DNA from: Byssovorax sp.
Lineage (GTDB): Bacteria; Myxococcota_A; Polyangia; Polyangiales; Polyangiaceae
Assembly: GCA_025362495.1 (NCBI GenBank)
Contig: JANYGI010000029.1
Span: 1-53,825, forward strand
Length of the DNA stretch: 53,825 bases
Reading direction: 5' to 3'
A program made the translations under genes and the position numbers. The notes beneath the pieces are model-generated. The model was given only the letters and a program-made list of their open reading frames with translations, made no database searches and was not told the DNA's origin. Below, piece by piece: positions 1 to 53,825 of the stretch. Every line of letters begins with the position of its first letter. The first letter of the stretch is position 1.

Positions 1-246
1 CGGTGCGCAATGCGGCGCGGAGAACCGTGTCCACCGCTGCAGCCGGGGTGCGCCGCGCGCTCCCGAGAAGACGCGCGAGCGTGGCGTCGGGAAGCACGTT
101 GGTGACTGCCCGCCCATCCCGTCGGCCACGGCGAAGAGGCCGATGCGCTCAGCGCAGACGAAGCCGTCTTCGTTGTTCGTGCGACCGCCGACGAGAGACC
201 GGCTCGCGTACGTGGCGAGCCCCGCGAGAGCCTCGCCGCGCACCAT
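1..246 (-). pseudogene. PP2C-type Ser/Thr phosphatase fragment, frameshifted and cut by the window edge
   Basis: Read on the minus strand from an ATG at 246, the frame gives MVRGEALAGLATYASRS, then GGRTNNEDGF and LFAVADGMGG. This is the N-terminal hallmark of PP2C phosphatases: R-x-x-N-E-D followed by the metal-binding A-D-G-M-G-G. Directly after ADGMGG the reading loses sense in this frame, while another frame continues plausibly as AVTNVLPDATLARLL and TPAAAVDTVLRAAL, typical of the next PP2C helix. The His-Ala-Ala-Gly-Glu segment that normally follows GMGG is missing. I infer a small deletion plus frameshift, so this is probably a dead or mis-sequenced gene. The rest lies left of the window. 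Confidence 0.6.
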
Positions 247-689
247 CGACGACGGTCCCGAGCTGGGCGCGGTCACGTCGCACCGGCCTTCTGCGCGGCG
301 CAGTTCCGCGGGCGTTCTTCAAGACGCTCGCGCTCTTCGCGCTCGCTGACGATGCGGACCGCCGAGCGCCGATCGAGCGATGTCGCGCCCTCCAGTCTCG
401 TCAGCGCAGGCCGGGGTTGGCCCTCACGCGTCGGCAGCGACGCCAGCGCCAGAGCGAGCGAACGCGAAGGGGCGGGGAGGGCATCACGTGGCGCCGTGCG
501 GACGCCGGTGTGAAGGGAGCGGCTCATCGCGAGCCCTCCGTTTCTTCCTCGTCGCCGACCGAGAGAACCGCGTCGTAGGACGCGTCCACGCTGCGCAAGA
601 CGGCGATGCCATCGCGCAGTCGTTCGACCTCCTCGCTCAGCCGTTCGTGGCCGTGGCCGTCCTCGTCAGGGCCGTGATTCCGCGGACCG
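247..689. other. Stretch with no convincing gene
   Basis: No frame on either strand gives a protein with recognisable motifs and a sensible start. The only protein-like piece is a minus-strand tail ending at a stop at 524-526, which reads ERLSEEVERLRDGIAVLRSV and then a Ser-Val-Asp/Glu-rich end. It looks like the C-terminus of a coiled-coil protein whose front half is gone. Together with the flanking fossils, this suggests eroded DNA. Confidence 0.35.
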
Positions 690-1691
690 TTGGAGTTCTT
701 CGACCTCAACTGCTCCGACGTGCAGAAGTTCTGCTTGACCACCACGGACGGGACCGCCCAGTGCGGCGACCTCTGTCCGCCGGGGCTCGACACCTTCGGT
801 GTCTGCGACGGCGCCGTGGCAAAGCGCTGCGACGGCGCGCTCTACCGGGAGGAGGACTGCGGCAAGGCAGGTGAAGCGTGCGTGCAGCTCGACCGCTTCG
901 GCGTCGGCTGCCGGGGCTGCCCCCACGCCACCACGGTGGGCGAGTGCTCCGCGACCTCGCAGATCACCGGCTGCACCGCGTCCGGCAAGGAGCTGCACGA
1001 GTCCTGCGTGGCCCGCGGCGGCTCGTGCGGCTTCAGCGACGCGGAGTGCCGGAACACGTGCCTCGACCCCAAGCCCCAGGTGGCCTGCGCCTCGGAGGAG
1101 CTCGCCGAGGGGCAGACGAAGTGCAAGGAGAATCCGGTCACCCACTTCTGGTCCATCCTCACCTGCACGGAGGGCCGCGTCGTCGAGTCCGAGTGTCCCG
1201 CGGCCTCGGACGGCTCGGTTACCTGCGCCGAGGTCGACGGAGGAGCCCCCTCTGCCAGACCATCTGCGGCCTCCACGGGCGGCGCTGCCCCGATCGCGGC
1301 GTGCTCGTCGCGTGCGCCGCGGAGGGCCTGGCGTGGATGGATTGCGCGGAGCTGGGCGCCAAGTGCATGGACGACGGCAAGGATGCCTTCTGCGCGTGCT
1401 CCGCGGTGCCGGAGTACGCCGCGCGCTGCTCCACGGACAAGCACGGATGGTCCGTAGGATACGCCGACATGAACCTGGAGCAGGGCGATGCGGGCGATGC
1501 GGGGGACGCGGGCGACGCGGGCGACGCGGGCGACGCGGACGACGCGGGCGACGCGGGCGACACGGGCGACGCGGGCGACGCGGGCGACGCGAGCGACGCG
1601 GGCGACGGAGGGCACGAGGGACCTCCGCTCCAGTACACGTGCAGCGGGGGGGCGGATCGACGTCGCGCCGTGCGCGTGCGCCAAGCCTTGA
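690..1691 (+). pseudogene. Cys-rich secreted-type protein with Asp-Ala-Gly repeat tail, frameshifted twice
   Basis: A Cys-rich protein can be followed through three frame segments. Segment one (690 to about 1245) has about 20 cysteines and ends near TCAEVDGGA. Segment two starts after a run of five C at about 1246, reading LCQTICGLHGRRC, and runs through the GDA repeats. Segment three starts after the G run at 1646-1652 and ends RIDVAPCACAKP at a TGA (1689-1691). The two shifts compensate each other, and both sit in homopolymers. A stop at 675-677 cuts the frame upstream and no signal peptide remains. The nearest start is a TTG at 690 with no ribosome site. Similar Cys-rich extracellular lipoproteins are common in myxobacteria. 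Function unknown. The shifts could be sequencing errors, but the missing N-terminus argues for a real relic. Confidence 0.6.
1484..1609 (+). repeat. 9-bp minisatellite, consensus GGCGACGCG, 14 units
   Basis: Fourteen 9-bp units encode Gly-Asp-Ala with a few substitutions (DDA, GDT, SDA, GDG). The first units use GAT and later ones GAC, so the array has diverged slightly. It forms an acidic, flexible tail just before the C-terminal Cys segment of the relic that contains it. Arrays of this kind expand and contract by slippage. Confidence 0.9.
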
Positions 1692-1779
1692 GCCGGTCGC
1701 TCACGAAGACGCGGTCGACGATAGTGTGCGCCCAGCGTCTGCAGCGCCTTGCCAATGGAAACCGCGGGGGCGCCCGGCT

Positions 1780-2020
1780 TCCCGGGCTCGAGCGCGTCGC
1801 TGTCGCACGCGGAACCCCACGCGCCGCACGGGTTCGCCGAGCGCCAGCCCTGGGCGGCCCGGCGTGCGACTCTCGGCCAGCACCGGCAGCGCCCTCGGTA
1901 ACGCGCTTTTGCCCGCGTTGTTCTCGCCGTAGAAGAGTGCGTTGCCCCGTCTTCGGGGTATCAGTGTGTCCGAAAGAGACGCTTTCACGAACGGTGATGA
2001 ACCTACCGTCCAGGCGATCC
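1780..2020 (-). pseudogene. AAA/RecF-like ATPase N-terminal fragment
   Basis: On the minus strand a frame reads SSPFVKASLSDTLIP, then RRRGNALFYGENNAGKSAL and PRALPVLAESRTP. The Walker A motif GENNAGKS lies at 1905-1928. The order of N-terminal strand, 'NALFYGENNAGKS' and a Leu-rich helix is that of OLD/RecF-type AAA ATPases found as orphans in myxobacteria. After about 90 residues the frame degrades into Arg-rich nonsense with no Q-loop, signature or Walker B, and the start region is also broken. I call it a fossil of the first tenth of such a gene. Confidence 0.55.
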
Positions 2021-2118
2021 TTGCCGCAGAGGCACGCCGTCCGGTGAGCCGGCAGAGATCGGCCGGGCGCTGAACGATTGAGTCCTTGCTCGCCATTTCA
2101 TGGACTAGCCTTCGCACC

Positions 2119-5100
2119 GTGGAACAGCCGCTGAGCCTGCAAGCCATCTCGCTCTGGGCCGCAAAGAACCCGAGCCTCAACGCGGTCCTCGACGCGCCCG
2201 TCGCCCAGACATTCGACCGCCTCGCCCGGCTTGTCCAGAACCGGTCCACGCTCCAGCACCTCGTCAAAGGGCATCGCTGCCGCACCTTGCGCGAAGCGCT
2301 GACGCACCCGTCCGCGGATGTGTGCATGAACGAGGAGCTCACCGGCGCCCGGCGGTCGGCCTTCGTGTCGGTCATCGCGTCGTGGCTCCGCACCCAGGCC
2401 CAGCTCTCGGAGGGGGATGCCCCGGGGATGTCGATGGAGGTTGTTGCGCCCGTCGTCGGTGTCCCGCCGCCGCCGCTGGACGTGGCCGGTCTCCGCGTCT
2501 GGGCGACGCGCCACGGCGTGCTCGAGCGGCTCGACGATCCGGCGACGGTGCTGCAATCGCGCGTCTACACGGAGGCCCAGCCCCTCTTGTTCGGCGACGG
2601 GTCGGGGACATCGCGGGTCGCCGACGTTCTGAAGCCCCCGCCGAGCTCGCGGGCTTCGAGGGGCTACGGAATCCGAGCGTATTACGACGTGGTCGGCGTC
2701 GCGGCGCGCAACTATCTGCTCGAGGTCGCGCGGGCTCGCTCGGCGCAGATGGAGGCCCGACGCGCGCTCGAAGCGCGGGCCCAGGTCCCCACCGAGCCAG
2801 CGCTTCACGCCCTGTTCGCGCGCCTCCAGGCTGCCCGCGCGGAGCTTGCTCGAACCGCGACGGCCCGGCCTCTCGGAACGTTCGTGCCCGTCGCGATGGA
2901 GCTCGCCGACGCGCCGCTGCGCTTCGCCTACCGGGAGGCGACCGAGCCTCGCTATGGCGCCCAACTCGTCAACGTGGAGATCACGATCGACGGCGAGGCG
3001 GGCGATCCGATGAGCGTGCGCTGCTCGTGCGCCCCGGGGCCGGCCTCCGTCTGCGCGCACGCGCTCTCGGCCATCGACGCCGCGATCGACGTGCTTCGCG
3101 ATCCGATGCACCCGGTCCGACCTCGGGTCGCCGAGGTGCTCCGCACGCCGGGCTGGTCGCGCTTCCTGCGCGCGTTCGAGGAAGGGCTCGCCCGCACCGC
3201 CGGGCCCGAGCCGACGCAGGATGCGCGGCTGGCGTTCAGGATCGATCTGAGCCAGGACGCCCCGCGCGTCGACACGGTCGTCCAGAAGCAGCTCAAGCGC
3301 GGAGGCTGGTCGGTCGGTCAGAGCATCAAGCTCGACGATCTCCAGCGCCGCCGCGAGCTGACCCGCGATCCGCGCGACGCGCGCGCGATCGACGCGATGA
3401 GCCTCGGCCTCGAAGAGGCCGGGAGCGTGAGGCCGTCGCGACGGCGCAGTTTCCGGGCGCTCGAAGCCTTGATCCGTCACCCGCGCGCGTTTCTTCACGC
3501 GCGGCCCGACAAGCCCGTCCGGATCGAGCGCGCGCGCGTCCGCCTCGTGTTCGACGCCTCGGACGCCGGCCTGACCATCACTCCGGTCGTCGGAGAGCAA
3601 CGCTTCAGCGCGGCCGCGCTGATGGCAGCCGCGGGCGGTACGGAGAACGTGATCGTCGTCGACGAGGCCACGCCGGCGCTGCTCCTGTGCACGCTCGAAG
3701 CGCCCGCCCTGGCGCTCCTCCTGGCGCTCGCGAGGTACCCGGCGCGGTTCCCGCCCGAGAGTTACGAGGCGCTGCTCAGCCAGCTGATGCCGCTCCAGGA
3801 GAGCATCGAGATCGAGCTGCCCGACGCGCTCCAGGGCGAGTCCATCGACGCCGATCGCCGCATCGTCGTGCGCCTCTCGCCGCGGGCCGAAGGGCCCGAC
3901 ACCGACGTCGCGATCCTCGTGCGCCCGATCGCGGGCGGCCCGCTCTTCCCGCCGGGGGAAGGCGCGACCGTCGTGCTCCACGCCATCGCCGGCCGTCGAG
4001 TCGCCGCCCGGCGCGCGCTCGCCGACGAGGTCGTCGCCGCGACGAACGTCGTCAAAAGCCTCCCGCTGGAGCCCGCCGAGGAGGATACCAGGGGCGGCAA
4101 GCGCGCGTGGAGCTTCAGCCTGCCCCGCGAGGAGAACGTTCTCGATCTGCTCTCTGCGCTCCGCGCGCTGGGGGACCGCGTCGTGGTCGAGTGGCCGGAG
4201 GACGAGCGCAAGATCGAGCTCATGAACCCGGCGCTGAAGCGCGCGTTGAAGATCCGGATCACCCAGAAGCGGGACTGGTTCGGCGTCGAGGGCGAGGTCG
4301 TCGTCGACGGCGAGGAGGTTTCGTTCGCCGCGCTGCTCGACGCGGTTCGCCGCGGTCGGCGCTACGTCGAGGTGGGCCGCCATCGCTTCGCGGCCATCGA
4401 GGACGAGCTCCGGGCGCGGATCGCGACGGCGGGCGATCTCCTGTTCCAGGGTCGCCATGGCCTCGAGGTGGGCCTGCCCGCCGCGGCGGCGCTCGCCGAG
4501 CTGGTCGACGATCCCGCGCAGCTCGTCGCCGTCCAGCGGTGGCGCAACCTCGTGCGGCGCGTCGACGCCGCGCGGGCGCTCGAACCGGTGGTCCCGAAGG
4601 AGCTGCGCGCCGAGCTGCGGCCGTACCAGGTCGAGGGGTATCAGTGGCTCTCGCGGCTCGCCGCGTGGGGCGTCGGCGGGTGCCTCGCCGACGATATGGG
4701 CCTCGGCAAGACGGTGCAGACGCTGGCGTTGCTGATCGAGCGCGCCAGCCTCGGCCCGACGCTGGTCATCGCGCCGACGTCGGTCGGGCCCAACTGGCTC
4801 TCCGAAGCAGCGCGCTTCGCGCCGAGCCTTCGCGCGCGCCTCTATCGAGGCCTCGACCGCGCAGCGGTGCTCCGAGAGGCGGGCCCGGGCGACGTGCTCG
4901 TCACGAGCTACGGGCTTGCTACCCGGGACGCGGAGCAGCTCACCGCCGTGCGCTTCTCCACGCTGGTCCTCGACGAAGCCCAGGCGATCAAGAACGCGCT
5001 CACGCGCCGCGCGCGCGCCGTTCGTGACCTCGACGCCGACTTCCGCGTGGCCCTCACCGGAACGCCGGTCGAGAACCATCTCGGCGAGCTCTGGAGCCTG

Positions 5101-6471
5101 ATGCGCATCGTCGCGCCTGGCCTCTTCGGGAGCTGGGATCAGTTCCGCGAGCGCTACGCGGCGCCGATCGAGCGCGATCGCGATCCCGAGCGCAGCGCGG
5201 CCCTGGCGCGAGCGCTCCGCCCGTTTCTGCTTCGCCGCGCCAAGGCCGACGTCGCCCCCGAGCTGCCCCCGCGCACCGAGATCGCGCGCTTCGTCGACCT
5301 GTCGCCCGGCGAGCGCCGGCTCTACGACGACGCCCGCCGCGTGGCCCTCGCGGCGATCGCGTCGGGCGAGGGCGACGCCCGCTTCATCCTGCTCGCGGCG
5401 CTGACGCGGCTCCGCCGCCTGGCGTGTCACCCGCGGCTCCTCGACGACGCCTCGACCGTGCCGTCGTCGAAGCTCGCCACGCTGCTGGAGATCGTCGCCG
5501 AGCTGCGCGAGACGGGTCATCGCGCGCTCGTGTTCAGCCAGTTCACGACCCACCTCGCGCTCGTCCGCGAGGCGCTCTCACGCGAGAAGATCACGTACGA
5601 GTACCTCGATGGATCCACCCCGTCGGAGGAGCGAACCCGCCGCATCGCGAGCTTCCAGGCTGGCCGCGCCGACCTGTTCTTGATCTCGCTCAAGGCGGGC
5701 GGGACGGGCCTCAATCTGACGGCGGCGGACTACGTGATCCACCTGGATCCGTGGTGGAATCCGGCGGTCGAAGATCAGGCGACGGACCGGGCGCACCGCA
5801 TCGGCCAGGCCAACGCCGTGACGGTGATCCGTCTCATCATGCGCGGCACGATCGAGGAGACCGTGCTGGCCATGCACGGCGAAAAGCGCGCTCTCTCCGC
5901 GAGCGTGTTCGACGAACAGGGCGGCCCTTCGCGCCTCTCGCCCCAGGATCTGGCCGATCTCATCCGCGCCGGCGCGGATGAGGCCGCAGGCGGTGAGAGC
6001 GCCGAGGACGAGGCCGGTGACACGCTCGGCGGGGAGGTCCTGGCGGAGGACGCTGCCGCGCCGACGAGTCGCGCCCCTGCCCGCGCGCGGGCTGCTGCGG
6101 TTGCGACGCCGACGCCATCGCCGACGAGCGCCCCGCCCAGCGACGCGAGCGGTCGGGCGCCTCCGGGCGCGTTGCCCACCGACGCGCCGAAGATCGAAGC
6201 GATCATGGAGGCCGTGCTCGACGATCTCGCGGCGCAGAAGGGTGTCGCCGACCGACGGTACGACAGCACCTTGCGCACCTACGAGCGGGCCTTGCGCCGC
6301 TTCGCCGCGTACGTCGGCGAGAACGCGGCCGAGGGCGCCGACCTGCGGGCGTTGATCGACGGCTACGTCGACGCGCTCCGCGCCGGGCGCTGGCCGGCGC
6401 CGAAGAGCGAGCCGCCGATAGCGCAGGTGGTGATGAACCACGTGCGCGCGTTCCTGGACAGGAGCGGGTAA
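2119..6471 (+). CDS. SNF2-family DEAD/H helicase-like ATPase with SWIM zinc finger
   Basis: Double-stranded-DNA translocase of the Snf2/Swi2 superfamily, probably remodelling protein-DNA complexes or aiding repair or transcription. From the GTG at 2119 it is 1450 residues; a TTG at 2086 would add 11. A SWIM zinc finger (C302-x-C304-x7-C312-x-H314) lies in the first quarter. The helicase core has LRPYQVEGYQWL, Walker A DDMGLGKT (858-865, Lys864), DEAQ (952-955), ALTGTPVEN, SQFTTHL, the motif V region SLKAGGTGLNLTAAD and motif VI DRAHRIGQ. All key residues are intact. A Pro/Ala-rich linker then leads to a C-terminal helical domain of about 95 residues (KIEAIMEAVLDD to VMNHVRAFLDRSG). This layout matches bacterial SWIM-SNF2 proteins. 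It stands alone between fossils and a possible toxin-antitoxin pair. A fragment of a second SNF2 gene lies at 11606-11689. Confidence 0.93.
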   Translation: MEQPLSLQAISLWAAKNPSLNAVLDAPVAQTFDRLARLVQNRSTLQHLVKGHRCRTLREALTHPSADVCMNEELTGARRSAFVSVIASWLRTQAQLSEGDAPGMSMEVVAPVVGVPPPPLDVAGLRVWATRHGVLERLDDPATVLQSRVYTEAQPLLFGDGSGTSRVADVLKPPPSSRASRGYGIRAYYDVVGVAARNYLLEVARARSAQMEARRALEARAQVPTEPALHALFARLQAARAELARTATARPLGTFVPVAMELADAPLRFAYREATEPRYGAQLVNVEITIDGEAGDPMSVRCSCAPGPASVCAHALSAIDAAIDVLRDPMHPVRPRVAEVLRTPGWSRFLRAFEEGLARTAGPEPTQDARLAFRIDLSQDAPRVDTVVQKQLKRGGWSVGQSIKLDDLQRRRELTRDPRDARAIDAMSLGLEEAGSVRPSRRRSFRALEALIRHPRAFLHARPDKPVRIERARVRLVFDASDAGLTITPVVGEQRFSAAALMAAAGGTENVIVVDEATPALLLCTLEAPALALLLALARYPARFPPESYEALLSQLMPLQESIEIELPDALQGESIDADRRIVVRLSPRAEGPDTDVAILVRPIAGGPLFPPGEGATVVLHAIAGRRVAARRALADEVVAATNVVKSLPLEPAEEDTRGGKRAWSFSLPREENVLDLLSALRALGDRVVVEWPEDERKIELMNPALKRALKIRITQKRDWFGVEGEVVVDGEEVSFAALLDAVRRGRRYVEVGRHRFAAIEDELRARIATAGDLLFQGRHGLEVGLPAAAALAELVDDPAQLVAVQRWRNLVRRVDAARALEPVVPKELRAELRPYQVEGYQWLSRLAAWGVGGCLADDMGLGKTVQTLALLIERASLGPTLVIAPTSVGPNWLSEAARFAPSLRARLYRGLDRAAVLREAGPGDVLVTSYGLATRDAEQLTAVRFSTLVLDEAQAIKNALTRRARAVRDLDADFRVALTGTPVENHLGELWSLMRIVAPGLFGSWDQFRERYAAPIERDRDPERSAALARALRPFLLRRAKADVAPELPPRTEIARFVDLSPGERRLYDDARRVALAAIASGEGDARFILLAALTRLRRLACHPRLLDDASTVPSSKLATLLEIVAELRETGHRALVFSQFTTHLALVREALSREKITYEYLDGSTPSEERTRRIASFQAGRADLFLISLKAGGTGLNLTAADYVIHLDPWWNPAVEDQATDRAHRIGQANAVTVIRLIMRGTIEETVLAMHGEKRALSASVFDEQGGPSRLSPQDLADLIRAGADEAAGGESAEDEAGDTLGGEVLAEDAAAPTSRAPARARAAAVATPTPSPTSAPPSDASGRAPPGALPTDAPKIEAIMEAVLDDLAAQKGVADRRYDSTLRTYERALRRFAAYVGENAAEGADLRALIDGYVDALRAGRWPAPKSEPPIAQVVMNHVRAFLDRSG

Positions 6472-6720
6472 CGCCGGCGCGCTCGAAGCGCTCCTTGGAG
6501 GAGGGGAGAGCATGGTTGCGTTCCGGGCCGCTGCGATCACCCGCGTCACCGACATCGCGCACGCCTCCAAGGATGGGGAGATGCAGTTGTCAGTCAGGCG
6601 ATGTAAACGTCGTCGCGCAGGCCAGTGTTACGCCCCGGAGCGCCTGGAGAAAACCGAAGTCTTCCATGGATTCCAACCTGTTGACGGCGCGTCGATGAGC
6701 GGGCACGCTCCGCGCACCAG

Positions 6721-7896
6721 ATGAGCCGGGGCACGTTCAAAGATCTCCGCGACCTGCGGGAGCACCTCGCCAACCTGCGCGCCGTGACGGTCGCCGAGTT
6801 GACGCAGATCCCGCGGGGACGTCTGAACGACATCGAAGAGGGCGCTCCGCCGTCAATCCTCGAGATCGAGCACCTCGCCGCGGTGTACGGCATCGACGCC
6901 GACGCCCTCTGGGACGAACCCATTCATCTCGGAGATGCGGACGCGATCGGGGTGCTCACGAGCCAGGACGAATTTCGCCAGGTGAGCGACATGACGCGCG
7001 CGAAAATGCTCCGCGCCGCAAGCGCCGCGCGCGACCTCGTCACGCTGCACCAGCTCGTCGGCGACGGGATCGAGCCGGTTCCAAAGCTGCCAGCGTTCAA
7101 TCCAATCCTCACGCCTTACCAGCAAGGCGCAGAGCTCGCGCACTCGCTTCGGCGCTCGCTCGGCCTCGGGGTCGCTCCGATACCGTCGCTCCGCGATCTC
7201 GTGGCCCAGAAGCTTCCTTCAATCGCGGTGCTGTATTCAGACCTCGACAGGCACGGCCCGGCCGGGCTCGGGTTCGCCGACGCGACGCGCGGTCCCGCAG
7301 TGGTCCTCAACCTCCGGGGCAAGAATGAAAACGCCGCCGTCAGGCGGTTCAGCCTTGCTCACGAGCTGTGTCATCTACTCGCCGATTGGAACCAGACCGA
7401 TCCGCTGGCCTCCATCTCTGGCTATGTCAGCGACACGGATCTCGCTCGCGAGCAGCGGGCGAATGGCTTCGCCGTGCGGCTGATCTGCCCCGAGACCGTG
7501 GTGCAGCGGTTGAAGAACCACCACGAAGACGACGCAGCCAGGATCTTGATCGAGGAGTACAAGCTCCACTACCAGGCCGCGCGGTTGTACCTTCGCAACG
7601 AAGCAAGCATCCATCTCCCGAAAGAGCCGCCGCCGTCACTTCGATCGCTCGTCAGCCCCGATCCGTCGCTGGAACGCGACGAAAAACCACGAGGAATCGA
7701 GGACTTTCCGCTCACCGAGGTTCCTTTCGAGCGGCGAGGCGTGGTCGCCGAGACCGCGGTCCGCGCGTGGTCACGCGGGCTCCTCGCTCGCGATGCGTGT
7801 TCGCGCTTCCTCGGCGTCACCCCCGGCTCCGAGATCGAGCGGGTCGCGGACTACTTCGGCGAGGATCTCCCGCCGGAGCAGGCCCTCACGGGTTGA
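6721..7896 (+). CDS. XRE-type HTH fused to ImmA/IrrE metallopeptidase
   Basis: The 391-residue protein starts with an XRE-like helix-turn-helix (about residues 8-60, reading VAELTQIPRGRLNDIEEG and ILEIEHLAAVYGIDADALW). Next comes an ImmA/IrrE peptidase domain with the zinc motif HELCH at 214-218 (FSLAHELCHLLADWN) and a downstream Glu in REQRANGFAVRLICPE. This family (COG2856) includes ImmA, which cleaves a phage-like repressor, and IrrE/PprI of Deinococcus. HTH-ImmA fusions are often the regulator or antitoxin-like half of two-gene modules. About 120 residues of unassigned C-terminal tail follow. A PIN-like gene starts 10 bases after the stop, so the two are very likely co-transcribed. The ATG overlaps no other gene. 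Confidence 0.88.
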   Translation: MSRGTFKDLRDLREHLANLRAVTVAELTQIPRGRLNDIEEGAPPSILEIEHLAAVYGIDADALWDEPIHLGDADAIGVLTSQDEFRQVSDMTRAKMLRAASAARDLVTLHQLVGDGIEPVPKLPAFNPILTPYQQGAELAHSLRRSLGLGVAPIPSLRDLVAQKLPSIAVLYSDLDRHGPAGLGFADATRGPAVVLNLRGKNENAAVRRFSLAHELCHLLADWNQTDPLASISGYVSDTDLAREQRANGFAVRLICPETVVQRLKNHHEDDAARILIEEYKLHYQAARLYLRNEASIHLPKEPPPSLRSLVSPDPSLERDEKPRGIEDFPLTEVPFERRGVVAETAVRAWSRGLLARDACSRFLGVTPGSEIERVADYFGEDLPPEQALTG

Positions 7897-7906
7897 GACA
7901 AAGGTC

Positions 7907-8518
7907 GTGCGCCCGGTGCTCTTCGATTCCGACGCGTTCCGCTGCTTGCACGGGCTGCGCTTGCTCGACGTCGTCTGCACCGCACTCGTGCGGCGTACGA
8001 GCATTGTGCTCGCCGACTACGTGGCCCAACACGAGTTGAACCTTTTGCAGCGGGACGTCGAGCGGCTCGAGCGAGCCGGCACGCTCAGGATCGAGCGGCT
8101 GCTCAAAGGAACCGAAGCGGTCAAGCGCTATCGCGAATTCCAGCGCCAACCGGCCAGAGGCGGGCGCCCGCCGGACAAGGGTGAGGCCGAGGCCATCGCC
8201 TGGGCGCTCGACACGCCACCTTACTCTCGTGCGCTGTTCGTCACACGCGACGATGGCGCGAGGCGGTTCGCCAACGAGCAAGGCGTGCCCGTCACCGACG
8301 TGATGGGTATCGTCGTCGAAGCCTGCATCGCCTGCGAGCTCGACCGGAGCGTTGCCGCACAGGCACTCTCGGTATGGGATGATCGTGGACAGCAGCTCTG
8401 CCGACCGGCGGATTACGCCGGGTTCGAAGGCACCTTCGCGGTGCGCGCGCTTCAGCGGGCGACGTGGTGCGATGCGCCACCCGACGAAACGACGCCCGCT
8501 CCGCAAGACGCGAACTGA
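7907..8518 (+). CDS. PIN-like domain protein, probable toxin partner of the ImmA gene
   Basis: The protein of about 203 residues starts at a GTG (7907) just after the ImmA stop, with AAAGG directly before it. The N-terminus RPVLFDSDAF matches the first strand and catalytic Asp of PIN-fold nucleases. KGEAEAIAWAL matches the central acidic helix, and ALFVTRDDGARRFANEQGVPVTD matches the third acidic site and closing strand. PIN domains cut RNA with a cluster of three or four acidic residues. ImmA/IrrE-type proteins paired with PIN-like proteins have been proposed as toxin-antitoxin modules. Which half is toxic here is inference. Frames open upstream of the GTG overlap the ImmA gene and look non-coding. 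Confidence 0.7.
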   Translation: MRPVLFDSDAFRCLHGLRLLDVVCTALVRRTSIVLADYVAQHELNLLQRDVERLERAGTLRIERLLKGTEAVKRYREFQRQPARGGRPPDKGEAEAIAWALDTPPYSRALFVTRDDGARRFANEQGVPVTDVMGIVVEACIACELDRSVAAQALSVWDDRGQQLCRPADYAGFEGTFAVRALQRATWCDAPPDETTPAPQDAN

Positions 8519-8989
8519 CGGCAGCTCGGTCTCCGCCTGCTTGCACCGTGGCGAGCTCCGCCAGCCCATCTCCGGTGTCGGCGCGAGGCCCGCGACGACG
8601 TCCGGCTCCGGGCCCGCGAGCAGCGCGGCGTCGAACGGACGAGCATCCAGCAGTCTCGCGGGCGTGTCCTCGCTGGTGAGCCCGACGACATGGTGCGCTC
8701 GGTGATCTCGAGGCTGGTCAAGTGCAGCACCGTCGAGGTTTTGCTCGCAGCGGACGGAGACTACCGCCTTCGCCTGAGCAACGACGGACGTCAGGAGCAC
8801 CGCGTCGATCCGGCTCCGTCTGTTACCCCGCTGTTACCCCGGCGGGTGGGTTCTGGCGTCCCCTCGTGTCTCGTCCCGGCCCTTCTCGGTGCCCCCTCCC
8901 ATGTCGCAGAAGCATGCGGAACGACCGCGTTTCTGTGGTTTTTCACAAGGTTGGGAGGGGGCCTCCGAGGTGGTCGTGTCGGCGACGAC
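8519..8989. other. Gene-free stretch with weak coding traces
   Basis: No complete gene is visible. A minus-strand frame from about 8700 to 8560 reads HHVVGLTSEDTPARLLDARP and then FDAALLAGPEPDVVAGLAP. A plus-strand frame at 8700-8800 reads ISRLVKCSTVEVLLAADGDY. Both look protein-like for 30-50 residues and then fail. I cannot assign either; they may be further gene remnants. Confidence 0.3.
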
Positions 8990-9424
8990 CTGGGCGAGCT
9001 GCAGGCCCGCGGGAATGGCGGCGACGGCGGTCTGGACCCGAGACACCGATCCTCCGTACGTGAGCCAGTTCGACGACGCCGTGCTCGTCGTGAAGAGCAC
9101 CGAGTAGTACTGCACGCCGGCGACGCGGTACGCGAAGAAGTCCCCGATGGCATAGCCGCTGTTGCTCACGTAGGTGGTATAGCGGCTGTCGAGCTGAGCC
9201 TGGGTGAGCTGGTGCCAGTAAGCCGCCTGCTCGCCGGCCTGCAAGGGCCTGGCGATGAAGTCGAACGCGGGGTTCCCGCTGCCGTCGATGCGGACCCGGG
9301 TCTCGCGCGGGACGTTGGGCTGATTGACGCCGTCGTAGGCGCCGAAGCTGCTGCCGCCGACGCCGACTTGCAGGATCGAGCCTGTCGTCGTGTACTGGTA
9401 CGGCTCGTGAGGAGTCGGCTCACA
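8990..9424 (-). pseudogene. C-terminal fragment of a bacterial tandem repeat (BTRD1-like) protein
   Basis: One minus-strand frame runs without a break from 9424 and contains QAAYWHQLTQAQLDSRYTTY, VSNSGYAIGDFFAYRVAG and VQYYSVLFTTS. This pattern (L-T-x-x-Q, a Gly-Tyr turn, then a beta hairpin) resembles the secreted bacterial tandem repeat domain 1 seen in serine-hydrolase-like and polyglycine-hydrolase-like proteins. There is no start codon or signal peptide. The frame begins right at the end of the neighbouring lipoprotein gene, and the rest of the repeat array is missing. After about 120 residues it runs into unrelated sequence before a stop at 8834. I read it as a truncated leftover; the family assignment is moderate. 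Confidence 0.5.
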
Positions 9425-11447
9425 AGGGACCGCCGCTCACCTGCTTGGCCAGCCATTGAATCACATCCTGGAGCGCATCGGGATCGAGCGCCATCGACAG
9501 CTTGACATGGTGGAGAGGGCCCCCGGAGGCGCGCGGCTCTTCGGTCGAGGTCCACACGAGAGGAATGACGGAGCTTCCCACGTTCGGAAGGGCGCGAGCG
9601 CGCGCGAGGTTGCTCTTCGCAGCGGCCATCTCCAGCCGCGACCCATCAGCCGTGGACAGCGACGTCAACCCTGCCAGCGTGACGAAGCCGATCCCCGCGC
9701 CCAGGCTGGCTCGCAGGGGCGCGAGCTCCGCGCGAGCGTCGAGCGTGGATGGCGCGGCATGCGTCACCGCCTGGCGCAGCTTCGTCAGCGCGAGCGCTTC
9801 GTCTTCGGCCACGCAGAGCCAGACGCCGTCACCGTCCGGAGCCATGAAGACGTGGATATCGTGCTCGATAGCGGGAGTGAGCTCATCGCCTTTCAAAGGC
9901 ACGTAAGCGGGGTTTGGCCAGCTGTGATCGACGAAGTGCAAGGACCCGTTCGGCAGGCCGTCACCGGATCGCACGGCCACCTCGCGCGTGGTGCTGCGGC
10001 TCCGGGGATTGGCCTTCTTCCCGGGCGCGGGCGGCGGCGCCGCGCCCGGGCTCGATCGCTTCGCCCGGGCGGCGGCTCTGGCGGCCTCTCCTGCGTAGTC
10101 CCTGGCCATGACCCGACCGAGCTCGCGCAGCCCGCCGTACCAGCGAGCAGGGGATTCGTCCACGTGCGCCAGCGTCCAGCCATGGAGCGACGATCGCGCT
10201 GCTTTTTGAGCTTTTTCGACCGCGGGAGAGGGCTTCTTCCCCTTCACCCACGGGAGCGCGAACAGACCTCCGAGGGCCTTCTCCGCGGTCGCGCGATCGT
10301 GCCCGTGAGCGAGGAGGAGCGGACCCCCGGTGAAGAACAGCGCAGTCGTCGCCTGGGTGATTTCGCCGTGCGCGCTCGCGGGGATCTCGTCCACCGGCAT
10401 CGACGCGAGCAGATCGTGGAGGAGCTGCGCGCCCAGCGGCTTCATCACCTCGGGCGTGGTGCCCTGAAAAAAGAAGGCGACGTCGGTGTCGGTTGGCAGG
10501 TGCCAGAAAGCCTCGGGCAGCGGCTGCGGATCGCCGGGCTTCGCGCGGTGGAGCACGGTCAGGATCGAGGTGGAGCCATGAAAGGTTTGCTCGAGCGCGA
10601 GCTCGACGCGCCCGGCCCCCAGCGAGACCTCGGCGTCGAGCGAGGTGAGATCGTCGAAGTATTGCTCGGTCCAGCCCTGGCCCATCCTTCTTCCCGCGCT
10701 TTCGCTGTCGGATGCGGATGGGTCACCGCCGCGATCCGGCGGTCTCTGCGACTGTGCGCGCAGCCCTGCGACGGTGATGTGCGCGCTAAGCCCGGCGCGC
10801 GGTTCCTTCCGCGACACGCCTCGTGCGAGGAACGGACCATAGGACTGCAAGAGTTGTGGATCCGTGGCGCACACCAGCCGCGGCGCCCCACCGCGCCATG
10901 CCGGCCAGAGATCGCAGGAGAGCAGCTTGCCGAGCATCCCCGCCTCGCCCTCGCGCGCCGGCTCGAGGCCGGATCGACCACCCTCCTTCGCGGTCCAGCG
11001 GAGATCTTCCCGGAGGCCAGAGCGCTCCGCCTCGGAGGCTTTGAGGGTGAGTCCAAACGCGAAGCGGTTCGGAGTCCCCGCCATGACCGGCATGGCCATG
11101 TCGAACGGCTGCTCCAGATCCACGGCCCGCTCCAGGGCGGGACCGAGGCCCATCTTCACCATCAGGCCAGGTTGCTGAAGCCGCATCGCGGCCTCGGGGG
11201 GCACGGGCAGGAGCAGGCCGAGGACCGGCAGATCGCGGGCCGGCGACGCGAGCTGGGCCGAGAACGCCAGGTCCGCCGGCTCGTCGGCGCGATCGTCCAG
11301 CGCGACGTCGTCGAGCGCGCTCGCGACAGGCGAGGCCACCGGAACGGGCAGCGCGACCGGCGGAAGCGGCGCCGGCGGTGGCGCTGCGGAGCAACCCAGC
11401 ACGCCGAAGAGAAGGATGTACGCTGCGCCATGGGACGCCTTGACCAT
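9420..11447 (-). CDS. Large lipoprotein of unknown function
   Basis: The 675-residue protein has a lipoprotein signal: MVKASHGAAYILLFGVLGCS, with the lipobox Cys at 19, followed by a Pro/Ala-rich linker. I chose the ATG at 11447 because it puts the signal peptide at the front; an upstream start would add 11 residues. The rest is a soluble, beta-rich, Gly/Ala/Pro-containing protein with one charged low-complexity stretch (AARAAARAKRSSPGAAPPPAPGKK, about residues 475-500). I recognise no catalytic motif. Conserved-looking segments include FWHLPTDTDVAFFFQG and VFMAPDGDGVWLCVAEDEAL. The overall style fits the large periplasm-facing lipoproteins of polyangial myxobacteria. It is divergent from glnS across a 337-bp gap filled with gene fossils. 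Confidence 0.75.
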   Translation of the reverse strand: MVKASHGAAYILLFGVLGCSAAPPPAPLPPVALPVPVASPVASALDDVALDDRADEPADLAFSAQLASPARDLPVLGLLLPVPPEAAMRLQQPGLMVKMGLGPALERAVDLEQPFDMAMPVMAGTPNRFAFGLTLKASEAERSGLREDLRWTAKEGGRSGLEPAREGEAGMLGKLLSCDLWPAWRGGAPRLVCATDPQLLQSYGPFLARGVSRKEPRAGLSAHITVAGLRAQSQRPPDRGGDPSASDSESAGRRMGQGWTEQYFDDLTSLDAEVSLGAGRVELALEQTFHGSTSILTVLHRAKPGDPQPLPEAFWHLPTDTDVAFFFQGTTPEVMKPLGAQLLHDLLASMPVDEIPASAHGEITQATTALFFTGGPLLLAHGHDRATAEKALGGLFALPWVKGKKPSPAVEKAQKAARSSLHGWTLAHVDESPARWYGGLRELGRVMARDYAGEAARAAARAKRSSPGAAPPPAPGKKANPRSRSTTREVAVRSGDGLPNGSLHFVDHSWPNPAYVPLKGDELTPAIEHDIHVFMAPDGDGVWLCVAEDEALALTKLRQAVTHAAPSTLDARAELAPLRASLGAGIGFVTLAGLTSLSTADGSRLEMAAAKSNLARARALPNVGSSVIPLVWTSTEEPRASGGPLHHVKLSMALDPDALQDVIQWLAKQVSGGPL

Positions 11448-11498
11448 CGGCGGAGGGTACTCCGAAAACCCGCCGCCGCGCATCGTCGCTCCGCTCGC

Positions 11499-11603
11499 GG
11501 CCTCGTCGCGCGAGTGCGGGCCCAGGGCCCGGGGATCGTCGTGCTCGCCGGGCCCGCGTCGTGCGGTGAGGGCGCGGTCGCCGCGGCGCTGCGCCAGACG
11601 CTC
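11499..11603 (+). pseudogene. P-loop kinase/ATPase fragment
   Basis: A 35-residue stretch reads GLVARVRAQGPGIVVLAGPA then SCGEGAVAAALRQTL. It has the strand-loop-helix of a P-loop NTPase, but the Walker Lys position is Glu (GPASCGEG). There is no start, and the frame runs directly into the SNF2-like fragment that follows. I call it a gene fossil in the glnS upstream region. Confidence 0.4.
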
Positions 11604-11605
11604 CG

Positions 11606-11689
11606 TTCGAGGAAGAGCTCGCCCGCACCGCGAAGCCCGAGCCGGCGCAGGACGCGCGGCTGGCGTTCAGGATCGATCTCACCAAGGCC
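11606..11689 (+). pseudogene. Fragment of an SNF2-family gene
   Basis: This stretch reads FEEELARTAKPEPAQDARLA then FRIDLTK. It matches FEEGLARTAGPEPTQDARLA then FRIDLSQ of the intact SNF2 protein (DNA 3176-3253) almost residue for residue. At DNA level a 20-bp run, CTGGCGTTCAGGATCGATCT, is identical at both sites. Only about 28 codons remain, without start or stop. It could be debris from a second SNF2 copy or a short ectopic duplication. It lies between the lipoprotein promoter area and glnS. Confidence 0.75.
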
Positions 11690-11784
11690 GTCGCCGAGGC
11701 CGTCCGCCGGCCCCAAGAGCGGGAAGGAATGAGGCTTTCTCTCCGGCGTTTCGTGATAAGAAGGCGCCGGAGGCACCTTCTGTC

Positions 11785-14109
11785 ATGGCTGCGACGAACG
11801 AAAAAGGACCGATTGGAAAGGCGACGACGACCGAGGCTGCCTCGGGCTCGAACTTCATCCGGGACCTCGTCCAGCAAGATCTCGCGTCGAACAAGTACCA
11901 GGGCCGCGTGATCACCCGGTTCCCGCCCGAGCCCAACGGCTACTTGCACATCGGCCACGCCAAGACCATCTGTCTGAACTTCGGCCTCGCGCTCGAGTTC
12001 AACGGCGCCTGCCACCTGCGATTCGACGACACCAACCCGACGACGGAAGACATCGAGTATGTCGAGTCGATTCAACGCGACGTTCGCTGGCTCGGCTTCG
12101 ACTGGAACGACAAGCTCTTCTACGCCTCGGACTACTACCAGCGTATTTACGACCTGGCCGTCGACCTCATCCGCCGCGGCAAGGCCTACGTGTGCTCCCT
12201 CTCCGAGGAAGACATCCGCAAGTACCGTGGCACGATCACCGAGCCGGGGACGCTGAGCCCCTTCGCCGCCCGCCCCATCGAAGAGAGCCTCGATTTACTG
12301 GAGCGCATGCGTCGCGGCGAGTTCCCCGACGGGGCCCATGTCGTCCGCGCCCGGATCGACATGGCCAACGCCAACATGAAGATGCGCGATCCGCTGATCT
12401 ACCGCATCCGCCACGCCGAGCATTACCGCACCGGCAAGGCCTGGTGCATCTACCCTCTCTACGACTTCGCGCATTGCATCTCGGACTGGATCGAGGGCAT
12501 CACCTACTCCCTCTGCACCCTCGAGTTCGAGAACAACCGCGAGATTTACGACTGGTTCCTGCTCGCGCTCGACCTGCCCAATCGCCCTCAGCAGACCGAG
12601 TTTGCGCGGCTCGCCATCACCACCACGATGATGAGCAAGCGCAAGCTGCTCGAGCTCGTCAAGCAGAACCTGGTCAACGGGTGGGACGATCCGCGCATGC
12701 CCACCATCGCCGGCCTCCGTCGCCGCGGCGTCACGCCCGAGGCTCTCCGCACCTTCTGCGAGCGAATCGGCGTCTCCAAGAACAACAGCACCGTCGAGGT
12801 GGCCCTCCTCGATCACACGATCCGCGAGGACTTGAACCTCCGAGCGCCCCGCGTCCTCGCCGTGCTCCGCCCGCTCCGCGTGGTGATCGAGACCTGGCCC
12901 GAAGGGCACGTCGAGACCACCGAGGCGCAGTACTGGCCCGCCGACGTCGGCAAAGAGGGCACTCGCCCCGTCCCGATGAGCCGGATCATCTACATCGATC
13001 GTGAAGACTTCCAGGAAGACCCTCCGAAGGATTACTTCCGCCTCGCGCCGGGCAAGGAGGTCCGCCTCCGCCACGGCTACATCATCCGCTGCGAGCGGGT
13101 GATCAAGGACGCCGCGACAGGCGAGATCACCGAGATCGTCTGCTCTCACGATCCCTCGTCCCGCGGCGCCGGCGAAGGCGCTGGCCGCAAGGTCAAAGGC
13201 ACCCTCCACTGGGTCTCTGCCGCCCACGCCGTCGAGGTCGAGGTCCGCGTCTACGACCGCCTCTTCACCGTGGAGCAGCCCGGGGTCAGCGGCGCGACGC
13301 TCGAGGACGAGCTCAACCCGCTCTCCCTCGTCACGCTGCGCGCCCAGGTCGAGCCGAGCCTCGCCTCCGCGGCGGCGGGCGACCTCTTCCAGTTCGAGCG
13401 CGTCGGCTTCTTCTGCGCCGATCTCGACTCGAAGCCCGGCGCCCCGGTCTTCAACCGCACTGTCGCCCTCAAGGACACCTGGACGAAGAGCCTCAACGCC
13501 CCTTCTCCCGAGAAGGCTCCGGCGAAGGCCGCCCCGGTCGAGGCCGCAAAGACCCCGAGAGCCGAGTCCGCCGAGCTGTCCCCCGAGGCCGCAAAGCTGC
13601 AGAGAGCCCACGGGATCCCCGCCGAAGACGCGCGGATCCTCGCGGGCGACGCCGCCGTGACAGCCCTCTTCGAGGAGGCCGTCGCGGCTCACCCGAACCC
13701 CAGGGCCCTCGCGAAGTGGATCGTCAACGACGTGATCCGCGCCGCGAAAGGTGGCTCCGTCAAGGATCTCCCCGTCGATGGTCGGGCCCTGGCCGAGCTC
13801 GTCGCGATCCTCGACGGCGGCACGATCACCGGGAAGATCGCCAAGGACGTGCTCGATCACATGCTCGCCGGCGAGGGCCGCGCGGCCGCCATCATCGTGG
13901 CACGTGGCCTCACCCCGATCGCCGACACTGGCACCCTGGATCCGGTCATCGACGCCATCCTGGCCGAGAACGCCGACGCCGTGGCGCGCTACAGGGCCGG
14001 CAATCTCAACCTGCTTGGCGCTTTCGTCGGTATGGTCATGAAGAAGACGGGCGGCAAAGCCAGCCCCAAGCTGCTCAACGATCTGCTGAAGAAGAAGCTC
14101 GATCGCTGA
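11785..14109 (+). CDS. glnS: Glutaminyl-tRNA synthetase with C-terminal YqeY/GatB-tail domain
   Basis: Charges tRNA-Gln with glutamine. The 774-residue protein is longer than the roughly 550-residue E. coli enzyme. Class I signatures are intact: PEPNGYLHIGHAKT with HIGH at 55-58, and MMSKR at 282-286 as the KMSKS equivalent. The GlnRS catalytic core and the beta-barrel anticodon-binding domain (to about residue 570) follow. An Ala/Lys/Pro linker leads to a domain of about 180 residues (from about 595) that reads as GatB-tail/YqeY: NPRALAKWIVNDVI, ITGKIAKDVLDHMLAG and LGAFVGMVMKKTGGKASPKL. This fusion is known in Deinococcus GlnRS, where the tail helps tRNA binding. I chose the ATG at 11785; in-frame sequence upstream of it is fossil DNA. 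Transcribed alone, divergent from the lipoprotein and convergent with the cupin gene. Confidence 0.97.
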   Translation: MAATNEKGPIGKATTTEAASGSNFIRDLVQQDLASNKYQGRVITRFPPEPNGYLHIGHAKTICLNFGLALEFNGACHLRFDDTNPTTEDIEYVESIQRDVRWLGFDWNDKLFYASDYYQRIYDLAVDLIRRGKAYVCSLSEEDIRKYRGTITEPGTLSPFAARPIEESLDLLERMRRGEFPDGAHVVRARIDMANANMKMRDPLIYRIRHAEHYRTGKAWCIYPLYDFAHCISDWIEGITYSLCTLEFENNREIYDWFLLALDLPNRPQQTEFARLAITTTMMSKRKLLELVKQNLVNGWDDPRMPTIAGLRRRGVTPEALRTFCERIGVSKNNSTVEVALLDHTIREDLNLRAPRVLAVLRPLRVVIETWPEGHVETTEAQYWPADVGKEGTRPVPMSRIIYIDREDFQEDPPKDYFRLAPGKEVRLRHGYIIRCERVIKDAATGEITEIVCSHDPSSRGAGEGAGRKVKGTLHWVSAAHAVEVEVRVYDRLFTVEQPGVSGATLEDELNPLSLVTLRAQVEPSLASAAAGDLFQFERVGFFCADLDSKPGAPVFNRTVALKDTWTKSLNAPSPEKAPAKAAPVEAAKTPRAESAELSPEAAKLQRAHGIPAEDARILAGDAAVTALFEEAVAAHPNPRALAKWIVNDVIRAAKGGSVKDLPVDGRALAELVAILDGGTITGKIAKDVLDHMLAGEGRAAAIIVARGLTPIADTGTLDPVIDAILAENADAVARYRAGNLNLLGAFVGMVMKKTGGKASPKLLNDLLKKKLDR

Positions 14110-14196
14110 GCCACTGCGCTTGACGAGACGGGCCTTGGCGGCGACGCGCGGGCCCGTCACGTCGGAGAGCGGGCGCGGCGCGGCCGAGCGACTGTC

Positions 14197-14613
14197 TCAG
14201 CCCTCTTCGCGGAACGCGAAGGCCTTGTGGTGGACGTACACCAGCTTGCAGCGCTCGAGGTAGGAGGCGTCGTGGATCCTCCCCGCGGCGACATAGCCGG
14301 TGTCGCCCTTGTGCAGGACGACGGGATCACCGTCCTTGATCAGGCCTTTGCCCTCGCGGACGAAGAACTGGATGGCCATCTTGCCCTCGACGACGACCGT
14401 CATGTCGTCGCCCGGGTGCGAGTGGGGCGGCTCGGCCGTGCCGGCCTCCCACTGCTCGAGCATCACCTCGACGCCGGCGGGGTTGGTGGGGTAGGTCGTC
14501 CTGCACGTGAACCCTTCCGGCGTGCCGGGAACGGGCGTGTGCAGCGACCAGATTTCGCTGGCGTCGGAGGTGGAGGCGGAGGTGGACTGGTGGGCAGCGC
14601 GGCTGTCGGTCAT
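14197..14613 (-). CDS. Cupin-domain protein
   Basis: The 138-residue protein has a single RmlC-type cupin barrel. Metal-binding motif 1 reads PPHSHPGDDMTVVVEGK (His-x-His, with a later Glu) and motif 2 reads GRIHDASY. Before the barrel, SEIWSLHTPVPGTPEGF gives no further clue. Single-domain cupins of this type may be small dioxygenases, isomerases or sensors; the substrate cannot be read from sequence. GAGGAG lies close upstream of the ATG. It is the last gene of a leftward group beginning with the DGPF/sigma pair, but a 116-bp gap separates it from the VOC gene, so a shared transcript is not certain. Confidence 0.85.
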   Translation of the reverse strand: MTDSRAAHQSTSASTSDASEIWSLHTPVPGTPEGFTCRTTYPTNPAGVEVMLEQWEAGTAEPPHSHPGDDMTVVVEGKMAIQFFVREGKGLIKDGDPVVLHKGDTGYVAAGRIHDASYLERCKLVYVHHKAFAFREEG

Positions 14614-14729
14614 GGCGGTGGGCTCCTCGAAAGACGCGGGGATCCTCGGCTGCGTACGCCCGCCGTGTCAACGCCCTTCGCGCCGGAGCCGCGTCTTCGG
14701 CCCGGCGCGCCCCCCGCGATCAGCGGCGC

Positions 14730-15158
14730 TCAGCCCTTGCGCTGCTCGACGCTCAGCATCCAGCGGATCCCGAACGCGTCGCGCAGCATGCCGAAGCGCG
14801 AGCCCCAGAACGTGTCCTGGACTGGCATCGTCACCGTGCCGCCCTGCGCGAGCGCCGCGAAGCGCGTCTCCAGCTCGCTCACGCTGTCGAGGTCGACGAA
14901 GACTTGAACGTTGGTGTCGGTCGGGACGGGGCGGGACGGGGGCGCGTCCATCATCATCAACGCGCCTCCGCCGATGCGCAGCATGGCATTGAGCACGAGG
15001 TCCTGATCCTTGGGATCGAACGGGTGACCCATCTTCGCGCCGTCGCCGAAGCGCACGAGCTGTTCGACCGTGGCGCCGAGCGCGCGCTCGTAGAGGGCGA
15101 TGGCCCGAGCGCAGGTTCCGTTGAAGGCGAGCGATGGCGTGAGGGATTTGATCGACAT
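14730..15158 (-). CDS. VOC-superfamily PhnB/glyoxalase-like protein
   Basis: The 142-residue protein is of the PhnB/3-demethylubiquinone methyltransferase-like branch of the vicinal-oxygen-chelate fold. Telling motifs are LTPSLAFNGTCARAIALYER, FGDGAKMGHP and the C-terminal DTFWGSRFGMLRDAFGIRWM, which is a PhnB signature. The exact reaction is unknown for most members. AAAGGAG sits at good spacing before the ATG. It lies 91 bp downstream of the ECF42-type sigma gene in the same direction, and PhnB-like genes are frequent companions of ECF42/DGPF pairs, so I infer it belongs to that unit. Confidence 0.88.
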   Translation of the reverse strand: MSIKSLTPSLAFNGTCARAIALYERALGATVEQLVRFGDGAKMGHPFDPKDQDLVLNAMLRIGGGALMMMDAPPSRPVPTDTNVQVFVDLDSVSELETRFAALAQGGTVTMPVQDTFWGSRFGMLRDAFGIRWMLSVEQRKG

Positions 15159-15249
15159 GGGAGGCTCCTTTCCCCCGAGGACGATCGAGGCCGGGCGCCG
15201 CCGACATCGGCGCGGACGATTCTGCGAATTCCGGATCGCGGCCCGATTT

Positions 15250-16491
15250 TCAGGGGATTTCGTCGAGGCGGAGCTGGATCTGGGCGGCTTCGGCCGGGGT
15301 CTTCGCCAGCTCGAGCGCCCGTCCGAGCGACCGCCGCGCGTCGGCGCTGCGACCGAGGTCGGCGAGGAGAGATCCCTTGACGCCGTGGAAGTGGAAGTAG
15401 TCGGCGAGGCGGCCTTCGAGCGGCTCGATCAGCGCGAGCGCCGCGGCGGGGCCCCGGGATTTCGAGACGGCGACGGCGCGATTCAAGGTCACGACGGGGG
15501 AGGGGCGGAGCTGTTCGAGGGTGGCATACAGGAGATCGATCTGCGCCCAGTCGGTGTCCTCGGCGCGTCGCGCCTGCGCGTGGAGCGCGGCGATGGCGGC
15601 CTGCACGAGGTAGGGATCGGCGCGGCCGAGAAGCACGCCTGTTTCGAGGAGCGCGAGGCCCTCGTCGATCTGCGATCGATCCCAGAGCCCGCGATCCTGC
15701 CGGTCTAGCAACACGATGTCTCCCCCGGCGTCGAGGCGCGCCGCGGCGCGAGCGTGCTGGAGCAGGAGCAGCGCCGTGAGGCCGAGGAGGGAAGGGTCGT
15801 CCGGGAAGAAGCCGAGGAGCAGGCGTGAGAGGCGAATGGCCTCGTCACAGAGCGTGACGCGAATGTGGGCTTCGCCGCCCGTCGCCGAGTAACCTTCGTT
15901 GAAGAGCAGGTAGACCATCGCCGCGACCGCCGCGACGCGCTCGCGACGCGCCGAGGGACCGGGCGCCTCGAAGGGGATCCGCGCTTCGCCAATCCGGGCC
16001 TTTGCCCGGGTGATGCGCTGCTCGAGCGCGCTCTCGGAGACGAGGAATGCGCGCGCGATCTCCTTCACCGAGAGGCCACACACGACGCGGAGCGCGAGGG
16101 CGATCTGCTGCGCCGGAGGGAGCTCGGGGTGGCAGCAGACGAAGAGCAGGCGCAGGACGTCGTCCCTGTAGTCGGCGTCGTCGAGCCGCGACACGAGGCT
16201 ACCCTCGCTGTCGGTTTGCCCGGACGCCGGCTCGGCCGGGAGATCGTCGAGGCCGGTATGGCGCTTCGAGTGCCTCTTTGCGTCGAAGGTCGCGTTGCGG
16301 CCGACGAGGACCAGCCACGCTGTCGGATCGCCGGGGAGGCCCTTGTCGGCCCAGCGTTCGAGCGCGCGGAGCGAGGCCTCCTGGAAGGCGTCTTCGGCCG
16401 TATCCAGATCACGAAAGGCGCGGAGCAGCGCGGCGATGACCCGGGGCCGCGCGACCACGAGCGCCGCTTCGATCGCCGCGCGGTCGGTCAC
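15250..16491 (-). CDS. ECF42-type RNA polymerase sigma factor with C-terminal TPR-like domain
   Basis: The 413-residue extracytoplasmic-function sigma factor has region 2 near residues 10-75 (DTAEDAFQEASLRALERW), region 4 near 115-170 (GLSVKEIARAFLVSESALEQ) and a long C-terminal extension. The extension contains the DUF6596 hallmark MVYLLFNEGYS (around 192) and helical TPR-like repeats (TLNRAVAVSKSRGPAAALAL). This is the ECF42 layout: no anti-sigma factor, with the extension thought to control activity. Its start overlaps the stop of the DGPF gene by 4 bp (ATGA), so translation is probably coupled. I could not find a clear TGTCGA-type ECF42 promoter upstream of the pair by eye. Confidence 0.92.
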   Translation of the reverse strand: MTDRAAIEAALVVARPRVIAALLRAFRDLDTAEDAFQEASLRALERWADKGLPGDPTAWLVLVGRNATFDAKRHSKRHTGLDDLPAEPASGQTDSEGSLVSRLDDADYRDDVLRLLFVCCHPELPPAQQIALALRVVCGLSVKEIARAFLVSESALEQRITRAKARIGEARIPFEAPGPSARRERVAAVAAMVYLLFNEGYSATGGEAHIRVTLCDEAIRLSRLLLGFFPDDPSLLGLTALLLLQHARAAARLDAGGDIVLLDRQDRGLWDRSQIDEGLALLETGVLLGRADPYLVQAAIAALHAQARRAEDTDWAQIDLLYATLEQLRPSPVVTLNRAVAVSKSRGPAAALALIEPLEGRLADYFHFHGVKGSLLADLGRSADARRSLGRALELAKTPAEAAQIQLRLDEIP

Positions 16492-16862
16492 GGCGCGCGC
16501 CTGTCGCGAGCGAACGAGCGCATCGGCCGGATCTCGTACGAGCCCACCGGCACGGCCGCCGCGAGCTCACGGGCGATCGCCAGCGCTTCGCCCTTCGAGG
16601 CGCACTCGACGATGTAGAACCCGAGGAGCTGCTCCTTGGTTTCCGCGAACGGGCCGTCGAGCACCAGCTGCTCCAGCGGGCTCTTCTTGAGCGTCGTCGC
16701 CGTCGTCGTCGCGTCGAGGCGCGCCGCGGAGACGAGCTTGCCTTCGCGCGTCAGCTTGTCCTGGATCGTGGCGAGCTGGGCCATCACGGCCTCTTCGCTG
16801 CCCTGGGTCCAGGTGGTGCCGATCGCGGCTTCGCGGTTGTAGCAGAAGATGGCGTAGTGCAT
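16488..16862 (-). CDS. YCII-related DGPF-domain protein
   Basis: The 124-residue YciI-fold protein contains the DGPF signature itself (VLDGPFAETKEQLLGFYIVE), and its N-terminal HYAIFCYNREAA matches the first strand. DGPF proteins are usual partners of ECF42 sigma factors, as here, where the two genes overlap by 4 bp. The partner's biochemical role is not established; sensing or a small enzymatic step has been suggested. It is the first gene of the leftward group. Confidence 0.92.
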   Translation of the reverse strand: MHYAIFCYNREAAIGTTWTQGSEEAVMAQLATIQDKLTREGKLVSAARLDATTTATTLKKSPLEQLVLDGPFAETKEQLLGFYIVECASKGEALAIARELAAAVPVGSYEIRPMRSFARDRRAP

Positions 16863-17104
16863 GGGCGCGGGTCCTCGGCGTGGAGCGCGGCCCGAGCGGC
16901 GGCGCGCTGCACGGAGCCTTCTTCGGCCTCGCCCGCGCGAGAATCAAGTCTGGAATGAGAGACGACGGGAAGGCCCGCTGAAGTGCGCGTGGGGCGCCGC
17001 GGGCGGGCCTCCTGCCGTGCGATCGGTTGCGTGGTGGGACTCCGGGGGGGACGGGCTCGATGGAGAGCCAGCGCTCGCGCCGCGGAGCCCACGCGCGCCG
17101 GGCG

Positions 17105-17635
17105 TCAGGCCTTCTTTGGCTCGGCGGCCTTCTTCGCCTTGGCGCGCGCCATCCCGGCGGCAATCGCGTCGCGACGCTGGGTGACGACCGCGAGCACCCT
17201 GGCGTAGCGCGCGGCTATCTGCGGGTTCTTCTGCGCCATGTGCTCGATGTCGCTCGCCGCGGTGTTGAGGTGGCCGACCACCGCGTGGTTGGCCAGGGCC
17301 TCTTGCTCGTCGGTGTACGCCGCGAGGGCCTGGACCTTGCGGTTGGCCTCGCGCGCGGCGAGCATCCGCGCGTTGAGCGCAGCGCCCTTGTCCGCGTCGG
17401 GGGCCAGCGTGCCGAGATCCTTGGCAATCGAGGCTCGATCGGACCAGAGCTGTTCCATGGCCTGATCGATCTCGGCGCGCTGATCCGCGGCGATCTTGAG
17501 CAGCCCTTGTCGCGCGACGCCGTCCATCGGTTTGTCGCCCTCGGGGACGGAAGGTAGGGAGTCGGACGCCGGGAGCTGGCCCGAGGCGAGGATGCTGGAA
17601 GCAGGCGTGAGCGAGGCGTTGTCTTGCTTTTTCAT
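17105..17635 (-). CDS. Hypothetical helical protein
   Basis: A 176-residue, Ala-, Lys-, Gln- and Asp-rich protein with no signal peptide or membrane segment. The N-terminal 35 residues are Ser/Pro-rich and probably disordered. The remainder has heptad-like helices (QRAEIDQAMEQLWSDRASIA, MLAAREANRKVQALAAYTDE), and the C-terminus is a Lys/Ala tail (ARAKAKKAAEPKKA) like histone-H1-type or PHA-granule tails. I do not recognise the family. ORF length, codon use and a start at a plausible ATG support it being real. It is not obviously linked to neighbours. Confidence 0.65.
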   Translation of the reverse strand: MKKQDNASLTPASSILASGQLPASDSLPSVPEGDKPMDGVARQGLLKIAADQRAEIDQAMEQLWSDRASIAKDLGTLAPDADKGAALNARMLAAREANRKVQALAAYTDEQEALANHAVVGHLNTAASDIEHMAQKNPQIAARYARVLAVVTQRRDAIAAGMARAKAKKAAEPKKA

Positions 17636-17833
17636 GGAGGTCTCCCGGGCTGACGTGCGGTGAGCTCGTCAGGTTGCGGGGTTTGACGTCCGGGTTTGAA
17701 AAGTAATCCAGCGCTGGATGAATTCGAGATCGGAAAAGTGGAACTTTGAAGCGTTCTGAAGTTTGTCGGGATTCTCCTGGATGATATCAGGTTTCTCCTG
17801 AACGAGCCTGAGGCCCTCGGGAACGGGCTGGAG

Positions 17834-17980
17834 TTCCTTCGGAAGGGACCTGGGTTCCTTTTGGAGGGACCTGGGTTCCCTTTGGAGGGACCTGAGCTCC
17901 TTCGGAAGGGACTCAGGTTCCTTTTCGAGGGACTCGAGCTCCTTCGGAAGGGACCTGGGTTCCTCTGGAGGGGACTTGCA
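17834..17980. repeat. 21-bp minisatellite, seven units
   Basis: Seven contiguous 21-bp units occupy exactly 147 bp, consensus TTCCTTCGGAAGGGACCTGGG with changes at a few fixed positions (TTCGGAAG versus TTTGGAG; CCTGGG, CTCAGG or CTCGAG). Looser copies extend left to about 17777. Each unit carries an imperfect hairpin around CCTTCGGAAGG. Read in frame, the minus strand gives a 7-residue Pro/Ser/Arg/Lys repeat, but I see no start signal or domain, so I treat it as non-coding. It fills the gap between the hypothetical gene and the DUF433 gene, and nothing else is visible in 17636-17998. Confidence 0.88.
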
Positions 17981-17998
17981 TGTCGATGACGACGCGGA

Positions 17999-18727
17999 TC
18001 ACGCCGCCTCGAGAGGGGCCTCCCGCTCCTGGAGACGCCAGGCCGCATAGAGCAGCGACGCTCGCAGGTCGGCCTCTTCCAGGTAGGGGTATTCGTCGAG
18101 GATCTCCTGCTCGGTGCGGCCCGCGGCGAGCAGGTTCACGATGGTCCCGACCGTGACGCGGAGACCGCGGATGCAGGCTCTGCCGGCCATGACCGTGATA
18201 TCGTGGGTGATGCGCGCGAGCAGCGCCTCCGTCGACGCCGCCTCGCCGGTCGTGCGGTTGCGGGTGAGCGTGCCCTGCTGAGGAAACCTCCAGCTCGAGA
18301 ACTCAGGCGGGCTGACATCGGCCAAGCGCTCGAGCCGCCACCCGGTGAACGCGTGGAGCTTCGGATCCTCCTGGTAACCTTCCCCCTTGCGGGGAAGTTT
18401 GCGGAGCAGCTCCACGAGAGCTGCGTTGGCCTCCCCCTCCTCGAGCTTCACGAGGGCCACTTCATTGCGGGTGAACGCGGGCTGAAACCGCGCCGCGTCG
18501 TCGTGGGCGTCGAGGACTCGATAGCTGCCCAGCAGCTCGATGTCGCGTTTCTCTCGATAGTAGAAGTGGATCACGTCGCCGGCTTTGACCTCCTGGACGA
18601 AGGCGACCGCGGCGTGCTTCTTCCGCGTATGGGCAGAGCGGGCCAGGAAGCCGTGCTCGTCCGCCAGCGTTCGCGTGTCGGCCAGATTGCGCTTCTTGGC
18701 ATTGGCTCGGTAGGCCCACTCGGTCAT
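17999..18727 (-). CDS. Probable EVE/PUA-like domain fused to DUF433
   Basis: A 242-residue protein. The C-terminal part reads ITVMAGRACIRGLRVTVGTI, then LLAAGRTEQEILDEYPYLEE and ADLRASLLYAAW. That is DUF433, a small winged-helix domain usually found as the antitoxin partner of PIN-like DUF5615 toxins. The N-terminal part (about 1-150) begins EWAYRANAKKRNL and includes VKAGDVIHFYYREKRDIELL and GSYRVLD. This order (Trp near the start, then G-D-x-I/V-x-F-Y, then G-x-x-V) resembles EVE/PUA-like domains that recognise modified bases. The EVE call is by pattern only. No DUF5615-type toxin lies beside it, so DUF433 may here be a DNA-binding module. It starts at the ATG at 18727 without an obvious Shine-Dalgarno. 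Confidence 0.65.
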   Translation of the reverse strand: MTEWAYRANAKKRNLADTRTLADEHGFLARSAHTRKKHAAVAFVQEVKAGDVIHFYYREKRDIELLGSYRVLDAHDDAARFQPAFTRNEVALVKLEEGEANAALVELLRKLPRKGEGYQEDPKLHAFTGWRLERLADVSPPEFSSWRFPQQGTLTRNRTTGEAASTEALLARITHDITVMAGRACIRGLRVTVGTIVNLLAAGRTEQEILDEYPYLEEADLRASLLYAAWRLQEREAPLEAA

Positions 18728-19080
18728 GACCGGAGGCTACACGGCTCGCCGGGCGTTGCAAGCGCTGCCCGGGAGGGGCGCCGGGAGGGGCATACGAGGC
18801 GCGGGAAGAAACGCCCTCTGCACGAGCCGCGGAGAGGCCTCGGGGCTCAGGCGCCGGGGAGGGTGAAGAGGGGCTCGGCGTCGGGGACGCGGAGGTTGGG
18901 GAACTACGGGTCCAGCTCGCCTGGCTCGAACTGGTCGCGCCGGTAGGAATGTCGCCACGCCACCGAATCCTTTTCACGTCGCCAGTCGTGTTCCGCCCGA
19001 GCCACCTGTTCGCCTTCGCATCCACGATCGCGCCCCCGCTCCGACTGCCTCCTCCGATCGCGCCACGCCTGGAGATCCCC
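18728..19080. other. Intergenic region with one possible gene tail
   Basis: No full gene. A minus-strand frame from about 18902 to 18850 reads FPNLRVPDAEPLFTLPGA and then stops, like the last residues of a lost protein. A stop codon lies directly before it. The rest shows nothing I can support. Confidence 0.3.
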
Positions 19081-19488
19081 ATGAAGACCGAGCTCCTGTA
19101 TCTGCTCCTGACTGCCATTCTCACCGGCTTCCTGTGGATCCCCACCGTGATCGGCTACGTCTCCGCGCGCGGCCCGCTCACCGCGGCTGGCTACAAGGCC
19201 GCGCCGACGACCCCGCTGCCGGACTGGGTCAACCGCGCCAACCGCGCTCACCAGAACGCCGTCGAGAGCTTCGCGCCCTTCGCGGCGGTGGTGCTGATTG
19301 CGCAGGTGCTGGGCATCTCGACGGGGCTCACCCGGGGGTGCGCGATGGTCTATTTCTTTGCGCGCCTGGCGCATGCGGTGATTCACCTCAGCGGCACGGG
19401 CGTGCTCAACGCGCGGACCCTGGTCTTCGTCGTGGCCTGGGGCGCGTTCATCACCTACGCGGTCGCGCTGCTCCTGCACGCGATGTGA
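19081..19488 (+). CDS. MAPEG-family integral membrane protein
   Basis: The 135-residue protein has four hydrophobic helices: LLYLLLTAILTGFLWIPTVI, FAAVVLIAQVLGI, the segment around CAMVYFFARLAHAVIHL, and TLVFVVAWGAFITYAVALLL. The loop WVNRANRAHQNAVESFAPF is the family hallmark (R-x-x-x-A-x-x-N-x-x-E-x-F/x-P). MAPEG proteins include microsomal glutathione transferases and leukotriene C4 synthase. The bacterial members' substrates are mostly unknown. GGAG with good spacing precedes the ATG at 19081. In-frame sequence further upstream is not protein-like. A soluble GST gene lies 760 bp downstream, possibly by chance. Confidence 0.88.
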   Translation: MKTELLYLLLTAILTGFLWIPTVIGYVSARGPLTAAGYKAAPTTPLPDWVNRANRAHQNAVESFAPFAAVVLIAQVLGISTGLTRGCAMVYFFARLAHAVIHLSGTGVLNARTLVFVVAWGAFITYAVALLLHAM

Positions 19489-19595
19489 GGTGAGCCAGCG
19501 CGAGCATCGATCCGGCGGTCAGCGCCGCCCGACGATTCTCCATGTCCCCCGCGCCGGGACTGTGGTTGTCTACGAGCACCTTGGAGGTGCTTGAA

Positions 19596-20183
19596 ATGAT
19601 GCTCGATACGATGCGCACGACGACACTCGCTCTCTTGACCTTCACCGCGCTCGCCGCCGCGGCCTGCGGCAGCGGCGGCACGGGCACCGGCGCCGGCGGG
19701 AGCACCAGCGGCTCGACGACGGACGCGGCCACCGCGAGCGGCGCCGGCGGCGGAGCCACCACCGGATCCACCGGCGGCAGCGGCACGAGCGGCGCGACCA
19801 CCTCGTCCGGCACGGGCGGCGCTCCCGAGGGGACCACGATCACCCTCACCGGCGTGCTCTGCCTCGACCTCGCCACCGGCGCGACCGACAGCGCCAATCC
19901 CTGCAAGGGAGATATCGTGTTCCTGCAAGGCGCCAACGTCGACTTGCAGTCGAACGGCGGCGCGGTGCCGACGTTCTGCGCCAAGCCCGGCACGTTCCAG
20001 AGCCTCGCCAGCATTCCCAAGGACTACGCGAGCTGCGCCTGGGAGGCCTATGTGGAGGGCGCGGTGGGGCTCGCCAAGACGGGCTATGTGGTCCGCGACG
20101 CGGCGGGGACGCACCACTATCGCTTCTGGATCGTGGACGACAAGGGCTCGACGATCACCTTTCAGCTCGAGAAGATCGACTGA
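19596..20183 (+). CDS. Lipoprotein with Gly/Ser/Thr linker, unknown function
   Basis: The 195-residue protein starts at the ATG at 19596 (GGAGG nine bases upstream). The signal peptide reads MRTTTLALLTFTALAAAACG with a lipobox before Cys. A linker of about 55 residues of Gly, Ser, Thr and Ala follows, then a compact globular domain of about 110 residues. That domain has TITLTGVLCLDLATGAT, a pair of Cys (CAKPG, CAWEAY) and the ending YRFWIVDDKGSTITFQLEKI. This linker style is typical of myxobacterial surface lipoproteins. I do not recognise the globular domain. Confidence 0.8.
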   Translation: MMLDTMRTTTLALLTFTALAAAACGSGGTGTGAGGSTSGSTTDAATASGAGGGATTGSTGGSGTSGATTSSGTGGAPEGTTITLTGVLCLDLATGATDSANPCKGDIVFLQGANVDLQSNGGAVPTFCAKPGTFQSLASIPKDYASCAWEAYVEGAVGLAKTGYVVRDAAGTHHYRFWIVDDKGSTITFQLEKID

Positions 20184-20251
20184 GCGATCCCCGTCGACCG
20201 CCGCGCGCGGGCGCGGCTTGTGCGCGGGCGGCGAGTCGACGAAGATGGGGA

Positions 20252-20923
20252 ATGATCACCGTTCATCACCTGAACAATTCGCGCTCGCAGCGCGTGCTCT
20301 GGATGCTCGAAGAGCTTGGCGTTCCCTACGAAGTGAAGCGGTACGAGCGCGATGCGAAGACGATGCTCGCGCCGCCGGAGCTGCGGGCGGTGCACGCGCT
20401 CGGCAAATCGCCGGTCGTGACCGACGGGGCGCGGACGGTGGCCGAGTCCGGCGCGATCCTCGAGTACCTGGTCGACACCTACGGGGAGGGGCGCCTCCGG
20501 CCCGCGGCAGGCACCGACGAGCGCCTTCGTTACACGTATTTCCTGCACTACGCGGAGGGATCGGCGATGCCGCCTCTCCTGCTCAAGCTCGTGGCGAGCC
20601 GGATCGCGAGCGCGCCGGTGCCGTTTTTTCTGAAGCCGGTGACGAAGGGGATCGCCGCGCAGCTCGAGAAGGGGTTCGTGGGCCCGCAGATCAAGACGCA
20701 CTTCGATTTCATCGAAGGAGAGCTGGGCAAGAGCACCTGGTTTGCAGGCGAGGAGCTCACGGCGGCCGACGTGCAGATGAGCTTCCCGCTCGAAGCGGCG
20801 GTGGGGCGCGCCGGCGCGGGCGAAGGGCGGCCGAAGATCCGGGCCTTCGTCGAGCGGATCCACGCGCGCGACGCCTACAAGCGCGCGCTGGAGCGCGGGG
20901 GGCCGTACGAGATCATGGGGTGA
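20252..20923 (+). CDS. Glutathione S-transferase family protein
   Basis: The 223-residue cytosolic GST has an N-terminal thioredoxin-like domain (ITVHHLNNSRSQRVLWMLEE, with the Ser/Arg of the beta-class-like active site, and ALGKSPVVTD giving the cis-Pro). The signature VAESGAILEYLVDTYGEG binds the gamma-glutamyl moiety. The helical C-terminal domain contains WFAGEELTAADVQMSFPLEA with the conserved Asp. Length and motifs are complete. It conjugates glutathione to electrophiles or acts as a peroxidase; the substrate cannot be told. It is followed at 69 bp by the PP2C-like gene. Confidence 0.93.
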   Translation: MITVHHLNNSRSQRVLWMLEELGVPYEVKRYERDAKTMLAPPELRAVHALGKSPVVTDGARTVAESGAILEYLVDTYGEGRLRPAAGTDERLRYTYFLHYAEGSAMPPLLLKLVASRIASAPVPFFLKPVTKGIAAQLEKGFVGPQIKTHFDFIEGELGKSTWFAGEELTAADVQMSFPLEAAVGRAGAGEGRPKIRAFVERIHARDAYKRALERGGPYEIMG

Positions 20924-20991
20924 AGCCCGCGCGGATCGAAGCTCTCCCGTTGCGGCTTCCCGGCCGCGTCGATCCGGGGGACGATGACGTC

Positions 20992-21528
20992 ATGAATCCT
21001 TCTTCGTATGGCGCCGTCGTGCATGGACACCGGCCGGACGCGGCGTCGACCGTCGAGACTCGGACCCTCGACGGCGCGCGCGTCGTCGCGCTGATCGCGG
21101 TGCGCGGCGATCTCGCCACGCCGTCGCTCGAGGCCGTGAAGAGCGCGCTCGCCCGTGTCGCGAGCGGGACCGACGCGGCGAGGATGGCCGCCGCTGCGCC
21201 GCCGCCGCCGTACGCGTCGGGCGTGGCGGTGGTGCTGCTCGCGGGCGAGCACGCGCACGTCGCCGTCACCGGCGCGGCGCGCTGCTACCGCGAGCGCGAC
21301 GGCGTCCTCCGCGAGCTCGCCGCGGGCGCCCACGAGCTGCGATCGCGCGACGCGCTGATCGCCTCGAGTCACGCAGAGCTCGAGGTCGATCGGCCCTTCT
21401 TCACGACGGCCGTCGAGCCTCACGCGAGCGAAGAGTTTCGTAATGACACGCTCGACGCCGCGCTCGATCTGGCCCTGGAGGGGTACTCGTCGGGCGCGTT
21501 CGCGGTGGCCGCGGCCCGCATCGGTTGA
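20992..21528 (+). CDS. Degenerate PP2C-like protein
   Basis: A 178-residue protein. The central part ASGVAVVLLAGEHAHVAVTG then AARCYRERDGVLRELAAGAH aligns with the PP2C core, where the family has a strand, V-G-D-S-R-x-Y, 'R-D-G-x-L' and then T-x-D-H. Here the metal-binding GDSR is replaced by TGAAR, the later DH by AH, and the N-terminal D-G-M-G-G motif is absent. If the fold call is right, this is a short, inactive phosphatase-like protein, perhaps a binding module. Start at ATG 20992. The call could also be wrong, and it may simply be an unknown alpha/beta protein. Confidence 0.5.
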   Translation: MNPSSYGAVVHGHRPDAASTVETRTLDGARVVALIAVRGDLATPSLEAVKSALARVASGTDAARMAAAAPPPPYASGVAVVLLAGEHAHVAVTGAARCYRERDGVLRELAAGAHELRSRDALIASSHAELEVDRPFFTTAVEPHASEEFRNDTLDAALDLALEGYSSGAFAVAAARIG

Positions 21529-21750
21529 GGCGCGCGGCCCCGTGGTAAGCGGTCTAGTGACGCCGCCGTGCGCGCTGGCCTCGATCACGACGACCGCGCC
21601 GGTCGGGCCCCGCGTCGTTCGCCCGCGCGGGGCGGTCTCGGCGGGCGTGACCCGGTGACCCCTGCCCCCCTGACGAGCTTGCGTCGCTCTGACTGGCTCG
21701 GTCCACCCACCCTCGACAGGCCCTGAAGGGACGCCGAGCGCGCGACGCCT

Positions 21751-22533
21751 TCACCCGTGCACGGCGTGACCGAACTTGCGCATCCACGCGGTCTCGTCGG
21801 CGTCGAGCGGGCCCTTCGCGAGCGCCGCGAGGTTCTCTTCCAGCTCGGCCGCGCTGGCCGGCGCCGTCAGGGCCACGTCGACATGAGGGCTCGAGAGGCA
21901 GAATCGATAGCAGTCTCCGGCGGTCATCACCGGGCCTTCCCAGGCGCGAGGGCGCGCGAGGAGCTTGCGCCAGCTGGTCGCGGTGTACGCCACGATCATC
22001 GGCTTGCGCCGCTCGAGGTGCGGAAAGATGTCGCGCTCGGCGCCGGGGTGAGCGGCGTTGTAACGGATCATCAGCTGAGCGAGCGGCGAGTCGCTGGCCA
22101 GCTTGCCGGCGCGCTCGCGATCGTGGATCGAGACGCCGATCGCCCGCACCTTGCCCGACTCCTTGAGGTGCTCGAGCTCGCGAATCGTCCCCTCGGTCCA
22201 GGCCGAGGTGACCCCGAGCCAGCCGAGCTGGAAGATGTCGAGGTAGTCGGTTCCGAGGCGCTTGAGGGCGCGCTCCGCGCCGCGCCGCACCGACCCGCCG
22301 AAGAACCCGATCGTCGGCAGCGTGGCGACGACCACGCTCTCGCGGTCGGCCTTGATCGCGTCGCGGAGCGGAGTCCCGAGCTCGCCCGAGCGGAACGTGT
22401 AGAAGAAATAATTCACCCCCCGGTCCATGGCGGCGCGAATGCCAGCCTCTTTGATACCGTAGTTGGCGGCGAGCCCCAGCCGGAAGACGCGCCGCCCGCC
22501 GAGCGCCGCGACCTCACGATGCATGAAATCCAT
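21751..22533 (-). CDS. Aldo/keto reductase-fold protein lacking the catalytic tetrad
   Basis: The 260-residue TIM-barrel protein of the AKR superfamily has LGLAANYGIKEAGIRAAMDR, RALKRLGTDYLDIFQLGW, ELEHLKESGKVRAIGVSIHD and a C-terminal DVALTAPASAAELEENLAAL. The catalytic tetrad is gone by alignment. The Asp of the usual N-F-F-D-T-A is Phe44 (GVNYFFYTF), the Lys of A-T-K is Leu72, and the His of the usual Q-L-H is Gly104. Ordinary AKR chemistry is therefore unlikely. It may bind a cofactor or substrate, or be a divergent enzyme. I used the ATG at 22533. It is divergent from the LuxR-type gene across 192 bp. Confidence 0.85.
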   Translation of the reverse strand: MDFMHREVAALGGRRVFRLGLAANYGIKEAGIRAAMDRGVNYFFYTFRSGELGTPLRDAIKADRESVVVATLPTIGFFGGSVRRGAERALKRLGTDYLDIFQLGWLGVTSAWTEGTIRELEHLKESGKVRAIGVSIHDRERAGKLASDSPLAQLMIRYNAAHPGAERDIFPHLERRKPMIVAYTATSWRKLLARPRAWEGPVMTAGDCYRFCLSSPHVDVALTAPASAAELEENLAALAKGPLDADETAWMRKFGHAVHG

Positions 22534-22725
22534 GGATCGGGACGGTAACTCATCATGCGCCCCGCGGGAACGCGGCGAACACTTCTTCACGATGGTCGGG
22601 GCAGCCCGTCGGCGCCGGGCCTGCGGAGTCCCCGCCTGCGCCCCGATAGCTTGTTTTACCAGGAAATGTCAGGCCCGGTTCAACAAAGGCGACGGCGAGC
22701 CCCGCGTCCAGATAGCCTCGGCGGC

Positions 22726-23487
22726 ATGGGGGAAGCGTGTATTCGTGTGCACCGGGTGCGAGCGGCGGTGTCCCTCGTGGGCGAGGTCGGCGAGATCGGG
22801 CGCGGCACCGAGGCCGCGCGGCGGCACCTGCTCGAAGAGTTGCTCCGGCTGCTGGGCGCCGTGATCGGCGCGGCCGTGCACGACACGAGCTACGGCCTCG
22901 GCTTGAAGGCGGGGATCGCCGAGGCGACCCTCACTGGCTTCGATCGCCAGCTCCTCGACGTGTTTCAGGCGCACCACACGCGAGGCTCGGACTTCAACCC
23001 GTTCCATGGCGCGGTGATGCGGCGGCTCGGCGGCGTCCCCGGCGAGGTGCTCACCGGCACCAACGGCGATCTGGTCGCGGGGCGCGACTGGGACGCTTCG
23101 GTCTGGATCAACGATTATGTGCGGCCGGCGCGGATCGACCACTTCGTCGGCACGCTGAGGAAGATGGGAGAGGCCACGTGCCACGGGTGCGGGTTCATGC
23201 GCGCCGCGGGCGATCGGCCCTTCAGCGAGGAGGATCGCGAGGTGTTGCACCTCGTGCACCTCGGCATCGGGCGCCTCTTCGAGGCCCCGTCGCCGCGCGC
23301 GCGGCTGGCGCCGCGGGTGCGCGAGGCGCTCGATGTGCTCCTCTCGGGCGCGACCGACAAGGAGATCGCCGCGCAGCTCGGCATCGGTCTGCACACCGCG
23401 CGTCAGTACGTCAAAGCGATTTTGCTCGCTCACGGGGTAGCGAGCCGTTCGCAGCTCCTGGCGCGCGCGGCGGAGAGAAGGCTCTGA
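22726..23487 (+). CDS. LuxR-type HTH transcriptional regulator
   Basis: The 253-residue protein has a C-terminal FixJ/LuxR helix-turn-helix (about 195-250: ALDVLLSGATDKEIAAQLGI then HTARQYVKAILLAHGVASRS). The N-terminal 190 residues resemble a GAF-like ligand-binding domain by secondary-structure pattern, with GFMRAAGDRPFSEEDREVLH and LVHLGIGRLF typical of the linker in such regulators. There is no receiver Asp, so it is probably not a phosphorelay protein. The ATG at 22726 is preferred over longer frames. It is divergent from the AKR-like gene, and there is a similar regulator at 38044. Confidence 0.85.
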   Translation: MGEACIRVHRVRAAVSLVGEVGEIGRGTEAARRHLLEELLRLLGAVIGAAVHDTSYGLGLKAGIAEATLTGFDRQLLDVFQAHHTRGSDFNPFHGAVMRRLGGVPGEVLTGTNGDLVAGRDWDASVWINDYVRPARIDHFVGTLRKMGEATCHGCGFMRAAGDRPFSEEDREVLHLVHLGIGRLFEAPSPRARLAPRVREALDVLLSGATDKEIAAQLGIGLHTARQYVKAILLAHGVASRSQLLARAAERRL

Positions 23488-23535
23488 CCTCCTCGCCGCC
23501 GCGTCGCGCCCTGGATGGCTGGAGTCGACGGCGGA

Positions 23536-24909
23536 TCAGAGGTGCTGCAGGAAGGCCAGGAGCTGCGTCTTTTGCAGGGGCGTCAGCGCCTCGGGCGGCA
23601 GGCCGGGGCCCTCGGGCGGGAAGATGGGCGGCAGGTTCAGCACCGGATCTGCGGGCAGGATCAGCCGGCTGTACTCGTCGACCAAGGAGTGGAGATCCGG
23701 CGCGCTGCCGTCATGAAAGTACGGTGCGGTGCCAGCGATGCCCCGGAGCTGGGGGACGTCGAATCCCTCCCAGTCGTAGGGATCACCGCTGATGATCGCG
23801 CGGCCCGGATCGACGGTGAACGGCTCCGGGATCAGGCTCGGCCCGATGCCGGGCGGGAGCGGGGGCATGTCGACGAGCAGATGGGCTCGCGTCGCGTCCG
23901 TGTAGAAGCGAAAGCGGTAATGCGGGAGCGACAGCCCGGAGGGGTTGGGCAGCGCGCCGAGCTGTCCGAGAGTGGCAATCGCCGAGATGCCGAGAGTACC
24001 CTCGTGAGGAGGCGTGAGATCGTCCCGGAACGTCGCGGGCAACGCGATGCCCGTCGGCAGGAAGCCGGCGATGTCGATCGTGCCGTCGGCGTGCTGCACC
24101 GGGAAGAACGAACCGAATACGGCCTTGTCGAGGACAGCGTTGGTGGTCGGGCCGCCATGGCACTTGGCGCAGATCTCCTGGAAGACCGTCTGGCCCGCGG
24201 CCTCGACCGATCCGGCCGGGAAATGGAGATCGAGGGGCGCCGGCGTGGTCCCGGCCGCGAGGGAGGCGCTCACGGCGGCGGCGGCGGGCGACGAGAAGAC
24301 CGAACGCTCGAAGCTCGCGATCTTGGCGAGCACCTCGGCCGGGGGTTCGCGGTGGATCTGGCTGTGCGCGTGGAGCGCGGCGTCCGCCTGCACGGGCAGC
24401 GTCGGCGCGCGGCCGTCGTACTGATACGGCGCGGTGTAGCCGACGTTCTCGATCGTCGGCACGCCGCGCCACACCGAGATGGTGCGCGCCGCGCTGGTGA
24501 TCACAGCGCCGCTTCCATCGATCTCGTCGACGTTGTCGGCGAGGGTGACCGTGACCCGCACGAGCCCTGCCTTGAGGTGATCGAAGGTGAGCACGGCCGC
24601 GTCGGGATCGTCGGCGTCGATGCGGTTGAAGAGCGGGTCCTGCGGGTTCTGCAGATAGAGCGCCGCGACGTGCTGAGGGCTGAGCGCGAGGTGCTCGCTC
24701 TCGACATGGCACGTGGCGCAGGCGCGACCGTTGGTGTGCGGAAGGGCGTTGTCGAACGCGTGCTTGCCCGCGGTGGAGTTGCCGTCGCTGATGGCGCTCG
24801 CGGCCTCGTCGACCGGATCGTCCGGCGGCGAGCCTTCCACGCCCGAGCACGCCGCGAGCGCCAGCGCGCAGACCACCCCTGATGACAGTGAACCGATACC
24901 GATCTTCAT
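23536..24909 (-). CDS. Di-heme cytochrome c (peroxidase-like) lipoprotein
   Basis: The 457-residue exported protein has a lipobox signal (CALALAACS, Cys21). Two c-type heme sites read CATCH (64-68) and CAKCH (247-251), each in one half of the protein, as in the MauG/cytochrome c peroxidase family. The second half has PYFHDGSAPDLHSLVDEYSR, the usual 'PYFHDGS' motif near the end of such proteins. It would act on the outer or periplasmic side in electron transfer, reducing peroxide or oxidising a substrate. AGGGAGGTG precedes the ATG. The spacing of several hundred residues between hemes and the intact HDGS support a working enzyme. Transcribed alone. Confidence 0.88.
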   Translation of the reverse strand: MKIGIGSLSSGVVCALALAACSGVEGSPPDDPVDEAASAISDGNSTAGKHAFDNALPHTNGRACATCHVESEHLALSPQHVAALYLQNPQDPLFNRIDADDPDAAVLTFDHLKAGLVRVTVTLADNVDEIDGSGAVITSAARTISVWRGVPTIENVGYTAPYQYDGRAPTLPVQADAALHAHSQIHREPPAEVLAKIASFERSVFSSPAAAAVSASLAAGTTPAPLDLHFPAGSVEAAGQTVFQEICAKCHGGPTTNAVLDKAVFGSFFPVQHADGTIDIAGFLPTGIALPATFRDDLTPPHEGTLGISAIATLGQLGALPNPSGLSLPHYRFRFYTDATRAHLLVDMPPLPPGIGPSLIPEPFTVDPGRAIISGDPYDWEGFDVPQLRGIAGTAPYFHDGSAPDLHSLVDEYSRLILPADPVLNLPPIFPPEGPGLPPEALTPLQKTQLLAFLQHL

Positions 24910-25071
24910 GAAAGCACCTCCCTTGCGCTGAACGCGCTGGAACCAGGACGACGCGGCCCGGAACGGACCAGGGCGCGACTCCGCGTTCGAGCTCGACCTC
25001 AGCGACCGCTGAGCGACGAGTATCCGAGGTTCGCGGACGCCGACAATCCCTCGGATGAGGGATACCCACCT

Positions 25072-25563
25072 TCAGACTTTCGCGGTCGCCGGGGCCAGCT
25101 CCGCCAGCCGCCCGCGCGCGCCGTCGCGTCGACCCTTCGCCTCGACGAGGCTCCCGGCCTTGCCGAGGCCGAAGGGCATCATGTTCACGTAGACGCTCTC
25201 GTAGTCACCGGGCCGCACGCGGTAAGTCTCGTGCCAGATGCCGACATCGCCGCTCGTGCCGATGAGCTTGTTGAAGCTCTGCCAGGCGGGCAGGTGCTCT
25301 GCGTCGCGGTTCTTCGCGTAGGTCATCAGCGCGTCCATCGAGCGCCAGTACTGCACCATGATCGTGGTGCGTCCGAACCAGGCCTCGCTGCCGAGGAACC
25401 CGAGCTCCGGCTGCTCGGCGAGCTCCTTCAGCATCCGGGGCATCGCCGAACCGACGCGCAGCCACGTCCAGGGCTTCCACCAGCGGTTCACCCGCAAGCC
25501 GATCAAGAACACGACGAACTCGCCGTCGATCTGCCCGCTCATCTTCTTCGTGATCACGTCCAT
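25072..25563 (-). CDS. DUF4188 family protein
   Basis: The 163-residue protein matches the DUF4188 pattern: FVVFLIGLRVNRWWKPWTWL, AEQPELGFLGSEAWFGRTTI and MVQYWRSMDALMTYAKNRDA. The domain resembles an antibiotic-biosynthesis-monooxygenase-type ferredoxin-like fold; its activity is not known. It ends in a charged tail. A 15-bp palindrome 22 bases upstream of the start matches one at the front of the neighbouring TetR gene, so TetR control is a firm inference. Such DUF4188/TetR pairs may deal with a toxic small molecule. Confidence 0.85.
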   Translation of the reverse strand: MDVITKKMSGQIDGEFVVFLIGLRVNRWWKPWTWLRVGSAMPRMLKELAEQPELGFLGSEAWFGRTTIMVQYWRSMDALMTYAKNRDAEHLPAWQSFNKLIGTSGDVGIWHETYRVRPGDYESVYVNMMPFGLGKAGSLVEAKGRRDGARGRLAELAPATAKV

Positions 25564-25584
25564 GGTCCGGTCCTTTCAAGCGAT

Positions 25585-25599
25585 GTGAACAGTGTTCAC
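25585..25599. promoter_or_regulatory. Palindromic TetR operator upstream of the DUF4188 gene
   Basis: GTGAACAGTGTTCAC is perfectly symmetric around its central base. It lies just upstream of the DUF4188 gene and matches the site at 26215-26229. The pairing with a TetR gene supports an operator role. Confidence 0.75.
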
Positions 25600-25617
25600 T
25601 CAGGAGGCAAAAAAAAG

Positions 25618-26214
25618 TCAGCGCGAGGGGGCGAGCCCGGCGAGGAAGCGATCGACGGCCTGGGTGTAGAAGCGGGCGAACTCTTCGTCCGCGCCGAAGC
25701 GCGAGAAGTGGCCGGTGATCCGGAGCGACGCGAGCCCGTGCACGTGCGCCCAGATCATCGTCGCGAGATCGAGCGGGTCGCCCTTCGCGAGCACCTTCGC
25801 ACGCACGCACTCGCTCACCCGATCGACGAGGAACTGGAACGTGGATGAGTCGACGTGCCCGAGGGTGGGTGAGCTCGGCATGAAGCCTTCCGAGGCGCCG
25901 AGAAAGATCACCCGGTAGGCCTGCGGATGCTCCGTGGCAAACGCGAGGTACATGCGCGACGAGGCGCGGAGCCGCTCGAGCGGCGTGGCCTTGCCGAGGG
26001 CCCGGACGAGGTAGCTCGCGAAGACCTGGAAGCCCTGCGCACAGACCGCCTCGAGCAGCGCGTCCTTGCTCGGGTAGTGGCGATACACCGCTGCGGCCGA
26101 CACGCCCACGCGGCGCGCGACCTCGCGGAGGGAGAAGGTCGCGAAGCCGCCCTCGAGGTACACGGCCTGCGCCGCGGCCAGGAGCCGCTCTTTGGTGTCT
26201 CCTTCGGCGACCAC
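25618..26214 (-). CDS. TetR-family repressor
   Basis: The 198-residue protein has an N-terminal TetR HTH (about 10-55: FSLREVARRVGVSAAAVYRH then YPSKDALLEAV) and a helical ligand-binding domain typical of the WHG/TetR_C_33 type (YRVIFLGASEGFM, DLATMIWAHVHGLASLRITG). The likely start is the GTG at 26214, because MVAEGDTKERLLAAAQAVYL fits normal TetR N-termini. The operator-like palindrome abuts this start and leaves no room for a Shine-Dalgarno, so the message may be leaderless. The gene likely represses itself and the DUF4188 gene on the same strand just downstream. Confidence 0.93.
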   Translation of the reverse strand: MVAEGDTKERLLAAAQAVYLEGGFATFSLREVARRVGVSAAAVYRHYPSKDALLEAVCAQGFQVFASYLVRALGKATPLERLRASSRMYLAFATEHPQAYRVIFLGASEGFMPSSPTLGHVDSSTFQFLVDRVSECVRAKVLAKGDPLDLATMIWAHVHGLASLRITGHFSRFGADEEFARFYTQAVDRFLAGLAPSR

Positions 26215-26229
26215 GTGAACACTGTTAAC
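26215..26229. promoter_or_regulatory. TetR operator abutting the TetR start codon
   Basis: GTGAACACTGTTAAC differs from the 25585 palindrome in two of 15 positions and touches the TetR start codon. A bound repressor would block transcription initiation or early elongation. Confidence 0.75.
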
Positions 26230-26492
26230 TCATCGCGCGACGGAGCGCAAGGCCGCGGTACGAGCCAGGCGACGACGCCGGCGCGTGATCGACCGCGGTC
26301 GAGAGGCCCGCTGGGCGGCCCTGTCGAGAACCCGCGGCGAGACACGGCCGATCAGGTGCCCCGGCGGCGCTCGAGGGGTGATCGGGACACAGGGAATGGG
26401 CACAGATCACGTCGTTCGGGGTACGCTCGGCTCCTCCGCCGGGTGGCGGGAGGGCCCAGCGAGTGGGCTGGCGCGGTGAGACGAGCGAGGCC

Positions 26493-29400
26493 ATGAGCGA
26501 CCCCAATCTCGAGCGGATGATCGGCGTCGTGCAGGACACCTTGGCCATGCGGCCGAAAGACGCGCGGCAGCGCACCCGGCTGGGCGAGCTCTACCAGCAG
26601 CTCGGCAAGAAGAACGACGCGCTCATCGCGTTCCGTCGCGCCGTGAAGGACGATCCCGAGTACGCGACGGCGCGCGCGGCGCTGGGCGCCTTCCTGCTCG
26701 AGCAGGGCGAGTGGGCCGAGGCCGAGCCCTGCCTGCTCGAGGCGATCCGGCTCAAGGCGGATCTGGTGGCGCCGTACGTGACGCTCGCCGACGAGTACGC
26801 GAAGCGCGGCGAGTACAACGCGGCGTCCGAGGCTTACTCGACGGCGCTGACGCTGCGTCCCGACATGGTGTCGCTGCTGCGCGGGGCCGCCGACGTGGCC
26901 CTGAAGTCGAAGCGTCGCGAGGACGCGGCGCAGTTCCTGACGCTGGCGCGGGCGCAGACGCCGCAAGACCCGGACGTGCTGCTCAGCCTCGGGCTGACGA
27001 CGGCGGAGCTGCGTCGGTACGCCGAGGCGCGCGACGCGCTGCAAGCGTACGTCGCGCTGCGCGACAAGCCGAGCGAGGCGTGGGTGGTGCTGGCGCGGTC
27101 GTGCGAGGCGCTGGCGGACGCGCGCGGCGCGGCGATGGCCTACGCGCGCGTTGTCACGCTGCTGCCGGAGGACGCCGAGCTCCAGCTCGCGGGTGGGCGC
27201 GCGCTCGCGGCCGTGGACGATCACGACAAGGCTGTCGTCGCGCTCGAGCGCGCGTCGAACCTGCTCGCCGAGCGCGCCGAGGTCCACGCCGCGCTCGGCG
27301 CGAGCCGGCTTTCGCTGCGGCGCTTCGAGCCGGCGTCGGCGTCGTTCGCGCGGGCGGTGAAGCTCGCTCCGGCCGAGGCGCGCCACCACGCCGCGCTCGG
27401 GCACGCGAAGATCGGGCTCGGGAATTTCCAGGGCGCGACCGAGGCGCTGGAGCAGGCGGTGCGCCTCGACGGCAGCGACACGGCGGCGCTGCTGCTGCTC
27501 GCGGACGCGTACAAACGCCTCGATCGCGCGCCCGACGCGACGGGCGCGATGCGACGGGCGATCGCGGTGCGACCGGACGACGCGGCGCTGCACTTCGAGC
27601 TCGCGACCCACCTGCGCGCGCAGGGGCAGCTACCGCAGGCGCTCGCATCGTTTCGCGACGCGGCGGCGCGGCGGCCCGGCTTCTTCGAGGCGCACCTCGG
27701 CGCCGCGATCGCCGCGACGGACCTCGAGCAGCTGAAGGACGCGATCAAGGAGTACGAGGCGGCGATCGCCTCGGACGCGGGGCGGGTCGAGGCCCACCGC
27801 GGGCTCGGCGTGATTCATCGGCGGCTCGGCGATCACGCCGCGGCCGCGGTCGCCCTCGTCGCGGCGACGCGCCTCGACGCGACCGACGGCGAAGGCTTCT
27901 TCTGGCTCGCGGAGAGCCGCTTCAAGCTCGGTCAGAGCGACGACGCGATGTCGGACGTGCGGCAAGCGCTCCGGCTGCGCCCCGACGACGCGTCCGCGCA
28001 TCGCCTGCAAGGCGTGCTGCTCGCGCAGCAGAACCGGCACCCCGAGGCCATCGAGGAGCTGGAGGAGTCGCTGCGCCTCGCGCCGAAATCACCCGAAGCC
28101 CCCGAGACGCAGTTCATGCTCGGCCGGTGCCGGCAGACGGTGGGCAAGCTCGATCTCGCCGAGCAAGCCTACGCGCAGGCCGCGGCGCTGATGCCGAAAG
28201 AGGCGCGCTACCGCGAGGCGCTGGGGCGGCTGTACCTGGAGCTCGATCGCCACGAGGAGGCCGTCGAGGCGCTGGAGCGCGCCGATCACCTGAGCGCCGG
28301 CAGCGTCGAGACGCTGCGCGCGCTCGGCCTCGCGTACCTGCGCTTCGACTCACCGCGCGAGGCGCAGCGCTCGCTGGAGAAGGCGCTCTCGATCGGTCCG
28401 CCGCTCGCGCAGACGCACTTTCACCACGCGCGCGCGCTGATCGCGCTCAACCGCGGGATCGAGGCGCGGCGCGAGCTCACGGCGGCGCTCGGCCTCGATC
28501 CCGGCCTCGCCGAGGCCCATTTCGATCTCGGCGTGCTGCTGTCGAAGGCCGGCGAGCTCGAGCCCGCGGCGGAGCACCTCGAAGAGGCGACGCGGACGGC
28601 GCGGGACCCGGCCGACGCGTACGGCGAGCTCGCCCGGGTGCTGCGGGCGCGCGGCGAGATCCACGACGCGCTGCTGGCGTTCAAGCAGCGGCTGCGCGCG
28701 CGGCCGAACGACGCCGAGGCGCACTTCGGGCTGGCGGAGACGCTGGCGTTCGCGGGGCGCGACGCCGACGCGGTGACGTCGCAGCAGGCCGGCATGGCCT
28801 TCGATCCGAAGCGCACGGGGGCGTCGCGGCGGCTCGGCGAGATGCTCGCGCGGCTCGGCCGTCACGACGAGGCGCTGGAGCACCTCGAGGCCGCGACGAA
28901 AGAAGAGCCCGAGGATCCGGCGCTGTGGTCGCTCGTCGCGACCTGCCACGAGCGCGCGGAGAACCCGAAAAAGGCTGCGGCGGCGCTGCTGGAGGCCGTG
29001 ACGCGGAGCCCGGAGGACGCCTCGCTGCAGCGGCGGCTCGGCCTCGCGCTGCGCGCGGTGGGGCAGGAGCCAGAGGCGATCACGCGGCTCACGCGCGCGC
29101 TCACGCTCGATCCGGGCATGGTGGATCTCGAGGTCCCGCTGGGCGAGATGCTCCGCGCGGCCGGGCGGCGCGCGCTGAAGGAAGGCGCGCACGCCGACGC
29201 CGCGCCGAAGCTCGAGAAGGCGCGGCTCTACCAGCGCGACGACGCCGAGCTGTGCGTCGAGCTCGCGACCGCGCTGCGCGCGCTCGGCAAGTACGTGGAG
29301 GCCGTGGCGGTGACGCGGCGGGCGAGCGAGCTCGCGCCCGATCGCGCCGACGTGTTCCACCTGCTCGGCGAGCTCTGCGAGCAGACCGGGGAGCACGAGG

Positions 29401-32400
29401 CGGCGCGCGCGGCGTACGATCGCGTCGTCCGCATGACGCCCGATCGGTTCTCGGCGCAGCTCGGGCTCGGGCTCGCGTGGATGCGGCTCGGCAAGACCGC
29501 CGAGGCGATCGAGCCGCTCGCGCGCGCGGTCCGCATCGACGCCGAGCACGTGGACGCGCTCGCCGCGCTCGGCCTGGCGCGGCAGACGGAGCAGCGCTTC
29601 GCCGAGGCGCGCGACACGTTCTCGTGGCTCGCGAAGCTGCGCCCGCTCGACGTCGATCCGCTGCGCCGGCTCGCGGCGTGTCGGCTGGAGCTGGGCGAGG
29701 ACGAAGGGGAGCTGGAAGCGTTGACGACGCTCGCGCGGCTCGTGCCCGACGATCTCGACGTGCTCGAAGCGATCGCGAAATCCGAGGGGCGGCTCGGGCG
29801 CTTCGACGACAGCGTCGCCAGCTACGAGCGGCTCCTCGGCGTCGAGCCGGAGCGCCTCGACGCGCGCCGCGCCGCCGCGCTGACCTACGCGAAGCTCGAG
29901 CTCCACGACGACACGGTGCGGAGCGCGAAGCCCGTGCTGCGGGCGCGTCCGGCCGATCAGGACGTGCTGCTCGCGGTGGCGCGCGCCCACGCGCGGAAGG
30001 GGCGCTCCGCCGAGGCCGCCGAGGCCGCGGGCGAGCTGGTGCGCCTCGCGCCGAGCCACGGCGAGGCGCTGTGGGAGCTCGCCGACGCCGAGATCGCGCT
30101 CGGTCGCGACGACGGCGCGCTGGTGACGCTGGAGCGAGCCTTCGCGCTGCCGGACGCGCCGCCGCGCGTGCGCGCGAGGCTCGACGAGCTGCTCCTGCGC
30201 CGCGCCGCGGAGCTGGAGGCGAAGGGGGAGCACGACGGGGCGCTCGCCTGTCACCAGCGCTCGCGCGAGCTCGCGCCGGACGATCCCGCGCGGGCGCTCG
30301 CGGCGGCGCGGTGCCAGCACGCGCTCGGCCGCGCTCCCGAGGCCCTCGAGACGCTGCGAAAGACGTTGAAAGCGCACCCGACGCACGGCGGCTCGTGGCT
30401 CTTGCTCGGGCGGCTGTACACCGAGGCGGGCTACGCGCGCGAGGCCATCGACGCCTATCGCAAGGCCGGCGCCGCCGAGCTTGGTCCGGTCGAGCGAATC
30501 CTCGCGCTGACCGGGCTCGGCTTCGCGTGCGTGGACGGCGATCTCGGCGACGAGGCGATCGACGCGCTCACCCGCGCCGCCGCGCTCGCGCCCGACGACG
30601 CGCGCGTGAAGGCCAAGCTCGCCGATCTCCACGAGGCCGCGGGGCACCGCGAGGAGGCGATCCGCGCGCTCGTCGATCTGCGGGCGATGCGCGGCCTCGG
30701 GCCGGAGGAGCAGCGGCGGCTCGGGCTGCTGTGCGCGGCGCTCGGCAGGCACGAGGACGCGACGACGGCGCTGACGGCCGCGCTCGCGAAGTGGCCGGGC
30801 GACGCGGCGCTCCTCGAGCCGCTCGCGACGGCGCTCGAAGCCCTCGGACGCGACGCCGATGCGACGCGGTTGCTGCTGCGTCTTCGCGATGCGTCGCCCG
30901 GTCATGCGAGCGTCTCGTCGCGCCTCGGCTTCGCGCACACGCGGCTGGGACAGCCCGCCGAGGCCGCGAAAGCCTTCGAAGTCGCCCGCGCGAAGGAGGC
31001 GCCGCGCGTCGACGTGCTCGTCGCCCTCGTCGCGGCGTACACGACGCTCGCCGACGAGCCCGCGCGGCGGAGCGCCCTCGAGGCGCTGGTGCAGCTCTCG
31101 CCGGGCGATCTCGACGCCCACCGCGCGCTCGGGCGGTCGTACGACGCTGCCGGGAGGCGGGACGACGCGCTCGCCACGCTCACGCGCGCCGACGGCCTCG
31201 CGAGGAGCGCCGATCCCGAGATCCGCAAGCGGATCGCGGCGCTGCATCTCGGGCGCGCCGAGCTCCCCGGCGCCTCGGTCACCGACGAGCTGGCGAAGGC
31301 GCGAAGGTTCGGATCGGTCGAGGCTGGCCTGCTCTTCGAGGTCGCGCGCGCGTACGCGGCGCGCAAGCTCGGGCACGAGGCCGCGTCGACGGCCCGCGAG
31401 GTGCTGGCGCTCGACGCGTCGAGCGTGAACGCGGCGCTGCTCCTCGGCGGCGTGCTCACGGAAGGCGGCGACGCGCGCGGCGCGGTCGAAGCGTACGAGC
31501 TGGCGCTCCGCAACCAGGTCGACGCGGTCGAGGCCCTCGTCGGGGCGGGCAACGCGTACTTCGCGCTCGGGCGGCCCGAGGAGGGCATCGCGATGCTTCG
31601 CCGCGCGGTGACGGCAGATCCGGCGCGCCTCGACGCGCACCGGACGATGGCGGAGACGCTGCGCGCGCACGGGCGCTCGGCCGAGGCGGCGCAGAGCTAC
31701 CGCGAGGTGGTGCGGCTCTCGGACGGCAGCGCAGACGCGTGGCGCGCGCTCGGTGATCTGCTGCTCGGCCTCGGCGAGGATCGCGAGGCCGCGGCGGCGC
31801 TCGATCGATCGATCGCGCTCGAGGCCGGCGACGGGAGCGCGCTGCTCGCGCTGGCGACGGCGAACGAGCGGCTCGGCCGCTCGGACGATCACCTCGACGC
31901 GCTCGCCCGCGCTCAGAAAGCGCGGCCCGACGATCCCGAGGCCGCGGCGCGTTACGGCGTCGCGCTCGCGCAATCCGGGGACATCAACGCCGCGATCTCG
32001 CTGCTGGTGCGCGCGCGAAACCTCGATCCATCGCGCGCCGACGTCGCGCGTCGCCTGGTCGAGCTCCGCAGCGATCGCGCCGCGCGCTTCGAGGCGGAGG
32101 GCAACGCGCCCGGCGCCGAGGCCGACTTCGCGTCCGCGCTCGGTCTGTCGCCGGAGTCGGTCTCGCTCCGGCTCGGGCTCGCGCGCGCGTACCGCACGCA
32201 GGGCAAGCTTCACGAGGCGCTCTCGGTCGCCGAAGAGGCGACGAACCGCGCGCCCGAGGACGCGGCAGCGTGGCTCTTGCTCGGCGAGCTGCGCGCGCGC
32301 CTCGCCCACGAGGCCCCCGCAGCCGAGGCGTTCGCGCGGGCCGTCCGCTACGACGAGCGCTCATTCGAGGCCCGCGTCGGGCTCGCGGCGGCGCGCGTGC

Positions 32401-35400
32401 GTCTCGGCGATCCCGAGGCCGCCATCACCGAGCTCGCCCGCGCCGCAGAGCTGCGCCCCGACGCGGCCGACGTCCACGCCGAGCTCGCGCGGCTGCACGA
32501 GGCCGCCGGGCGCGCGCCCGAAGCGTTCGCCGCGTTTCGCCGCCTGGGCGCGCTGCGGCCGCTCACGAGCGACGAGTCGCGCCGGCTCGGGCTGCTCGCG
32601 CGCAAGCTCGACGACCATGCCACGTGCGCGGCCGAGCTCGCGGCGGCGCGTCCCGCTTTCGCCGACGACCGCGAGCTGTTGCTCGCCCTCGCGATCGCCG
32701 AGGTCCGCACCGGTCGCTCCGAGGCCGCGATCGATCCGCTGGAGCACCTCGTGCGGCTCTCGCCCGGCCACCCGATCGCCGGCGCGATGCTCGGCCTCGC
32801 GTACGCGCGGGCGAAGCGCTGGGCCGAGGCGAGCGAGGCCCTCGCGCGGGCGATCGCCGCGGATCCGCGCAACCCCGAGCTGCACGATCAGCACCTCGCG
32901 GCGCTCGAGCAGCTCGGTCGCACCGCCGAAAGGCTCGCGGCGCTCGAGCTCGCGGCGCGGACCTTTCCCGACGACGCGCGCCTCGCTCGGCTGCTCGGGC
33001 TCGCGCTCGCCGAGGCGGGCCGCGACGACGAGGCGATCCTGGCGCTCACCCGCGCGCGCGCCCTCGACGCGAGCGCGCCCGACGTCGCGCCGCGGCTCTC
33101 CGCGCTCCTCCTCGAGAGCGCGACGCGCGAAGCTTCAGCGGGCCGCGCCGAGCGCGCGATCGAGCGCGGCCGCGCCTCGCTCGCCGTCGCCACGGATCCC
33201 ACGGCCTCCGCGATCTTCGTCGGCGATCTCCTCCGCGCGCGCCGCGAGCACGCCGAGGCCGCCGCCCTCTACGAGCGCGCCCTCGAAGCGCGGATCGACG
33301 CCGTCGACGCGATCTTCGGCGCGGCCTCGTGCTACGTCGCGCTGGCTCGCGGGGCCGAGGCCGTGTCTCCGCTCCGCCGCGCCGCGCACGTCGATCCGTC
33401 GCGCCTCGACGTGCACCGCCTCCTCGCGTCGACCCTCGCCGCGCTCGGCCAGAAGGAGGAAGCGCTCGCGGCGTTCGCCGAGGTCCTCCGCCTCGCGCCG
33501 GACGACGCTGACGCGCTGCTCGCGCGAGGTCGCCTCGCCGCGTCGCTCGGGCGCCACGAGGACGCGCGCGCCGCGCTGGAGAAGGCGCTCGCGCTTCGCC
33601 CGGGAGACGCCGACGTCCTGTTCGAGCTGTCACGCGTCCGCGCCAAGCTCGGCCTCGGCGCGGAGAGCGTCGCGGCGGCGGAGCAGCTCGTGCGCGCGGC
33701 GCCGTCGGACGCCTCGGCGCACCAGCAGCTCGGCGCCGCGTACATCACGGCGATGGATCCCGAGAGCGCGATCGGCGCGTTCGAGCGCGCGCTGACGCTG
33801 AACGCGTCGCTCTCCGGCGTGGCCGAGCCCCTGGGCCGGCTGCGCTTCGATCGAGGCAAGCGCACGGCGGACGCCGGCGATCTCGCGCTCGCCGTGCGGG
33901 ACCTCGAGCGCGCGGCGCAGCTCCTCGCGAGCGATCCCGAGCCGAGCCTCTCGCTCGCTCGCGCGCTCGCGAAGCTCGGGCGCCCCAAGGACGCGATCGA
34001 CGCCGTGAAGGCCGCCCTGGCGCGCCGCGAGGATCACGTGGCCGCGTGGGTTTTCCTCGGAGAGACCCAGGCGGAGCTCGGCCTGCCCGAGCCCGCAGCC
34101 GCCGCGTTCGGGAGTGCGATCCGCTTCGATCGCAGCGTGTTCGCCGCGCAGCTCGGGCTCGGCCTCGCGAGCATGAAGCTCACCCGGCCGCGCGAGGCCG
34201 AGGAGGCGCTCCACCACGCGGCCGCGCTCGCGGCGAACGATCCGCCCTCCAGCAGCCGCGTCCACGCAGCGCGCGCCGAGCTCCTCGCGTCGCTCGGGCG
34301 CACGGCCGAGGCCATCGCGGCCTTGCAGCTCGTCGCCGGCGCGCGCGCGCTCGCGCCGAAAGAGCAGCGCGCGCTCGGCCAGCTCTACGCAGCCACGGGC
34401 GACGCCGCGCGGGCGGTCACCGCGCTCGAACAAGCGGCCGCCGGGGGCGCGACCGATCTCGACGTGCTCCTCGATCTGGCGTCGGCGTACCACGCGGCGG
34501 GGCGCGTCGCCGACGCCGCCGCGATGCTCGAGCGCGTCACCGCCGTCGAGCCCGGCCACGTCGCCGCGAACACGCGCCTCGGCGCCTGCTACGCGGCCCT
34601 CGGGCGCCACGACGACGCCGTCCGCGCGCTGACGATCGTGCGCCGCGCCGAGCCGGCGTCGAAGGCGACACTCGAGCAGCTCGCGAGCAGCCTCGGTCAG
34701 CTCGGGCGCAAGCTCGAGGCCGTGGATGCGCTGTCGTCGCGCTCGGCGCTCGCGCCGAACGACGCGACCTGGCTCATGCGCCTCGGCGATGGGCTCGCGG
34801 ACGTGTCTCGCTTCGACGAGGCCGCGTCCGCGTACGAGCGCGCCCGGGCCCAGCCCGACGCGCCCTCCGGCGTGGGCGAGCGGCTCGGCTCAGCGTATTT
34901 CGCCGCGGGCGAGCGCGCCGCGCGCGACGCGCACGCCGACGTCGCAGTCGATCGCTTCCAGCGCTCGATCGCGGCCGATCCGCGCAGCGAGCAGCCGCGC
35001 CTCGCGCTGGCCCGAGCCCTCGTCGAGCTCAAGCGATCCGACGAGGCCATGGCCGCCGCGCACGGCGCCCTCGTCGCCGCGCCGACGTCGCTCGAGGCGG
35101 CGCTCTTGCTCGGCGATCTCTACGCGAAGAACGGCAAGCACGCCGAGGCCGCGCAGGTCTACGAGTACGCCGCCCGGTCGAACCCGGACGCCTTCGATCT
35201 CGCGTTCGAGCTCGGCAAGACGCAGGTCATCCTCGGCCGCGCCGCCGAAGCGACGACGGCCCTGCGCCGGGCCATCGAGATCGATCCGAAGCACCTCCTC
35301 GCGAAGCGAATCCTCGCGCGCGCGCTGGAGACCGCCGGCCAGGCGGAAGACGCGATCCCGGTCTGGAAGGCGGTGCACGCGGCCGAGCCCGACGACGCCA

Positions 35401-36044
35401 TCGCCAGCCAGCGGCTCGGCCTCCTGCTCGCGAAGCAGGGCAACCACGACGAGGCGGTCGCGGCGCTCTCGAGCGCGCGACGCATCCTGCCCGACGACCT
35501 CGAGCTCGCGCTCGCGCTCGCGGCGAGCCACGAGGCGCTCGGGCGCTTCGACGAGGCCGCGCCGGTGCTCGCCTCCGCCGCGCGCGATCGGCCGCGGGAC
35601 GCCGCGCTCCAGGAGCGCTTGTCGGCCGCGCAGCAGGCCGCCGGCCACCCCGAGGAAGCGGCCGCGGCCTACCAGCGGGTCATCGACGCGGGCCGCCGCG
35701 ACGTGCCGGCGTTCGTACACCTCGGCAAGCTCCACGAGCAGGCGAAGGATCCCGAGCGCGCCCTCCGCGCATTCCAGGAGGCCTATCGCCTCGATCAGAA
35801 GAGCGTCCCGACGATTCGCCTCATCGCCGGCGCGCTCCAGGCGCTGGGTCGCGCCGCCGAGTCGATTCAGTGGCTCCAGGGCGCCTGCGGCGTCGATCCC
35901 CGCGACGCCGAGGCCCACTACGCGCTCGCCGTTCTCTATCTGAGCCTCGGCCGCCGCGCCGAGGTCAACGCCGAGTACGCGCTGCTCTGCAAGCTCGATG
36001 GCCCGCTGGCGACCAAGCTCTATTACCTGCTGGGAGGCCGCTGA
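26493..36044 (+). CDS. Giant tetratricopeptide-repeat protein (3183 residues)
   Basis: An almost uninterrupted TPR solenoid with room for roughly 90 repeats of 34 residues (pattern A-x-x-x-L-G-x-x-x-x-A-x-x-x-Y/F-x-x-A-L-x-x-x-P). No signal peptide, membrane span or enzymatic domain is visible from residue 1 to the C-terminus (ATKLYYLLGGR), so it should be a cytoplasmic scaffold or peptide-binding tube. The ATG at 26493 is the first good start. Larger tandem repeats are superimposed: an R-R/A-L-G landmark recurs at 28827, 30714, 32580 and 34368, spaced 1887, 1866 and 1788 bp. Recurring blocks such as AAWLLLGELRARL and AAWVFLGETQAEL, or AFARAVRYDERSFEA and AFGSAIRFDRSVFAA, sit in the same register. 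No partner gene is adjacent. Function unknown. Confidence 0.93.
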   Translation: MSDPNLERMIGVVQDTLAMRPKDARQRTRLGELYQQLGKKNDALIAFRRAVKDDPEYATARAALGAFLLEQGEWAEAEPCLLEAIRLKADLVAPYVTLADEYAKRGEYNAASEAYSTALTLRPDMVSLLRGAADVALKSKRREDAAQFLTLARAQTPQDPDVLLSLGLTTAELRRYAEARDALQAYVALRDKPSEAWVVLARSCEALADARGAAMAYARVVTLLPEDAELQLAGGRALAAVDDHDKAVVALERASNLLAERAEVHAALGASRLSLRRFEPASASFARAVKLAPAEARHHAALGHAKIGLGNFQGATEALEQAVRLDGSDTAALLLLADAYKRLDRAPDATGAMRRAIAVRPDDAALHFELATHLRAQGQLPQALASFRDAAARRPGFFEAHLGAAIAATDLEQLKDAIKEYEAAIASDAGRVEAHRGLGVIHRRLGDHAAAAVALVAATRLDATDGEGFFWLAESRFKLGQSDDAMSDVRQALRLRPDDASAHRLQGVLLAQQNRHPEAIEELEESLRLAPKSPEAPETQFMLGRCRQTVGKLDLAEQAYAQAAALMPKEARYREALGRLYLELDRHEEAVEALERADHLSAGSVETLRALGLAYLRFDSPREAQRSLEKALSIGPPLAQTHFHHARALIALNRGIEARRELTAALGLDPGLAEAHFDLGVLLSKAGELEPAAEHLEEATRTARDPADAYGELARVLRARGEIHDALLAFKQRLRARPNDAEAHFGLAETLAFAGRDADAVTSQQAGMAFDPKRTGASRRLGEMLARLGRHDEALEHLEAATKEEPEDPALWSLVATCHERAENPKKAAAALLEAVTRSPEDASLQRRLGLALRAVGQEPEAITRLTRALTLDPGMVDLEVPLGEMLRAAGRRALKEGAHADAAPKLEKARLYQRDDAELCVELATALRALGKYVEAVAVTRRASELAPDRADVFHLLGELCEQTGEHEAARAAYDRVVRMTPDRFSAQLGLGLAWMRLGKTAEAIEPLARAVRIDAEHVDALAALGLARQTEQRFAEARDTFSWLAKLRPLDVDPLRRLAACRLELGEDEGELEALTTLARLVPDDLDVLEAIAKSEGRLGRFDDSVASYERLLGVEPERLDARRAAALTYAKLELHDDTVRSAKPVLRARPADQDVLLAVARAHARKGRSAEAAEAAGELVRLAPSHGEALWELADAEIALGRDDGALVTLERAFALPDAPPRVRARLDELLLRRAAELEAKGEHDGALACHQRSRELAPDDPARALAAARCQHALGRAPEALETLRKTLKAHPTHGGSWLLLGRLYTEAGYAREAIDAYRKAGAAELGPVERILALTGLGFACVDGDLGDEAIDALTRAAALAPDDARVKAKLADLHEAAGHREEAIRALVDLRAMRGLGPEEQRRLGLLCAALGRHEDATTALTAALAKWPGDAALLEPLATALEALGRDADATRLLLRLRDASPGHASVSSRLGFAHTRLGQPAEAAKAFEVARAKEAPRVDVLVALVAAYTTLADEPARRSALEALVQLSPGDLDAHRALGRSYDAAGRRDDALATLTRADGLARSADPEIRKRIAALHLGRAELPGASVTDELAKARRFGSVEAGLLFEVARAYAARKLGHEAASTAREVLALDASSVNAALLLGGVLTEGGDARGAVEAYELALRNQVDAVEALVGAGNAYFALGRPEEGIAMLRRAVTADPARLDAHRTMAETLRAHGRSAEAAQSYREVVRLSDGSADAWRALGDLLLGLGEDREAAAALDRSIALEAGDGSALLALATANERLGRSDDHLDALARAQKARPDDPEAAARYGVALAQSGDINAAISLLVRARNLDPSRADVARRLVELRSDRAARFEAEGNAPGAEADFASALGLSPESVSLRLGLARAYRTQGKLHEALSVAEEATNRAPEDAAAWLLLGELRARLAHEAPAAEAFARAVRYDERSFEARVGLAAARVRLGDPEAAITELARAAELRPDAADVHAELARLHEAAGRAPEAFAAFRRLGALRPLTSDESRRLGLLARKLDDHATCAAELAAARPAFADDRELLLALAIAEVRTGRSEAAIDPLEHLVRLSPGHPIAGAMLGLAYARAKRWAEASEALARAIAADPRNPELHDQHLAALEQLGRTAERLAALELAARTFPDDARLARLLGLALAEAGRDDEAILALTRARALDASAPDVAPRLSALLLESATREASAGRAERAIERGRASLAVATDPTASAIFVGDLLRARREHAEAAALYERALEARIDAVDAIFGAASCYVALARGAEAVSPLRRAAHVDPSRLDVHRLLASTLAALGQKEEALAAFAEVLRLAPDDADALLARGRLAASLGRHEDARAALEKALALRPGDADVLFELSRVRAKLGLGAESVAAAEQLVRAAPSDASAHQQLGAAYITAMDPESAIGAFERALTLNASLSGVAEPLGRLRFDRGKRTADAGDLALAVRDLERAAQLLASDPEPSLSLARALAKLGRPKDAIDAVKAALARREDHVAAWVFLGETQAELGLPEPAAAAFGSAIRFDRSVFAAQLGLGLASMKLTRPREAEEALHHAAALAANDPPSSSRVHAARAELLASLGRTAEAIAALQLVAGARALAPKEQRALGQLYAATGDAARAVTALEQAAAGGATDLDVLLDLASAYHAAGRVADAAAMLERVTAVEPGHVAANTRLGACYAALGRHDDAVRALTIVRRAEPASKATLEQLASSLGQLGRKLEAVDALSSRSALAPNDATWLMRLGDGLADVSRFDEAASAYERARAQPDAPSGVGERLGSAYFAAGERAARDAHADVAVDRFQRSIAADPRSEQPRLALARALVELKRSDEAMAAAHGALVAAPTSLEAALLLGDLYAKNGKHAEAAQVYEYAARSNPDAFDLAFELGKTQVILGRAAEATTALRRAIEIDPKHLLAKRILARALETAGQAEDAIPVWKAVHAAEPDDAIASQRLGLLLAKQGNHDEAVAALSSARRILPDDLELALALAASHEALGRFDEAAPVLASAARDRPRDAALQERLSAAQQAAGHPEEAAAAYQRVIDAGRRDVPAFVHLGKLHEQAKDPERALRAFQEAYRLDQKSVPTIRLIAGALQALGRAAESIQWLQGACGVDPRDAEAHYALAVLYLSLGRRAEVNAEYALLCKLDGPLATKLYYLLGGR

Positions 36045-36075
36045 CCCGCGCCTCTCGTTCGCTCCGGCCAGAGCC

Positions 36076-36709
36076 TCAATCGAGGTGAGTCAGCCGCACG
36101 CCGTCGCGCCAGATGGTGATCGGCCCATCGTCCGAGACCTTGATCGCGATGCCGGAGAAGCTCGCGCGCCACGCCGCCGAGGTCCGGGCGCCGTCGGCGC
36201 TCTGCGCCCGGCCGAAGCCATGCTCGCGCAGCACCTCGTCGGGGGCGGGTTTGACCATGCAGGCGATGTCGACGACCCGCCCGCGCATGTCGGCTGTCGA
36301 AGGGCGACATGTCGGCGATGGCGCGCGCGAAGCGGGTGTCGGTGAGGGCGTGCCAGGCGTCGTCGGCGTCGACGGTCGGGCAGCGCGCGAGATCTTCGTT
36401 GAAGAGGTGCGCGAAGCGACGCACGAAGGTGAGATCGGATCGAGTGTCGCTCGCGCCGGGCGCCGCGAGCGGCACCGCGCAAGCCGCGTAGGGCTGCCTC
36501 CCGCCCTCGGGGTAGAGGAACACGACGACCGAGTGGTGCTGCGCGTCCCACACCGCGCGCGGCATCCCGCCGCTCGCCTTGCGGTGCCGGCGCAGGAGCT
36601 GCTGCACGAGCTCGGGCGAGAGGATCTTGGCCTCGTCGACGGGGAAGATGTCGCCGAGCGATCTCCGCAGCAGCTCGACCTCGGAGTCGGGAGTGACGGA
36701 TGAGCTCAC
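36076..36709 (-). pseudogene. Hypothetical gene interrupted by a single frameshift
   Basis: The minus strand encodes a protein that starts MSSSVTPDSEVELLRRSLGD (ATG 36709) and reads well to IADMSPFDSRH near 36285. It then continues in another frame as MRGRVVDIACMVKPAPDEVL to TIWRDGVRLTHLD, with a stop at 36076. The whole span is 634 bp, one base off a multiple of three, as expected from one indel around 36285-36295. The joined protein would be about 210 residues: an alpha/beta protein with PRAVWDAQHHSVVVFLYPEG and FVRRFAHLFNEDLARCP. I do not recognise the family. The indel may be a real mutation or a sequencing error. Confidence 0.6.
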
Positions 36710-36985
36710 AGGTGTCCTGGAGGAGTATCAGGCTCGATCGCGCCAAGCGAGGATAGCCGCCATCGCAGGTGCGCCCGGTGATCGCCAGCGCACTCCGTGT
36801 GCCAATTGCGCGCCTTCATCGCGGTCGCGCGCGGCGCGGCGCGGCCGTGGGAGCCCGGGATGCTCGCTCGTTGTCAGCGCGGAAGATGAGTGAGCACGAA
36901 CACTGTTATTTTGTACCTCTCGTTCATTCCATCATCCGAGCGCATCGCGAGCCAGATCCGCCGACGATCCGCTACGCTCGCCTCG

Positions 36986-37957
36986 ATGGGTCAGCGCAGC
37001 ACCACGGAGACGGTCGTCACCGTTCTCCAGGCATTCTTGCAGCAGCGGAGCTGGAAGCAGGCCGATCTCGCGCGCCACGCGGACGTCACCGTCGCGGCCT
37101 TGCGCAAGCACCTCAACGAGCTCACGGCCAGCGGGTTCCCTCTCGAACGCGAGGTCGAGCATCCTCACGTGTGGTGGAGCGTCCCGAAGGGGTGGTTCCC
37201 GGGCGCGGTGCTGTTCGACTCCGAGAGCGTCCCGGAGCTGCTGCGGCAGCTGAGCCGCTTGCCCCGCAGCGCCGCGCGTGATCGCTTGATTCGCCGCATC
37301 ATCGAGGCCGCGCCGCGCCGGCCCACGATCGCCCCCGACGGGCCCACCGTGCTGACGCGGCAGCCGACCGAGAGCGAGGAGACCTATCTCCCGCTCGCCG
37401 AAGACGCGGCGAACCGGCGGATCTGCCTCGCGTTCAAGTACTTCACGATGAGCCGCGGCGCCGTCGAGTGGCGAGACGCGTCGGTGCAACGCGTGGTGAT
37501 CGGGCCCCCGGCGCGGTTCGTCGCCGTGTGCCATCGCGACGGCGCGCTCAAGTGGTTTCGCCTCGACAACGTGCTCGGCGCGCGCCTCGACGACTCCGTA
37601 CCTCACCGCGCGGCCGATCCCGCCCGGGTCGAGGCGATGCTGAAAGAGAGCGTGGACGGCTTTCATCAGGGCGACACGCTCACGTGCTCGTTCTTCGTCC
37701 GGGCCCCCGAGTCGCGCTGGGTCGAGCGGAACCTGCCTGGCTCGATGACGGCCGACGTGGTCCCGGGCGGCCTACGCTTCACGACCACCACGGCGGGAGT
37801 GCTGCGACTCGCGCGCCACGTCGTCGGACTCGGCGCCGCGGCCCGCGCCGAGACACCGGAGCTCGCGCTCCTCGTCGCGGAGCTCGCGCGCGGAGCGCTG
37901 CAGTCGGCGAGCTCGGGCCTCGACGGGGCTACGCCGTCCCCCGCCGTCGACCCTTAG
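36986..37957 (+). CDS. WYL-domain transcriptional regulator
   Basis: The 323-residue protein has an N-terminal winged helix-turn-helix (about 5-65: VVTVLQAFLQQRSWKQADLA then RHADVTVAALRKHLNELTAS). A WYL domain at about 145-205 reads RICLAFKYFTMSRG, VQRVVIGPPARFVAVCHRDG and ALKWFRLDNVLGARL, with the usual Arg/Trp-rich ligand pocket. The C-terminal domain resembles a WCX domain. WYL regulators sense nucleic acids or nucleotides in several defence and damage responses. I chose the ATG at 36986; a GTG/ATG-type start at 36890 would add 32 low-complexity residues. An AT-rich patch at 36899-36935 may hold the promoter. Confidence 0.88.
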   Translation: MGQRSTTETVVTVLQAFLQQRSWKQADLARHADVTVAALRKHLNELTASGFPLEREVEHPHVWWSVPKGWFPGAVLFDSESVPELLRQLSRLPRSAARDRLIRRIIEAAPRRPTIAPDGPTVLTRQPTESEETYLPLAEDAANRRICLAFKYFTMSRGAVEWRDASVQRVVIGPPARFVAVCHRDGALKWFRLDNVLGARLDDSVPHRAADPARVEAMLKESVDGFHQGDTLTCSFFVRAPESRWVERNLPGSMTADVVPGGLRFTTTTAGVLRLARHVVGLGAAARAETPELALLVAELARGALQSASSGLDGATPSPAVDP

Positions 37958-38043
37958 TACAGCGACCCTCGGTGTGCGGCGCTGCCCTTCTGCGCTCGCG
38001 ATGTGACCAATCCAACAGCCATCCTGCCTCGACATCTCCAAAC

Positions 38044-39147
38044 ATGACTCAAGCACGACAGGGAACGTTGCGCCTGGATCCCGGCGAGAGCCGCCTCATC
38101 GAGCACGTCGCCCGCGAGCTCTCGCTCTTGCCGTCAGGCGCGCAGCCAGCGGCCCTGTTCGACGCGATCCGGCCGTGCGTGCCGCTCGCCGCGGGGCTCT
38201 TCTCCATCATCCGCCCGCGCGCGCCCGACGCCTTCGTCAGCCACGCCGTCGCGCTCCCGCAAGACGTGTTCGAGAGCTGGATGGCCACCTCGCCCGAGCA
38301 GCTCGCGCGCACCCTGGCGCCGGTGATCTCGTCGGGTCCAGGCGACCTGTGGCGCGACTCGGAGACGCTCACCGGCGCGCAGCGCGAGCAGCTCGACGTC
38401 CTGCGCAAGCTCGATGACGCCGGCCTCGGCGAGGGGGCCGGCTACAAGGTCCTGGAGCGCGCGCTCCCCGGGCAAGGAGTCGAGCACTTCATGATGGCCT
38501 TGCTCATGGAACGCGGCGACGCGGTGCCGCTGCGATCTCGAGCGTTGCTCGCCGCGCTGAACCCGGCCCTCCACGCCGCGGCGCTCCGGATCGGCCTGCC
38601 GCTCGTGGCCCGCGTGCCCATGCTCGCGCAGATCGTGGACGAGCAGTCGCTCGGCTACGTCTGCCTCACGACCACGGGATCGGTGCTGGAGGCCAACCGG
38701 CGCGCGCACGCTCTCGTGGTGCGTTACCGCGACGCCGCGGGCATCACCGGGCGCGCCCGTGTCCTCGGCGACTTCGTCGCGCGCGCCCTGGAGACAGCGA
38801 GGGGGCAGCACGACTGGCTCCTCCCCGCGACCAACCCGAGCTCGATCCTCGTGGTGAATGCGCACCGGCTCGCGAAGGAGACTCACTCTCTCCCGGACGA
38901 CGTGATCCTCCTCCAGCTGAAGGAGATCCTTCTACCGGCGGCCCCTTCGGGCCCGCCGTCCCCGCTTCTCCTGCTCACCGAGCGCCAGCAAGAGATTGCC
39001 CTCCTCCTCGCGCGTACCGGCAGCTCGTACAAGCAGATCGCCGCGCAGCTCGGCATCAGCGAGTCCACCTTGCGCAAGCACGGGGAGAACATCTACCGCG
39101 CGCTCGGCATCCACTCCCGCGCCGAGCTTTCTGCGCTCCTCCGGTGA
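38044..39147 (+). CDS. LuxR-type HTH regulator upstream of the terpene gene
   Basis: The 367-residue protein has a LuxR/FixJ helix-turn-helix at about 309-367 (LTERQQEIALLLARTGSSYK, QIAAQLGISESTLRKHGENI, YRALGIHSRAELSALL). A PAS-like segment sits before it (ESLGYVCLTTTGSVLEANRR, AHALVVRY), and the first 180 residues are an unassigned sensory domain. There is no receiver Asp. The same-strand cis-prenyltransferase/terpene cyclase gene starts 204 bp after the stop, so this is the natural candidate for its activator. It follows the WYL gene at 86 bp on the same strand. Confidence 0.88.
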   Translation: MTQARQGTLRLDPGESRLIEHVARELSLLPSGAQPAALFDAIRPCVPLAAGLFSIIRPRAPDAFVSHAVALPQDVFESWMATSPEQLARTLAPVISSGPGDLWRDSETLTGAQREQLDVLRKLDDAGLGEGAGYKVLERALPGQGVEHFMMALLMERGDAVPLRSRALLAALNPALHAAALRIGLPLVARVPMLAQIVDEQSLGYVCLTTTGSVLEANRRAHALVVRYRDAAGITGRARVLGDFVARALETARGQHDWLLPATNPSSILVVNAHRLAKETHSLPDDVILLQLKEILLPAAPSGPPSPLLLLTERQQEIALLLARTGSSYKQIAAQLGISESTLRKHGENIYRALGIHSRAELSALLR

Positions 39148-39153
39148 GCCGGT

Positions 39154-39169
39154 CTGAACAGCCATTCAG
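39154..39169. promoter_or_regulatory. Inverted repeat, possible regulator site 1
   Basis: CTGAACAGCCATTCAG has CTGAA/TTCAG arms around a 6-bp spacer, just after the LuxR gene and 183 bp before the terpene gene start. It matches the site at 39282-39297 in 12 of 16 positions. Its role as an operator is inference. Confidence 0.45.
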
Positions 39170-39281
39170 TCGACTCCAATGCATCGAGTCGCTGTGGTTT
39201 GTCCGATGATCCTCCTCGCCACCGCGCGGCGCTGACTGCGCGCTCGGTCAGGCAGTGAGGGATCGCGCCCGATCGACAAGG

Positions 39282-39297
39282 CTGAACGATCACTCAG
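39282..39297. promoter_or_regulatory. Inverted repeat, possible regulator site 2
   Basis: CTGAACGATCACTCAG shares the CTGAAC....CA.TCAG frame with the site at 39154. It ends 54 bp before the ATG of the fusion gene, where a promoter-binding activator or repressor would act. Confidence 0.45.
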
Positions 39298-39351
39298 CCA
39301 GTCCTAACCAGGCGTCGAGTTCGAACGAGGGGGCGAGCGACGCTCCGTCTC

Positions 39352-41820
39352 ATGTGCAAACCCTCATTCGATGCCGGATCTGCCGAGCCGCGGGCCGAAG
39401 GGCCTCTTGCTCCTCACTCCCTCTTCATCCTCCCCGAGCTGGACGAGCCTCGAAGTCACGAGCTCAGCGTGCTCATCCTCGCCGACGGTAACCGCCGCTC
39501 CTCGTCCGGGGGCGGCTACGCCGGAGGCGCGCGCCGGATCGTCTCCACGGCAGAGCACCTCGCCCGGCGCCGCGACGTCGGCACCATGGTCGCTTGCATT
39601 CTCTCCCGGGACAACGTGGCCAAGCGCGGACAGGGCTTCTTCTTCGAGCTCTACCGCGAGTTCATCCAGCTCGGCGTGGAGATCGCCACGCGGGGGGCGC
39701 TCGTCGACGCCGGCGTGCACCTCGGGATCCGGGGAGATCTCGAGTCCTTGCGCCGGCGCGGCGGCCACGCCGTGCTCCTCGCGGACGCGATCGAGGCCGT
39801 GGCAGCGATGACGGACACCGTGGCCGAGCCCGCGCTGCGGCTGGTCCTCGGCGTCGGGTACGGGGCGGAAACCGCGCGCGAGCTCGACGTCGACATCATC
39901 CTTCGGACTGGCATGGAGGAGGCCGGCGTCCTGCGGTTGAGCGGGCTGCAGACGAGCGGGCGTATCGTCAACGCCGCGACTGCCACGCTCTGGCCCGACG
40001 TCGAGCCGCGCGAGGTGGACGAGCTGATAGCGCTCTGTCCGCCGCGCCGTTCGCCGCGGTTTCGCGCTGGACATGGCCTCTCCGCGATCGTCGATCTCGT
40101 CGTCGCCCTGGCGAAGTCCGACCTCGATCCGCCGGTGCGAATCACCATCCCCGCCTCGGCGCCGAGCGCGGAGATCGCGGCGGCCATGGCGCGCCTTCAC
40201 GCCGGTGCCCTGCGCGGCTGCGGGCGGATCGCCGTCGAGTACGAGGGCGCCACGTACGGGGCAGCCGCGGGGGCGCCTCGGCACCTGCTCCGCGTCGTGG
40301 GTGGTTTGAAGGCGGGGCGGTCCTCGCTCGAAGGAGAGCTGCTCTCGGTGCTGGCCCCGGGGCAGCGGCCGCCGTCGTTCACCGTGCCGGACTGGCTTGC
40401 TCTGGATCAAGCCAACGTGCACGCGTGCGGCGCCGCCGCCGAGGACCTGGTCGCCGGCGTCCGCGCCGCTCAGCGCTTCTCCGCGGCGCATCCGGCGCTC
40501 CTCGGCAGCGATCGCGCCCCCGGGGCCGTCCCCGTAGCGCCTGCGCCCGTGGTCGTTCCGCGACGCGTCGCCACGACGGAGCGAGACGAGCTCGGGGATC
40601 GCTTCGCCGAGAGAATGCTCGCCTGGGCCGGAGCTGCGGGCCTCGTGCTCCCCGGCGACGCGTGGATGACCGCCGCCCGGAACTACGCGCTCACGGCCTT
40701 CTTCATCCACGTTCGCGTCCCGACCGAGTGGGATCCCGCCGGCGCCCGCTGGGAAGAGCGCGCCGAGCTCGCCGCGCGCTACATGCTGCTCGTGGCCGCG
40801 GGGGACGAGGGGATCTTCGATCGGAGCATCGCCGACGAGACGCCGCCTTTGCGATGCGCCCGGCTCGAGCAGTCCTCACGGTTCCTCCGCGACGCGCTCG
40901 CGCCAGCGGGATCGGGATCGGGATCTAGCGCACAGCCCCCGAACATCGAGGGGAGCGCGCTCCTCGCCGCTCTCGCCGCGCAGTGGCGGGCCCTCGACGA
41001 TCAGGTCCGCGCCGCCTGCCTGCCCGCGGCGGCGGCGGCCTTTCGCGCGGGCCTCGACGATCTCTACCGCGCCAGCGTCGCCGAGCACCGCGCCGGGATC
41101 GGAGCCAGTCCGTTCTCCACGCCTCCCGGGGCTCCTGTCGACAGAGAGGCACTCTCCGCCGCGATGGAAGAGCGCTTTGCCGGGGCGCCGGCCTGCGTCG
41201 CAGCGCGAGCCCGCGAGCTCGCCCGAGACCCCGCGGAGCTCCACGGTGCGGCCGGGCGCGACGAGCTCCGCGCGCTCGTGTACCTCGCCGAGGTCTCCGG
41301 CGCGATCGGGGCAGGGTTGCTGTTCCGCGCCGCCGCTCTCTCGGCGCCTGCCGCGAGCGTCACCCGCTCGGGCCTCGCCGCGCTCGACGCCGCAGCGACG
41401 CTCCTCGACTACCACGTGCGCCTCTCCAACGACGTCTCGGGCTTCCTCGACTCGCCCGGCGGCGATCGCGACGACAAAGAGAACGCGTGCACGATCCTGG
41501 TGCCTCGATCGGCGTCGGGAGCGGCGCGCGCCGCGGCGATGGTCGCGGCGCTCGCCACGTGCAGGCGGCTAGCCGCCTGGCTCGGCGTCGAGATCGGCGG
41601 TCACCTCGCGCGGCTCGCGGCGGTGTGGCCCTGGATGGCCGTCGTCTTCCAGCGCGGGGTGTTCGTCGGGCGCCGCGTCTACGAGGTCGGCCACTACACC
41701 ACCGCGTCCCGCGCGCAGCTCCGCGCGATCTTCGCCGAGGCCGACGCGGCGCTCGGATCCGCGGCCCGACGCGCGCCCCGGCTGTCGCCGTCACGTGTCG
41801 ACGAGATTGTCAATACGTGA
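39352..41820 (+). CDS. Fusion of cis-prenyltransferase (UppS-like) and class I terpene cyclase-like domains
   Basis: An 822-residue protein. Residues about 38-220 match cis-prenyltransferases: LADGNRRS (D45-G-N-R-R49, the catalytic P-loop), LSRDN (S85, N88 of S-x-E-N), VHLGIRGDL, and VDIILRTGMEEAGVLRLSG (R185-T-G, then R195-x-S197) ending in TLWPDV (214-216). The domain is compact: the usual 50-70 residues between N-Y-G-G and R-T-G are cut to about 15. The His of G-H-K-A-G is Tyr56, and the Mg-binding Glu before L-W-P-D is not seen. A Pro/Ala linker near 380-400 leads to an all-helical C-terminal half with an acidic motif DEGIFD (485-490, like DDHFLE of geosmin synthase), RLSNDVSGFLD (N693) as a degenerate NSE motif, and DDKENACTILV. 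No signal peptide or membrane span. I infer linked making and cyclising of a cis-prenyl diphosphate. Confidence 0.75.
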   Translation: MCKPSFDAGSAEPRAEGPLAPHSLFILPELDEPRSHELSVLILADGNRRSSSGGGYAGGARRIVSTAEHLARRRDVGTMVACILSRDNVAKRGQGFFFELYREFIQLGVEIATRGALVDAGVHLGIRGDLESLRRRGGHAVLLADAIEAVAAMTDTVAEPALRLVLGVGYGAETARELDVDIILRTGMEEAGVLRLSGLQTSGRIVNAATATLWPDVEPREVDELIALCPPRRSPRFRAGHGLSAIVDLVVALAKSDLDPPVRITIPASAPSAEIAAAMARLHAGALRGCGRIAVEYEGATYGAAAGAPRHLLRVVGGLKAGRSSLEGELLSVLAPGQRPPSFTVPDWLALDQANVHACGAAAEDLVAGVRAAQRFSAAHPALLGSDRAPGAVPVAPAPVVVPRRVATTERDELGDRFAERMLAWAGAAGLVLPGDAWMTAARNYALTAFFIHVRVPTEWDPAGARWEERAELAARYMLLVAAGDEGIFDRSIADETPPLRCARLEQSSRFLRDALAPAGSGSGSSAQPPNIEGSALLAALAAQWRALDDQVRAACLPAAAAAFRAGLDDLYRASVAEHRAGIGASPFSTPPGAPVDREALSAAMEERFAGAPACVAARARELARDPAELHGAAGRDELRALVYLAEVSGAIGAGLLFRAAALSAPAASVTRSGLAALDAAATLLDYHVRLSNDVSGFLDSPGGDRDDKENACTILVPRSASGAARAAAMVAALATCRRLAAWLGVEIGGHLARLAAVWPWMAVVFQRGVFVGRRVYEVGHYTTASRAQLRAIFAEADAALGSAARRAPRLSPSRVDEIVNT

Positions 41821-41870
41821 ATCATCGCATGGCAAGATCTCCACTGCTTCGCTAGCGTCGGCGTCCCGTC

Positions 41871-42992
41871 ATGAATCATCGAGTCGAGCTGGTCAGCCTC
41901 ACGATCCAGGACGTGGCGGCCCTCGACGGGCCGATCGAGCTCGGGCCATTCTCCCGCGGCGTCAACGTGATCCGCGGGCGCCGCGAGGGCGCGAGCGCCT
42001 CGGTCGTCCTGGCGCTGCGCGCGGTGGTGTTCGAGCGTCACGACGCCCATCACGACGGGATCAAGGCCTTGCGCGCGAAGGCGACGCGCGGCGCCCCCGA
42101 GATCGGCGTCGAGCTGTCCATCGACGGAGAGCGGGTGAGCGTCCGCAAGCGCTTCCTCGACCGGCCCTTCGCCGAGGTGCGCCTCCGCGACGAAGCGGGC
42201 GTCGTCACCGGCGGCGCCGCCGAGGATCTGCTGCTCGATCGCCTCCGCGGCGATGCCTCGCGCGAGGCCGGGCGCGCGCAGAACGATGCCGGGAGCTCGA
42301 GCGCGGCCGGATCGGCGCTCGATCCGACGGCGCAGCACGCGGCGGTGATCGGGCAGCTCGCCGCGATGGAGGCGCAGCTCCCCGGGCTCGACGCCGTGCG
42401 ACGCGCCGCGGTCACCGCGGAGGCCCTGGCCCACGCGCGCGAGATCCTGGCCGACGCGACCGAGCTCGACCTGGCGAACGCCGAGGCGGAGCTGGCGGCC
42501 GCGCACCGCGCGATCGCGGAGAGCTGCGCATCGAGCCCGGCGCCGCGCGGGGGGCCGCTCTGGGCGCGTCACGCGTCGGCGAAGGCCGCGCTCGTTCCCG
42601 CGCACCGACGCGCACGCGACGCCGCGACGGCGCTCGACGGGGCGCCTCTGCGGGAGCTTCAGGGCGAGACGCTGCGCGCGGGCGGCGCCATCGCCGCTTG
42701 CATGCGGCGCGCTGCCGAGCTCCGCGCGCGCGCGCAGGTGCTCGCGGCCTGGAGCGTCGACGGTCGCGGCTCGTTGCCGCTCGTCTTCGAAGATCCGACG
42801 CCGTGGCCGGAGCACGCCCGGTGGCGATCGATCGTGCAAGCCCTGCGTGAAGCGTCGAGCGAGCGCCAGATCCTCGTGCTCACCGCTCACCCTTCACGCT
42901 TCAACCGCCTCCAGGTCGACTGCGCGGTGGACCTCGATCAAGCCCGCGACGAGGGACCGCGCGCGTCCCGGCTCGACACGCTCGCGGGCTGA
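41871..42992 (+). CDS. Rad50/YhaN-like ATPase relative with a lost Walker A Lys
   Basis: A 373-residue protein. The N-terminus VELVSLTIQDVAALDGPIEL then GPFSRGVNVIRGRREGAS has the beta strands and loop position of SMC/Rad50/YhaN ATPases. But the P-loop G-x4-G-K-S/T reads G36-RREG-A-S-A, so the Lys is Ser and a key Gly is Ala. The C-terminus SLPLVFEDPTPWPEHARWRS then QILVLTAHPSRF matches the Walker B / D-loop / H-loop order of YhaN-type proteins, with E307-D308. Only a short coiled-coil-like stretch lies between (about 150-290), far shorter than in real SMC proteins. ATP hydrolysis looks unlikely; it may bind a partner or DNA. It starts 50 bp after the terpene gene on the same strand. Confidence 0.65.
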   Translation: MNHRVELVSLTIQDVAALDGPIELGPFSRGVNVIRGRREGASASVVLALRAVVFERHDAHHDGIKALRAKATRGAPEIGVELSIDGERVSVRKRFLDRPFAEVRLRDEAGVVTGGAAEDLLLDRLRGDASREAGRAQNDAGSSSAAGSALDPTAQHAAVIGQLAAMEAQLPGLDAVRRAAVTAEALAHAREILADATELDLANAEAELAAAHRAIAESCASSPAPRGGPLWARHASAKAALVPAHRRARDAATALDGAPLRELQGETLRAGGAIAACMRRAAELRARAQVLAAWSVDGRGSLPLVFEDPTPWPEHARWRSIVQALREASSERQILVLTAHPSRFNRLQVDCAVDLDQARDEGPRASRLDTLAG

Positions 42993-43084
42993 ACCAGCTC
43001 CGTCGGCGTCGCCGCGCGGGACCGGCCCGCAACGATTGGTTGTCCGGGCAGGGCTGCCCGAGTACAAGGCGAGCGAAACCGCCC

Positions 43085-43540
43085 ATGTCCACCTTCACGA
43101 ACGTCATCACCGCCGGCTACCGCAAGAACCGCGATCGCCTCACGCCCCGCTTCCCCGAAGCGCGCAATTTCCTCCTCGCGCTCGAGCAGCTGCACGACGA
43201 GACGGCCGGTCGATTTCACCTCGGCACCGACCAGAACATGCACCTCTATCTGGAGGATCGCTTCCTGGTCTACATCCGCCTCGAGAAGCTCTCGTCGGCT
43301 CGCCCTTCGCTCGTCTTCTCGCCGAAGGCGCACAACGACACCATCAAGGACGACACGCGACGGACGCCCGAGCTCCTCTGCTCCACGCCGATCCGCGATC
43401 TCGTCGAGAAGCACCGCGGCGGCAGCGGCGGCTGGGCCAAGCGCGAGCGCGAGAAGGGCGTCGAGCTCTTCCGCATCGAGGCCGGCGCGACCGAGGCGTT
43501 CTTCGCCGATCTGCTCCAGGTGATCCGCGCGCTGACGTGA
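43085..43540 (+). CDS. Hypothetical protein
   Basis: A 151-residue soluble protein, starting at the ATG at 43085. Recognisable pieces are NVITAGYRKNRDRLTPRFPE, FHLGTDQNMHLYLEDRFLVY and ELFRIEAGATEAFFADLLQV. The mix of beta strands and an amphipathic C-terminal helix suggests an alpha/beta fold. I do not recognise the family. It ends just before the hairpin at 43551. It may share a transcript with the ATPase-like gene 92 bp upstream. Confidence 0.7.
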   Translation: MSTFTNVITAGYRKNRDRLTPRFPEARNFLLALEQLHDETAGRFHLGTDQNMHLYLEDRFLVYIRLEKLSSARPSLVFSPKAHNDTIKDDTRRTPELLCSTPIRDLVEKHRGGSGGWAKREREKGVELFRIEAGATEAFFADLLQVIRALT

Positions 43541-43550
43541 ACGAAAGCTG

Positions 43551-43592
43551 CCCCTGGCCGGCCCGCCGCGTCGCGCGCGGGCCGGCCAGGGG
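43551..43592. terminator. Strong hairpin between convergent genes
   Basis: CCCCTGGCCGGCCCG at 43551-43565 is exactly complementary to CGGGCCGGCCAGGGG at 43578-43592 around a 12-bp loop. The perfect 15-bp GC stem sits between the convergent ends at 43540 and 43602 and could end transcription from both sides. No U tract follows, so it is a GC-type hairpin, not a classical terminator. Confidence 0.75.
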
Positions 43593-43601
43593 AGCGCGCT
43601 C

Positions 43602-44456
43602 CTACCGCGTGACGGCGTCCTTGCCGATGACCATCCAGTCGTCGTGCCCGTGACCGCGCTCGATGAAGCGGTCCATGGTCGCCGCGATGGCGGGGAGCAT
43701 CGGCAGCGGTACGTCGTGCCGGACGCCTTCTTCGAGCATCAAGCGCGCGTCCTTGCGCGCCATCGAGAGCTCCCACGACGGGGTCGCGAAGTCGCCGCCG
43801 ACCATGCGCTTCGAGCGCACGCCCACCGCCGCCGCGGGGTTGAAGATGTCGAAGATCGTGGCCGCGTCCTCGGGCTTCACGTCCAGCGCCTTGGCGAGCG
43901 TGAGCACCTCGGCGATGCCCGCGGTCATGAACATCAGGAAGAGGTTACCGAAGAGCTTGAACGACGCGGCGCGCTCGGCGCCGGGCCCGAGATCGACGAG
44001 CTTGCCGGTCATCTTCTCGAGCTCCGGACGCAGCCGCGCGACCCGCGCAGGATCGCCCGACGCGAGCATGATCCCCGTCGATTCCAGGGCATTTTGCGGG
44101 CCCATGAACACCGGCGCGTGCTGGAACTCGACGCCGCGCGAGGCCCAGAGCTCGGCGCGCGCCCGGGTCCCGGTGGGCGAGGTCGTCGTGTGGTCGACGA
44201 TGACGACGCCCGGCGCGAAGCCGGGCCGCGCCTGCTCCAGCACCTCGTCGACGGCGGCGTCGTCGGAGAGCGTGAGGTGGAGGCGCTCGGCGCCCTTCAC
44301 CGCAGCGGCGGGATCGGCGAACGCCTTCGCGCCGTCGCTCACGAGCGCGGTCGCCCGCGAGGCCGTGCGGTTCCACACCTGCACCTCGGCGCCGCGACGG
44401 AGAGACGCGCGAACGAAATTCGAGCCGAGCAACCCCATCCCAAAGAACGCGATCAT
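43602..44456 (-). CDS. NAD(P)-dependent beta-hydroxyacid dehydrogenase-family oxidoreductase
   Basis: The 284-residue protein has an N-terminal Rossmann fold (IAFFGMGLLGSNFVRASLRR, G-x-G-x-x-G form GMGLLG), followed by VWNRTASRATAL for cofactor selection. The substrate part has VIVDHTTTSPTGTRARAELW, HAPVFMGPQNALESTG and the catalytic Lys region ASFKLFGNLFLMFMTAG (Lys and the nearby Asn present). This is the 6-phosphogluconate/3-hydroxyisobutyrate dehydrogenase superfamily, close to imine reductase- and tartronate-semialdehyde-reductase-like proteins. The true substrate is unknown. AAGGAGG at good spacing precedes the ATG at 44456 and fixes the start. Confidence 0.9.
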   Translation of the reverse strand: MIAFFGMGLLGSNFVRASLRRGAEVQVWNRTASRATALVSDGAKAFADPAAAVKGAERLHLTLSDDAAVDEVLEQARPGFAPGVVIVDHTTTSPTGTRARAELWASRGVEFQHAPVFMGPQNALESTGIMLASGDPARVARLRPELEKMTGKLVDLGPGAERAASFKLFGNLFLMFMTAGIAEVLTLAKALDVKPEDAATIFDIFNPAAAVGVRSKRMVGGDFATPSWELSMARKDARLMLEEGVRHDVPLPMLPAIAATMDRFIERGHGHDDWMVIGKDAVTR

Positions 44457-44586
44457 GGATGACCTCCTTTTCGGTGAGGTTCGCCATAGCACGACGTCAA
44501 TCGCTGCTGCCGCGCTGCCCGCCGCGCCCCGCGCCATCAGGCCTGCGAATTTCTGCCGACGGCCGGAGCGGAGCGCAGCGATGGTG

Positions 44587-45873
44587 TCACCGCACCACGA
44601 GTCGCCGACGCCGCAATCGCCAGCCCGCGACGACCAGCGGAGAGAGCAGGATCAGCGAGCCCCACGGTGATCCGCGCTGCGGATCGAACGCGCACGAGCT
44701 CCCGCCGCCGGGGTCTTTGCCGGCGCCGGCGCCGCCGCTCCCGCCCGCGCCCGCGCCGCCTGCGCCCGCGCTCGGATCGCCGGGAACGCACTCCGCCTCT
44801 TTGCAGACGGCGCCCGGCCCGCAGAGATCCGCGCCCTCATCGACGTCGCCGTCGCAGTCATCGTCGAGCCCGTTGCAGACCTCGGGCATCGGATCGCCGG
44901 GGGTGCACGACACGGGCGCCGCGCAGGTGTCCGCGAGGCGCGCGCACATGCCGATCCCGCACACGTCACGCACGTTCTCGTCGATTCGCTCATCACAGTT
45001 GTCGTCGATGTAATTGCAGGTCTCGGTCGCGCCCGGGTGGACGTCGGGATTGGTGTCGTCGCAATCGTCCCTCGTCGGCGCGTAGCCGGGAGGAGGGCAC
45101 TTGGCCATGATGCTCGCGCCGTTGATCGCGCCGTATCCATCGCCGTCGGCGTCGACGTACTGGGGGCCTACCTCGAGGTTCTCGTCGACGGCGCCGTTGC
45201 AGTCGTTGTCGAGGCCGTCGCACAGCTCGGGCGCGCCGGGGTGGACATTGCCGTTGTTGTCATCGCAGTCGCCGCTCTTCGTCGTGTAGTAGAGAGGCTG
45301 CACGCAGTCGGTGATCTGATCGGGCGTGTAGCCATAGCCATCTTCGTCGTGGTCGGCGTAATAGGTCGTTCCCTGGCATCCATAGACGAACGACAGCACC
45401 CCGGCCCCTCCGCCGTCGCCGCTCGTCTGGCCGTTGCCGTTGGCCGAGAGCCCCCAGATGTTGAACACGACCCCGCCCGGCGTCGCCGGAGCGACCCAGT
45501 TGAGCAGGAAGTGAACTGCACCGTTGGTGGCCTGCTTGGCGCTGCTGTGGACGAGCTGCGAGTCGCTGATCAGGTGCGTGCTCTGGCCGCTGACGTTGAC
45601 GAGCGTGCCTCGACCGTCGGTGAGGACGTAGACCCCGCCGACGTTGCCGTTGATGGCCGCGATGGCGACGTCGATGCTCACCGTCGAGCCGGGCGTCGGG
45701 TTCGGCGGCGAGAACTGCGCGGTGATCGCGGGCTTGCCGCCTCCGTTGTGGCAGCCCGTGCAGCCCTTGACGGCGAGCCCGTTCGAGTGCGCGCGCGCCG
45801 GCGACGCGGCGAGCGCGACCATCAGCCCGGCGCTCGCGGCGACGAGGAACGAGAGGCGCGGTGATTTTCGCAT
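44587..45873 (-). CDS. Exported Ca-binding-repeat protein with MYXO-CTERM-like tail
   Basis: The 428-residue exported protein starts with a signal peptide (SFLVAASAGLMVALAASPAR then AHSNG) at the ATG at 45873. A choice-of-anchor-V-like domain starts at the mature N-terminus with CTGCH (GCTGCHNGGG), which may bind a c-type heme or be structural. Three MopE-like metal-binding motifs follow: DCDDNNGNVHPGAPELCDGL, DCDDTNPDVHPGATETCNYI and EVCNGLDDDCDGDVDE, rich in Asp and Cys. The end is Gly/Ala linker, SCAF, a hydrophobic helix (LILLSPLVVAGWRL) and RRRR. That is the MYXO-CTERM sorting signal, thought to be processed and lipid-linked to the outer surface. Surface display and metal binding are inferred from family. 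Confidence 0.88.
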   Translation of the reverse strand: MRKSPRLSFLVAASAGLMVALAASPARAHSNGLAVKGCTGCHNGGGKPAITAQFSPPNPTPGSTVSIDVAIAAINGNVGGVYVLTDGRGTLVNVSGQSTHLISDSQLVHSSAKQATNGAVHFLLNWVAPATPGGVVFNIWGLSANGNGQTSGDGGGAGVLSFVYGCQGTTYYADHDEDGYGYTPDQITDCVQPLYYTTKSGDCDDNNGNVHPGAPELCDGLDNDCNGAVDENLEVGPQYVDADGDGYGAINGASIMAKCPPPGYAPTRDDCDDTNPDVHPGATETCNYIDDNCDERIDENVRDVCGIGMCARLADTCAAPVSCTPGDPMPEVCNGLDDDCDGDVDEGADLCGPGAVCKEAECVPGDPSAGAGGAGAGGSGGAGAGKDPGGGSSCAFDPQRGSPWGSLILLSPLVVAGWRLRRRRLVVR

Positions 45874-45944
45874 GGGCTTCGAGGGACAGCCCAGCAGGTG
45901 CTCCGTGGAGTTGCAACCACGATCGCCGCGCGCGCCCCTCGCCG

Positions 45945-47099
45945 TCAGTCCTTCGCGCGAGCGCGCGCCCGCTGCCGCGCCGACGCCGCCGCCTGCGGGT
46001 GCCGCGCCTCGTCGACGACGCGCGCGAGCGCCGCGGCCCAGAACGCGGCCACCGATCTGTCTTCGCAGCAGAGCGCGTCGATCGCGCCGTGGTCCGTATC
46101 GACGACGATCGCCTGCTCGGCGCCGCGCTCGGCGACGGACGCGCTGCGCACTTCGCCGAGCGCGATCGCCGCGCCGAGCCGCCCCTCGGGGCGCACATCG
46201 ACGGCGCCGCTGCGGCTCACCCAGGGCAGCACGATCAGCCGATCGCGCCCCACGGCGACGAGCGCCGTCGACCGCGCCTGATAGGCCGCAGAGAAGCGCG
46301 CCACGCCGAGGAACGCCACCCCGGCCAGCGTGAACAGCGCCGCCGCAGCGCCGAACGCCACCATCTCGCCGGTGCTCCGCGCCGCCGCGGTGACGGCGAC
46401 GGCGAGCTTGATCCAGAAGCCCACGCCGATCAGCAGCAGCGCCGCGCCGACGACGGTGTTGCGCCCCGCGGTGGCCCGCGGTCCCTCGCCCGCGAGATCG
46501 CGCAGCACCACCCGCTCGCCCTCCACGCGCAGGGCGAAGCGCGCGAGATCCGTCGCGGCGATCGGGCCGAGCGGCTCCGGGATCGCGTCGTCCCGGGCGG
46601 CGTCCTCGGGGCTCGTCGCGCCCTCTAACGGGGCGTCGATGTACTGCGCGAGGCGCGCGGCGAAGGCCTGCACGGCGGCCCCGCGCGCGGGGGCGATGCA
46701 GTGCTGCTCGGCGACGAGGAGCCGCGCGCCGTCGTCGCACCCGAGCCACGCGGCGACGTGAACGCGCTCGGCGGCGCACGAGGGCGCGTCGCAGCAGGGC
46801 GCCACGGTGGCCTCGATCGCGATCCGCGCGACTCGCCGCGGCGTCGTCTCGCCGCCGGCGAGGGGCGCCTCGACGACCTCGCGCGCGCCGCGGGTGAAGC
46901 GGACCCACACCGGCAGCGCGGGATCGGGGCCGAAGCCCGCCGCGCCGCTCGCGAGAGCGGGGGCCGCGCGCAGCACGATCGCCTCGTTTTCCAGGGCGCG
47001 CGCGGCGCCGCCGGGATCGGCGACGGCGTCGGCGAGGGAGCCTTGGGCGCCCGGTCCGAGGGACGCGAGCACCGCGGAGACGTCGTCGCGGAAGGGCAT
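45945..47099 (-). CDS. Membrane protein of unknown function
   Basis: The 384-residue protein starts at the ATG at 47099. A soluble N-terminal part of about 210 residues includes a Cys cluster (APCCDAPSCAAERV) and probably lies in the cytoplasm. Two adjacent transmembrane helices follow (VVGAALLLIGVGFWIKLAVA and VAFGAAAALFTLAGVAFLGV), then a PH-like beta-rich C-terminal part (TALVAVGRDRLIVLPWVSRS, EQAIVVDTDHGAIDAL). The last residues are an Arg/Ala tail. I do not recognise the family. It is divergent from the lipoprotein at 47240. Confidence 0.75.
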   Translation of the reverse strand: MPFRDDVSAVLASLGPGAQGSLADAVADPGGAARALENEAIVLRAAPALASGAAGFGPDPALPVWVRFTRGAREVVEAPLAGGETTPRRVARIAIEATVAPCCDAPSCAAERVHVAAWLGCDDGARLLVAEQHCIAPARGAAVQAFAARLAQYIDAPLEGATSPEDAARDDAIPEPLGPIAATDLARFALRVEGERVVLRDLAGEGPRATAGRNTVVGAALLLIGVGFWIKLAVAVTAAARSTGEMVAFGAAAALFTLAGVAFLGVARFSAAYQARSTALVAVGRDRLIVLPWVSRSGAVDVRPEGRLGAAIALGEVRSASVAERGAEQAIVVDTDHGAIDALCCEDRSVAAFWAAALARVVDEARHPQAAASARQRARARAKD

Positions 47100-47239
47100 G
47101 CGCGCGCCTTTTGCCGCGTCAGCGCGGCGATGTAAAGCGAGCATCGCCCGCTCTCCCGCGTGCGCCGACGCGCCGACGCGCGCATTCCGTTCGCCCCCGC
47201 CGGGTCGCGACGCTACGCTCGCCGGGTCGGAGGCTTATC

Positions 47240-47950
47240 ATGACGCGATCGTTCTTCATCCCCGTCGGCGCAGCGGCTGCGCTGGCTCTCACCGTCACCA
47301 TCTCCGGCTGCGGCGGCCTCGGCGGCGGCGACAGCCTCTTCGACTCGGGCAGCTCCGGCGCCGGCGGCGCGCCCTCGTCCACGTCGTCCACCACCGGCTC
47401 CCCCGCCGCGACGACGTCAACGACCGGCGCCACGAGCGCCACCTCGTCGTCGGCGGCGACCTCCAGCGCGAGCGCCACGAGCAGCGCCACCGCGTCGAGC
47501 GCGGGGAGCACCGGCACCGGCGTCGTCGACCCGACGCTCGCGTGCGGCGACACCACCTGCCCGCTCGGCCAGCTCAACGCCTGCTGCTGGTCGAAGTTCG
47601 CCATGCCGATGGCCAGCGGCGCGTGCGTGAACGGCCCCGTCGACTCCGACGGCTGCAAGACCTTCATCGCCAGCGACGGCCTCCAGTCCCGGCTCGAGTG
47701 CCAGAGCAGCGCGCAGTGCGATCAGGGCAAATGCTGCGGCCACCGCACGTTCTTCAACGGGCAGAACTTCTTCTACGATCTGGTGAGCTGCCTCGACACC
47801 TGCGACGCGTCGGACGTCACGCTCTGCGATCCGGCGAACGCCGCCGACAAGTGCCCGATGGTCCAGACCCAGGGCGGGCCGGTCCAGGGCGTGTGCAAGC
47901 AGAGCGGCTCGCTGCCTCCGGGGTATTTCGTCTGCAGCGCGCCCGGCTGA
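47240..47950 (+). CDS. Lipoprotein with long Ser/Thr linker and Cys-rich domain
   Basis: The 236-residue protein has a lipoprotein signal (FFIPVGAAAALALTVTISGCG) at the ATG at 47240. A Ser/Thr/Ala linker of about 70 residues follows, then a Cys-rich domain of about 130 residues (GDTTCPLGQLNACCWSKFAM, CQSSAQCDQGKCCGHRTFFN, CDASDVTLCDPANAADKCPM) with around a dozen Cys, probably disulphide-bonded. The architecture is typical of myxobacterial surface lipoproteins. I have no function. A 40-bp gap leads to the FadL-like gene on the same strand. Confidence 0.8.
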   Translation: MTRSFFIPVGAAAALALTVTISGCGGLGGGDSLFDSGSSGAGGAPSSTSSTTGSPAATTSTTGATSATSSSAATSSASATSSATASSAGSTGTGVVDPTLACGDTTCPLGQLNACCWSKFAMPMASGACVNGPVDSDGCKTFIASDGLQSRLECQSSAQCDQGKCCGHRTFFNGQNFFYDLVSCLDTCDASDVTLCDPANAADKCPMVQTQGGPVQGVCKQSGSLPPGYFVCSAPG

Positions 47951-47990
47951 CGCCATCGTCGGCCGGCGCGTCGTGGTAGCGTCCCATCCC

Positions 47991-49400
47991 ATGCGCCGGC
48001 GCTCTCCGGGCGCGCTCCTCGTCGCCGCGACCATGGCCTGGTCGTCCACGGCGCGCGCGGTCAGCCCGCCCACGGTCTACGACAACTACCAGATGGTCCC
48101 CATCGGCAGCCGCGCCGCGGGCATGGGCGGCGCGTACACGGCGCTCGCGTGCGACGAGGGCGCGCTCCACTACAACCCCGCTTCGCTCTCGTGCTCGGAC
48201 TCGTCGCACCTCGAGCTCAGCGCCAACGCCTACGTGCTCCAGGGCATGCTCGTCCACGGCGCGCTCGGCGTCGGGCAGGATCTGACCGCGGTGACGTACC
48301 ACTCGATCCCCTCGATCGTGGGCGCCGTCCGCGTGCTCTCCGAGGGCTCGACGCGCACCGACGTCGCCACCTACCCGAAGCGCTTCACCTTCGGCTTCAC
48401 GGTCTCGATCCCGGCGACGCTCGCTCTCAAGGTCGATCCCGCGCGCCCCGACCAGCGCGACCACGTGGCCTTCGCGATCCGCGACGATCTCACCGCCGGC
48501 GATCTCGGCTTCGGCTACCAGATCAACCGCGAAATCAGCGTCGGCGTCGCGCTCGGCGCCGTGCTGCGATCGACCGAGCAGCACGCCTCGTGGCTGCTCG
48601 TGCGCGGCAGCTCCACCCCGTGCGTGGCCGGCTCGTGCAACGACTACCTCGCCTACGACGACGATCGCGAGAGCTACGCCCTCGGCGCCCGCGCGAAATT
48701 CGGCGTCCTGGCGCGGCCGGTGCGCCATTTCTCGTTCGGACTCACCCTGACGACGCCGACGATCAACATCTACGGTCGCGCCAAGGAGAGCTCGAACCTC
48801 GCCCGCGCCGACGCTGCCGGGTTCGCCGCGGTGCCGATCCGCGCGACGGCCTCGAGCGAGGTCGGCCTCCCGCTCCGCGTCGCGTTCGGCACGGCGTACG
48901 TGCGGCGCCGCTACACGTTCTCGGCCGATCTCTCGGTCAATTTCCCGCAGCACGCGCGGGTGATCTACGACGCGACGGCGCAGGCGATAAGCGGCCTCGG
49001 CCAGGCGCCGATCCTCCCCGACGTCGTGATCGAGCGCACCTTCCAGCCCAACGTCAACCTCGGCGCGGCCGTCCCGTTCGGCCCGGAGCGCGAGCTCGAC
49101 ATCGGCCTCTTCACCGATTTCTCCAGCGTCTCCCCCGCCGACAGCGCCCGCACGGGGACCGACCGCGTCCACATGTTCGGAGGATCGATGGCGCTCGGCC
49201 TCCTCGGCAAGGAGTCGCGAGCGTGGTTTGGCTTCAGCGGCGAGATCGGCTCGACGACGACGCGCGTGCCCGGCCGCGGCTTCAGCTACGAGGTCGTATC
49301 CACGCTCCCCAGGGGTACGCTGCCCGACGACGGCGAGGCCACGCTGGTGCGCTGGACGCTCTCCGGCGTGCTCGGATCGAACTACGCGTTCCTCGAATGA
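47991..49400 (+). CDS. Outer-membrane protein of the OMPP1/FadL type
   Basis: The 469-residue protein has a signal peptide (LLVAATMAWSSTARA then VSPP). The early motif GSRAAGMGGAYTALACDEGA then LHYNPASLS is the FadL/TodX signature of a hatch-bearing beta-barrel transporter for hydrophobic compounds. Alternating aromatic/hydrophobic strands follow to the end (FSFGLTLTTPTINIYGRAKE, RYTFSADLSVNFPQHARVIY, AWFGFSGEIGS), finishing with a final strand in ...SNYAFLE. It would sit in the outer membrane. The P450 gene begins 12 bases downstream, so the two are likely on one transcript. Confidence 0.88.
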   Translation: MRRRSPGALLVAATMAWSSTARAVSPPTVYDNYQMVPIGSRAAGMGGAYTALACDEGALHYNPASLSCSDSSHLELSANAYVLQGMLVHGALGVGQDLTAVTYHSIPSIVGAVRVLSEGSTRTDVATYPKRFTFGFTVSIPATLALKVDPARPDQRDHVAFAIRDDLTAGDLGFGYQINREISVGVALGAVLRSTEQHASWLLVRGSSTPCVAGSCNDYLAYDDDRESYALGARAKFGVLARPVRHFSFGLTLTTPTINIYGRAKESSNLARADAAGFAAVPIRATASSEVGLPLRVAFGTAYVRRRYTFSADLSVNFPQHARVIYDATAQAISGLGQAPILPDVVIERTFQPNVNLGAAVPFGPERELDIGLFTDFSSVSPADSARTGTDRVHMFGGSMALGLLGKESRAWFGFSGEIGSTTTRVPGRGFSYEVVSTLPRGTLPDDGEATLVRWTLSGVLGSNYAFLE

Positions 49401-49412
49401 AAGCAGGCTCTC

Positions 49413-50744
49413 GTGCTCAATCCCTTCAACCGATCTCCTGGGCTGCGCGACGGGATACCGATTCTCCCCGGGGCGTTCCCGCTGATTGGCCACATCCCCA
49501 CGGTGTACCGGAAGCTCCCCGAGACGATCCGCCGCGCCCGGGCCGAGTATGGTGATCTGGTCTGGGTCACCACGGGCTTCGGCTGGCTGCTCTACTGCAC
49601 TGGACCCGGGGCCATAGACCTCTTTCGCAATCGGTCCTTCGACAGCAGCCACCTCGAGACGGTCTATCCCACCGTCGGCGGCGGGACCATGCTGGCGCGC
49701 GACGGCGCGGCGCACCGCCACATGCGCGGCGCGCTCAACCAGCCGTTCTTGCCTCGTGGGCTCACCGCGAGCGGCGTGGGCGCGACCGTCGCGACGGTGC
49801 TCGGCGAGGTCGCCGCGCGCTGGGTCGGGAAGGGGAGCGCGCAGGTGCTCCCCGAAGCGCAAGAGGCCACGCTCGACATCATCTTTCGACTCCTCGGCAT
49901 CTCGGCGTCCGAGCTCGCCGCCTGGCGGAAGCAGTACCGGACACTGCTCCTCGCCAACCTGGGCATCACCGTGCGATTCCCGGGCTCGCCGGCGGTCCGC
50001 GCCGAGAAGGCCAAGGCCTGGATCGACGCGCGGATGACCGCGATGGTGGCCGACGCGCGGCGTGATCCCGCGGCGGCGGGCTTCCTCGGCGCCCTGGTGG
50101 CCGCGCAGGACGACGACGGCAAAGCCCTCTCCGACGACGCGATCGTCGCCAACCTGCGCCTCATCGTCCTCGGCGGCCACGACACGATCTCGGCGATGAT
50201 GGCCTGGATGACGGTCACTCTCGCCCACCAGCCCGCGCTCTGGGACGCGCTCGTGACAGAGGCAGGTGACGCGAAACAGATCCCGACGACGCCGGAGCAA
50301 GTGAAGGCGTTTCCCTTCGCCGAGGCCCTGTTCCGCGAGACGGTGCGGATGCATCCGCCGTTCTCCAGCCTCACGCGCGTCGCCGCCGAGGACACCGAGC
50401 TCCAGGGCCACAAGATCGCCCGCGGCACGATGGTCGCCATCGACATCTGGGGCACCTCGCACGACGCGGCGACGTTCCCGGATCCCGACACGTTCCTGCC
50501 CTCGCGCTGGCTCGGGCGAAGCGGCGCGCCGTCGGCGATCGAGATCGCGCAGTTCGGCGCGGGCCCGCATTTTTGCCTTGGATATCACCTGGCGTGGCTC
50601 GAAGCGGTGGCGTTCGCCGTGGCGCTCGCGCGCGAGGGCAAGCGCCTCGGCAAGCGACCCAGGCTGCGGAGCAAGGAGTTCCCGGCGTCGACGTTCCTGC
50701 CCACGGAGCACCCGCCGGGCAGCACCAGGGTCGATTTCGTGTAA
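49413..50744 (+). CDS. Cytochrome P450
   Basis: The 443-residue soluble bacterial P450 has its I-helix oxygen-binding motif at LGGHDTIS (about 254, form G-G-x-D-T), K-helix E-x-x-R as ETVR at 309-312, and the heme pocket FGAGPHFCLG (381-390, Cys388 as thiolate ligand). The N-terminal PGLRDGIPILPGAFPLIGHI with the Pro-rich turn is usual for the class. All key residues are intact. A GTG at 49413 is the start, 12 bp after the FadL-like gene. No ferredoxin or reductase gene is adjacent, so the electron partner must come from elsewhere. It is 7.6 kb from the terpene gene; a link is possible but unsupported. Confidence 0.95.
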   Translation: MLNPFNRSPGLRDGIPILPGAFPLIGHIPTVYRKLPETIRRARAEYGDLVWVTTGFGWLLYCTGPGAIDLFRNRSFDSSHLETVYPTVGGGTMLARDGAAHRHMRGALNQPFLPRGLTASGVGATVATVLGEVAARWVGKGSAQVLPEAQEATLDIIFRLLGISASELAAWRKQYRTLLLANLGITVRFPGSPAVRAEKAKAWIDARMTAMVADARRDPAAAGFLGALVAAQDDDGKALSDDAIVANLRLIVLGGHDTISAMMAWMTVTLAHQPALWDALVTEAGDAKQIPTTPEQVKAFPFAEALFRETVRMHPPFSSLTRVAAEDTELQGHKIARGTMVAIDIWGTSHDAATFPDPDTFLPSRWLGRSGAPSAIEIAQFGAGPHFCLGYHLAWLEAVAFAVALAREGKRLGKRPRLRSKEFPASTFLPTEHPPGSTRVDFV

Positions 50745-50816
50745 CTCGACGGGCCGTCTGCCTGTCGCGGTGCCATCGATGGGTCCAGCGCGCTCCCGAA
50801 GAAAGGCCTCCCACTC

Positions 50817-51818
50817 ATGAGCAGATCATTGCCCGACGGACCTCACGGCGAACCAGCCTTTCACCGCGGCGAGCAGGCTTTGCAGGCCCGCGTCGGCCTC
50901 GACGAGCAGCTCGGCATGATCGGCGCGCGGATCATGCGCCCCGCCATGCCGGACGAGCACCGTCAGCTCTTCGAGAAGCTGCCTTTCGTGCTCCTTGGTG
51001 CCCTCGACGCCGAGCGCCGCCCCTGGGCCACCGTGCTCGTGGGGCGGCCTGGATTCGTGCGCACCCCCGACGCGACCTCGCTCGTGCTGGGCGCGCGCCC
51101 GCTCACCGAGGGGGCTTTGCCGCTCTCGCTCGAGCCGGGGGCCGCGGTGGGGTTACTGGGGATCGAGCCCGCCACCCGGCGACGCAATCGCGTCAATGGC
51201 CTGGTCGAGGCGAGCGATGGAGCGAGCCTGCGCGTCCACGTCGGGCAGAGCTTCGGTAACTGCCCGAAGTACATCCAGGCCCGGAAATTCGAGGCGATCG
51301 CTCGCGAACCAGCCACGCCGTCGGTCCTGGCAGCGAGCCTGTCGCCCGAGGCCCGCGCGCTGATGGGCCGGGCCGATACGTTCTTCATCGCCAGCGCGGC
51401 TCCCGGAGCGGGCCTGCCCGGGCAACCGCCGAGCGAGGGAGTCGACGTCTCCCACCGCGGCGGCAAACCGGGCTTCGTTCGCGTCGACGACGACGGCGGC
51501 GCCACCGTGCTGACGACGCCGGACTTCACGGGCAACTACTTCTTCAACACCCTTGGTAACCTCGCGCTCGATCCGCGCGCGGGGCTGCTCTTCATCGACT
51601 GGCAAACCGGGGACGTGCTGGCGTTGACGGGCGCGACCGAGGTGCTGTGGGACGGCGCCGAGGTGAAGGCCTTCGCCGGCGCGCAGCGGATCCTGCGCGT
51701 CCGCGTGGTCGAGGGGCGCTGGCTACCGGGCGCCATGCCGCTGCGCTCCACGCGCGTCGAGCAGGCCTCGCAGCTCGCGGCGACGGGCTCGTGGGAGGCG
51801 TCGCCCGGGCGCGGGTAA
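50817..51818 (+). CDS. PNPOx-like flavin-binding protein
   Basis: The 333-residue protein of the pyridoxamine 5'-phosphate oxidase-like split-barrel superfamily has two related halves. The first reads FEKLPFVLLGALDAERRPWA then TVLVGRPGFVRT. The second reads ADTFFIASAAPGAGLPGQPP, DVSHRGGKPGFVRVDDDGG and GNYFFNTLGNLALDPRAGLL then FIDW. That second half is the flavin-binding PNPOx signature (S-H-R-G-G-x-P-G-F-V). Such proteins bind FMN, heme or F420. The specific reaction is unknown. It starts 72 bp after the P450 gene on the same strand and may supply redox chemistry for it. Confidence 0.88.
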   Translation: MSRSLPDGPHGEPAFHRGEQALQARVGLDEQLGMIGARIMRPAMPDEHRQLFEKLPFVLLGALDAERRPWATVLVGRPGFVRTPDATSLVLGARPLTEGALPLSLEPGAAVGLLGIEPATRRRNRVNGLVEASDGASLRVHVGQSFGNCPKYIQARKFEAIAREPATPSVLAASLSPEARALMGRADTFFIASAAPGAGLPGQPPSEGVDVSHRGGKPGFVRVDDDGGATVLTTPDFTGNYFFNTLGNLALDPRAGLLFIDWQTGDVLALTGATEVLWDGAEVKAFAGAQRILRVRVVEGRWLPGAMPLRSTRVEQASQLAATGSWEASPGRG

Positions 51819-51824
51819 GGGACG

Positions 51825-53825
51825 TCAGGCGGGCAACGCCTCCACGCGCACCGGGACGCCGGAGAGCGCCGCGTTGCCCGAGAGGACATCGAGCGCCAGC
51901 TCGTCGGTGAGATCGTTGATGCTGACGCCGGGGTTCTTCTGCGCCGTCGCCATCGCGACGCCGGGCCGGTCGTGGCCCCAGCCGTGAGGCATGCTGATCA
52001 CCCCCGGCATGATCTCGGCGCTGACCTCGAGCTCGATCTCCACGCTGCCGACGCGCGACGAGACCCGCACGCGCTGCTGCGTGGTGAGCTTGCGGCCGGC
52101 CGCGTCGTCGGGGTGCATCAGCAGCGTGCAGCGGTTACGCCCCTTCACGAGGCGATGGCTGTTGTGCATCCACGAGTTGTTGCTCCGCATCTGGCGGCGG
52201 CCGATGAGCTGGAGATCGAAGCCTTTGCCGGCGAGATCGGCGGCCTCGTCGAGCTTCGCGCGCGCGCGATCGAGGTCCTTCACCAGCAGCGCCGGAGCAA
52301 TCTTGATCTTCTTGTCCGCCGTGTAGAGGCGCTCCGGCAAGCACGGCTCCAGCGCCCCGAGATCGATCCCGTGGACGGCCTCCTTCACCTTCTTCAGCGA
52401 GAGGCCACCGCGGCGGACCCCGTAGGGGCCAGTCCGCAACGCCAGATCGAGGAGCCGCTCCGGCGTGAGTCGCTTGAACACCGCCCGCTTGGCGCGCGCC
52501 ACGAATGGAGCCGCCGGCCCCTGCTTTCCCAGGCGTGACGTCAGCTCCACGAAGATCTCCCAGTCGTGGCGAGCGTCCTTTGCCGGCTCGAACAGGGCCG
52601 GGGAGAACTTGGTCGTGTTGCGCACCGCGAGGACGTGAAACACCAGATCGTAGTTCTCGTGCTCCAGGGACACCGTCGGCGGGAGGATGATGTCCGCGTG
52701 GCGCGTCGTCTCGTTGATGTAGAAATCGATCGAGACCATGAAATCGAGCCCGGCGAGCGCGCGATCGAGGTTGTGGCCGTTGGGCGTCGAGAGCACCGGA
52801 TTGCCAGCGACGGTGACCATGGCCTTGATCTGGCCCGGGCCCTCGGTGAGCATCTCCTCGGCCATGACTGAAGAGGGGTACTCGCCGGCGAACTCCGGGA
52901 GCTTGCGGACGCGGCTCCGCCCCTTGTCGAAGTGGCCCTGTTGCCCGAGCCGGGCCGTGAGCGCGACGACGTCCACCGCCGGCTTCGTGAACATCGCGCC
53001 GCCCGGGCGATCGAGGTTGCCAGTCACCAGGTTGAGCACGTTGACGAGCCAGGCCGTGACGCTGCCGAACTCCTGGGTACAGGCGCCCAGGCGGCCATAC
53101 GCGACGGCCGATTTCGCCGCCGCGAACTCGCGCGCGAGCTGGCGAATGGAATCGGCGTCAATGCCAGTCACCGCGGCGACGCGCTCCGGCGGGAACCCCA
53201 GGGCCTCGCGCTCGATCACGTCGAGCCCCTCGGTCATCGCGGCGAGCCGTCCCGGCTTCGTGAGCTTCTCGGCAAACAGGGTGTGGAGCACGCCGAGGAG
53301 CAGGAACACGTCAGTCCCGGGGCGAATGAAGTGGTGCCTGTCGGCGAGCTCGGCCGTCTCGGTGTGGCGAGGATCGATGACGACGACCTTGCCGCCGCGG
53401 GCGCGGATGGCCTGGATCCGCTTCGGCGCGCCCGGAGCCGACATCAGGCTACCGTTGGAGATCGCCGGGTTACCGCCGATGATCAGGAAGTAATCGGTCC
53501 GGTCGATGTCGGGTATCGGCAACAGGAGCTGATGGCCGAACAGGAAGAGCGACGTGAGCTGCTGCGGGAGCTGATCGACCGAGGTCGCCGAGAAGCGATT
53601 GCGCGTCCCCAGCGCCTGGGCGAAGGGCAGCACGAAGAGCATCGATCCGTAGTTGTGGACGTTGGGATTCCCCAGATAGAGACCGACCGCGTTGCGCCCG
53701 TGGGCCGCCTGGGTGGCGCGGAGGCGCGACGCGACCTCGTCGAAGGCCTCGTCCCAGCCGATGCGCACGAAGCCATTCGCGGTGCGCCGCACCGGGTAGC
53801 GCAGGCGATCGGGATCCTCGTGGAG
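51825..53825 (-). CDS. Molybdopterin (bis-MGD) oxidoreductase, N-terminus beyond the window
   Basis: The reading frame is open to the right edge of the window, so the N-terminal Fe-S region and start are not seen. The visible 666 residues carry RIGWDEAFDEVASRLRATQA, DYFLIIGGNPAISNGSLMSA, KVVVIDPRHTETAELADRHH, TGNLDRPGGAMFTK and GPGQIKAMVTVAGNPVLSTP. These are the standard core of the DMSO reductase/formate dehydrogenase superfamily. The C-terminal cofactor-cap domain is complete (VISMPHGWGHDRPGVAMATA ... NDLTDELALDVLSGNAALSG). The substrate is not evident; similar proteins are common as unassigned 'molybdopterin-dependent' enzymes. It is convergent with the PNPOx-like gene, the stops being 6 bp apart. 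Confidence 0.93.
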   Translation of the reverse strand, partial: LHEDPDRLRYPVRRTANGFVRIGWDEAFDEVASRLRATQAAHGRNAVGLYLGNPNVHNYGSMLFVLPFAQALGTRNRFSATSVDQLPQQLTSLFLFGHQLLLPIPDIDRTDYFLIIGGNPAISNGSLMSAPGAPKRIQAIRARGGKVVVIDPRHTETAELADRHHFIRPGTDVFLLLGVLHTLFAEKLTKPGRLAAMTEGLDVIEREALGFPPERVAAVTGIDADSIRQLAREFAAAKSAVAYGRLGACTQEFGSVTAWLVNVLNLVTGNLDRPGGAMFTKPAVDVVALTARLGQQGHFDKGRSRVRKLPEFAGEYPSSVMAEEMLTEGPGQIKAMVTVAGNPVLSTPNGHNLDRALAGLDFMVSIDFYINETTRHADIILPPTVSLEHENYDLVFHVLAVRNTTKFSPALFEPAKDARHDWEIFVELTSRLGKQGPAAPFVARAKRAVFKRLTPERLLDLALRTGPYGVRRGGLSLKKVKEAVHGIDLGALEPCLPERLYTADKKIKIAPALLVKDLDRARAKLDEAADLAGKGFDLQLIGRRQMRSNNSWMHNSHRLVKGRNRCTLLMHPDDAAGRKLTTQQRVRVSSRVGSVEIELEVSAEIMPGVISMPHGWGHDRPGVAMATAQKNPGVSINDLTDELALDVLSGNAALSGVPVRVEALPA

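Follow-up and report, generated by a model that had tools for sequence, protein, structure and literature searches.

The DNA analyzed here, called the window, is the whole stretch of 53,825 nucleotides at positions 1-53,825 of the forward strand of Byssovorax sp. contig JANYGI010000029.1 (assembly GCA_025362495.1). It contains a gene in which a first-pass annotation had seen a single protein joining a cis-prenyltransferase to a class I terpene cyclase-like domain. The reading frame (39352-41820) is open throughout its 822 codons, and profile comparisons match the two enzyme types to its two halves. The N-half consists of a cis-prenyltransferase-like domain, N1, and a middle domain, N2, and is joined to the C-half by a short linker; two regulator-type genes lie upstream on the same strand (Table 1).

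Table 1. Features of the fusion gene and its upstream neighbors (positions in the window).
Feature	Position	Strand	Basis
Regulator-like gene	36890..37957	+	HTH match weak, below Pfam cut-off
LuxR-type (GerE) regulator, 367 aa	38044..39147	+	homolog adjoins the fusion in 7/8 loci
Fusion gene, cis-prenyltransferase-like + middle domain + class I terpene-synthase-like	39352..41820	+	822 aa plus stop
N1 domain, residues 38-244, compact, cis-prenyltransferase (UppS) homolog	39463..40083	+	profile and fold comparison
DGNRR, residues 45-49, equivalent of catalytic Asp and diphosphate-binding loop	39484..39498	+	Asp, Gly and last Arg 9/9
GYAGG, counterpart of GHKAG; Tyr56 replaces His43	39514..39528	+	Tyr 9/9
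SRDN, residues 85-88; Ser85/Asn88 equivalent to UppS Ser71/Asn74	39604..39615	+	9/9
RTG...RLSGL; Arg185/Arg195 equivalent to UppS Arg194/Arg200	39904..39948	+	9/9
LWPD, residues 213-216; preceding Mg-binding Glu of UppS missing 9/9	39988..39999	+	
N2 domain, residues 245-390, invariant APGQ, conserved 9/9 including the split protein	40084..40521	+	profile comparison
Linker, residues 391-410, variable, low model confidence	40522..40581	+	
C domain, residues 411-800, helical in the model, class I terpene-synthase-like	40582..41751	+	profile and model
DEGIFD, residues 485-490, degenerate Asp-rich motif, aligns with DDxxx	40804..40821	+	first and last Asp 8/8
Glu-Leu-Arg, residues 638-640, invariant 8/8	41263..41271	+	
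NDVSGF...GGDRD, degenerate NSE region; Asn693-Asp694 8/8	41428..41472	+	alignment
GHYTT, close to where the RY pair would lie; His-Tyr 8/8	41689..41703	+	alignment

The fusion was found in 8 of the 108 genomes searched within the family of the window organism, including the named strains Minicystis rosea DSM 24000 and Polyangium fumosum DSM 14668, and the proteins of the seven further genomes are 35-56% identical to the window protein. Judged by dN/dS in six Polyangium pairs, the fusion is under purifying selection: ratios were 0.17-0.33 for the C domain and 0.18-0.26 for N1, the lowest or near-lowest among the domains. Queried singly, the window protein gave no match in Pfam, one weak and unrelated match in NCBIfam (E 0.078), an unrelated best match in the PDB (E 0.019), and no relatives among the 33 stretches returned by a first scan of genome contigs; its N-half alone gave weak, unrelated NCBIfam matches (E 0.014 and 0.17). 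Short, weak matches in genomes G253 and G207 (E 4e-5 and 8e-5) were absent when the N-half family profile was run on the same sample and were dropped; the G207 match sits in the C-half, outside the coverage of that profile. The N profile gave weak matches over the RTG-LWPD stretch in three other genomes (G160, G202 and G238), and a match in G056 was rejected as a relative of the fusion, being an ordinary UppS. This phylum search scored four candidates per genome, a scope within which distant relatives may be missed.

To place the N-half, a profile of nine sequences, including a free-standing N-half from a split locus of M. rosea, was compared by hhalign with 12 ordinary UppS proteins (13 PF01255 matches minus L055, which is the G031 fusion). 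The cis-prenyltransferase match proposed at first pass was recovered with Prob 98.1 and P 8.4e-14, the score of 93.5 exceeding all of 400 shuffled profiles (best 61.4), and the window sequence alone reached P 9.3e-9. The family profile also matched UppS in the PDB (best E 3.4e-4). With E values up to 1 allowed, PF01255 itself matched 3 of the 8 fusions; against its cut-off of 27 bits, the G031 fusion scored 27.8 and the free N-half of M. rosea 26.1. The free N-half had no match among plasmid sequences and only an unrelated PDB match at E 1.8. A single full-length AlphaFold2 model, built from 5 alignment rows, has a mean pLDDT of 58.5, falling below 50 at residues 46-57 and 185-239, where active-site motifs sit. 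Its N-half aligns with UppS 7jlm over 150 residues (Z 13.2, rmsd 4.7), and the top Foldseek match is Rv3378c (E 8.0e-4), effectively tied with Z,Z-FPP synthase (E 9.4e-4). By these profile and fold comparisons, the N-half is descended from cis-prenyltransferases. A housekeeping UppS role was rejected, since the same genome has two ordinary UppS genes elsewhere.

The annotation had confined this half to the first 220 residues; the identity stands, but the extent does not, because a further conserved domain reaches to about residue 390. This N2 domain of 146 residues matched no known family (best PDB E 2). That it might be another prenyltransferase or cyclase domain was rejected, none of the four families compared giving a P better than 0.31.

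Active-site residues of the N-half were counted over the nine sequences, split protein included, using the residue numbers and roles of E. coli UppS (Asp26, Gly27, Arg30, His43, Ser71, Asn74, Arg194, Arg200 and Glu213). The motifs reported at first pass (DGNRR at 45-49, S..N at 85-88, RTG at 185-187, Arg195 and LWPD at 213-216) are all in place, and the two losses it listed, the His of GHKAG and the Mg-binding Glu, hold in all nine sequences. The allylic-site equivalents of Asp26, Gly27, Arg30, Ser71 and Asn74 are present throughout, as are those of Arg194, Thr195, Gly196 and Arg200. In contrast, the Glu213 equivalent is found in none of the nine sequences but in 12/12 UppS proteins, and the same holds for the aligned RXG motif (0/9 versus 12/12), in a C-terminal region where the alignment is less sure; the window protein alone has an R-A-G three columns past the aligned RXG. 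Relative to UppS, 27-31 residues are missing between DGN and RTG, the place of Trp75 is taken by Val or Ile, and the place of Asn28 is Asn in eight sequences and Ser in one, the His of lavandulyl diphosphate synthase being absent. The N-half shares with UppS (PF01255) its profile, its motif order and these residue equivalents, and differs in the lost Glu213 and RXG, the changes at His43 and Trp75, the shorter chain, the additional N2 and the fused C-half. With Glu213 and the aligned RXG missing in all nine sequences and the chain 27-31 residues shorter, the N-half is unlikely to elongate chains with IPP in the ordinary way.

The C-half was predicted at first pass to be all-helical over its last 400 or so residues, and residues 411-821 of the model, from which the fold is taken, contain helices and loops only. 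A profile of the eight fusion C-halves was compared with 23 class I terpene synthase domains (24 PF19086 matches minus L075, which fell below the cut-off; several are two domains of one protein). The match had P 6.1e-5 and a score of 43.1, which none of 400 shuffles reached (best 26.2), and P was 3.3e-6 with the window row removed. The suggested class I relationship is upheld at the level of the family profile, but not with the window sequence alone (P 0.09, not significant). The C profile returned a single, unrelated PDB row (E 0.057), and Pfam terpene synthase models at E up to 1 matched 0/8 fusions. Since the window protein also lacks a Pfam match, standard genome mining may miss such loci. 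Profile similarity was weaker to trans-prenyltransferases (P 0.014; the 24 of 31 PF00348 matches that have loci) and squalene synthases (P 0.098; 13 PF00494 matches minus the partial L121, leaving 12), and these identities were rejected on that ground. The fold does not separate them: the C-half aligns with (E)-biformene synthase LrdC at Z 11.6 (rmsd 3.2, 163 aligned, residues 556-779), a value below the level of about 13 under which Z can reflect a common helical-bundle arrangement, and with a trans-prenyltransferase at Z 11.7. On the profile evidence, the C-half resembles class I terpene synthases, and it may have an isoprenoid-synthase fold.

The likeness to bacterial class I synthases (PF19086) extends to a motif-by-motif alignment, and the difference is that the motifs are degenerate in all eight fusions. 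Both motifs named at first pass were located. In the Asp-rich motif, the second Asp is replaced by Glu, Tyr, Asn or Val, so that no DDxx(x)D/E is present. The NSE region keeps Asn-Asp (693-694 in the window protein) in 8/8 and lacks the usual Glu, with an acidic G-x-D-x-D stretch following. Arg640, of the invariant Glu-Leu-Arg, is a candidate pyrophosphate-sensor Arg. Because its metal motifs are degenerate in 8/8, the cyclase may have changed its function or lost its activity.

M. rosea carries a split copy in addition to its fusion. The gene for the free N-half has a four-base overlap with one for a canonical class I synthase with fuller motifs (PF19086 E 3.6e-34), after which comes a P450 gene. 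The synthase is nearest to a selinadiene synthase model, below that model's cut-off. When the 23 synthase domains were compared singly with the C profile, this synthase was the best match (P 0.0035, uncorrected for 23 comparisons), which is a hint. The free N-half was placed as fusion-derived with support of 0.76 in one tree, and elsewhere with 0.45 in a second; it may derive from a fusion, and the split locus is therefore not fully independent.

Taken together, we consider it a possibility just short of even that the protein is a terpenoid enzyme of two domains, a class I-type cyclase working with a rebuilt cis-prenyltransferase whose acceptor has changed. Using Asp45-Gly-Asn-x-Arg and the neighboring Ser85 and Asn88, the N-half would still bind an allylic diphosphate, prenyl or terpenyl, and ionize it. 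The acceptor site appears to be rebuilt: it has lost the Mg-binding Glu and the aligned RXG, and a Tyr now stands at the place of His43. IPP units would therefore not be added, and the changes point to a reaction other than the elongation of chains. Our tentative first choice is that the N-half, working with the fused cyclase, prenylates or terpenylates an acceptor that may lack a diphosphate. Water, alcohols and bases, for instance nucleosides, would be candidate acceptors, and the product would be a terpene alcohol or a terpene conjugate. A point against this choice is that once a class I cyclase has acted, there is normally no diphosphate left on which a transferase could work. The N-half could act second if the cyclase keeps or recaptures the diphosphate, as proposed for the sorangiadenosine pathway (PMC7321100).

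Precedents for such chemistry exist in the cis-prenyltransferase family. The partners of Rv3378c (tuberculosinol/tuberculosinyladenosine synthase) and kolavelool synthase are class II cyclases, whereas the partner here is class I-like and fused. The Tyr at the His43 place in all nine sequences may match Tyr51 of Rv3378c, going by PDB titles and residue numbering. Both enzymes are members of the cis-prenyltransferase family that serve as terpene synthases and hydrolyze allylic diphosphates, and a missing RXG Arg has been suggested to admit diphosphate-free acceptors in a cis-prenyltransferase (PMC8131916). In the myxobacterial sorangiadenosine cluster, genes numbered in a row encode a P450 (sora7), a 518-aa transferase (sora8) and a terpene cyclase (sora9), for which a sesquiterpene-nucleoside product has been proposed (PMC7321100). 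By gene types this set resembles the M. rosea split set; Sora8 is compared here by its description, and the accessible text of that report mentions no fusion.

A competing reading, possible though less probable than our first choice, is that two prenyl diphosphates are joined in an irregular way by the N-half, either head-to-middle or to a Z short chain, and that the fused cyclase receives the branched or Z product. It stays in contention because the equivalents of Ser71, Asn74, Arg194 and Arg200 are kept; these fit coupling to a second diphosphate and so count against the first choice, and together with Thr195 and Gly196 they are found in 9/9 sequences. Head-to-middle cis-prenyltransferases are not known to be fused. 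The lavandulyl and isosesquilavandulyl diphosphate synthases are among the structural matches to the N-half, as are head-to-middle enzymes of the cyclolavandulyl type, but in sequence cyclolavandulyl synthase matched the N profile at just E 1.8, and His78 of lavandulyl synthase, at the Asn28 place, is not shared. Head-to-middle coupling by enzymes of this fold is known, with a role in irregular terpenoids, and one such enzyme also cyclizes (PMC7839719). Prenyltransferase-cyclase fusions, too, are known in fungi (PMC8307374, PMC8190136). Against irregular coupling stand the loss of Glu213 and the aligned RXG in 9/9 and the canonical partner of the split copy. Its nearest model, selinadiene synthase, is of a kind that uses ordinary FPP. 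The annotation had itself offered repurposing of the transferase half as an alternative to a Z-configured or branched product for the cyclase, and from the residues kept and lost repurposing appears to fit at least as well.

It is improbable that the N-half is non-enzymatic and serves the cyclase half as a substrate-binding, dimerizing or regulatory domain. The several lost catalytic-site residues and the shortened DGN-to-RTG stretch would suit such a role, for which the non-catalytic cis-prenyltransferase-type subunit NgBR of humans is a precedent (PMC7573591), but the catalytic Asp, Gly and Arg equivalents persist in 9/9 and the dN/dS of N1 is at or near the lowest. Very improbable is an inactive C-half, with the N-half alone making or hydrolyzing the product: the degenerate Asp-rich and NSE motifs speak for it, and against it are the invariance of the first and last Asp, Asn-Asp, Arg640 and His-Tyr, the C-domain dN/dS, and the pairing of the split copy with a synthase of fuller motifs. 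A chance reading frame, assembly error or misjoined genes, to which the missing Pfam match to either family might point, we regard as negligible and reject, given the recurrence of the fusion in seven other genomes and its coding-type base composition.

Leaving the choice of chemistry aside, there is a slightly better than even prospect that a rebuilt cis-prenyltransferase with N2, using an unusual acceptor or making an irregular prenyl diphosphate, acts with the fused class I cyclase to give a terpene skeleton or conjugate of a type so far undescribed for fused synthases. Our literature search found no description of a cis-prenyltransferase-cyclase fusion, and the first-pass annotation was not aware of one. 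Fungal PTTS such as fusicoccadiene synthase likewise combine a prenyltransferase and a class I cyclase in a single chain, but with the cyclase N-terminal and a trans-type prenyltransferase C-terminal, whereas here the cis-type half comes first; fusions with a class I cyclase have been called unique to fungi (PMC8307374). If the assignment is true, the bacterial cis-prenyltransferase-based fusion would be a second, independent solution.

Across the phylum, PF19086 gave 37 matches in 17/359 genomes, and it gave one match in the 21 genomes of the family of G373; in the search for sorangiadenosine-type loci, larger neighborhoods were examined for 2 of the 37. The nearest synthases in three of 377 genomes (G400, G288 and G409) had no N-half-like neighbor by the N profile. 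At the fusion loci, the LuxR-type neighbor suggests regulated, specialized metabolism, and the regulator-like gene upstream of it in the window is 75% identical to the M. rosea gene at the same place.

The genome that carries the window contig (53,825 bases) is 10.8 Mb in size. Three conserved regions can be distinguished in the fusion protein: N1 (residues about 38-244), which is cis-prenyltransferase-like, N2 (245-390), a middle domain that accompanies N1 in all nine sequences (eight fusions and a free N-half from Minicystis rosea), and C (411-800), which is class I terpene synthase-like. The window protein matches nothing in Pfam and draws weak, unrelated hits from NCBIfam; its N2 domain matches neither database, and the N2 profile has no match in the PDB. 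A single chain would unite an allylic diphosphate-activating domain with a cyclase-like domain. In the literature searched, chiefly titles and opening lines and with most subscription papers outside it, no fusion of a cis-prenyltransferase to a class I cyclase turned up; PMC8307374 calls chimeric class I synthases unique to fungi.

Features of the window and of the M. rosea and divergent loci (L011, L030)
Feature	Coordinates	Strand	Remarks
Protein with HTH and IrrE-like peptidase (Peptidase_M78)	window 6721-7896		
Cytochrome c-like protein	window 23536-24909	-	RoxA-like cytochrome c E 8.3e-9; MauG-type match
3193-aa ORF	window 26463-36044		TPR-repeat-like by eye
Fusion ORF	window 39352-41820	+	822 aa; base composition of a coding gene
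N2 domain	window 40084-40521		about 146 residues; APGQ and a Cys invariant
373-aa ORF	window 41871-42992		50 bases downstream of fusion
Cytochrome P450, nearest identified to fusion	window 49413-50744		7.6 kb downstream; PF00067 E 3.1e-40
Split locus (free N-half, canonical class I terpene synthase, P450)	L011 8323-12014		M. rosea (G038)
Free N1-N2 protein	L011 8323-9546 plus stop		408 aa; additional to the M. rosea fusion
Class I terpene synthase	L011 9546-10619		357 aa; PF19086 E 3.6e-34
Flavin monooxygenase gene	L011 12879-14375		beyond split locus
Divergent fusion	L030 7663-10062		G451

Against the cis-prenyltransferase family model PF01255 (cut-off 27 bits), the homolog from genome G031 scored 27.8 bits. 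The two M. rosea proteins fell below the cut-off, the free N-half with 26.1 bits and the fusion with 16.9; with the threshold relaxed to E 1, three of the eight fusions matched. A PDB search with the N profile returned ordinary cis-prenyltransferases (UppS), with 2d2r the top match (E 3.4e-4), and the profile also detected an ordinary UppS in genome G056 (E 2.0e-4). With hhalign, the nine N1 sequences aligned to 12 UppS proteins of the same bacterial family with P 8.4e-14, versus 0.29 or worse for terpene synthases, trans-prenyltransferases, and squalene synthases. The N1-UppS score was 93.5, compared with at most 61.4 for shuffled UppS profiles (200 column and 200 block shuffles).

Active-site residues were read from a joint alignment of the nine N-halves and 12 UppS proteins and follow the numbering and residue roles of Escherichia coli UppS. 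Equivalents of Asp26, Gly27, Arg30, Gly46, Ser71, Asn74, Arg194, Thr195, Gly196, and Arg200 are kept in all nine, those of Asn28 and Glu198 each in eight, Ser202 in five, and Arg39 in one. An Arg lies one position downstream of the Arg77 place in all nine. Trp31, Trp75 (replaced by Val or Ile), Glu213, and an aligned RXG are absent from every N-half, and the His43 place is Tyr throughout; the window N-half has R-A-G three columns beyond the aligned RXG. The DGN-to-RTG spacing is 138 to 141 residues versus 168 to 169 in the UppS proteins. By this pattern of kept and lost residues, the allylic site is largely retained and the acceptor side altered. The role of RXG in cis-prenyltransferases is taken from PMC8131916, which describes two terpene synthases of this family that hydrolyze allylic diphosphates and a third enzyme that performs O-prenylation. 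Transfer by the N-half to an acceptor other than IPP is our tentative reading. Irregular coupling, with the product feeding the fused cyclase, is possible but somewhat doubtful; head-to-middle enzymes are reviewed in section 13 of PMC7839719. Elongation with IPP is unlikely because of the acceptor-site losses.

The C profile (eight sequences) aligned to 23 class I terpene synthase domains with P 6.1e-5, versus 0.014 for trans-prenyltransferases and 0.098 for squalene synthases. Against the same 23 domains, P was 3.3e-6 when the window row was dropped, 1.8e-5 when Polyangium was dropped, and 0.09 for the window sequence alone. As a yardstick, the accepted distant kinship of terpene synthases and trans-prenyltransferases gave P 1.6e-4. 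The score of the C profile against the terpene synthases was 43.1, compared with at most 26.2 for 400 shuffled profiles. In the alignment the Asp-rich motif corresponds to GDEGIFD and the NSE motif to NDVSGF, with GHYTT close to the RY end; both metal motifs are degenerate. The C profile found no related PDB entry.

A single AlphaFold2 model built from five rows had a mean pLDDT of 58.5 and a pTM of 0.49; residues 61-170 and 711-770 were modeled best, and 46-57 and 185-239, containing active-site motifs, had pLDDT below 50. The top Foldseek matches were Rv3378c, a cis-prenyltransferase-family terpene synthase (E 8.0e-4), and Z,Z-FPP synthase (E 9.4e-4). VIA-align matched residues 27-190 to UppS 7jlm (Z 13.2, rmsd 4.7, 150 aligned), and about 556-779 to octaprenyl diphosphate synthase (Z 11.7, rmsd 3.5, 163 aligned) and the (E)-biformene synthase LrdC (Z 11.6, rmsd 3.2, 163 aligned). 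The model is compatible with both folds, and alone cannot tell synthase from trans-prenyltransferase.

At the M. rosea split locus, the free N-half and synthase genes overlap by four bases (ATGA), and the P450 gene then follows. For the synthase the closest NCBIfam model is selina-4(15),7(11)-diene synthase, where 253 bits against a cut-off of 450 do not allow assignment; the P450 comes closest to pentalenene oxygenase, with 457 bits against a cut-off of 800. In gene content, this set resembles one in PMC7321100, where a myxobacterial terpenyl transferase is proposed next to a class I cyclase and a P450. One tree groups the free N-half with the fusions of the window and M. rosea (support 0.76), and a second places it differently (0.45); from its placement, it may descend from a fusion whose C-half was lost.

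The N profile matched nine of 108 Polyangiaceae genomes, one match being an ordinary UppS, and the C profile matched eight, identical to the N-profile fusion genomes: G000 (the window's), G013, G031, G038 (M. rosea DSM 24000), G055, G415 (Polyangium sp. 15x6), G450 (P. fumosum DSM 14668), and G451. In a phylum sample of 377 genomes, confirmed matches occurred in four, all of the same family. A further contig scan returned four loci; its query was two peptide patterns only, so absence of the fusion elsewhere does not follow. The G451 fusion is divergent: DGSGR replaces DGNxR, its Asp motif is shorter by one residue, and the LuxR gene is divergently oriented. Away from the fusion, a single further PF19086 terpene synthase (G000:C66:11644-12168, NDILSLGKD) is present in the genome of the window.

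A LuxR-type regulator adjoins the fusion at seven of the eight loci, the six others being 42 to 52% identical to the window's; no such neighbor was found at the G031 locus. The window and M. rosea fusion loci also have the next gene in common (75%). No P450 lies directly beside the window fusion. The 373-aa ORF drew no match in NCBIfam at thresholds up to E 1, nor in Pfam up to E 0.001. Across six Polyangium pairs, dN/dS was 0.18 to 0.26 for N1, 0.34 to 0.53 for N2, and 0.17 to 0.33 for C; N1, N2, and C are therefore each under purifying selection.
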